A stretch of 44,307 nt of DNA, taken from Actinokineospora pegani. Its GTDB lineage: Bacteria; Actinomycetota; Actinomycetes; Mycobacteriales; Pseudonocardiaceae. This document shows positions 1-44,307 of this stretch, piece after piece (position 1 is the first letter of the stretch; each line of letters begins with the position of its first letter). The stretch spans positions 1 to 44,307 of the forward strand of contig NZ_WHOL01000115.1 in assembly GCF_009745975.1 (NCBI RefSeq). Reading direction: 5' to 3'. The notes beneath the pieces were generated by a model. That model ran no database searches. It was not told where the DNA came from and saw only the letters and a program-made list of their open reading frames with translations. Position numbers and translations under genes: made by a program.

Positions 1-456
1 AAGGTCGGCGTGGCCGTGGCCGCGGTCGCGTCGGTTGCCGGGATGGTTCTCGCGGCGGCGCCCGCCACCGCCACCACCACCGCCTACCCCACCAGCACCT
101 TCTCGATCGAGGTCGGAGCGAGCTACTACAAAGGCACGGTCACCTGGTACAACCGGTCGGTCGGCGTCGACGGGGCGTTCAAGGCCGTCGGGGAACGGCG
201 GATCTACGCGCAGGCGTGGTCAGGCAGGACCTGGCTGGACTGGAACAGTTCCAGCACCTGGACCGACAGGTCCGGGCCCGCATCCCTTCCCCTCGACGCA
301 GACGTCGAAGGCGGGTCCACCCGGGTTAACGTCTGGATGACCAGCGCAGATCCCTACGACGGCCTCGAATACTTCACCTGCTACCGCTACGACAGCGTCT
401 GCTCCGGGCCCTATGTGGGAAAGCCCCCGGTGACGCCCCTCGACCCGGTGGACTGA
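1..456 (+). CDS. Secreted beta-rich protein of unknown function (5' partial)
   Basis: The reading frame is open to the left window edge, so the true start lies upstream; a GTG at 10 exists but would leave only part of the leader. The first residues form a hydrophobic, Ala/Val-rich stretch ending in A-x-A (APATA, then TTTAYP), which reads as the end of a Sec signal peptide. The mature part (about 120 residues) is rich in Tyr, Trp, Ser and Thr, with a T-W-Y-N-R segment and two late cysteines (FTCYRYDSVC) that could form a disulfide. I do not recognise a family; many actinobacterial small secreted proteins look like this. It runs convergently toward the palindrome at 484-515, which probably ends its transcript. 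Confidence 0.75.
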   Translation, partial: KVGVAVAAVASVAGMVLAAAPATATTTAYPTSTFSIEVGASYYKGTVTWYNRSVGVDGAFKAVGERRIYAQAWSGRTWLDWNSSSTWTDRSGPASLPLDADVEGGSTRVNVWMTSADPYDGLEYFTCYRYDSVCSGPYVGKPPVTPLDPVD

Positions 457-483
457 GCCCCGTCACCGCGTAGCGGCACCGAA

Positions 484-515
484 TCCGCCAAGTAGGTCCG
501 GACCTACTTGGCGGA
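484..515. terminator. 32-bp perfect palindrome, probable bidirectional terminator
   Basis: Two 16-nt arms (TCCGCCAAGTAGGTCC and its exact reverse complement) meet with no spacer. As RNA this can fold into a long hairpin with a 4-nt loop. It lies 28 nt after the stop of the leftmost gene and contains, on the other strand, the TAG stop of the degraded minus-strand gene, so it sits where a shared terminator between convergent genes belongs. A protein operator is an alternative. Confidence 0.6.
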
Positions 516-905
516 CCGCAGGTCAGCAGCATGGTCCTCCACCATCTTCACCTGGACCGGACAGCGGAGTCGGTGGTTGTGGCCAGGTCGGCTTGGGCCT
601 CGGCGGTGTCCTCGTCGAGGCCTGCGAACAGCAGGAAGGACACGACCGTCCACTGTGCACCTTCGACGCCGGGTGGGCGGCGCGTGGCGGCCTGGGTGCT
701 GCGGTCGGCTGGGGCGAGGACGGAGTGGGCGTCGGGACCCAGGCCGCGGACGGCCGGGGAGCCCGCCCAGGTTCGGAGGTGGGGGCATTGTGCCGCGGCG
801 GCGCGGACGAACCTGTCGGCGGGCGCCGGACACCTCCGGGGTGCCGACCAGGACGCCCCGGCGCTGGGCCGGATCGGTCGCCCGCACCCGGGCCAGGCCA
901 CGGCC
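504..905 (-). pseudogene. Frameshifted remnant of an unidentified minus-strand gene
   Basis: No single frame gives a convincing protein, but three pieces in different minus frames do. From 887 down to about 815 the frame reads M-R-A-T-D-P-A-Q-R-R-G-V-L-V-G-T-P-E-V. From about 810 down to 560 a second frame gives a plausible stretch containing AAAAQCPHLRTWAGSP, GVEGAQWTVVSFLLFAG and LDEDTAEAQADLATTTDS. From about 550 to the TAG at 504 a third frame gives V-Q-V-K-M-V-E-D-H-A-A-D-L-R-S-A-K. Outside its own piece each frame becomes Arg/Pro rich, as expected of shadow frames. I infer two frameshifts in a once-functional gene of about 130 residues; sequencing error cannot be excluded. Function unknown. 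Confidence 0.4.
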
Positions 906-923
906 GCTGCCACCCCCGCGCCC

Positions 924-944
924 GATCCCCTCTCCGAGGGGATC
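924..944. repeat. Short inverted repeat
   Basis: GATCCCCT, five bases, then AGGGGATC: an 8-bp perfect stem with a 5-nt loop. It lies between the stop of the serine hydrolase (1002) and the apparent start region of the degraded gene, so it could terminate the hydrolase transcript or be an operator of the degraded gene. There is no T-tract. Confidence 0.35.
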
Positions 945-1001
945 GACGTCAAGCGGGGACGGGGGCCCGCCAACACCAGACAGGCCCCCGTGCGCCGTTC
1001 G

Positions 1002-2120
1002 TCAGCCGCAGAGCGCGGCGTCGATGATCGTCTGCCGGGCCGCGCCCGCGCTGACCGTGTCCACGCCGACAGCGGAGACGTTGACGTTGAGCGCCACCGC
1101 CTTGTCGCCGCGGCCGACGGTGAAGGTGCTGTACCCGGCGACGTGGCCGGAGTGGCCCCAGGCGGTGCCGCAGGCGGTGTCGAACCGCTTGAGGCCCAGG
1201 CCGTAGTCGCCGATGCCCGGCAGCGGCTGGACGTCGCGCATGTCGGCCAGGCGGGCCGGGGAGAGCAGTTCGCCGGTCAGCAGGGCGGTGAGGAAGCGGG
1301 TCATGTCCTCGCCGGTGGACACCAGGGCGGCGGCCGCTCCCCAGATGGCGGGCTCGAAGCCGGTGTAGTCGGCCAGCGGGTAGCCGGCGTAGGCGATGTA
1401 GCCGCGCGCGAAGGGGGCGGGCAGGGCCTTCTGGCCCGCCTCGGCGTAGAAGCTCGAGCTCATGCCCGCGGGGGTGATGACCCGCTCGGTGACCTCGGTG
1501 CCGATCGACCGGCCGGTGACCTGCTCCACGATCATGCCGAGCAGCGTGTAGCCGGTGTTGGAGTACGCGCCGTCCGTGCCCGCCGCGAAGTCTGCGCCCT
1601 TGGGCGTCGCGGAGTCGATGAGCTGCTGCGGGCTGGGCGGCGAGATCTGCCAGACGGGGTTGAACAGCACCTGGGCGATCTGCAGGTAGTCGCCGCCGAG
1701 GTAGCCGAGGTAGTCGGGGACGCCGGAGCGGTGGGTCAGCAGGTGCCGCACGGTGATGGCGGCGGGGTCGACGCCGTCGCCGCTGAGCACCCCGGGCAGG
1801 TGCTGGGCCACGGTGTCGTCGAGGGTCAGCTCGCCCTCGTCGACGAGCTGCAGGACGACCGTGGCGACCGTCATCTTGGTCTGGCTGCCCACGCGGAACC
1901 GGGTGTCCTCGTCGAGGGCGGTGTCGCCGAACAGCGTGGTCCTGCCGCTGCCCGCGCCGACGACGGTGTCACCGTCGCGCACGGCCTGCGCCGCCCCCAG
2001 GGACCCCATCGCCAGGCGGTACTCCCCCAGCACGTCCGGGACCGGATCGGCGCCCGCGGGCGCCACGGCGAACCCGGCCACCGCCAGTCCGGCGAGTACG
2101 ACGACCAGTAGACGGCGCAT
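1002..2120 (-). CDS. Secreted serine hydrolase, beta-lactamase / DD-peptidase family (class C fold)
   Basis: 372 residues from an ATG at 2120 preceded by a strong GAGGAGGGGG ribosome site; longer in-frame extension upstream is only the antisense of the next gene. Residues 1-24 are a signal peptide (MRRLLVVVLAGLAVAG, cleavage near PAGA-DP). Active-site motifs of the penicillin-binding beta-lactamase superfamily are present: S79-Q-T-K82 (nucleophile and general base), Y186-S-N188, and H-S-G-H near residue 322 in place of KTG. The family covers D-Ala-D-Ala carboxypeptidases, esterases and EstB-like enzymes; the substrate cannot be read from sequence. No C-terminal anchor is visible, so it is probably released outside the membrane. 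It is divergent from the oxidoreductase gene at 2343. Confidence 0.88.
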   Translation of the reverse strand: MRRLLVVVLAGLAVAGFAVAPAGADPVPDVLGEYRLAMGSLGAAQAVRDGDTVVGAGSGRTTLFGDTALDEDTRFRVGSQTKMTVATVVLQLVDEGELTLDDTVAQHLPGVLSGDGVDPAAITVRHLLTHRSGVPDYLGYLGGDYLQIAQVLFNPVWQISPPSPQQLIDSATPKGADFAAGTDGAYSNTGYTLLGMIVEQVTGRSIGTEVTERVITPAGMSSSFYAEAGQKALPAPFARGYIAYAGYPLADYTGFEPAIWGAAAALVSTGEDMTRFLTALLTGELLSPARLADMRDVQPLPGIGDYGLGLKRFDTACGTAWGHSGHVAGYSTFTVGRGDKAVALNVNVSAVGVDTVSAGAARQTIIDAALCG

Positions 2121-2137
2121 GCCACCCCCTCCTCCAC

Positions 2138-2159
2138 GAACAACGATGTTCTCAACATA
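2138..2159 (-). promoter_or_regulatory. Inverted repeats over the serine hydrolase -10 region
   Basis: Two overlapping inverted repeats: GAACA-N4-TGTTC at 2138-2151 and ATGTT-N3-AACAT at 2146-2158. On the minus strand TATGTT (2159-2154) fits a TAnnnT -10 element, so a dimeric repressor bound here would block the serine hydrolase promoter. Which regulator binds is unknown; TetR- and MarR-type sites have this form. Confidence 0.4.
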
Positions 2160-2342
2160 GCGGGCGCAGGCGGCGCGCATTCGACAGTGGACAGAACCTG
2201 CCAGCGGTGGCGGACGGGCAGGGCGCGCGGCGGTGATCCGCCCGCTCACGCCGGACTGGTCGGTTATTCCGGGGGTGCTCGGTTCTGTCGGCAACCTCAC
2301 CCGTTGTGGTCGGCCGGGGGCCCGCGGTATCAGGATGGGGTC

Positions 2343-3461
2343 GTGACCGACGTGAAGGATCTCGACACCCCGTTCTCCCTCGGCCCGGTGCAGGTGCGCA
2401 ACCGGTTCGCCATGGCGCCGATGACCCGGAAGCACTCGCCGGGGGGTGTGCCCGGGCCCGACGTGGTGGAGTACTACCGCAAGCGGGCGGCGGGCGGGGT
2501 GGGGCTGATCATCACCGAGGGCGTGTACATCCCCGACCCGGCGACCGGGCCGGACACCGACGTGCCGCGCCTGTACGACCTGGACCCGCTGGGCGGGTGG
2601 CGGGCCGTGGTGGACCGGGTGCACGCGGCCGGGGGCGTGATCATCCCGCAGCTCTGGCACCTCGGGTCGGCGCGCGGCAAGGCGCCCGAGTACAACCCCG
2701 ACGTCGAGACCGTCAGCGCCTCCGGGGTGGCCACCAACGGCGAGCCGGTGGGCCGGGCGATGACCGAGGCCGACCTCGACGCCACCCGCGAGGCCTACGT
2801 GCGGGCCGCGCTGAGCGCGCGCCGGTCGGCCTTCGACGGGATCGAGCTGCACGGGGCGCACGGCTACCTGCTCGACGGCTTCCTCTGGGACCGCACCAAC
2901 CAGCGCACCGACCTGTTCGGCGGCTCGCACAAGGAGCGCGCCGCCTACCCGGCCTCGGTCGTGGCGGCCGTGCGCGCGCAGGTCGGCCCGGACTTCCCGA
3001 TCGTCTTCCGCTACTCGCAGTGGAAGGACGCCGACTTCGACGCCCGCATCGCCGAGAACCCCTCCGAGCTCGAGGCCGTCCTCTCGCCGCTGGTCGAGGC
3101 CGGGCTGACCGCCCTGCACCCGTCGGTGCGCCGGTACTGGGAGCCCGCCTTCCCCGACCTGCCCGGCGCGGACGGCGAGCTCAGCCTCGCGGGCTGGACC
3201 AAGCGCATCACCGGCCTCCCGGTCATCACCGTGGGCTCGGTGGGCCTGTCCGCCCCCTTCGTCAGCCGCACCCCCAGCCGCGAGCCCGCGGGCTTCGCCG
3301 GGGTCGACGCCCTGCTCGAGCAGTTCGGCGCGGGCGAGTGGGACATCGTGGCCCTGGGCCGCACCCTGCTGTCGGACCCGGACTGGGTCCGCAAGCTGCT
3401 GGACGGCCGCACGGACGAGATCGTGCCCTACGAGCGCAAGCACATGCGGGAACTGGTCTGA
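2343..3461 (+). CDS. NADH:flavin oxidoreductase, Old Yellow Enzyme family
   Basis: 372 residues from GTG 2343 (VTDVKDLDTPFSLGPVQV). FMN-dependent (beta/alpha)8-barrel ene-reductase or dehydrogenase. Visible family features: N-terminal A-P-M-T near residue 24 contacting flavin, PQLWHLG near 103, the substrate/FMN motif H-G-A-H-G-Y-L with following FLWDRTNQRTDLFGG, and the C-terminal phosphate-binding ALGRTLLSDPDWVRK. The length matches the class. A barrel-only protein like this uses NAD(P)H to reduce activated alkenes; the natural substrate is unknown. Start choice: the frame upstream is shadow sequence, and CAGGAT at 2331-2336 lies 6 nt before the GTG in the spacing of a leaderless -10. No operon partner; divergent from the hydrolase. 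Confidence 0.88.
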   Translation: MTDVKDLDTPFSLGPVQVRNRFAMAPMTRKHSPGGVPGPDVVEYYRKRAAGGVGLIITEGVYIPDPATGPDTDVPRLYDLDPLGGWRAVVDRVHAAGGVIIPQLWHLGSARGKAPEYNPDVETVSASGVATNGEPVGRAMTEADLDATREAYVRAALSARRSAFDGIELHGAHGYLLDGFLWDRTNQRTDLFGGSHKERAAYPASVVAAVRAQVGPDFPIVFRYSQWKDADFDARIAENPSELEAVLSPLVEAGLTALHPSVRRYWEPAFPDLPGADGELSLAGWTKRITGLPVITVGSVGLSAPFVSRTPSREPAGFAGVDALLEQFGAGEWDIVALGRTLLSDPDWVRKLLDGRTDEIVPYERKHMRELV

Positions 3462-3474
3462 GCCCCCGGCGCCC

Positions 3475-4287
3475 TCAGCCCAGGACGAGCTTGGCCCAGA
3501 CCTCGCGGTGGTCGGACAGGCCGCTGGGGACGACCTCGACGCCGCCGGGGGTGAACCTCCCCGCGAGGCCGAAGACGTAGTCGATCTTCCGGCCGCCGTC
3601 GCCGGTGGCCGTGCCGCCCCGGGTGCAGCAGCCGCTCGCCTCGTTGTGCCTGCCCGCGGCCCCCTGGCCGTAGGCGGGGCGGTACAGGGGGTTGAGCTGG
3701 GCGTCGCCGGGGGCGGCGTTGAAGTCGCCGCCGACGTAGGCCGCGTGCCCGGCGGTGGCGTAGCCCGCCATGATCCTGGCGACCTCGCGGATCTGGGCGC
3801 CCCGGGTGCCGTCGGCGTGGAAGTCGATGTGGGTCGAGCAGGCCAGGACGTCGGGACCGGAGAGCTTGGCGCAGACCATCCTGCGCGGCTCGTGGCCGCC
3901 CGGGTTGGGCAGCGGCCAGACCTTCTGCCAGGCCGACTCGCCGCGGTAGGCCAGGGCGATGCCGTAGTCGGAGCCGTCGTCGCACCGGTGGCGGGTGGGC
4001 ACGTGCTCGACCGTCCACGCGGCGCCGAGGCGGGCGCGCAGCCGCTTGGCCTGGCCCGCGCAGACCTCCTGCGGGGTGGCGGCCTTGGGGTCGCGGTTGG
4101 CGATGGCGGCGGCGACCTCGTCGGCGACGGCGGGCCTGCCGTCGTTGCACTTGCCGCCGCACATGTTGAAGCTCAGGGTGAGCACGGTGGTCGCCCTCGG
4201 CTCCACCGCCCGCGCCTGCCCCGCCGGGACCACCACCGCGGCGGCGACGGCCGCCCCGAGCACCACACGACCCAACACCGAGCGCAT
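3475..4287 (-). CDS. Secreted endonuclease/exonuclease/phosphatase-fold hydrolase
   Basis: 270 residues from ATG 4287, preceded by AGGAGGAAAGG. Signal peptide at 1-27 (VLGRVVLGAAVAAAVVVPAGQARA). The DNase-I-like metal-dependent fold is shown by LSFNMCGG near the mature N-terminus, S-T-H-I-D-F, G-G-D-F-N-A (metal-binding Asp/Asn), R-K-I-D-Y-V-F, and the terminal S-D-H-R-E-V catalytic SDH motif. Several cysteines (NMCGGKCND, HRCDDGS, SGCCTRGG) suggest disulfides, consistent with secretion. Substrate may be nucleic acid, sphingomyelin or phosphoinositide; sequence alone does not decide. Convergent with the OYE gene (13-nt gap) and divergent from the acetyltransferase. Confidence 0.85.
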   Translation of the reverse strand: MRSVLGRVVLGAAVAAAVVVPAGQARAVEPRATTVLTLSFNMCGGKCNDGRPAVADEVAAAIANRDPKAATPQEVCAGQAKRLRARLGAAWTVEHVPTRHRCDDGSDYGIALAYRGESAWQKVWPLPNPGGHEPRRMVCAKLSGPDVLACSTHIDFHADGTRGAQIREVARIMAGYATAGHAAYVGGDFNAAPGDAQLNPLYRPAYGQGAAGRHNEASGCCTRGGTATGDGGRKIDYVFGLAGRFTPGGVEVVPSGLSDHREVWAKLVLG

Positions 4288-4321
4288 CGGCCGCCCTTTC
4301 CTCCTGGTGAACGACGCGCTC

Positions 4322-4327
4322 AACCTA
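4322..4327 (-). promoter_or_regulatory. Candidate -10 of the secreted endonuclease-fold gene
   Basis: TAGGTT on the minus strand fits TAnnnT, about 35 nt before the ATG at 4287. GTGATT 17 nt further upstream is only a weak -35 match. Confidence 0.3.
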
Positions 4328-4386
4328 ACCGCTGTCGGTGAACGAATCACCACTCCCGCGCGGCAACCACCCACGACCGGGCCGGC

Positions 4387-4392
4387 TAGAGT
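4387..4392 (+). promoter_or_regulatory. -10 element of a probable leaderless transcript (acetyltransferase)
   Basis: TAGAGT lies 6 nt before the GTG at 4399 and there is no Shine-Dalgarno sequence between them, so transcription would begin at or next to the start codon. Confidence 0.5.
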
Positions 4393-4398
4393 CCCCCC

Positions 4399-4890
4399 GT
4401 GATCATCCGACGCGAACGCCCCGGTGACGAGGCCGCCATCCACGCGGTCACCACCGCCGCCTTCGACCGCCCGGTCGAGGCGGACCTGATCGACCAGCTC
4501 CGCCTCGACCCCGGCTGGATCCCCGCCCTGTCCTTCGTGGCCACGGCGGGCACCAAGGTCATCGGCCACGTCGTCGCCACCCGCGGCGCCGTCGACGGCG
4601 TCCCCGCGCTGGGCCTCGGCCCGCTCAGCGTCCACCCCGACCACCAGCGCGCCCGGGTCGGCTCCGCCCTCGTGCGCACCCTCATCGGCGCCGCCAGCGC
4701 CTTGGACGAGCCACTCGTCGCCCTGCTCGGCGACCCCGAGTACTACCAGCGCTTCGGCTTCCGCCGCGGCGACGAGCTGGGCATCGCCCCGCCGGTCGCC
4801 GAGTGGCGGCCGCACTTCCAGGTCCACGCCCTCGCGGCGGAGGTACCCCGAGGGACCTTCACCTACGCGGAGCCCTTCACCCGGCTGTAG
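4399..4890 (+). CDS. GNAT family N-acetyltransferase, YhbS-like
   Basis: 163 residues from GTG 4399. Acetyl-CoA-dependent transferase fold: beta4/alpha3 pyrophosphate-binding motif LGPLSVHPDHQRARVGSALV (residues 75-94), and the YhbS-type C-terminal signature L-L-G-D-P-E-Y-Y-Q-R-F-G-F (near 112-124) followed by FQVHAL. E. coli YhbS shares this LGDP-x-YY-x-RFGF layout. The acceptor is unknown. Monocistronic; a leaderless start is likely (see the -10 just upstream). Confidence 0.88.
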   Translation: MIIRRERPGDEAAIHAVTTAAFDRPVEADLIDQLRLDPGWIPALSFVATAGTKVIGHVVATRGAVDGVPALGLGPLSVHPDHQRARVGSALVRTLIGAASALDEPLVALLGDPEYYQRFGFRRGDELGIAPPVAEWRPHFQVHALAAEVPRGTFTYAEPFTRL

Positions 4891-4964
4891 CCAGTCGCGC
4901 CCGGACCGGCCCCCGGATCGGGGAACCCGACTTTCCGCGCTTCCACGCCCGCTCGCGCGGCGGT

Positions 4965-4970
4965 TAGGGT
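4965..4970 (+). promoter_or_regulatory. -10 element of a probable leaderless transcript (acetoacetyl-CoA synthetase)
   Basis: TAGGGT ends 7 nt before the GTG at 4978, with no ribosome site between. Confidence 0.5.
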
Positions 4971-4977
4971 CGCTGGT

Positions 4978-6945
4978 GTGACCGACAGCGCAGAGGTGTT
5001 GTGGCGGCCGAGTGCCGAGCAGGTGGCGGGGTCCCGGGTGGCCGACTTCCAGCGGTGGCTGGCCGCCGACCGCGGGCTGGAGTTCGACTCCTACCTGGCG
5101 TTGCAGCGGTGGAGCGGGCAGCACCCGGCCGAGTTCTGGGGCGCGTTGTGGGACTACTTCGGCCTCGACCGGGTCAGCGGCTACGAGGAGGTGCTGCCGC
5201 GCCGGGAGATGCCGGGGGCGCGGTGGTTCAGCGGGGCCCGGATCAACTTCGCCGAGCGGTGCCTGGCGCACCCGCGCGAGGACCGGCCCGCGGTCGTCAG
5301 CCTCGACGAGCGCGGCGAGCCGCTGGAGACCTCCTGGGCCGACCTGCGCCGCGAGGTGGCGGCGGTGGCCGGGCTGCTGCGCGCGCACGGCGTGGGTCCC
5401 GGCGACCACGTCGCGGCCTACCTGCCCAACGTCCGCGAGGCCGTGGTCGGCCTGCTGGCGACGGCGGCGGTCGGGGCGGTGTGGACGGCGTGCTCACCGG
5501 ACTTCGGCACCGCCAGCGTGCTGGCCCGGTTCCGGCAGGTGGCGCCGGTAGTGCTGCTGGCGGGCGAGGGCTACGTCTACGGGGGCAAGGCGTTCGACCG
5601 GCGCCCGCACGCCGCCGAGCTGCTCGACGGGCTGCCCTCGGTGCGGCACCTGCTGGTCACCGGCGGCGACTGGCCCGCGCGCGACGGCCTGGCCGTGCAC
5701 GCCTGGCCCGCGCCCTCGGACGAGGAGCTGGTGTTCGCCGACACCGCCTTCGACGACGCGCTGTGGGTGCTGTGGTCCTCGGGCACGACCGGCGTGCCGA
5801 AGGGCATCGTGCAGGGCCACGGCGGGATCGTGCTGGAGCTGCTCAAGTCGGTCGGGCTGTGCGCGGACATCGGCGCGGACGACCGGTTCGGCTTCGTCAC
5901 CTCCACCTCCTGGATGGTGTGGAACTACCTGGTCGGCGGCCTGCTGCACGGGTCGACGATCGTGCTCTACGACGGCAGCCCCACCCACCCCGACGTCGAC
6001 CAGGCCTGGCGGGTCGCGGAGCTGACCGGCACCACCGTGCTGGGGGTCGGCGCGGGCTACGTCGTGGCCGGGGAGAAGTCCGGCGCGCGACCCGGGTCCC
6101 GGTTCGACCTGAGCGGGCTGCGGTCGGTGCTGCAAACGGGCTCGACCATGCCCCCCGCGGCCTGGCGGTGGGTGTACAGCCACGTCGGCGACCACATCTG
6201 GCTCCAGTCGATCTGCGGCGGCACCGACGTGTGCTCGGCCCTGGCGGGCGGCGCGGCCGACCTGCCGGTCTACACCGGGCGCATCCCCGCCCCCGCGCTG
6301 GGCGTGGCCCTGGCCTCGTGGGGCCCGGACGGCCTGCCGCTGCTGGGCGAACAGGGCGAGCTGGTGGTGACCGAGCCGCTGCCGTCGATGCCCCTGCGCT
6401 TCGTCAACGACCCCGGCGGCGAGCGCTACCACGCCAGCTACTTCGACGTGTTCCCCGGCGTCTGGCGCCACGGCGACTGGGTGACCGTCCACGAGGACGC
6501 GTCGCTGGTGGTCGCGGGCCGCTCCGACTCGACGCTCAACCGCCAGGGCGTGCGCATGGGCTCCGCCGACATCTACGCCGTGGTGGAACGCTTCCCGGAG
6601 ATCGCCGACAGCCTGGTCATCGGCGCGGAACTGGCCGACGGCGGCTACGCCATGCCCCTGTTCGTGGTCCTGTCCGAGGGCGCCGCGCTCGACGACGGCC
6701 TGGTGGCCGGGATCAAGGCCGCCATCCGCTCGGAGCTGTCCCCCCGGCACGTCCCCGACGACGTGGTGGCGGTCCCCGCCGTCCCACGCACGCTCACCGG
6801 CAAGAAGCTCGAGGTCCCGGTCAAACGCATCCTGCAGGGCGACGCGCCGGAGAAGGTCAGCTCGCCGGGGGCGGTCACGAACGCGGAGGTGCTGCCCTGG
6901 TTCGCCGAGTACGGGTCGCGGTTGGGCGCCGCCGGACAGGGGTGA
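4978..6945 (+). CDS. aacS: Acetoacetyl-CoA synthetase (acetoacetate--CoA ligase)
   Basis: 655 residues from GTG 4978, the usual length of the family. ANL-superfamily adenylate-forming enzyme that converts acetoacetate, ATP and CoA to acetoacetyl-CoA in the cytoplasm. The N-terminal linker domain typical of acetyl/acetoacetyl-CoA synthetases is present (FQRWLAADRGLEFDSYLALQ...W...WDYFGL). The P-loop SSGTTGVPKGIVQGHGG lies near 266-282, the adenylate-contact SICGGTD near 412, a GRSDSTLNRQGVRMGSADIY hinge near 513, and the catalytic lysine in LTGKKLEVPVKR near 620. It may salvage ketone bodies or supply acetoacetyl-CoA for PHA or ethylmalonyl-CoA routes; that link to the polyketide synthase is speculation. 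Its stop directly abuts the stop of the convergent oxidoreductase gene. Confidence 0.92.
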   Translation: MTDSAEVLWRPSAEQVAGSRVADFQRWLAADRGLEFDSYLALQRWSGQHPAEFWGALWDYFGLDRVSGYEEVLPRREMPGARWFSGARINFAERCLAHPREDRPAVVSLDERGEPLETSWADLRREVAAVAGLLRAHGVGPGDHVAAYLPNVREAVVGLLATAAVGAVWTACSPDFGTASVLARFRQVAPVVLLAGEGYVYGGKAFDRRPHAAELLDGLPSVRHLLVTGGDWPARDGLAVHAWPAPSDEELVFADTAFDDALWVLWSSGTTGVPKGIVQGHGGIVLELLKSVGLCADIGADDRFGFVTSTSWMVWNYLVGGLLHGSTIVLYDGSPTHPDVDQAWRVAELTGTTVLGVGAGYVVAGEKSGARPGSRFDLSGLRSVLQTGSTMPPAAWRWVYSHVGDHIWLQSICGGTDVCSALAGGAADLPVYTGRIPAPALGVALASWGPDGLPLLGEQGELVVTEPLPSMPLRFVNDPGGERYHASYFDVFPGVWRHGDWVTVHEDASLVVAGRSDSTLNRQGVRMGSADIYAVVERFPEIADSLVIGAELADGGYAMPLFVVLSEGAALDDGLVAGIKAAIRSELSPRHVPDDVVAVPAVPRTLTGKKLEVPVKRILQGDAPEKVSSPGAVTNAEVLPWFAEYGSRLGAAGQG

Positions 6946-9582
6946 TCACCCGCGCAGCGCGAGCCAGACGCGGTCTCTCGTCAGCGGTAGCTCGGTGAAG
7001 CGGACCCCGGTGGCCGAGCGCACAGCGTTGGCGAGCGCGGGGGCCACCGGGTTGAACGGGCTCTCGCTCATCGACTTGGCGCCCAACGGGCCCAACGGGT
7101 CGCTGGTCGGCGCGAAGTGGACCTCGGTGCGGGGGACGTCGGCGAAGGTGGGGATGTGGTAGGCGCGCAGGGCGGGTGTGGTGACCCGGCCGTCACTGTC
7201 CACTTGGACCAGCTCGGACAGAGCGGCCCCCAAGCCCTGCGCGACGCCACCCTCGATCTGGCCGACGCACTGCATGGGGTTCATCACGACCCCCGCGTCA
7301 GCGGCGTGGACGCTGCGCAAGACGCGGATCTCACCGGTGTCGGGGTCGACGGCGACGCGGAACCAGTGGACGTTGAAGGCGACTGAACGCGGTGTGCCGT
7401 CGAAGTGCCCGGTTGTCCTCAGAGGACCCAGTGCGGTCAGGGGGACCACTGAGCCGTCCAGTTCGACGCCGTCGACGACCAACCGGCCCCCTCCGGCGCG
7501 GGTGAGCAGTTCGGCCGCCATCGCCTCCGCCGCGCGCAGGACCGCACGGCCCGCGATCACCACACCGGTGGACCCGAACGCGCCGGTGTCGTGCGGGACC
7601 AGATCGGTGTCGGACTGCCGGACCACCACCCGGTCCGCCACAGTCCCCAACGCCGACGCGACAAGGGCGCGGTGCACCGTGGTCGAGCCGTTGCCGAATT
7701 CCGCCGTGCCCACCGACAGCTCGAACACCCCGTCGGCCCGCAGGTCCAGGCGGGCGTCGGCGAAGTGGCCGCGCGGCGGGGTGGTGGCGATCATCGCCAC
7801 GGCGGCGCCGTCGCCGACCAGGAACCCCTCGGGCACCTCCCCCACCGCCTCGGCCCGCGCGGCGCGCACGACCTCCAAGCAGTGGTCCAGGCCGTAGCCG
7901 CTGACGACCAGGTCCTCCTCCGGCCCCGCAGCGGTGACCAGTGGCTCGCCGTCGCGGACCATGTTGCGCTCGCGCAGGACCAGCGGGTCCATGCCCAACT
8001 TCGCCGCCAACTCGTCCAACGCGGACTCCACAGCGAAGATCACCTGCCCCAGGCCGTACCCCCGGAACGCCCCGGAGGGCACGTTGTTGGTGTACACCGC
8101 CACCCCGTCAGCGCGCTTGTTCGGGCAGCGGTAGACAGCCATCGACTCACCACAGGAGTGGAACAGCACGCCGGGCCCGTGATTGCCGTAGGCGCCGGTG
8201 TCGGTGACAACATCCACGCTCAACGCGGTCAGGGTGCCATCGATAGCGGCGCCCACCTCGACCTCGACGGTGAACGGGTGGCGGGTGGTGGTCGCGGTGA
8301 ACTGCTCGGACCGGGTCAGCTCCAGCCGGACCGGCTCGCGCAGCCGCAGCGCGGCGAGCACGACGACGTCCTCCACCAGCATCTCCTGCTTGCCACCGAA
8401 CCCGCCGCCGACCCGGCCCGCGACCACCCGCACCCCAGCGGGATCGAGGTCGAACAGCGAGCACAGCGCGCGCTTGGTCAGGAACGGGGTCTGCGTGCTC
8501 GACCGCACGACCAGCCGCCCGTCGTCGTCGAAGAACGCCAGCGCCCCGTGGGTCTCGAGGCTGACGTGCTGCACCCGGCCGGTGCGGAACACGCCCGTGG
8601 CGGTGGCGGCGGCCTCGGCCAGCCCGGCGGCGACGTCACCGACCTCCTGGTGCAGCTCGGCGCACACGTTGTCGGCGGGGTCCTTGTCGTGCAGGACCGG
8701 CGCGCCGGGGGCGAGCGCCGCCTCGGGGGTCAGCACCGCGGGCAGCGGTTCGTAGGCGACCTCGACCAGGCGGGCGCCCGCCTCCGCGGCGGCCTCGGTC
8801 TCGGCGACCACGGCGGCCACGCGCTGCCCGACGTGCCGCACGACGTCGTCGAACACCCGGGTGTCGGCGGGGTCGTCGGCGACGATCTCGTGCTGGGCCG
8901 AGGAGTACAGCCGGTCCGGGGCGTCCTCGTGCGCGAGCACCAGCCGGACCCCGGGCACGGCCAGCGCGGCGGTCGGGTCGACGGCGGTCACGCGCGCGTG
9001 CGCGTGCGGAGAGCGGACGAGGGCGATGTGCAGCAGCCCGGGGACCTCGACGTCGAAGGTGTAGCGGGCGGCGCCGGTGACGACCTCGCGCGCGGCGGGG
9101 GCGGCGAGGTTGCGGCCGATGGCCCGCCCCGCGGCGGGTTCCTCGACATGGCCGACCCCGGCGACGGCGTCGGCGATGGCCCGGTAGCCGGTGCAGCGGC
9201 ACAGGTTGCCCTTGAGCGCGCGCGGCAGGTCGGCGCGCTGCGCGTCGTCGAGCGCGGCGGTGGTCATGAGGAACCCGGCGGTGCAGAAGCCGCACTGGAA
9301 CCCCTGCGCGTCCAGGAAGCGTCGCTGGACCTCGTGCAGCTCACCGTCACGCGCGAGGCCCTCGACGGTGGTGACCGACCGACCGTCGACGCGCACGGCC
9401 GGGTAGAGGCAGCTATGCACGGGCACGCCGTCGACGTGGACGGTGCACGCGCCGCAGTCCCCGGCGTCGCACCCCTTCTTGACGCCGAAGCAGCCCTCGC
9501 CGCGCAGGTAGGTGCGCAGGCACTGGCCGGGGCGCGGCTCGCGGTCGTGGGCGGCGCCGTTGATGTGGACCTCGAAGCTCAC
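6946..9582 (-). CDS. Xanthine dehydrogenase-family molybdenum hydroxylase, fused [2Fe-2S] + Mo-binding subunit
   Basis: 878 residues from GTG 9582, which overlaps the FAD-subunit stop as GTGA (translational coupling). Residues 1-160 are the small iron-sulfur subunit: plant-type cluster C38-x4-C43-x2-C46-x11-C58, then a second cluster C97-x2-C100 and C128-x-C130. Residues about 165-878 form the molybdopterin subunit with [12 protein letters not shown], the [10 protein letters not shown] pterin loop, and a final [20 protein letters not shown] segment carrying the catalytic-position Glu. The same fused layout with a separate FAD partner is known for E. coli ygfM-xdhD. The substrate could be a purine or another N-heterocycle or aldehyde; no XdhC-like chaperone or purine gene is adjacent. 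The stop codon lies immediately next to the convergent synthetase stop (6943-6945). Confidence 0.88.
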
Positions 9583-10379
9583 CGCGGCTCCCCCAACTCC
9601 GCGCGGGCCTGCTCGGCCAGTCGCAGCGTCATGTGCCGCCGCCACGCGGGCAGGCCGTGCACGTCGTCGAACCAGGTCTCGACCGCGTCCTCGATCGCCG
9701 CCGCGAGCTGCCCCGGGCCGGGGACGCCGGGGAAGCGAAGCCGGACCGGCCGGGGCGTGGCGGCGGTGATGGTGAGGGCGAACTCGTCGCCGAGGGTCGC
9801 GATGACCAGCGCGGCCGAGCGGCCGTGCGGGTGCAGCGACGCCCGGCGGAACGCGCTCCGGCGGTGCTGCGCGGCGGCGGGGAACGTGACGGACCGGAGC
9901 AGCTCGCCCTCGGCGAGCACGGTCTGCCCCGGACCGGTGACGAGGTCGGCGGTGGCGACGGTGCGCGAAGTCCCGTCGGGGGCCAGCAGCAGGCACCCGC
10001 CGTCGAGCGCGGTGGCCAGCGCGATCACCGGCCCGGCGGGCAGACCCAGGCACAGGTTGCCGCCGACGGTGGCGGTGTTCCAGACCTTGAAGGAGGCCAG
10101 GAACGCCCGGCAGCACTGCTCCACCAGTGGCGCGATCGGCAGCGCGCTGCCCGTGGCGAACCCGGACAGCTCGGCGATCGTGCAGGTCGCGGCCAGGGTG
10201 AGCCCCTCGGGGCCGGTCACGACCGGGTCCCAGCCGAAGCGGGTCAGGTCGACGAGCCTGCGCACCCCGGGGTGCGGCTCGGAGAACAGGTGGGTGCCGC
10301 CGCCGAGCCAGGCGTCGCCTGGCTCCCACTGCCCGGCCAGGCGCGGGTCGCGCACCTGGAGCACGGTGTTCAGGTCCAT
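9579..10379 (-). CDS. FAD-binding subunit of the molybdenum hydroxylase (CoxM/XdhB/YgfM type)
   Basis: 266 residues from ATG 10379. FAD_binding_5 domain: L-G-G-G-T-H at 25-30 binds the FAD pyrophosphate, and [18 protein letters not shown] near 100-117 is the second FAD contact; the C-terminal CO-dehydrogenase flavoprotein domain follows. It passes electrons from the iron-sulfur clusters of the next gene to the final acceptor. First gene of a two-gene operon with a 4-nt GTGA overlap. CAGCGT (10391-10386) lies 6 nt before the ATG, so a leaderless start is likely; in-frame extension to 10499 is Pro/Arg-rich shadow. Confidence 0.86.
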
Positions 10380-10385
10380 ACCGAC

Positions 10386-10391
10386 ACGCTG
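10386..10391 (-). promoter_or_regulatory. Candidate leaderless -10 of the molybdenum hydroxylase operon
   Basis: CAGCGT on the minus strand (xAnnnT form) ends 6 nt before the ATG at 10379, the same spacing as seen before other genes here. Confidence 0.3.
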
Positions 10392-10517
10392 CCACGTCGC
10401 GGCGGCGCGCGGGCGCCACGGCCACGCGATCGTGACGCGTGGCCGCGCCGCACGGGGTGGCCGGGGTGGGGCGGATGTGCTACGCGGCAAGCGGTCCACA
10501 ATGCGAGGGTACCTCGG

Positions 10518-11108
10518 ATGGCGGTACTAGATGATCTTGGTAAAGCCCTGCTGCCACCTCGACCGGGCCCGGTCACCCCCTCATCCCCTCTGCCACTCCC
10601 GGGGTGTTCGATGAGCAAGGCTGTCACCTCCGGCACCTGGCCCGCCACCAGCGTCACCCCGCCGAACCTGTCGGACCTGAACACCGACCGCGTCACCGGG
10701 GGCGAACTCGGCCAACAGCACCGAAATCGTGCCGTCTTCGCGGTGTCCGGCAAGCCCGACCCGGTGATCAACCACGTCCGGTTCAAGGGCGAGGTCAAGG
10801 GCAGCCAGGCCGACGAGTACGTCGAGATCGTCAACCGCGGCACCGCCCCGGCCGACATCTCCGGCTGGAGGCTCGGCGCCGACGACCGGGCCAGGACTTC
10901 GTCTTCCCCGCGGGCACCGTGCTGGCCCCCGGGCAGCGCATCCGCGTCCATACCAACGAGCCGCACCCCGAGTGGGGCGGCTTCACTACGGCATCAAGCG
11001 CCCCATCTGGAACGACAAGGGCGACAACGCCGTGCTGAGCGACACCTCGGGCGACGCGGTGTCCACCTTCGGCTACGGCGACAAGGCCGCCAAGCCCTGC
11101 CCCCCGGT
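10518..11108 (+). pseudogene. Lamin-tail-domain protein gene broken by two one-base deletions
   Basis: Three consecutive frames together read as one lamin-tail (LTD) beta-sandwich domain. Frame one, from ATG 10518, contains INHVRFKGEVKGSQADEYVEIVNRG and ISGWRLGADD. At about 10889 a missing G moves the frame, giving GQDFVFPAGTVLAPGQRIRV and EPHPEWGGF. At about 10984 a missing C moves it again, giving HYGIKRPIWNDKGDNAVLSD and VSTFGYGDKAAK. Restoring one G and one C rebuilds the canonical domain. No stop occurs before the next gene in the last frame, so the original stop also seems altered. Both losses are in short G or C runs, so sequencing error is as plausible as real decay. LTD proteins in bacteria are often extracytoplasmic; no clear signal peptide is visible at this start. 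Confidence 0.6.
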
Positions 11109-11135
11109 CGCGGGGGCCGCTCGCGGGCCCCCGCG
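11109..11135 (+). terminator. Hairpin after the lamin-tail gene
   Basis: CGCGGGGGCC, 7-nt loop, GGCCCCCGCG: a 10-bp perfect GC stem without a T-tract. It sits between the broken lamin-tail gene and the next start at 11156. Confidence 0.45.
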
Positions 11136-11142
11136 GCAGGTC

Positions 11143-11148
11143 TACTGT
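11143..11148 (+). promoter_or_regulatory. -10 element of a probable leaderless transcript
   Basis: TACTGT fits TAnnnT and ends 7 nt before ATG 11156; no ribosome site intervenes. It starts just after the hairpin at 11109-11135. Confidence 0.45.
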
Positions 11149-11155
11149 GCGGCGG

Positions 11156-11770
11156 ATGCGCGTCGTCATCGCGGGCGGCCACAGCGCCGTCGGCAGGCAC
11201 CTGGCGGCCAGGTTGACCAGCCAGGGCCACACCGTGTTCGCCCTGGTCCCCACCGGCCACCACCACGCCGCCGTCCGGCCCACCGGCGCCCACCCCGTCA
11301 CCCTCGACCCCGGCGGCCGCGCCCTCGCCGAGACGCTCCCGCACGCCGACGCGGTCGTCTACACCGCGGGCACGACCCGCGGCCCGGGCAACCGCCCCGG
11401 CGAGCTGACCTACGCCGCCGCCCTGGACTCCATCGGCGTGCGCCGCTACCTCGTGCTCACCACCAACCCGGCCGCGCACAGCGACTCGGACACCCCCGAG
11501 CGCACCAGCTACCTGGCCGCGCGGGCCACCACCGAGGAGGCCATCACCGCCCACGACCTGGACTGGACCTTCGTGCACGCCGCACCCCTCGCCGACACCC
11601 CGCCGACCGGGCTGGTGTCACTGTCCCCGTCACCCGCGCGCATCCCGCGCGCGGACGTGGCGGCGGTGCTGGCGGCCCTGATCCCGGCCGCGTGGTCGCA
11701 CCGGGCGTCGGTGGACCTGGGGCCCGGGGAGACCCCCATCGCCGAGGCCGTCAGCCGCGGACGCCGCTGA
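11156..11770 (+). CDS. NAD(P)-binding epimerase/reductase-like protein (short, atypical SDR)
   Basis: 204 residues from ATG 11156; a GTG at 11147 is in frame, but the family normally starts right at the first beta strand, M-R-V-V-I-A-G-G-H. The Rossmann motif G-G-H-S-A-V-G-R-H-L-A (residues 7-17) binds NAD(P). A-D-A-V-V-Y-T-A-G-T near 63-72 corresponds to the beta4 strand and NNAG-like turn. The usual SDR Tyr-x3-Lys is not evident, which matches the atypical NAD(P)H-binding (NmrA/SDR_a5-like) group found as stand-alone actinobacterial genes. Possible roles are a quinone or flavin reductase-like sensor; substrate unknown. Confidence 0.78.
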   Translation: MRVVIAGGHSAVGRHLAARLTSQGHTVFALVPTGHHHAAVRPTGAHPVTLDPGGRALAETLPHADAVVYTAGTTRGPGNRPGELTYAAALDSIGVRRYLVLTTNPAAHSDSDTPERTSYLAARATTEEAITAHDLDWTFVHAAPLADTPPTGLVSLSPSPARIPRADVAAVLAALIPAAWSHRASVDLGPGETPIAEAVSRGRR

Positions 11771-11874
11771 TCGCGGAGCCGGTGGACGGCGACACGGTCC
11801 GACGGGCGTCCCCTCGCTTGGCTGTGTGATAAATCCCCTGGCCACCAAGGCGACCGCACGGGCACGCTCTGCGC

Positions 11875-12798
11875 GTGGCCGTACTGGGGAAGACCGCGCG
11901 GGCGACCGGGCTGAGCCTGACCGCGTGGGTGCTGTTCGCGAGTTCCGGGCCGCTGGCCAAGGCGGTGATGGCGGCGGGCTGGTCACCGGCCGAGGTGACC
12001 GCCGTGCGCGTCGCGCTCGCCGCGGCGCTGCTCGCGCCGGTGATCGCCGTGCTGCGGCCGTGGGCGCTGCGGTTCGGCCGCGGGGACCTGTGGCTGCTGC
12101 TCGGCTACGGCCTGCTGGGCGTGGCCGGGGTGCAGTTGTTCTTCTTCGTCGCCGTGGCCCGGGTCCCGGTGGGGGTGGCGATGGTCTTGGTCAACCTCGC
12201 GCCCGCGCTGGTCGCCCTGTGGGTGCGGGTGGTGCGCGGCACGCGGCTGCGCGGGCGGGTGTGGCTGGGCATCGCGCTCGCGCTCGCCGGTCTGGCCCTG
12301 GTCGCGGAACTGGGGCAGGGGGCGCGCCTCGACCTGCTCGGCGTCGCGGCCGGGCTGGTCGCGGCGGTGTGCGCGGCGGGGTTCTTCCTGCTCGGCGAGC
12401 ACGGCGCCAGCAGGCACGACCCCCTGGGGCTGACGACAGCCGCGCTGGCACTGGGGGCGGTGGTGGTGCTGGCGATCAGTCCTCCGTGGACGCTGCCCGC
12501 CGACCTGCTCGGCGCCCCCACCCCGCTCGGCGTGCCGGTGTGGCTGCTGCTGGTGGTGCTGGCGGTCGTGGGCACCGTGCTGCCCTACGTGGCCTGCCTG
12601 GTGTCGCTGCGCGACATCCCCTCGGCCGCGGCCAGCGTGCTGGCGCTGGTGGAGCCGCTGGTCGCCGCTGTGCTGGCCTGGTTGCTGCTCGGGCAGGCGC
12701 TGGGGCCCGCGCAACTGGCGGGCGCGGTGATCTTGCTGGTGGGGGCGGTGCTGGTCCAGGTGTCCGGACCCGCGGTCGCGGTGTCCCCGGCCGGATGA
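11875..12798 (+). CDS. EamA/DMT-superfamily membrane transporter
   Basis: 307 residues from GTG 11875. About ten hydrophobic segments in two five-helix halves (EamA repeats, roughly 8-150 and 155-300), typical of drug/metabolite or amino-acid exporters of the RhtA/YdcZ type. The second repeat shows SAAASVLALVEPLVAAVLAWLLLGQ, the strongest family signature, and PVGVAMVLVNLAPALVALW is its equivalent in the first repeat. Inner-membrane exporter; substrate cannot be assigned. Monocistronic, spaced 104 nt from the upstream gene, and CACGCT ends 6 nt before the GTG as in other leaderless-type starts here. Confidence 0.86.
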   Translation: MAVLGKTARATGLSLTAWVLFASSGPLAKAVMAAGWSPAEVTAVRVALAAALLAPVIAVLRPWALRFGRGDLWLLLGYGLLGVAGVQLFFFVAVARVPVGVAMVLVNLAPALVALWVRVVRGTRLRGRVWLGIALALAGLALVAELGQGARLDLLGVAAGLVAAVCAAGFFLLGEHGASRHDPLGLTTAALALGAVVVLAISPPWTLPADLLGAPTPLGVPVWLLLVVLAVVGTVLPYVACLVSLRDIPSAAASVLALVEPLVAAVLAWLLLGQALGPAQLAGAVILLVGAVLVQVSGPAVAVSPAG

Positions 12799-13055
12799 GG
12801 CGTGCGCTGTCCTGGGGCGGCTCTGGATCTCCGCTGGGGTCACGATCGCGTCATGGTGGCGCCACGATGGTGGGAGTGATCACCCGGGCGGGCAGGGGGC
12901 GGGGCGTGGGGCTCGGAACCGTCGTGCACCGAGGGTGGCCCGCACTGCCTGCGGGGTACTCATTCGGCGGGTTTGCGCCCGGGGCCGCATAAAGATCGGG
13001 ATCGGTGTCAATCCTGTCGTCGTCAGCAAGAACGCTTGAGTGGTAGGAGAATTCC

Positions 13056-13256
13056 ATGCGTTTCGTGAAGACGGTTCTCGTCGCCGCCGCGGTAGCCGCC
13101 GTGTCGCTGGTCGGGCTCACCGCGGGCACCGCCGCGGCAACCACCGCCGAGACGACCGCGGCGTCCTCCGCCGAGAGCCCCAGGTTCTTCTGCCTGCCGT
13201 ACATGACCTGCGACAACGACGAGAACGACGTCTTCGGCGACGAGGACGACGACTGA
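13056..13256 (+). CDS. Small secreted acidic peptide, unknown function
   Basis: 66 residues from ATG 13056 with a good AGGAGAATTCC ribosome site. Residues 1-28 are a classic signal peptide (MRFVKTVLVAAAVAAVSLVG, cleavage near AAA). The mature part is about 38 residues: an Ala/Thr/Ser spacer, then S-P-R-F-F-C46-L-P-Y-M-T-C52, then a tail with eight Asp/Glu in 14 residues. Asp53, Asp55, Asn57, Asp58 and Asp64 are spaced somewhat like an EF-hand or excalibur calcium loop; this is a weak resemblance. No biosynthetic enzyme is adjacent to suggest a modified peptide. The opposite-strand frame is ignored because the signal peptide, ribosome site and downstream hairpin all support this strand. Confidence 0.72.
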   Translation: MRFVKTVLVAAAVAAVSLVGLTAGTAAATTAETTAASSAESPRFFCLPYMTCDNDENDVFGDEDDD

Positions 13257-13271
13257 CGCACGACCACCTGG

Positions 13272-13297
13272 GCCGGCCGCGCACCGTCGCGGCCGGC
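13272..13297. terminator. Bidirectional terminator between the small peptide and LAL regulator genes
   Basis: GCCGGCCGCG, 6-nt loop, CGCGGCCGGC: a 10-bp perfect stem centred in the 58-nt gap between two convergent stops (13256 and 13315). Confidence 0.65.
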
Positions 13298-13314
13298 TCA
13301 GTGCTGTGCGGGGC

Positions 13315-16068
13315 TCAGGCCGTCTCGGACATCGTGAGGTGGAGCCTGCCCGCCAGGTCCGCCCGGTTGCGGACGTTGAGCTTGCGGTAGACGCGGGTCA
13401 GGTGCTGCTCGACGGTGCTGACCGTGATGAACAGCTTGCGGCCGATCTCGCGGTTGGTGTGGCCCGCGGCGGCCAGTTGGGCGACCGGGCGCTCGGCGGG
13501 GCTCAGGGTGGCGGCCCCGTCGGTGTCGGACAACGCGGTGAGGCGGGCCGGGGGGCGGGTGCGCTGCCAGAACTGCTCGGCGGTGGACAGTCGCGCGACC
13601 CGCATCGCCTGGTCGGCGAGGGTGCGGGCCTCGAGGTGGTGGCCCAGGGAGTGGTTGGCGTTGCTCAGGTCCGCCAGGACGGTGGCCAGCTCGAGGCGCT
13701 CCTCGTCGGCCTGCAACAGGTCGGCGGCCTCCTCCAGCAGGGGGCCGCGGGCCTCGGGGTCGGCGCAGGCGGCGAGGATGCGCAGGGAGATGCCGCGGGT
13801 GCGGGTGCCCTCGACGCCGGGGCGGTGGAGCTGCTCCTCGGCGAGGGCGCGGGCGCGGTCGGCGCGGCCCAGCCGGAGCAGGGCCTCGGCGGCGCCGCTG
13901 CGCCACGGGACCAGGGCGGGCAGGTCGATGCGCCAGGCGGTCATCAGCCTGCCGCAGTTCTCGAAGTCGGCCAGGGCGGCGTGCGGGCGGTCGACGGCCA
14001 TGCTGTGGCAGCCGCGCGCGTAGAGGTACTGCAGGCCGTAGCGGGTCTCGAACAGCTCCTTGGGCACCGGGCGGCGCAGCTCGCGCTCGGCCTCGTCGTG
14101 GCGGACCAGCATGGTCAGCGCGAGCACGAGGGCGGAGAGCGGGCCGCCGGCGAACACGCCCCAGTCCTGAGTGGGCATCAGGTCGAGCGCGGCCCTGGCG
14201 TGCGTCACGGCGGCGGGCAGGTCGGTCTTGCGCAGGGCGATCTCGGCCCGGATGCCCGACAGCAGCGCCTGCCAGGTGGTGGCCCGGCGGTCGGTGGCCT
14301 CGGCGAGCAGCCGGTCGCACCAGGTCTGCGCGTCGTCGAGGCTGCCCGCGCACAGCAGCACCTCCAGCGCCGAGCACAGCGCCTCGATGTTGGTGTCGTC
14401 CATGCGCTGGCTCTGCAGCACCCGCTCGGCGCTGTCGACGATGCCCTGGCTGGGGCCGGTGCTGAGCATGGCCGCGAGCGCGTCGACGGCCTCCACCGAG
14501 CTGGCGGCGATGGAGACCCCGTCGGCGGCGCCGACCTCGACGCGGTCCTCGCCCTCGCCGCGGCGGGACAGCAGCGCCGGGCAGCAGTGCCGCAGCCAGC
14601 GGCGGGTGAAGCGCAGCTCCTCGCTGCCGCCGGGCACGCTCTCGGCCCACCAGGCCAGCGTCTCCTCGGCCTGGTCGATGCGCCCGTCCCAGAGCAGGTA
14701 GCGCACGAGCATGCCCGCGTCCCGGTCGCCGAGGCGGCCGCGGCGCAGCGCCACCCGCAGCGGGCGCATGTAGCGCACGGCGGCCGAGGGGTTGTTGCGC
14801 CACTCGATGCGGGCCAGCAGCGCCATCACCGCGGCCCGGCCCGGCTCGTCCTGGCAGGCGAACAGGGCCAGCTCCAGGCAGTCGGCGGCCTGCTCGATCT
14901 CGTCGGCGGCCAGCGCCTCGTCGGCCACGTCGCGCAGCAGCTCCACCATCCACGGCTCGGGGGCCTGCCCCGAGGTGGTCAACTGGGCGGCGACCGCGCG
15001 CGGCGGAGCGCCCTCGGCGTGCAGCAGGCAGGCGGCGCGCAGGTGCAGGCCCGCACGCCCCTCGGGGGACAGGGTGTCCAGTGTGGACATGGCGGCGGAC
15101 GGGTGCCGGAAGCCGCCGTCGCTGACCAGACCGGTGTCGGTGAGCGCGCCGATGGCCTGTCCCACGGTCTGGGCGGGCAGCGACAGCAGGCGGGCGAGGC
15201 GGGCCGGGTCGGCGGGGCCGCCGAGCACGGCCAGGCCGGTGGCGGTCTCGACGGTCCGCGCGTCCATGCGCAGCAGGGCGGAGGAGACGGCGTGGCGGTA
15301 GGACTCGGCGACGACCAGGCCGTCGGGCCCGGGGGCCGCGGCGTGACCGTCCTCGACCAGGGCGGCCAGCAGCAGGGGGTTGCCGCCGGTGGCGGCCAGG
15401 GCGGCGGGGGCCAGCTCGGGCCCGACGACGGCGGCGGCCTCGTCCTCGGACAGCAGGCGCAGCTTGGCGCGGTGGCAGCCGGGCCTGCGGAACAGCTCCG
15501 CGTGGAACACCGACAGCGACGGCGGGGTGGGGGTCAGCTCGGTGAGCAGGACGAGCATCCGGCGCGAGCGCATCCGGCGCTGCAGGTAGAGCAGCGCCTG
15601 CAGGGAGGCGGGGTCGGCGTGCTGCAGGTCGTCGACGGCCAGCACGACCAGGCGGTGGCGGGTCAGCTCCAGGACCGCCGAGCACAGCCCCTGCACCAGG
15701 TCGGCCACCGGCGGGCGGGCGTGCGGGCGCCCGGAGCCGGGCAGCTCGCCGAGCAGCGCGCCCACCGCCGCGTCGGCCTCCTCCGGTAACAGCGCGCTGC
15801 GCAACAACTGCTCGAGCACGCCGACCTCGACGTCGCGCTCGTCGGCCGCCGCGGTCGCGGTCAGCACCAGCGCGTCGTCCACGCGGTCCACACAGGCCTG
15901 CAACAGCGCGGTCTTGCCGCTGCCGACCGGTCCGCTGACCAGGTGCGTGTTGCCCCGGCCGCAGCGGGAGTCGGCCAGCAGCGCGTCGAACCGCGCCAAC
16001 TCCGGGCCGCGTCCGTGCAGCCGTCCACTGGAAATCCAGTCCACAAATGCCCCCAATTCACCGCTCAT
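13315..16068 (-). CDS. LuxR-family transcriptional regulator, large ATP-binding (LAL) type, with a TTA codon
   Basis: 917 residues from ATG 16068 (MSGELGAFVDWISSGRLHGRG); a GTG nine codons downstream is the alternative start. N-terminal AAA/STAND ATPase: Walker A G46-P-V-G-S-G-K-T53, Walker B LVVLAVDDLQHAD near 170. The central 500 residues are helical-repeat-like, and the C-terminal LuxR HTH spans about 855-917 (LSPAERPVAQLAAAGHTNREIG, then STVEQHL and RKLNVRNRADL). LAL proteins such as PikD and RapH are pathway activators of macrolide clusters, so this is the likely activator of the nearby polyketide genes, although it lies 5.5 kb from the synthase. Leu94 is encoded by TTA (15789-15787), a codon very rare at this GC and typically dependent on the bldA tRNA. 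Promoter and repeated boxes lie upstream. Confidence 0.9.
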   Translation of the reverse strand: MSGELGAFVDWISSGRLHGRGPELARFDALLADSRCGRGNTHLVSGPVGSGKTALLQACVDRVDDALVLTATAAADERDVEVGVLEQLLRSALLPEEADAAVGALLGELPGSGRPHARPPVADLVQGLCSAVLELTRHRLVVLAVDDLQHADPASLQALLYLQRRMRSRRMLVLLTELTPTPPSLSVFHAELFRRPGCHRAKLRLLSEDEAAAVVGPELAPAALAATGGNPLLLAALVEDGHAAAPGPDGLVVAESYRHAVSSALLRMDARTVETATGLAVLGGPADPARLARLLSLPAQTVGQAIGALTDTGLVSDGGFRHPSAAMSTLDTLSPEGRAGLHLRAACLLHAEGAPPRAVAAQLTTSGQAPEPWMVELLRDVADEALAADEIEQAADCLELALFACQDEPGRAAVMALLARIEWRNNPSAAVRYMRPLRVALRRGRLGDRDAGMLVRYLLWDGRIDQAEETLAWWAESVPGGSEELRFTRRWLRHCCPALLSRRGEGEDRVEVGAADGVSIAASSVEAVDALAAMLSTGPSQGIVDSAERVLQSQRMDDTNIEALCSALEVLLCAGSLDDAQTWCDRLLAEATDRRATTWQALLSGIRAEIALRKTDLPAAVTHARAALDLMPTQDWGVFAGGPLSALVLALTMLVRHDEAERELRRPVPKELFETRYGLQYLYARGCHSMAVDRPHAALADFENCGRLMTAWRIDLPALVPWRSGAAEALLRLGRADRARALAEEQLHRPGVEGTRTRGISLRILAACADPEARGPLLEEAADLLQADEERLELATVLADLSNANHSLGHHLEARTLADQAMRVARLSTAEQFWQRTRPPARLTALSDTDGAATLSPAERPVAQLAAAGHTNREIGRKLFITVSTVEQHLTRVYRKLNVRNRADLAGRLHLTMSETA

Positions 16069-16173
16069 CGGCCTGCGCGACGGCGAACAGCAAGAATGCC
16101 TCTGCGTTTGGCCGCGTGACCGCGGCCACCGACCGGGAGCAGTTCCCGGATCGGGTCTCACCTCTCAGTCGGA

Positions 16174-16203
16174 AACGTACCAACACGCCGGGAAGGATGT
16201 CAC
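16174..16203 (-). promoter_or_regulatory. Candidate promoter of the LAL regulator
   Basis: On the minus strand GTGACA (16203-16198) and TACGTT (16179-16174) are separated by 18 nt, close to TTGACA/TAnnnT. It implies a leader of about 100 nt before ATG 16068. A TAGGGGGTG box ends 12 nt upstream of the -35, a normal activator position. Confidence 0.45.
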
Positions 16204-16373
16204 CCCTGCCTCAGTAGGGGGTGCCGCGAACCAGCCCCACCGTCCCGTCAGGACGTTACAGCACGTAGGGGCTGGTGACCCGGGGCTTCCCCGCAGGTGG
16301 ACACGCCCTGACCGGGGGTGTCGCGCCACCGTTGGCGGGCTGTCGAGACCTCGTGACCACCCCAATAGGGGTG
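16201..16373. promoter_or_regulatory. Cluster of TAGGGG boxes upstream of the LAL regulator
   Basis: TAGGGGGTG at 16215-16223, TAGGGGCTG at 16266-16274 and TAGGGGTG at 16366-16373. The last forms a perfect inverted repeat CACCCC-N4-GGGGTG (16358-16373), and the first is matched by CACCCC at 16201-16206. The same word recurs twice before the AlkZ-like gene (19352-19381). They look like operators of one regulator, possibly the LAL protein itself. The rest of the 457-nt gap (16374-16464) is an unusually AT-rich stretch with no gene. Confidence 0.45.
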
Positions 16374-16464
16374 CCCCTGATATTCATGTTTCGTTAACGG
16401 GCAACGTCCTTTAACAAGATTCTCCCGACGCCTACTAAAGGCTGTTTTCACCGTACAGAACACT

Positions 16465-16503
16465 GGCGCCCCGCCCCCATAAGCGATGCGGGGACGGGGC
16501 GCC
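16465..16503 (-). terminator. Hairpin after the ABC transporter operon
   Basis: GGCGCCCCG-x-CCCC pairs with its complement in GGGG-A-CGGGGCGCC across a loop of about 12 nt, with one mismatch. It starts 23 nt after the permease TAA (16526-16528) on the minus strand and should end that operon. Confidence 0.6.
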
Positions 16504-16525
16504 AGCCGATGGCCGGAAGTTGCCT

Positions 16526-18427
16526 TTACAACAGACCGAACTTCTTGCGGGCGGGCTTGTCGTGGCCGCGGCTGAGCAGCCAGCCCCCGACGATGGCCGC
16601 CACGGCGAGCGCGGCGAGCGCGGCGAGGACGGCCGGGCGCTGCCCCTGCGGCAGGTACAGGGCCAGGAACCAGGCCCGCACGGTGGCGCCGTTGGCCGAC
16701 AGGACCGAGGCCACCCCGACCTGGGCGACCAGCGTGACGAAACCGACGAGGTAGAGCGCCCACACCAGCGACGCCTTCACCAGCGGCATCGGCCGCTGCG
16801 GCGCGGCGGCGGCCGGGGCGCGCCCGCCCGCGGCCCACCCGGTGAAGTCGATCGTGGACTGCGGCCCGCTGCGCATCCTGGCGAACAGCTCCGGGCCCTG
16901 GTCGGCGAGGCGGCGGTGGGCGAGCGCGCCGCCCAGGACCAGGCTGAGCACACCGGTGGCCAAGCCGACCGGGACACCCGCCCACTGCAGCGCCGGGCTG
17001 TCCAGCAGCATCCCGACCAGCGGGAACACCGCGGCGGGCAGCACGGTGAGCAGGCTCAGCGGCAGCATCGCCCAGGCCACGAGCCCGGTGGAGCCGTCAC
17101 CGCCCGCGGCCGAGCGGGCCCGCTTCTTCGGGTCGGCCATCGGCACCAGCGCGAACACCGACACCAGCACGATCGCGCCCGCGCCGCCGCCGAGCGCGGC
17201 GGGCAGCAGCGCCCACGCCCACGGCGCGGCCCAGTCGGCCCCGCTCAGCGGCAGGCCGACGGCGGTGAGCACGACCGACAGCGGGGCCACCAGCAGCAGC
17301 CAGGCGAGCTGGCGGCCGCGCACGTCGGCGCGCTCGGTGCCGGGGGCCAGGACGGTCAGCCACAGCGCGGTGCCGTCGTTGCTGTAGAGCTGCGCGGACC
17401 CGGTGGTGGCCAGCAGCGCGACGATGACGCCGGTCGCGGCCAGGTAGGTGGTGTCGCCGACGAGCAGCGGCACCAGGGTCACCGACAGGCCGAAGAAGAT
17501 CGCGTAGGACAGCAGCAGCGCCCGGTTGAGGTCGCGGACGGTGGTGCGCAGCTCCTTGGCGACCACCGCGCCGACCGGGCTCGCGGGCAGCAGCCGCAGC
17601 GGTCCCGAGCGGACACCCGCGCGCCCGCCGCCCCTGGCCGAGGCCGGGCGGACGGTGACCACGCGGGTGGTGCGCCGCACGATCAGCCGCGACCAGGTGA
17701 GCAGCAGCAGCGCGAACAGCACCACCAGCCCGGCGAGCGCCGCCCCGACGACCAGCCAGTCGCCGCGGGCGGCGGCGTCGACCGCGAGCAGCCCCCAGCC
17801 CGAGGGCAGCACGCGCAGCGCGGTCGACACGGCGGGGTCGAAGCCGTCGACCCGCGACACCAGCGGCAGCAGCAGCCAGGACTGGGCGACGACGCCGCCG
17901 AGCAGCGCCCACGGGATCGCCGAGACCACCGCGCGCGCCGTCGAGGTGATGGCCGCGCCGACCAGGTCGACCACGACCTTGGAGAACACCACCACCACGA
18001 GCAGTTGCAGCAGCATCGCCAGCACGGCCACGGTCACCGCGACCGACCCGGACCCCACCGCGTAGACCACCCCGGCGGCGAACGCGACCAGCGTGACCAC
18101 CGGCCCGACCCCGACGAACGAGGCGGCCAGCAGCCCGGTGGCCAGCGTGCGCGGCGGGATCGGCAGCGCGGCGAAGCTCTCCGGGGCCAGCGCGCCACCG
18201 GACCCGCCGAGGAACACCGGCCCGACCGCCCAGCCCAGCGCCCACAGCAGGAACAGCAGCGCCAGCAGGTCGCCGGTGGCCGCGCCCAGGTCGAGCAGGG
18301 CGAGCCAGACGCCCAGGCCCGCGAACGCGAGGCCGAACACCGCGCCGAGCCCGAGGGTGACCGCCTGCATCCCGGTGAGCGTGTTGCGCAGCAGGGACAC
18401 CCGCATCCGGATCAGGACGCCAACCAC
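16526..18427 (-). CDS. ABC transporter permease (ABC-2-like exporter membrane protein)
   Basis: 633 residues from GTG 18427, preceded by GGGGAAGGGTTGTC and overlapping the ATPase gene by 16 nt. About 12-14 hydrophobic segments are spread through the protein with a cytoplasmic linker (SARGGGRAGVRSGPLRLLP) near the middle, the form of large ABC-2-type permeases. The C-terminus is a short basic tail (SRGHDKPARKKFGLL). It pairs with the ATPase upstream as an exporter. Substrate unknown; its position between the regulator and the polyketide synthase makes export of the product or self-protection a fair inference. Confidence 0.82.
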   Translation of the reverse strand: MVGVLIRMRVSLLRNTLTGMQAVTLGLGAVFGLAFAGLGVWLALLDLGAATGDLLALLFLLWALGWAVGPVFLGGSGGALAPESFAALPIPPRTLATGLLAASFVGVGPVVTLVAFAAGVVYAVGSGSVAVTVAVLAMLLQLLVVVVFSKVVVDLVGAAITSTARAVVSAIPWALLGGVVAQSWLLLPLVSRVDGFDPAVSTALRVLPSGWGLLAVDAAARGDWLVVGAALAGLVVLFALLLLTWSRLIVRRTTRVVTVRPASARGGGRAGVRSGPLRLLPASPVGAVVAKELRTTVRDLNRALLLSYAIFFGLSVTLVPLLVGDTTYLAATGVIVALLATTGSAQLYSNDGTALWLTVLAPGTERADVRGRQLAWLLLVAPLSVVLTAVGLPLSGADWAAPWAWALLPAALGGGAGAIVLVSVFALVPMADPKKRARSAAGGDGSTGLVAWAMLPLSLLTVLPAAVFPLVGMLLDSPALQWAGVPVGLATGVLSLVLGGALAHRRLADQGPELFARMRSGPQSTIDFTGWAAGGRAPAAAAPQRPMPLVKASLVWALYLVGFVTLVAQVGVASVLSANGATVRAWFLALYLPQGQRPAVLAALAALAVAAIVGGWLLSRGHDKPARKKFGLL

Positions 18428-19179
18428 GACAACCCTTCCCCACCGGTGCGCTGACCGCCCGCGACCTGCACGAAGCGGTGCTCCAGGCCCTCGGGGCCCG
18501 CGACATCGGCGAGCGTGCCCGCCGCGGCGACCTTGCCCCTGGCGATGATCGCGACGTGCGTGCACAGGTGCTCGACCAGCACCATCACGTGGCTGGAGAA
18601 CACCACGGAGCCGCCGCCCGCGACGAACGAGTCCAGGATGGCGCGGATGGTGGCCGCGGAGACCGGGTCGACGGCCTCGAACGGCTCGTCGAGCACCAGC
18701 AGCCGGGGCCCGTGCAGCAGCGCGGCGGCCAGGCCGATCTTCTTGCGCATGCCGGTGGAGTAGTCCACGACCAGGGTGCTCTCCGCGCCTTCGAGGTCCA
18801 GGACGGCCAGCAGCTCCTGGGCCCGGCTGGCGGTGGTGGCCTCGTCGAGGCCGCGCAGCAGGCCGAGGTAGGTCAGGAACTCGCGGCCGGTGAGCCGCTC
18901 GGGCATGGCCAGCCCGTCGGGCAGCAGGCCGACCAAACCCTTGGCGTGCAACGGGTCCGACCACACGTCGGCGCCGAAGACGCGGGAGCTGCCGCCGTCG
19001 GGGCGCAGCAGCCCGACGGCCATGAGGATGGAGGTGGTCTTGCCCGCGCCGTTGGGACCGACCAGGCCGTAGAAGGAGCCCGCGGGGACGGTGAGGTCGA
19101 CGTCGTCGACCGCCCGCTTGCCCCCGAAGACCTTCACCAGTCCGCTGAGCTCGAGGGCGGGTGTCGCCGCCGCGGTCAC
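18412..19179 (-). CDS. ABC transporter ATP-binding protein
   Basis: 255 residues from GTG 19179, with AGGCGGG about 8 nt upstream. Nucleotide-binding domain: Walker A G-P-N-G-A-G-K-T-T near 40, a signature variant Y-S-T-G-M-R-K-K in place of LSGGQ near 141, Walker B L-L-V-L-D-E-P near 160 and the H-loop S-S-H near 196. The STGMRKK variant is usual in ABC-2 exporters of the DrrA/CcmA group. First gene of a two-gene operon; divergent from the AlkZ-like gene, and the shared 221-nt region carries the TAGGGGG boxes. Confidence 0.9.
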   Translation of the reverse strand: MTAAATPALELSGLVKVFGGKRAVDDVDLTVPAGSFYGLVGPNGAGKTTSILMAVGLLRPDGGSSRVFGADVWSDPLHAKGLVGLLPDGLAMPERLTGREFLTYLGLLRGLDEATTASRAQELLAVLDLEGAESTLVVDYSTGMRKKIGLAAALLHGPRLLVLDEPFEAVDPVSAATIRAILDSFVAGGGSVVFSSHVMVLVEHLCTHVAIIARGKVAAAGTLADVAGPEGLEHRFVQVAGGQRTGGEGLSWLAS

Positions 19180-19351
19180 TTCCGACCCGCCTGGGGGTCA
19201 CGCATCGTCGAGGTTCCTTCCGTCCAGCGCGGCAGGCCGCGAGCCGGGACGGGGTGCGACGAGACGAGCACGCGCTCCCCGATCGGCGGCTCCATCAAGT
19301 GGTCAGAACCCTAGCCGACGGCGGTGCGACCGCTACGGCGCGTGGGCCGAA

Positions 19352-19381
19352 TAGGGGGTGGCGCGACGGCGTAGGGGGGTG
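19352..19381 (+). promoter_or_regulatory. Direct TAGGGGGTG boxes before the AlkZ-like gene
   Basis: TAGGGGGTG at 19352-19360 and TAGGGGGGTG at 19372-19381 begin exactly 20 nt apart, about two helical turns, on the same strand. The second ends 20 nt before ATG 19401, where it would overlap the -35 position. The same word lies upstream of the LAL regulator. Confidence 0.5.
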
Positions 19382-19388
19382 CTGCCGC

Positions 19389-19394
19389 GATACT
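19389..19394 (+). promoter_or_regulatory. Candidate leaderless -10 of the AlkZ-like gene
   Basis: GATACT ends 6 nt before ATG 19401. No ribosome site is present, so a leaderless transcript is likely. Confidence 0.35.
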
Positions 19395-19400
19395 CCGCGC

Positions 19401-20504
19401 ATGCGGCTGAGCCCTCGCAGGTTGAACAGGAGCACCCTCCACCGGCAGATGCTCTTGTCCCGGGAGCGCCACACAGCACCAGAGGCGGTGCGCCGACTGG
19501 TGGCGTTGCAGTCGCAGCAAGCGGGGTCCCCCTATTTGGCCCTGTGGAACCGGCTGGACGGCCTCAGCCCCGTCGACGTGGACGCGGCCTACCGCGACCG
19601 GTCGCTGGTGAAGGCGAGCCTCATTCGCGGAACGCTGCACACCGTCCACCCCGACGACTACGCCACCACCCGCTCCGCGCTGCACCCGTCGTCGCGCCCG
19701 CGCCTCGGTGACGACCGCTTCGCCGCGCCGCTCGACGAGGCCGACGCGCTGGCCACCGCCCTGGCCGCGCGGGCGGCGACGGCCAGCACCGGGGCGGAGC
19801 TGGACGCCTGGCTGGCCGAGCGGGGGTGGCCGGGCACGTGGTGGGGCATGCGCTGGTACGCCCCGCTGTGGCACGCCCCGACCGACGCGCCGTGGTCGTT
19901 CGCGGACCGGCCGCGCTTCGTGGCCGCTCCCCCGTCGCCGACGACGGACGAGGCGGCCGCCGCGGGGCTGGCCGAGCTGAGCCGCCGGTACCTGGCCGCG
20001 TTCGGGCCCGCGACGGTGGCCGACATCGCCCAGTTCCTCGGCGTGCGGCGCGGCCGGGTGCGGGCGGTGCTGGGGTCGCTGGAGCTGGTCGAGTTCGCCG
20101 CGGAGTCGGGTCCGCCGCTGCTGGACGTGCCGGACGGGCCGCTGCCGGACGAGGACACGCCCGCGCCGCCGCGGCTGCTGCCGATGTGGGACAACGTGCT
20201 GCTCGGCCACCAGGACCGCACGCGCGTGGTCCCGGCCGGATACCGCAGACACCTGACCCGGGTCAACGGGGACTTCCTGCCCGCGTTGCTGGTCGACGGG
20301 CAGGTGGCGGGCGTGTGGCGGCAGGTGGCCGGCGGGGTCGAGGCCACCGCGTTCGCCCCGCTGCCCGCGCACGCGTGGGAGGGGCTGGCGGAGGAGGCCG
20401 CGTCGTTGCTGGCGTTCGTGGGCGAGCGGCCGGACCCGGTGCCGCGCCGACACTTCCGGTGGTGGGACGACCTGCCCGCGGCGGAGGTGCGCGTGCTGGG
20501 CTGA
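19401..20504 (+). CDS. Winged-helix DNA-binding protein, HTH_42 / AlkZ-like DNA glycosylase family
   Basis: 367 residues from ATG 19401, the length of Streptomyces AlkZ. The HTH_42 (YcaQ/AlkZ) family consists of tandem winged helices around a catalytic Q-x-Q or Q-x-D pair. Here L-V-A-L-Q37-S-Q39-Q matches the QxQ (AlkZ-like) subclass, with the same spacing from the N-terminus as in AlkZ. Other family landmarks are LYLALWNRL-like PYLALWNRLDG, LVKASLIRGTLHTVHPDDY, and the C-terminal LLPMWDNVLLGHQDRTRVVP and NGDFLPALLVDGQVAGVW. Members remove bulky or cross-linked DNA adducts and often sit in clusters for DNA-alkylating products as self-resistance. Alternatively it is a general housekeeping paralogue; many actinomycetes carry several. 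Confidence 0.85.
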   Translation: MRLSPRRLNRSTLHRQMLLSRERHTAPEAVRRLVALQSQQAGSPYLALWNRLDGLSPVDVDAAYRDRSLVKASLIRGTLHTVHPDDYATTRSALHPSSRPRLGDDRFAAPLDEADALATALAARAATASTGAELDAWLAERGWPGTWWGMRWYAPLWHAPTDAPWSFADRPRFVAAPPSPTTDEAAAAGLAELSRRYLAAFGPATVADIAQFLGVRRGRVRAVLGSLELVEFAAESGPPLLDVPDGPLPDEDTPAPPRLLPMWDNVLLGHQDRTRVVPAGYRRHLTRVNGDFLPALLVDGQVAGVWRQVAGGVEATAFAPLPAHAWEGLAEEAASLLAFVGERPDPVPRRHFRWWDDLPAAEVRVLG

Positions 20505-20558
20505 CGCGTCCGTCCACATGCCATCGGCAACCGTGCGCGGGTCGTCGGCGGGTCTCGA

Positions 20559-20564
20559 TACAGT
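20559..20564 (+). promoter_or_regulatory. -10 element of a probable leaderless transcript (phosphotransferase)
   Basis: TACAGT ends 6 nt before GTG 20571; no ribosome site between. Confidence 0.5.
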
Positions 20565-20570
20565 GGCCCG

Positions 20571-21500
20571 GTGATCACTGAGGACGAGCAGGCGGCACGG
20601 TCGGAGCGGGCACTGCGGGCGGCGGTGGCCGCCGCGGGCGACCTGGGGCTCGACGCGGGCCAGGCGACGATCGTCTACGACGTGTTCTCGGTGGTCGTCG
20701 ACCTCGCGCCCGCGCCGGTGGTGGCCAGGGTGCCGGTGGTGACCCCGCCGGGGTCGGGGCCCGAGCAGCGGGAGCGCTTCCAGCGCACCGAGCTGGCGGT
20801 GGCGGCGTGGCTGCACGGGCGCGGGGAGCCCACGGTGCTGCCGAGCCCGCTGGTGCCCGCCGAGCCGGTGACCCGCGACGGGTTCGCCATGACGTTCTGG
20901 CAGCGCATCGACGACACCCTGCCCACCGACTACGACGTCGTCGGCCGGATGCCCGACGTGGCGCGCCTGCACGCCGTCCTGCGCGACTACCCGGGCGAGC
21001 TGCGCTTCTTCCCCGGCGTCGAGGGCTACATGGAAGCGTCGTTCGACAGCGTCGACGGCCGGGAGGACCTGCTGCCCGCCGCCGACCTGGCCCGCGCCAG
21101 GGCGGAGTGGGCCGCGCTGTCGCCGCTGCTGGCCAGCGAGGACGCGTTCGGCGAGGCCTTCCCCGGCGTGACGGTCCAGCCGACCCACGGCGACGCCCCG
21201 TTCTTCAACATCATCGAGACCGTCGACACCACCTACTACTCCGATTTCGAGCACGTGGGCGTGGCGCCGGTGGAGTGGGACCTGGCGCACACCGGGGCGG
21301 AGGCGCTCGCCGCCTACGCCGCCGCCGCCGGGCCGTTGGGGCTGCGGCCGGTGGAGCCGGTGGTGCTCGCCGCCATGGAGCGGGTGCGGGATCTGCAGAT
21401 GGTGGCGTGTTTGGCGATGGCACCCGCGTTGCCGTTGTTGGTTGACGGGCTCGCGGGGCAGGTCGATGCGTGGCGGGTTTCGGAGCCTTGGCGTCTTTGA
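20571..21500 (+). CDS. Phosphotransferase family protein (aminoglycoside phosphotransferase / choline-kinase fold)
   Basis: 309 residues from GTG 20571. Kinase-like fold with Brenner motif T-H-G-D-A-P-F-F-N near 204-212 (catalytic Asp, metal Asn) and a D-F-E metal motif in YSDFEHVGVAPVEWDLA near 224-240. The N-lobe is short: VVARVPVV would be the beta strand where the ATP-binding Lys normally lies, and a lysine is not evident there, so activity is uncertain. Some family members phosphorylate aminoglycosides, macrolides or homoserine. Its place beside the synthase invites a resistance role, but nothing in the sequence identifies the acceptor. It is convergent with the polyketide synthase, 103 nt away. 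Confidence 0.72.
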   Translation: MITEDEQAARSERALRAAVAAAGDLGLDAGQATIVYDVFSVVVDLAPAPVVARVPVVTPPGSGPEQRERFQRTELAVAAWLHGRGEPTVLPSPLVPAEPVTRDGFAMTFWQRIDDTLPTDYDVVGRMPDVARLHAVLRDYPGELRFFPGVEGYMEASFDSVDGREDLLPAADLARARAEWAALSPLLASEDAFGEAFPGVTVQPTHGDAPFFNIIETVDTTYYSDFEHVGVAPVEWDLAHTGAEALAAYAAAAGPLGLRPVEPVVLAAMERVRDLQMVACLAMAPALPLLVDGLAGQVDAWRVSEPWRL

Positions 21501-21603
21501 GGTGTACTGGGGCCTGCCTGTGGCTGGGTGGGGCCTGTCCCGTGGGGCCGCGGGGTGTGTGACTCCACGAGGCCCAGGGATACCGGCTTGTTGGGTGGGA
21601 GGG

Positions 21604-26757
<5,154 letters not shown>

Positions 26758-26769
26758 GTGGGTCTCCTC

Positions 26770-29700
26770 TTAAGACAAGCCCAGATCGCGGTCGACGAGG
26801 TCGAACAGCTCGTCGTCGGTCACGTCCTCGAGCGCGCTGGTGCGGTCGGTCGGGGTGGCGGCGCCGGGGAAGTTCTGGCCGCCGAGCTGGTGGAGCAGGG
26901 TCTGCAAGCGCAGGGTGGCGCGCACCCGGGTGGTGTCGTCCTCGGCGAGGCCGAGCAGCGAGGCGGTCAGCGGCTCCAGCGCGTCCAGCGCCGCGGCCAG
27001 GCCCGCGTCGGCGTCGTCGACCAGCTCGGCGAGCAGGAACTCGGCGAGCGCGGTCGGGGTCGGGTGGTCGAACACCAGCGACGCCGAGAGCGTGAGCCCG
27101 GTCGCGGCGGTGAGGCCGTTGCGCAGCTCGACGGCGGTCAGCGAGTCGAAGCCCAGCTCCTTGAACGCCTGGGTGGGCTCGACCGCCTCCGGGCCGGGGT
27201 GGCCCAGGACGGCGGCGGTGTGCGCGCGGACGATGCCCAGGACCGTGCGCTGCCGGTCGCCCGCCGGGGCGGCGCGCAGCTTCTCGCGCAGGTCGTCGGC
27301 GGCGTCGGTCGGCTCCGGCTCGGCGGTGGCGAACACGTCGGCCAGCAGGGCGTTGGGGCGCATGGCGGTCAGGCCGGTGCCCAGCAGCGACCAGTCCACG
27401 TCGGCGACGGCGACCGCCCGGTCCCGGCGGCCGACGGCGGCGGCCAGGGCGGTGACGGCGAGGTCGGGGTCCATGGCGGTCAGGCCGCGGCGGCGCAGGG
27501 CCGCGTCGGTCTCGTCGGTGAGCATGCCGCCCCCGGCCCACGGGCCCCAGGCCAGCGCGGTGCCCGCCTTCCCGGCGGCGCGGCGGGCGTGCACGAGGGC
27601 GTCGAGGTAGGCGTTCGCGGCGGCGTACCCGGCCTGCCCGCCGCTACCCCACACCCCGGCGATGGAGGAGAAGACCACGAAGGCGTCCAGCTCCGCGCCG
27701 TCCCTGGTCAGCTCGTCGAGGTTGCGGGCCCCGGCGACCTTGCCGCCCAGGGTGGCGGCCAGGTCGTCCCCGTCGAGGGTGGCGAGCGGGCCGTCGACGG
27801 CGACCCCGGCCGCGTGCACGACGGCGGTGAGGTCGTCGACGCGGTCGAGCACGGCCTTGAGCGCGTCGCGGTCGGCGGCGTCGCAGGCCACGACCTCGGC
27901 GCCCAACTCCTCGGCCAGGGCGGCGGCGCCGGGGGTGTCGGGGCCGCGGCGGCTGGTGAGCACGACGCGCGCCCCGTGGCCGACCGCCCAGCGGGCGACG
28001 CGCGCGCCCAGACCGCCGGTCCCGCCGGTGATCAGGACGGTGCCGCGCGGGGTCCAGTCCTCGCCCGGTCCGGCCGGGGCGGGCCCGAGCCGGGCGGCGA
28101 AGACGCCCGAGGGGCGGATGGCGACCTGGTCCTCGGCGCCGGCCAGGACGGCGGCGAAGCGCTCCCGGGCGCGGCTGTCCCACTCCCCCGACACGTCGAC
28201 GAGCCCGCCCCAGTCCGCGGGGTGCTCCAGCGCGGCGACGCGGCCGAGCCCCCAGGCGGCCGCCTGCTCGGGGCTGGTGACCGGTTCGGTCCCGGCTGGG
28301 ACGGCACCGCTGGTGACGGCCCAGAGCGGCCCGGAGTCCGCCGCGAGCAGGGCCGCGGCGCCGAGCAGGGCCTCGGTCAGGTCGTCGTGCGCGGCGAGCA
28401 GGGAGACCACGCCGTCGGTGCCTGCCAGGGCCAGGTCGGCGCCGGGGGTCCAGGCGTGGACCTCGACATCGGCGCCCGCGAGGATGAGCGCCTCGGCGCA
28501 GCCGCGCGCGGTCGGGTGCTCGGGGTCGGGGGCGACCAGGGCCCAGCGGCCGTCGAGGCGGGCGGCGGGCAGGTCGGTGACCGGCCGCCAGCGGGTCTCG
28601 TACCGCCAGGAGTCCGTCGTGGAGCGCCCGAGCCGCTTGCGCAGCGCGGGGACGACGGCGGTGAGGGTGTCCTCGGGGACGTCGAGGTCGGTGGCCAGGG
28701 TGGCCAGGTCGTTGTCGCGGACGGCCTTCCAGAACGCGTCGTCGACCGGGTCGGCGCCCGGGGCGGCGGCGGGCGGCTCGATCCAGAACCGCTGGCGCTG
28801 GAACGGGTAGGTGGGCAGGTCGACGCGGCGGACCTCCAGCCCGGCGAACACCGCCGCCCAGTCGACGTCGGCGCCCTGGGCGTGCAGCGTCGCCAGGGCG
28901 GTGAGCGCGGTGGCGACCTCGGGCCGGTCGCGGCGCAGCGCGGGCACGCAGGCCTGGCCGCTCTCGCCGAGCACCGGGGTCAGGGCGGCGTCGGGGCCCA
29001 GCTCGACCCAGCGGGCCGCGCCCCGCTCGCGCAGGGCGGCCACCCCGTCGGCGAACCGGACGGTCCCGCGCACGTGCCGCACCCAGTACTCCGGGTCGGT
29101 GACGTCCCCGGCCATGACCGGGATCGTCGGCTCGTGGAACTCCGCCGAGGTGACGACGGCGCGGAACTCGTCCAGCATCGGGTCCATCAGCCCGGAGTGG
29201 AACGCGTGGGACACGCTGAGCCGCTTGGTCTTGCCGAATCCGGCGGCGAGGGCCAGGACCTCCGACTCGACGCCGGAGACCACCACGGCCTCCGGCCCGT
29301 TCACCGCCGCGATCGACACCCCGGGGGTCAGCTCGATCTCACCCTCGGCGGCCTTGATCGCGACCATCGCCCCGCCCTCGGGCAGGGCGCCCATCAGACG
29401 ACCACGCGCCTCCACGACCTTGCACGCGTCCGCCAGCGACCACACACCAGCCAAGTGCGCGGCGGCCAACTCGCCGATCGAGTGCCCGATCAGGACATCG
29501 GGCTTGACCCCCCACGACTCGAACAGCCGGAACAACGCCACCTCGAACGCGAACAGCCCGGCCTGGGCCACCTCGGTCCGGTGCACGTCCTCCGTGGCGA
29601 TCCGCTCCCGGACGCCGTCGAAGTGCGACAGCGCCTCGTCGAAGGCGGCGGCGAAGACGGGGAAGCGGGCGGCGAGCTCGCGGCCCATCCCGACCCGCTG

Positions 29701-32700
29701 CGAGCCCTGGCCGGAGAAGACGAACGCGGTGCGGCCCTCGATCGCGCGCCCGGTGACGACGCCCGTGTCGGTCCCGTCCGCCAGCGCGGTGAGGCCCCGG
29801 CGGAACTCGATGCCGTCGCGGCCCAGGACGGCGGCGCGGTGCGGGTGCGCGGCCCGGGTGGAGACCAGCGACCAGGCGACGTCGACCGGGTCCGCGCCCT
29901 CGTCGACCAGGCGCAGCAGGGCGGCGGCCTGCTCGCGCAGGGCGCGCGGGGTCTTGCCGGAGAGCACCCAGGGCAGCGGCTCCGGTTCGCGGACGAGCGC
30001 GGCCGGGGCGGGCTGGGGCTCGGCCTGCTCCAGGATGACGTGGGCGTTGGTGCCGGAGATGCCGAAGGAGGACACACCGGCGCGGCGCGGGCGGTCGACG
30101 GCGGGCCAGTCGCGGCGCTCGGTCAGCAGCTCGACCGCGCCGGCCGACCAGTCCACAGTGGATGACGGCTGGCCGACGTGCAGCGTCTTGGGCAGCACGC
30201 CGTGCCGCAGGGCGAGCACCATCTTGATGACCCCGGCGACACCCGCGGCGGCCTGGGTGTGGCCGATGTTGGACTTGATCGCGCCCAGCCACAGCGGCTC
30301 GGACCGGTCCTGGCCGTAGGTGGCCAGCAGCGCCTGGGCCTCGATCGGGTCGCCCAGCGACGTCCCGGTGCCGTGCGCCTCCACAGCGTCCACATCGGAC
30401 GTGGTGAGGCCGGCGTCGGCGAGGGCCTGGCGGATGACGCGCTGCTGCGCGGGGCCGTTGGGGGCGGTGAGGCCGTTGGAGGCGCCGTCCTGGTTGACGG
30501 CCGAGCCCGCGAGCACGGCCAGGACCGGGTGGCCGTTGCGCCGGGCGTCGGAGAGGCGTTCGAGGACGAGCACGCCCGCGCCCTCGCCCCAGCCGGTGCC
30601 GTCGGCGCCCTCGGCGAAGGCCTTGCAGCGGCCGTCCGCGCCGAGGCCGTTCTGCTGGGAGAAGCCGACGAAGATGCCAGGCGTGGCCATGACGGTGGCG
30701 CCGCCGGTCAGCGCCAGCGAGCACTCCCCCGACCGCAGCGCCTGCGCGGCCAGGTGCAGGGCGACCAGGGAGGCCGAGCACGCGGTGTCGACGGAGACGG
30801 CCGGGCCCTCCAGGCCCAGGGCGTAGGAGACGCGGCCGGACAGGACGCTGGCGGCGGTGGAGGTGATCAGGTAGCCCTCGGCGTCCTGCGGGGCGGCGGC
30901 GACCAGCGAGCCGTAGTCCATGTAGTTGGTGCCGGTGTAGACGCCGGTCCGGGTGCCGCGCAGCGCCGACGGGTCGATGCCCGCGCGCTCCACCGCCTCC
31001 CAGGACAGCTCCAGCAGCAGCCGCTGCTGCGGGTCCATGGCCAGCGCCTCGCGCGGGGAGATGCCGAAGAACGCGGCGTCGAACTTGTCGGCGTCGTCGA
31101 GGAAGCCGCCGACCGGGGCGAAGTCCGGATCGGCAGGCACGGCCCAGCCCCGGTCGTCGGGGAAGCCGCGCACGACGTCGCGGCCGTCGACGAGCAGGTC
31201 CCACAGGCGCTCGGGGGTGTCCGCGCCGGGGAAGCGGCAGGACATGGCGACGACGGCGATCGGGTCCTCGGTGTCGCGGGTGGTGGTCTCGACGGCGCGG
31301 TCCTGCGCGCCGATCAGGAACGCGGCCAGCTCCGCGGCGGTCGGGTAGTCGAAGACGACGGTGGCGGGCAGCGGACGGCCCAGCGCGGTGGCGAGCCGGT
31401 TGCGCAGCTCCACGGCGGTCAGCGAGTCGAACCCCAGGTCCCGGAAGGGCTTGCCCGCCGAGATGGCGGCGGCGTCGCTGTGCCCGAGGACGGCGGCGGC
31501 CTGCGCGCGGACCAGGTCCACGGCGGTGGCGGGGTCGAGGGTCGACGCGGTGGACTTCACCGTCGCGGCGGGGCGGTGCCCGGCGAGGCCCGCGAGCAGC
31601 GGCGGCAGCGCGTCGGCGGCGCGCAGGGCGGCCAGGTCGAGGGCGAGCGGGAGGACGTGCGCCGCGCCCACTGTCCCGATGGCGCTATCGAGCAGACGGG
31701 TGGCGGCGGTGGCGGTGAGGCCGCGCATCCCGCCGCGGGCCATGCGGGCGCGGTCGGTGGCGGTGAGGCCGCCGGTCATGGCGCTGTCGTCGGCCCACAG
31801 GCCCCAGGCGAGGCTGGTCGCGGCGCGGCCGCGGGCGCGCAGGTGGGCGGCGAGGCCGTCGAGGTAGGCGTTGGCGGCGGCGTAGTTGGCCTGGCCCGCC
31901 GCGCCGAGGGTGGCCGCGGCGGAGGAGAAGAACAGGAAGGCGGCCTCGCCCGCGAGGTCGACGAGGTGGCGCGCGGCGTCGGTCTTGACGGCCATGACCG
32001 CCCGCAGCCGCTGCGGGGTCAGGGCGGTGACCAGGCCGTCGTCGACGACCCCGGCGGCGTGCACGACCACGCGGACGTCCCGGTCGCCGATGGCGGCGGC
32101 GAGCGAGTCGCGGTCGGCCACGTCGCAGGCGGCGACCTCGACCGACGCCCCGGCCCCGGTCAGCTCGGCGACCAGGTCGGCCGCGCCGGGCGAGTCCGGT
32201 CCGGAGCGGCCGAGCAGCAGCAGGTCGCGGGCCCCGCGGGCGACGGCGTGCCGGGCGACCACGGCGCCCGCCATGCCCAGGCCACCGGTGATCAGGACCG
32301 TGCCGTCCCAGGTCGTTCCGGTGCCGGGCGTGCCGCGGACCAGGGTGGGGACGAGGACCTGCCCGTCGCGCACGACCTGGCGGGGGTGCGCGAGGTCGAG
32401 CGGCGCCGGGGTGCCGTCGGTGTCGACCAGGACGATCCGGCCGGGGTTCTCGGCCTGCGCGGCGGCGACCAGGCCGCACACCGACGCCTGCGCGACGCCG
32501 TCGACCCGGTCGCCGTCGAGGGCGGCGACGGCGTCGCGGGTGCGGATGACGAGGACGGGCGCGTCCGGGGCGTGCTCCTGGATGCGGGCGAGGGCGGCGG
32601 TGGCGGCGTCGACCGGGTCGGTGGCGGCGGGGACGTCCCAGACGGTGTGCGGGGCGTCGGTCGCGGTGGCGGGGACGGGCTTCCAGCGCAGGGTGTGGTT

Positions 32701-35700
32701 GTCGCCGGGGTCCTGGGCGGCGGGCAGGTCGGGGGTGCCGTGGCGGACGCCCTGGACGTGGGCGACGGGGGCGCCCTCGTCGTCGGTGAGCCAGAACTGC
32801 GTGCCGTCGGTGCGGACGTGGACGCGGGTCGCGCCGGTGGCGTGGATGGTCACCCCGGTCCAGTCGAGCGGGGTGGCCCCCACCGCCGCTTCCAGGAGGG
32901 CGGGGTGCAGGGCGAACGCCCCGTCCAGCCCCGCGGGCAGCACGACCTCCACAGCCTCGCCGACGGGCGACCAGACGGGGGTGTCGGCGGTGAGCGAGCC
33001 CTCGGCGTGCCGGGTCCAGGCGGTCTCGCCGTCGGGTCGCGAGTGGACGGTGACGGTCGCGCCCTCGACGACGACCTGGACGGCCGCGCCGGACTCGGGG
33101 AGCACGAGCGGGGTGGTCAGGGTCAGGGTCGCCAGCGTGGGCAGGCCGACGTGGTCGCCCGCGTGGATGGCGAGTTCGACGAGCGCGGCGGTGGGCACCA
33201 TCGGCTCGAACCAGTCCGCGCGGGACAGGCGGCCGGTCAGGACGACGCCGCTGCCGGAGACCGGGGTGAGGACCGCGCCGAGCAGCGGGTGCGTGCCCGG
33301 GGTCAGGCCCCAGTCCGACGGGTCGCCGGAGCCGCCGGTGGCGCGCAGCCAGAAGCGGTCGCGCTGGAACGGGTAGGTGGGCAGGTCGACGACCCGGCCG
33401 CCCGCCAGCCACGCCGACCAGTCGACGCCGACGCCGTGGCAGAACGCCTCGCCCAGCGACAGCGCGACCCGGTCCAGGCCGCCCTGGTCGCGGCGCAGCG
33501 TGCCGACCGCGCGCCCGGCCATCCCCGGCGCCAGCACCGGGTGCGGGCTGACCTCGACGAACACCGCCTGCGGCCAGGCGGCGACGGCGTCGTCGAACAG
33601 GACGGTCTGGCGCAGGCTGCGGTACCAGTAGGCCGCGTCCATCGTCGTGGTGTCGAGGACGGCTCCGGTCACCGTGGACACCAGCGGCACCCGGCCCGCG
33701 ACCGGCGAGACCGGGGCGAGCACCCGCAGCAGGTCGGCTTCGAGCGCCTCGACCTGCGCGGAGTGCGACGCGTAGTCCACCGGCACGCGCCGGACGCGCA
33801 CCTCGTCGGCCGCGCAGGCGGCGATGACCGCGTCCAGGCCCGGGTTGTCGCCGGAGACGACCACCGACGACGGCCCGTTCACGGCGGCGACCCCGACACC
33901 GGGGTGCCCGGCGATGCGCTCGCGCACCCGCTCGACCGGCAGTGCGATCGACACCATGCCACCGTGCCCGGCCAGCGATTCCGCGATCACCTTGGACCTC
34001 AACGCGACGACCCTGGCACCGTCCTCGAGCGACAGAGCGCCCGCGACGACGGCGGCCGCGATCTCGCCCTGCGAGTGCCCGATCACCGCGGCGGGCTTGA
34101 CGCCGTTGGCCTCCCACACGGCGGCGAGCGACACCATGACCGCCCACAGCGCGGGCTGCACCACATCGACCCGCTCCAACACCACCGCGTCGTCCAGCAC
34201 CGACACCAGGTCCCAGTCGACGAAAGCCCGCAACGCCTCGGCGCACCGCGCCATCCGCGCCGCGAACACCGGGGACGACGTCAGCAGCTCCCGGCCCATG
34301 CCGACCCACTGCGCCCCTTGCCCCGGGAACACGAACACGGCCTTGGCCACCGACTCGGCGATCCCGCTGACCCCCGACACCAGCGGCGAGCCCCCGGCCA
34401 GCGCCCGCAGCGCCTCGGCGTCGGTCACCACCGCGCGGTGCTCGAACAGCACCCGCGTCGTCACCAGTGAGAAACCGAGGTCGAGCGGGTGCGCGTTGAC
34501 GTCGAGCAGCCGCGCGGCCTGGGCCCGCAGCGCCGCCTCGGTCTTGCCGCTGAGCACGAACGGCACCACGGCCGGGGCGTCGGGCCCCTCCACGGACTCG
34601 GTCTCCGGGGCCGATTCGAGGATGACGTGGGCGTTGGTGCCGGAGATGCCGAAGGCGGAGACACCCGCGCGGCGCGGCCGGTCGGTCGACGGCCAGGGCC
34701 GGGCCTCGTCGAGCAGCGACACCGCGCCGCCGGACCAGTCCACCTGGGACGTCGGGGCGTCGACGTGCAGGGTCTTGGGCAGGAGGCCCTTCTGCAGGGC
34801 GAGCACCATCTTGAGCACGCCCGCGACGCCAGCGGCGGCCTGGGTGTGGCCGATGTTCGACTTGACCGACCCCAGCCACAGCGGCGTCTCGCGGTCCTGG
34901 CCGTAGGTGGCCAGCAGCGCCTGGGCCTCGATCGGGTCGCCCAGGGTGGTCCCGGTGCCGTGCGCCTCAACGACATCGATGTCGGCGGCGGAGACGCGCG
35001 CGTTGGCCAGCGCGGCGCGGATGACCCGCTGCTGCGACGGCCCGTTCGGCGCGGTCAGGCCGTTGGACGCGCCGTCCTGGTTGACCGCCGAGCCCTTGAT
35101 GACCGCGAGGACCCGGCGTCCGTTGCGCTGGGCGTCCGACAGCTTCTCCAGCACCAGCACGCCCGCGCCGTCGGAGAACCCGGCGCCGTCGGCGGCGTCG
35201 GCGAAGGACTTGCAGCGGCCGTCGCCTGCCACCCCGCCCTGGGCGGCCATCTCGCCGAACAGGGTGGGCGTCGACATGATCGACACCCCGCCCGCCAGCG
35301 CCATCGAGGACTCGCCCGCGCGCAGCGACTGGCAGGCCAGGTGCAGCGCGACCAGCGAGGCCGAGCAGGCGGTGTCGACGGTGACCGAGGGGCCCTCGAA
35401 CCCGAGCGCGTAGGAGACCCGGCCGGACAGGACGGCCGCGGAGGTGCCGGTGGCGAGGTAGCCCTCGATCTCCGGCGGCACGGAGGTCAGCGCGGCGGTG
35501 TAGTCCTGCCCGTTGGTCCCGGCGAACACCCCGACCCTGCTCCCGGCCAGCGAGTCGGGGGCGATGCCCGCGCTCTCCACGGCCTCCCAGCTCGTCTCCA
35601 GCAGGACGCGCTGCTGCGGGTCCATCGCGGCGGCCTCGCGCGGGGAGATGCCGAAGAACCCCGCGTCGAAGTCGGCGGCGGAGTCGACGAACCCGCCGAC

Positions 35701-35955
35701 GAGCGCCGCCCGCGCCTGCGGCGACAGCGTCCAGCCCCGGTCGTCGGGGACCGGACCCATGCCGTCGCGCCCGCCCGCGAGCAGGTCCCACAGGTCGTCG
35801 GTGGACTCGACGCCGCCGGGGAAGCGGCACGACATGCCGACGACGGCGATCGGGTCGAGCAGCACCGACTCGGCCTCGGCCAGCCGCTTGCGCGTGTCGC
35901 GCAGGTCGGCGGTGACCTTCTTGAGGAAGTAGCGGAGCTTCTCGTCGTCGCTCAC
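26770..35955 (-). CDS. Type I modular polyketide synthase, two modules: KS-AT-DH(inactive)-KR-ACP, KS-AT-KR-ACP
   Basis: 3061 residues from GTG 35955, with AGAGGA 9 nt upstream and 41 nt after the previous synthase stop. N-terminal docking helix 4-30. First module: KS 34-450 (Cys197, His332, His370); AT 541-845 with G-H-S628-Q-G and Y728-A-S-H (methylmalonyl); dead DH 889-1075; KR 1218-1390 active (T-G-G-L-G-M-A-G, Y1358, N1362) with V-D-D, B-type; ACP Ser1511. Second module: KS 1563-1976 (Cys1726, His1861, His1899); AT 2076-2366 with G-H-S2159-I-G and H2250-A-F-H (malonyl); KR 2638-2812 with W2769, Y2777 and N2781 and no LDD, A-type; ACP Ser2938. C-terminal docking region 2980-3061. It adds a propionate-derived and an acetate-derived unit, each with a beta-hydroxyl of opposite predicted configuration. 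Confidence 0.93.
32731..33291 (-). other. Inactive, shortened dehydratase remnant
   Basis: The domain opens normally ([13 protein letters not shown]) but where H-P-W-L-x-x-H-x-V-x-G-x-x-x-x-P should stand there is [12 protein letters not shown]; the catalytic His and about 10 residues are gone. The second catalytic residue is H-P-A-L-L-E instead of HPALLD. The helical YGP region is also missing. The hydroxyl made by the adjacent KR should be kept. Confidence 0.8.
33605..33645 (-). repeat. 41-nt perfect repeat in two methylmalonyl AT domains (copy 1)
   Basis: Identical to 38335-38375, at the equivalent place (A-Y-W-Y-R-S-L-R-Q) of the two YASH acyltransferases in neighbouring synthase genes. 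Reflects recent AT duplication or gene conversion. Confidence 0.8.
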
Positions 35956-35996
35956 CGGGGTGGGTCCTCTCTGGGTTGTCCTGGCGGGGCGCGGGA

Positions 35997-38900
35997 TCAG
36001 GAGATCCCGAACTCCTCGCCGAGCAGGTCGAAGATCTCGTCGTCGGAGGCGGACTCGATCTCCCGCTCCCCCTGGGCTTGCTGCCCGGCCCCGCCCTGCC
36101 AGGCGCGCACCAGCTCGGTCAGGCGGGCGGTGATGCCGACCCGGTCGCGCTCGTCGACGTCGAGTCCGCCCAGCGCGGCGGCGACCCGGTCCAGCTCGGC
36201 GTAGACGTCGGTCGCGGTGGCGGGCGCCTGGCCGCCCGCGAGCTGGGGCAGCAGGTGCTCGGCCAGCGAGGCCGCCGTGGGGTAGTCGAAGACGAGCGTG
36301 GCGGGCAGGGTCAGGCCGGTGGCGCGGGCCAGCGCGTTGCGCAGCTGCACCGCGGTCACCGAGTCGAACCCGAGGTCCTTGAACGCCTTGCGCTCCTCCA
36401 CGTCGTCGCCGGAGGCGTGGCCCAGGACGGCGGCGACCTGCGCGCGGACCACGCCGAGCACCGCGTCCACCTGCTCCGCGGCGGGCAGCGCCGCCAGCCG
36501 GGCGGGCAGGCCCTCGGTGGCGGGGCCGTCCTCGACGGCCGGGGCCAGCGCGCGGACCTCGGCCAGGTCGCCGAGGAACGGGCTGGGCCGGGACGCGGTG
36601 TAGGCGACCAGGAAGCGCGGCCAGTCGATGTCGGCGACCACGGTCGCGGGGTCGCCGCGCCGGATCACCTCGTGCAGCGACCGCAGCGCCTTGTCCGGGG
36701 CCATCTCCGGCACGCCGTGGCGGCGGGCGATCTCGCCGATGCCGGAGGCGGCCATGCCGCCCTCGGCCCACGGCCCCCACGCCACGGCCGTGGCCGGGAG
36801 CCCGAGGTGGCGGCGGTGCTGGGCGAAGGCGTCGAGGAAGGCGTTGCCGGGGGCGTAGTTGCCCTGCCCCGACGCGCCCCACACCCCGGCCATGGAGGAG
36901 AACAGCGCGAACGCCTCCAGCGGCAGGTCGCGGGTCAGCTCGTGCAGCGCCCAGGCCGAGGAGACCTTGGCGCGCACGACCCGCTCGACCTGGACCGGGG
37001 TGAGCGAGGGGACCACGCCGTCGTCGAGCACGGCGGCGGTGTGGAACACCGACCGCACGGGGTGCTCGTCCGGCACGCCCGCGAGCGCGGCGGCCAGGGC
37101 GTCGCGGTCGGTGATGTCGCAGGCCAGGAGCTGGACGCGGGCCCCGGTCGCCTCGATGTCGGCCACCAACTCGTCCGCGCCCACGGCGGCCGGGCCGCGG
37201 CGGCTGAGCAGCAGCAGCGAGGGCGCGCCGAGCCGGGCGGCCCAGCGGGCGACCTTCGCGCCCAGCGCCCCGGTGCCGCCGGTGACGACGACGGTGCCGG
37301 TCGGGGTCCAGTCGGTGGTGGGCTTGGCGGTGCTGGGTTTCGTGACGGTGCGGGCGAGGCGGCGGACCAGCGCTCCCCCGCCGCGGATGGCCACCTGGTC
37401 CTCGTCGCCGTGGGCGATGACGGCGGCGGCGCGGTCCCAGGCGGTGGTGTCGTGGGCGGCGGGCAGGTCGACCAAGCCGCCCCAGCGCTCGGGTGTCTCC
37501 AGGGCGACGATGCGGCCGAAGCCCCAGACCATGGCCTGGTCGGGGTCGAGCATGGGGTCGTCGTCCCCGGTCGAGACCGCGCCCCGGCTCAGTACCCAGA
37601 CGGGCGCGGGCAGGTCCGCGTCGTCGAGGGCCTGCACCAGGGTCAGCGTCGGCACCAGCCGGCCGGGGCTGTCGGCCGCGTCGACCGAGAGCAGGGAGAC
37701 CACCCCGGCGAACGGCCCCGCGGGCAGTTCGGCGGCGAGCGCGGCGCGGTCCTGGCCGTCGACCTCGACGACCACGGGCTCGCCGCCGTGGCGGGTGAGC
37801 ATGGCGGTCGCGGCGTCGGTCAGCGGGTTGCCGGGCGCGGTGGCGACCAGCCAGCGGCCGGCCAGGACGCCCGCGGGCAGCTCGGGCCGGGGCCGCCAGA
37901 CGACCTCGTAGCGCCAGTCGTCGAGCTCGGCGGTGGCGGCGGAGTCCGCGCGCCAGGCGTCGAGGGCGGGCAGCACCGCGCTGAGCGGGGCGTCGGCGTC
38001 GAGGCCGAGCGCGCCGGAGCGGACCAGGTCCCAGAACTCGTCGTCGCGGCTGGCCTGCTGGACCTCGGCGGGCGGGTCCCACCAGAAGCGCTCGCGCTGG
38101 AAGGCGTAGGTGGGCAGGTCGACCCACGCCCCGGGGCCGGTGACGGCGGCCCAGTCGACGGCGACACCGCTGGCGAACGCCTCGCCGAGGGCGAGCGTGA
38201 AGCGGCGCGGGCCGCCCTGGTCGCGGCGCAGGGTGGCGACGGTGACGCCCTCGATCGCGCCGGAGAGCACGGGGTGCGGGCTGACCTCGATGAACACGCC
38301 GGTGCGGGTGGTGACGGCCTGCTCGAACAGCACCGTCTGGCGCAGGCTGCGGTACCAGTAGGCCGCGTCCATCGTGGTGGTGTCCAGTGGCTCGCCGGTG
38401 ACGGTGGAGACCAGCGGGACGTCGGCGCGGCGCGGGGTGACCGGGGCGAGGGCGTCGAGGACGCCCGCCTCGATCGCCTCGACGTGCCTGGAGTGCGACG
38501 CGTAGTCCACCGGGATGCGCTTGCCCGTCTCCGCCAGCAGCTCCTCGAGCGCGTCGGCGTCGCCGGAGACCACGATCGAGGACGGGCCGTTGATCGCCGC
38601 GACCCCGATCCGGCCGTCGAACCCGGCGATGCGGGCCTCGACCTCGGCCAGCGGCAGCGGAACGGACACCATGCCGCCGAGCCCGGAGAGCCGCTCCCCG
38701 ATCAGCTTGCTGCGCAGGGCGACCACCCGCGCGCCGTCCTCAAGGGACAGCGCGCCCGCGACGACGGCGGCGGCGATCTCGCCCTGCGAGTGCCCGATGA
38801 CAGCCGTGGGCTCGACCCCGGCCGAGCGCCACAGCGCGGCCAGCGACACCATCACCGCCCAGGACACCGGCTGCACGACGTCGACGCGGGCCAGCGCGGC

Positions 38901-41900
38901 CTCGTCACCCAGCACGGAGAGCAGGTCCCAGTCGACAAACGGCGACAACGCCTCGGCGCACTCGCGCATCCGCGCGGCGAACACCGGCGAGGACCCGACC
39001 AGCTCCGCGCCCATGCCGACCCACTGCGCGCCCTGGCCGGGGAAGACGAACACCGGGTCGCCGGACTCGGCGCGGCCGGTCACGACCGAGGGCGACGGCG
39101 CGTCCGAGGCCACCGCCGACACCCCGGCCAGCAGCTCGTCCCAGTCCGCGCCGACGACGACGGCCCGGTGCTCGAACGGCGTGCGGGTGCGGGCCAGCGC
39201 CGACGCGACGGCGGTCGGGCTGCCCCCGGCGTCGAGCGCGGACCGCAGGCGGGCGGCCTGCTCGCGCAGCGCGGCGGCGGACTTGCCCGCCAGCACCCAC
39301 GGCACGAGCGCCTTCTCCTGCTGCGCCACGGGTTCGGGGGCGGGCGGGGCCTCCAGGACCACGTGCGCGTTGGTGCCGGAGACACCGAACGACGACACAC
39401 CGGCGCGGCGCGGGCGGTCGGCGGGGGGCCACTCGCGGGGCTCGGTCAGCAGTTCGATGCCGTCGGTCCAGTCCACCTTGGTGGAGGGCCGGTCGACGTG
39501 CAGGGTCTGGGGCAGCACGCCGTGCCGCATGGCCAGGATCATCTTGATCACCCCGGCGGCGCCCGCGGCGGCCTGGGTGTGGCCGATGTTGGACTTGATC
39601 GAGCCCAGCAGCAGCGGGGTCGCGCGGTCGCGCCCATAGGTGGCCAGCAGCGCTTCCGCCTCGATCGGATCGCCCAGGGTGGTGCCGGTGCCGTGCGCCT
39701 CGACAGCGTCCACATCGGACGCGGTGAGGCCCGCGGCGGCCAGCGCCCGGGTGATCACCCGCTGCTGGGCGGGGCCGTTGGGGGCGGTGAGGCCGTTGGA
39801 GGCGCCGTCGGAGTTGACCGCGCTGCCCCGCACCACGGCGAGGACCCGGTGGCCGTTGCGCACGGCGTCGGACTGGCGCTCGAGCACCAGCACGCCCACG
39901 CCCTCGGAGAACCCGGTGCCGTCGGCGGCGTCGGCGAAGGACTTGCAGCGGCCGTCGGCCGAGGTCGCGCCCTGGCTGCCGAACTCGGTGAACAGCTCCG
40001 GCGTCGACATGACCGCCACCCCGCCCGCCAGCGCCAGCCCGCACTCGCCCGCGCGCAGCGCCTGCGCGGCCAGGTGCAGGGCCACCAATGACGACGAGCA
40101 CGCGGTGTCGATCGTGACGGCGGGCCCCTCCAGGCCCAGGGTGTAGGCGACGCGGCCGGACAGGACGCTGCCGGTCGCCCCGGTGCCGACGTACCCGGCC
40201 AGCTCCTCGGGGACCGAGCGCGGCACGTTGGTGTAGTCCTGCCCGCCGGTCCCGGCGAACACACCGGTCTGGCTGCCGCGCAGGGACGCGGGGTCGATGC
40301 CCGCCCGCTCCACGGCCTCCCACACCGTCTCCAGCAGCAGGCGCTGCTGCGGGTCCATCGACACGGCCTCGCGCGGGCTGATGCCGAAGAACGCGGCGTC
40401 GAACCGGGCGGCGTCGTGCAGGAACCCGCCCGCGCCGAAAGCGGCCCCGACCGCGTCGGGCCAGCCCCGGTCGGTGGGGAAGGGGCCCATCGCGTCGGTC
40501 CCGGTGGACAGCAGCTCCCACAGCCGCTCCGGGGTGGTCACGCCACCGGGCAGCTTGCAGGCCATCCCGACGACCACCACGGGGTCGGCCGGGTCCACGG
40601 CGGCGACCTCGGTCTTGGCCGCGGCGGGCAGGGAGTCGGCGAGCTTGTCGTCGAGGAAACCGGCCAGCGCGGCGGAGGTCGGGTAGTCGAACACCACCGG
40701 CGCGGGCAGCTTGACCCCGGTGGCGGCCTTGAGCCGGTTGCGCAACTGCACCGCCGACAGCGAGTCGATGCCCAGCTCGCGGAACGGCCGGGTCGGCGCG
40801 ATGGCGTCGGCGGCGGCGTGCCCGAGCACGGCGGCGGCGGCGGAGCGGACGAGGTCGAGCAGGGCCCGGGACCGCTCGGCGGCCCCCATCCCGGCGAAGG
40901 AGGTGACGCCCGCCCGCGCCGTGGCCCGGCGGGCGGGGGCGGGCACCAAGGCGCGGAACAGGGCGGGCAGTTCGGCGGCGCGGGCGCGCAGGGCGGGCAG
41001 CGACAGCCGCAGCGGCAGCACTGAGGTGGCGCCCGCGGCCTGGTCGAACAGGGCCAGCGCGGCTTCGGTGGCCAGCGCGGCGACGCCGGTGCGGGCGATC
41101 CGGTCCAGGTCGGCGCTGTCGAGGTGGCCGGTCATGCCCGAGCTGCGCGCCCACAGGCCCCAGGCCAGCGCCGTGCCGGGCAGCCCCTGGTCGCGGCGGT
41201 GCTCGGCGAGCCGGTCGAGGACGGCGTTGGCGGCGGCGTAGTTGGCCTGGCCGGGCGCGCCCAGGGCGGCCGCGCCCGAGGAGAACAGGACGAACGCGGT
41301 GACCGGGTGGTCCGCGGTCAGCTCGTGCAGGGCCAGGGCGGCGTCGACCTTGGGCCGCAGCGCGGTGTCGAGCCGCTCGGCGGTCATGGACTCCACGACG
41401 CCGTCGGCCAGCACACCCGCGGCGTGCACGACGCCGGTGACGGTGTGCTCGGCGAGCAAGGCGGCCAGCGCGTCGCGGTCGGCGGCGTCGCAGGCGGCCA
41501 CGTGCGCGGTCGCGCCGTGCGCGGCGAGCCGGTCGACCAGCTCGGCGGCCCCGGCCGCCGCCGGGCCACTGCGGCTGGTCAGCACCAGGGTGCGCACGCC
41601 GTGCACGGCCGCGAGGTGCTCGGCGACGGCCGAGCCGAGCGCGCCGGTGCCACCGGTGACCAGCACCGTGTGGCCGAAGTCCCAGCGCTCGCCGGTGGCC
41701 GGGGCGGGGGCGAGGCGGGGGGCCAGGGTCTTGCCGTCGCGCACGGCCACCTGCGGCTCGCCGGTGGCCAGGGCGGCGGCGGCGTGCTCCGCGGTGGGCG
41801 GGACGTCGGTGTCGAGCAGGGTGAAGCGGCCCGGGTGCTCGGACTGGGCGGAGCGGACCAGTCCCCAGGCGCCCGCGGCGGCGAGGTCGGCGGGCGTGCC

Positions 41901-44307
41901 CGGCGCCGCGCCCCGGGTGGCCAGGACGAGGTGCGCGTCCGCCTTCGCCGGGTCGGCCAGCCAGTCGCGCACGCGTTCCAGCGCCCGGTGCGCGTCGGCG
42001 ACCGGGACGACCTCGAACGGCGGGGCCTCGACCGCGGCGGCGACCTCGACCCAGTCGAGGCGGTAGAGGGCGCCGCCATCCGAGGTCGGACCGGCGAGCT
42101 GGTCGGCGGCGACGGGCCGCGACGCGATGCCGCCGAGCAGCGCCACCGGGGCGCCGGTCCCGTCGGCCAGCTCGACGCGCTGCCCGCCGTCGACCGGGGT
42201 GACGCGGACGCGCAGGGCATCGGCGCCGACAGCGGCCACGGTCACGTCGGTGAAGGAGAACGGCATCCCGGGGCCGTCCTGCTCGCCCGCCAGGCCGCCG
42301 ACGACGATGGCGTGCAGGGCGGCGTCGGCCAGCGCGGGGTGCAGGGCGAAGGACTCGGCGGCGGGGCGCTGGGACTCGTCGAGGGCGACCTCGGCGAACA
42401 CGTCCCCGCCGCGCCGCCAGACCGCGCGCAGCCCCTGGAAGGCCGGCCCGTACTCCAACCCGGCCTCGGCCATGCCCTGGTAGGACACGGCCACGGGCTC
42501 GGCCCCGGCGGGCGGCCACTGGGCCAGGTCGAAGTCCAGCGCGGTGGTCGCGGCCGCGACCGCGCCGGTGGCGTGCCGGGTCCACGGGTCGGCGTCGTCG
42601 GCGCGGGAGTGGACGGCGACCGGGCGGCGGCCGTCGGTGTCGGGCGCGCCGAGCACGACCTGCACGGCGGTGGACCCGGTGAGCACGAGCGGGGCCTGGA
42701 GGGTCAGCTCCTCCAGGGTGTCGAGTCCGGCGCGGGCGGCGGCGTGCAGGGCGAGTTCGACGAAGGCGGTGCCGGGCAGGACGACCGTGCCGAGCACGGC
42801 GTGGTCGGCCAGCCACGGGTGGGTGCGGGTGGACAGGCGGCCGGTCAGCAGGACCGAGTCGTCCTCGGCCAGGGTGAGCGCGGCGCCGAGCAGCGGGTGC
42901 CCGGCTGCGGTGAGGCCGAGGCCGCCCGCGTCCCCGGCCAGGACCGGGGCGTCGGGCCAGAACCGCTCGTGGTCGAAGGCGTAGGTGGGCAGCTCGACCC
43001 GGTCGCCGGTCACGATCGAGGGCCACGCGATGTCGGCACCCGCCCCGTGCAGGCGGCCCGCGGCGGTGAGGACGGCCGCGACCTCCGGGACGCGGGCGGG
43101 CAGCAGGTCGACGTGCCAGGCCTCGGTCACCGGGGCGAGCAGCGGCGAGGTCGGCCCGACCACGACGACCTTCGCCGCGTCCCCCAGGTCCGGGGCCGGG
43201 GCGGGGACCTCGTCCGCCAAGGCCCGGGCGGCTTCCTCCAGGGTGCAGGAGCCTGCGGCGTGAGCGGCGGCGATGGCGCCCACGCCGGTCCCGACGACGT
43301 TGTCGGCGGTCAGACCCCAGGTCTCCAAGAGGCGGAACAACGCGACCTCGACCGCGAACAGCCCGGCGCGGGCGTAGGCGGGCCGGTCGAGCAGGTTGGC
43401 CTCCGGCGTGCCCTCCTCGGCGAAGACGATGGCGGCCAGCGGCTTGTCCAGGTGGTCCGCGAGCGCCTCGGCGGCCCGGTCGAACGCGGCGGCGAACACG
43501 GGGAAGCGGGCGTGCAGGTCGCGGCCCATCCCGGCGCGGCGGGCGCCCTCGCCGGGGAAGAACGCGGTGAGCGGGCCGGCGACGGCGGTCTCCGGCTCGG
43601 GGACGGCGTCGAGGGCGGCGAGCAGGTCGGCCCGCTCCCCCACGACCGTGACCCGGTGCTCCCAGCGGGGGCGGGTGGTCAGCAGCGACCACGCCACGTC
43701 GGCCGGGCGCACGGACTCGTCGGCCAGCAGCGCGCGCAGGCGGGCGGCCTGGGCGCGCACGGCGGTCGGGGTGCGGGCGGTGATCACCAGCGGCACCGGG
43801 CCCGCGGTGGCCTCGGCGGCGGTGGAGCTGTCCAAGGCGGGCGCGGCCTCGATGATGGCGTGCGCGTTGGTGCCGGAGACGCCGAACGACGACACGGCGG
43901 CGCGGCGCGGGCGGTCGACGGCGGGCCAGTCGCGGCGCTCGCTGAGCAGGGCGACCGCGCCGGACTCCCAGTCCACCTGGGTGCTGGGCTCGTCGACGTG
44001 CAGGGTCGGCGGGAGGACGCCGTGGCGCAGCGCCTGGACCATCTTGATGATCCCGCCGACGCCCGCGGCGGCCTGGGTGTGGCCGACGTTGGACTTGAGC
44101 GAGCCCAGCCACAGCGGCTCGGTCCGGTCCTGCCCGTAGGTGGCCAGCAGCGCCTGGGCCTCGATCGGGTCGCCCAGGGTGGTCCCGGTGCCGTGCCCCT
44201 CGACCGCGTCGACGTCCAGTGTGGACAGACCAGCGTCGGCGAGGGCGGCGCGGATGACCCGCTGCTGCGACGGCCCGTTCGGCGCGGTCAGGCCGTTGGA
44301 CGCGCCG
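35997..44307 (-). CDS. Type I modular polyketide synthase (5' partial): KS-AT(inactive)-DH-KR-ACP, KS-AT-KR-ACP
   Basis: Open to the right window edge; about 2769 C-terminal residues are visible. Numbering below starts at the Met of 44042. The first module keeps the C-terminal quarter of its KS (E-G-H-G-T-G, S-N-V-G-H), then an AT that lacks its nucleophile (157-340), an intact DH 381-640 (His414 in [10 protein letters not shown], Asp573), KR 790-968 with L-A-D, Y935 and N939 (B-type), and ACP Ser1094. Second module: KS 1152-1566 (Cys1315, His1450, His1488), AT 1664-1965 with G-H-S1752-Q-G and Y1847-A-S-H (methylmalonyl), KR 2248-2430 active (LDD), ACP Ser2561. The C-terminal docking region 2610-2681 ends in acidic D-D-E-I-F-D-L-L, matching the docking helix of the next protein. 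Confidence 0.92.
38335..38375 (-). repeat. 41-nt perfect repeat in two methylmalonyl AT domains (copy 2)
   Basis: Partner of 33605-33645; the flanking AT sequence, including [20 protein letters not shown], is also nearly the same in both proteins. Confidence 0.8.
42123..42902 (-). other. Intact dehydratase domain next to the dead AT
   Basis: H-P-W-L-A-D-H414-A-V-L-G-T-V-V-L-P, the Y-G-P motif near 531 and H-P-A-L-A-D573 are all present, so dehydration is expected. With a B-type KR this normally gives a trans double bond. Confidence 0.8.
43023..43574 (-). other. Truncated, nucleophile-less acyltransferase (AT0)
   Basis: About 185 residues instead of about 300. The opening F-P-G-Q-G is F-P-G-E-G, the nucleophile elbow G-H-S-x-G is G251-T-G-V-G255 (43292-43278), and the segment from the active-site Arg through the HAFH/YASH motif is deleted. 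The flanks ([33 protein letters not shown], and the post-[10 protein letters not shown]) are normal and in frame. It cannot load an extender by the known mechanism. Confidence 0.88.

Follow-up and report, generated by a model that had tools for sequence, protein, structure and literature searches.

Polyketide synthase locus

The window analysed is the entire contig C115 (44,307 bp) of the Actinokineospora pegani genome, which has a size of 6.44 Mb, is assembled in 128 contigs and is 99.36% complete. Three proteins of a modular polyketide synthase (PKS) are encoded on its minus strand, with no stop inside any of their frames. The reported module, which is the first of protein P0001, has the architecture KS-ATdel-DH-KR-ACP, and the features of the locus are as follows:

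35997-44306 (-), P0001, open frame with one end cut by the contig edge; the reported module is its first
43992..44306 (-), C-terminal 105 residues of the KS (PF02801 15-118 at 43995-44303); the N-terminal part lies past the contig edge
43563..43991 (-), KS-AT linker, the stretch between the KS and AT matches
43215..43562 (-), AT remnant limited to the N-terminal part, with Gly in place of the catalytic Ser (PF00698 4-114/319, E 1.7e-21, at 43559-43215; alignment)
42957..43214 (-), junction: AT C-terminal leftover and post-AT linker with its 12-residue motif (alignment)
42087..42899 (-), DH with an intact ten-residue motif (PF21089 and PF14765)
41127..41672 (-), KR (PF08659, PF00106)
40647..40856 (-), ACP with the GIDSL motif (PF00550)
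35997..40586 (-), following module of P0001, KS-AT(YASH)-KR-ACP, and the C-terminal end of the protein
26770..35955 (-), second PKS protein (P0002; upper end about 35955, start codon picked by eye), KS-AT(YASH)-(degraded DH)-KR-ACP and KS-AT(HAFH)-KR-ACP
21604..26757 (-), last PKS protein, KS-AT-(no KR match)-ACP-TE

The PF00698 matches in the window number five, all within the three PKS proteins, and comprise the remnant and four full ATs, which are present in all four of the other window modules. No discrete AT gene was found by this search in the window, nor was one found in C123 or C127, two contigs whose ends fit the window edge; the cluster extends past the contigs read.

Some other domains of the locus are unusual. 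The DH of the first P0002 module (window about 33040-33291 (-) and downstream) gave a match to PKS_DH_N (PF21089) only and none to PS-DH; the HxxxGxxxxP motif is absent by eye, and the domain appears shortened and dead. The last module (window 21607-26757 (-)) has no KR Pfam match, although a TGS-like KR remnant can be seen by eye, and its AT carries AGHS in place of YASH/HAFH.

The acyltransferase remnant

Integrated ATs contain motifs with the catalytic Ser and Arg, and specificity motifs of which HAFH denotes malonyl and YASH methylmalonyl. The two specificity motifs are likewise stated in the available text of PMC9673147.

What is left of the AT in the reported module is the dead relic of a malonyl-type domain. 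The remnant corresponds to residues 249-364 of P0001. Aligned with eight HAFH-type ATs from this genome, it has FFPGEG in place of FPGQG/FSGQG, AR in place of TQ and GTGVGA in place of GHSxGE. The segment bearing the conserved Arg (ARGxLM), the AVNGP..VVSG strand, HAFHS and YWVRHVR is absent, and the 12-residue motif of the post-AT linker is retained. The distance from GTNAH at the end of the KS to the post-AT end is 306 aa, versus 410-467 aa in 26 other modules of the same genome, and therefore roughly 104-161 residues are missing. The scan behind this comparison covered 17 contigs of the genome and gave 37 GTNAH-like hits, namely this module, the 26 with both motifs, and 10 lacking the second motif within the stretch examined, some of which sit at contig edges. 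The earlier note put the loss at about 115 residues.

Domain models were built from modules of this genome and sister genomes, and a column counted as conserved when the other sequences agreed in it at 95% or more. Eight of the 20 conserved columns in the kept AT stretch are broken; the 237 other ATs all break fewer there (mean 0.28). The mean identity of the remnant is 0.470 to HAFH ATs (n 139), 0.393 to YASH ATs (n 70) and 0.379 to others (n 28). The Pfam match, the spacing, the alignment and the broken columns bear out the dead, partly deleted AT described earlier from the letters of the window, and the greater nearness to HAFH than to YASH ATs agrees with the malonyl type then assigned to it.

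A chance or sequencing artefact is ruled out by the open frame, the eight conserved-column changes beside the deletion and the lack of a long repeat at the site in the contigs fetched. In the fetched PKS contigs of the genome, which are a part of the 128, no exact repeat of window 42881-43880 exceeds 27 bp (the one at 43341); for starts at 43030-43337 the longest repeat listed is 19 bp. Repeat-driven misassembly of the AT deletion is unlikely.

The linker, remnant and post-AT linker, from window 43892, were modelled with AlphaFold2 using a 30-row alignment of the window and GTDB loci. The mean pLDDT of the model is 81.9; ten-residue blocks average 44-59 within residues 1-30 and 80-97 within 31-220, the pLDDT drops below 50 at residues 229-259 (the junction stretch, within 42957..43214), and the C-terminal helix 270-283 is confident. 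Foldseek matched the model over about 200 columns to KS-AT didomains, for example those of DEBS module 5 (2hg4) and GfsA (8in9). The AT relic may serve as a structural spacer.

Maintenance of the remaining domains

No conserved column is broken in the visible KS part (0/33), DH (0/11), KR (0/23) or ACP (0/6) of the module, the tests for DH and ACP being weak because they have few conserved columns. This agrees with the intact DH, KR and ACP of the earlier description. The open frame reported there was also found; its normal flanks hold with the reservation that the KS is not visible whole from the window, since the contig ends inside it. Because the AT columns are broken while those of the KS, DH, KR and ACP are intact, the AT is dead and the rest apparently maintained; constraint has been lost from the AT, with no visible loss in the other domains.

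These data bear on the possibility that the assembly line is being lost and produces nothing. Such decay, to which the degraded DH in the second protein and the missing KR match in the last module would fit, is very improbable: the three PKS frames are free of stops, the conserved columns of the four other domains of the module are unbroken, and third-position GC is 0.966-1.0 across the six segments measured.

The upstream neighbour

The part of P0001 beyond the window was sought by comparing 34 ends from 18 contigs. At its right edge, C115 has an exact 52-bp overlap with the left edge of C123, which alone among the 34 ends fits exactly, and C127 fits the same edge over 53 bp with one mismatch. 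Exact overlaps of 30-63 bp also occur between other contig ends within this conserved KS region, and therefore repeats alone can produce such overlaps. Placing C123 upstream gives a complete in-frame KS that contains DTACSSS, with 1 of 65 conserved columns broken in its N-terminal half, and a preceding module, KS-AT(HAFH)-DH-KR-ACP, on the same protein. The contig-end overlap thus suggests that a module with a malonyl AT (HAFH) lies directly upstream on the same protein.

Relatives of the module

An ortholog of the module was found neither in 16 genomes of the genus, where the matches listed besides the window are 34-57% identical, nor in 390 genomes of the family, where matches are 48-59% identical among the best 6 or 7 candidates scored per genome. 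No listed genus or family match covered the remnant as an ortholog would. A search of GTDB contigs gave 25 loci with best-segment identities of 35-70%; the 70% locus (L079) extends over 1,099 bp, as a full AT would. A homologous cluster was also sought through the TE region in the 390 genomes, with a best identity of 50% among the best 6 or 7 candidates per genome. Weak relatives could escape the family and class searches, in which this number of candidates was scored. Literature searches, none of them made by organism name, found no paper on this cluster. At a separate locus, L056 of Streptomyces sp. NRRL S-37 (about 5689-6828), an AT is short at its C-terminal end (374 aa spacing) and has kept GHSVG.

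An AT-less module in six sister species

A total of 225 complete KS-to-ACP modules were surveyed in chosen PKS regions of this genome and ten sister genomes. GHSxG is absent in eight of them: the reported module, two full-length ATs with GSSQG and GHDTG, and five orthologous modules of the structure KS-linker-KR-ACP without any AT hit, which belong to a line different from that of the window. The GSSQG and GHDTG ATs lie on contigs C64 and C17 of this genome (G000), in minus-strand frames 17872-29397 and 3-5171 of the fetched stretches.

A sixth carrier, G009, was added by the family search, so that the AT-less module occurs in 6 of 390 genomes, all of this genus, among the best 6 or 7 candidates per genome. 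The carriers are G003, G005, G008, G009, G011 and G014 (L190-L195). In all six cases the preceding module on the same protein is KS-AT(HAFH)-KR-ACP. One more module follows the AT-less one in five of the six frames, with a TE-like tail in four (G003, G005, G011 and G014); the stretch fetched for G008 stops inside the KS following the AT-less module. Beyond the genus, the search for the AT-less junction gave 15 matches in 8 of 394 class genomes (best 6 or 7 candidates per genome), all of them partial (each beginning at model position 98 or beyond) and none contiguous.

For five species (ten pairs), dN/dS values of the AT-less module are 0.057 for KS, 0.126 for KR and 0.059 for ACP; the neighbouring modules of the same species have 0.057-0.070, 0.156-0.166 and 0.115-0.162, respectively, all values being rough owing to many synonymous differences (mean pS 0.38-0.61). 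In these five species purifying selection thus acts on the AT-less module as on its neighbours, and keeps it in a cis-AT line of the genus. Three ATs were compared as well, and dN/dS is lowest in the one immediately preceding the AT-less module (0.122 vs 0.205 and 0.18), which is a weak hint of double duty. The AT-less module of the six sister species is a more instructive discovery than the window module itself.

Comparison with known systems

The closest precedent is the aureothin/neoaureothin PKS, a cis-AT line with one undersized, inactive AT, in which the intact AT of the preceding module is reused. In the available text of PMC6916388, AT4 of aureothin is smaller than typical ATs and marked as inactive, and AT3 of the penultimate module can take over its function; iterative use of the penultimate AT is described for aureothin and neoaureothin (PMC6916388, PMC9899208, in the parts available). 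The window likewise contains an undersized AT without catalytic residues in an otherwise complete module, and an intact AT in the preceding module would be provided by the HAFH-type AT of C123 if its overlap reflects the true order, C127 being the one-mismatch alternative. The defective module is the last in aureothin/neoaureothin, whereas here it is internal and possesses DH and KR; the likeness is drawn without the AurC sequence. The most fitting view of the module is as another aureothin-type case, this time internal, in which AT sharing would apply as well. Such feeding by another loader has already been described for aureothin and would occur in a more extreme, conserved form in the six sister species.

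Other systems are less similar. Module 12 of the irumamycin PKS has its catalytic Ser replaced by Gly and low similarity to AT motifs; unlike the reported module it is the last, the available text mentions no deletion, and repeated use of module 11 is the explanation given there (PMC11672594). A truncated AT is described in the working pepstatin cluster, in the available text of PMC12081711; the likeness is by description, and PepC differs in being a discrete single-module PKS beside NRPS genes. Modules of trans-AT PKSs resemble the reported one in that remains of the AT linker, but no functional AT, come after the KS. However, integrated ATs are not missing throughout the present line, whose other modules seen in the window carry full ATs, and the window has no discrete AT gene. 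For algal PKSs, the available part of PMC4661987 describes a proposal that integrated ATs were displaced.

Loading of the ACP

The candidate loaders of the ACP are the upstream malonyl AT, the downstream methylmalonyl AT, the FabD-like AT of C17, the AT of C107 and the probable FabD of C75. The last three came from the search for a discrete AT gene outside the window that had been proposed as a check, which thus found such genes elsewhere in the genome. The discrete AT of C107 is a 406-aa protein, and the probable FabD of C75 adjoins FabH-like and ACP genes. The ACP of the module has a similarity of 0.632 to the upstream ACP and 0.567 to the downstream ACP, and no single donor is indicated.

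Loading by a free-standing enzyme, be it the FabD-like AT of C17, the discrete AT of C107 or housekeeping FabD, is improbable. The FabD-like AT at C17:57571-58416 (G000) scores 254-255 bits with TIGR00128 (cut-off 260.9), and C17 also carries low-scoring KS domains; short frames (277-653 aa) with FabD-like hits, at 225-290 bits, are listed for four of the six AT-less carriers (G008, G009, G011 and G014), and a DEBS module with AT6 nulled was restored by the Streptomyces coelicolor malonyl transacylase, as described in the available text of PMC6164871. Yet C17 and C107 are other contigs with different gene neighbourhoods, and G003 and G005 have one FabD-sized hit each (179 bits) among the matches listed, which go down to about 174 bits. 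With its FabD-like AT and low-scoring KS domains, C17 of G000 is possibly a trans-AT PKS region in its own right.

The other mechanism offered at the outset was passage of the chain from the KS to the ACP without extension, the KR and DH being idle or acting on the unit of the preceding module, which may stutter. The dead AT accords with this explanation, as do two published cases: in irumamycin the dead AT of M12 is explained by stuttering of M11 (PMC11672594, available text), and module skipping is documented in the aureothin/luteoreticulin line, there independently of the AT4 defect (PMC6916388, available text). It would nevertheless make the KR and DH superfluous, the putative upstream module having its own, although the KR, DH and ACP columns are unbroken, and in the AT-less modules of the sister species purifying selection still acts on KR and ACP. 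Passage without extension therefore stands as a rival and is rather unlikely.

Loading by a neighbouring AT, the first of the two mechanisms, is favoured because of the aureothin precedent and the conservation of an AT-less module in six sister species. On these grounds we infer, with slightly more confidence than doubt, that the module still extends the chain and is loaded by a neighbouring malonyl AT in an aureothin-like manner. Its ACP would receive malonyl from another AT, most probably from the intact malonyl AT in the immediately preceding module of this polypeptide; one AT would then serve two successive ACPs, and the KS, KR, DH and ACP of the module would function normally.

A broader proposal, advanced tentatively and with doubt prevailing, is that, repeatedly in cis-AT lines of the genus, a module placed after a malonyl-AT module within one protein has lost its AT through an in-frame deletion that spared the linkers, and that the upstream AT feeds both ACPs. 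If this is true, an intermediate between cis-AT and trans-AT systems would be visible, fixed and selected in one line of six species, with an earlier, half-deleted stage in the window. Sharing of one AT by two modules would break the one-module-one-AT rule used for predicting products from genomes. The half-deleted AT and the AT-less sister module are natural pairs for testing how an AT reaches a second ACP, a question that bears on the engineering of PKSs and on the origin of trans-AT systems.
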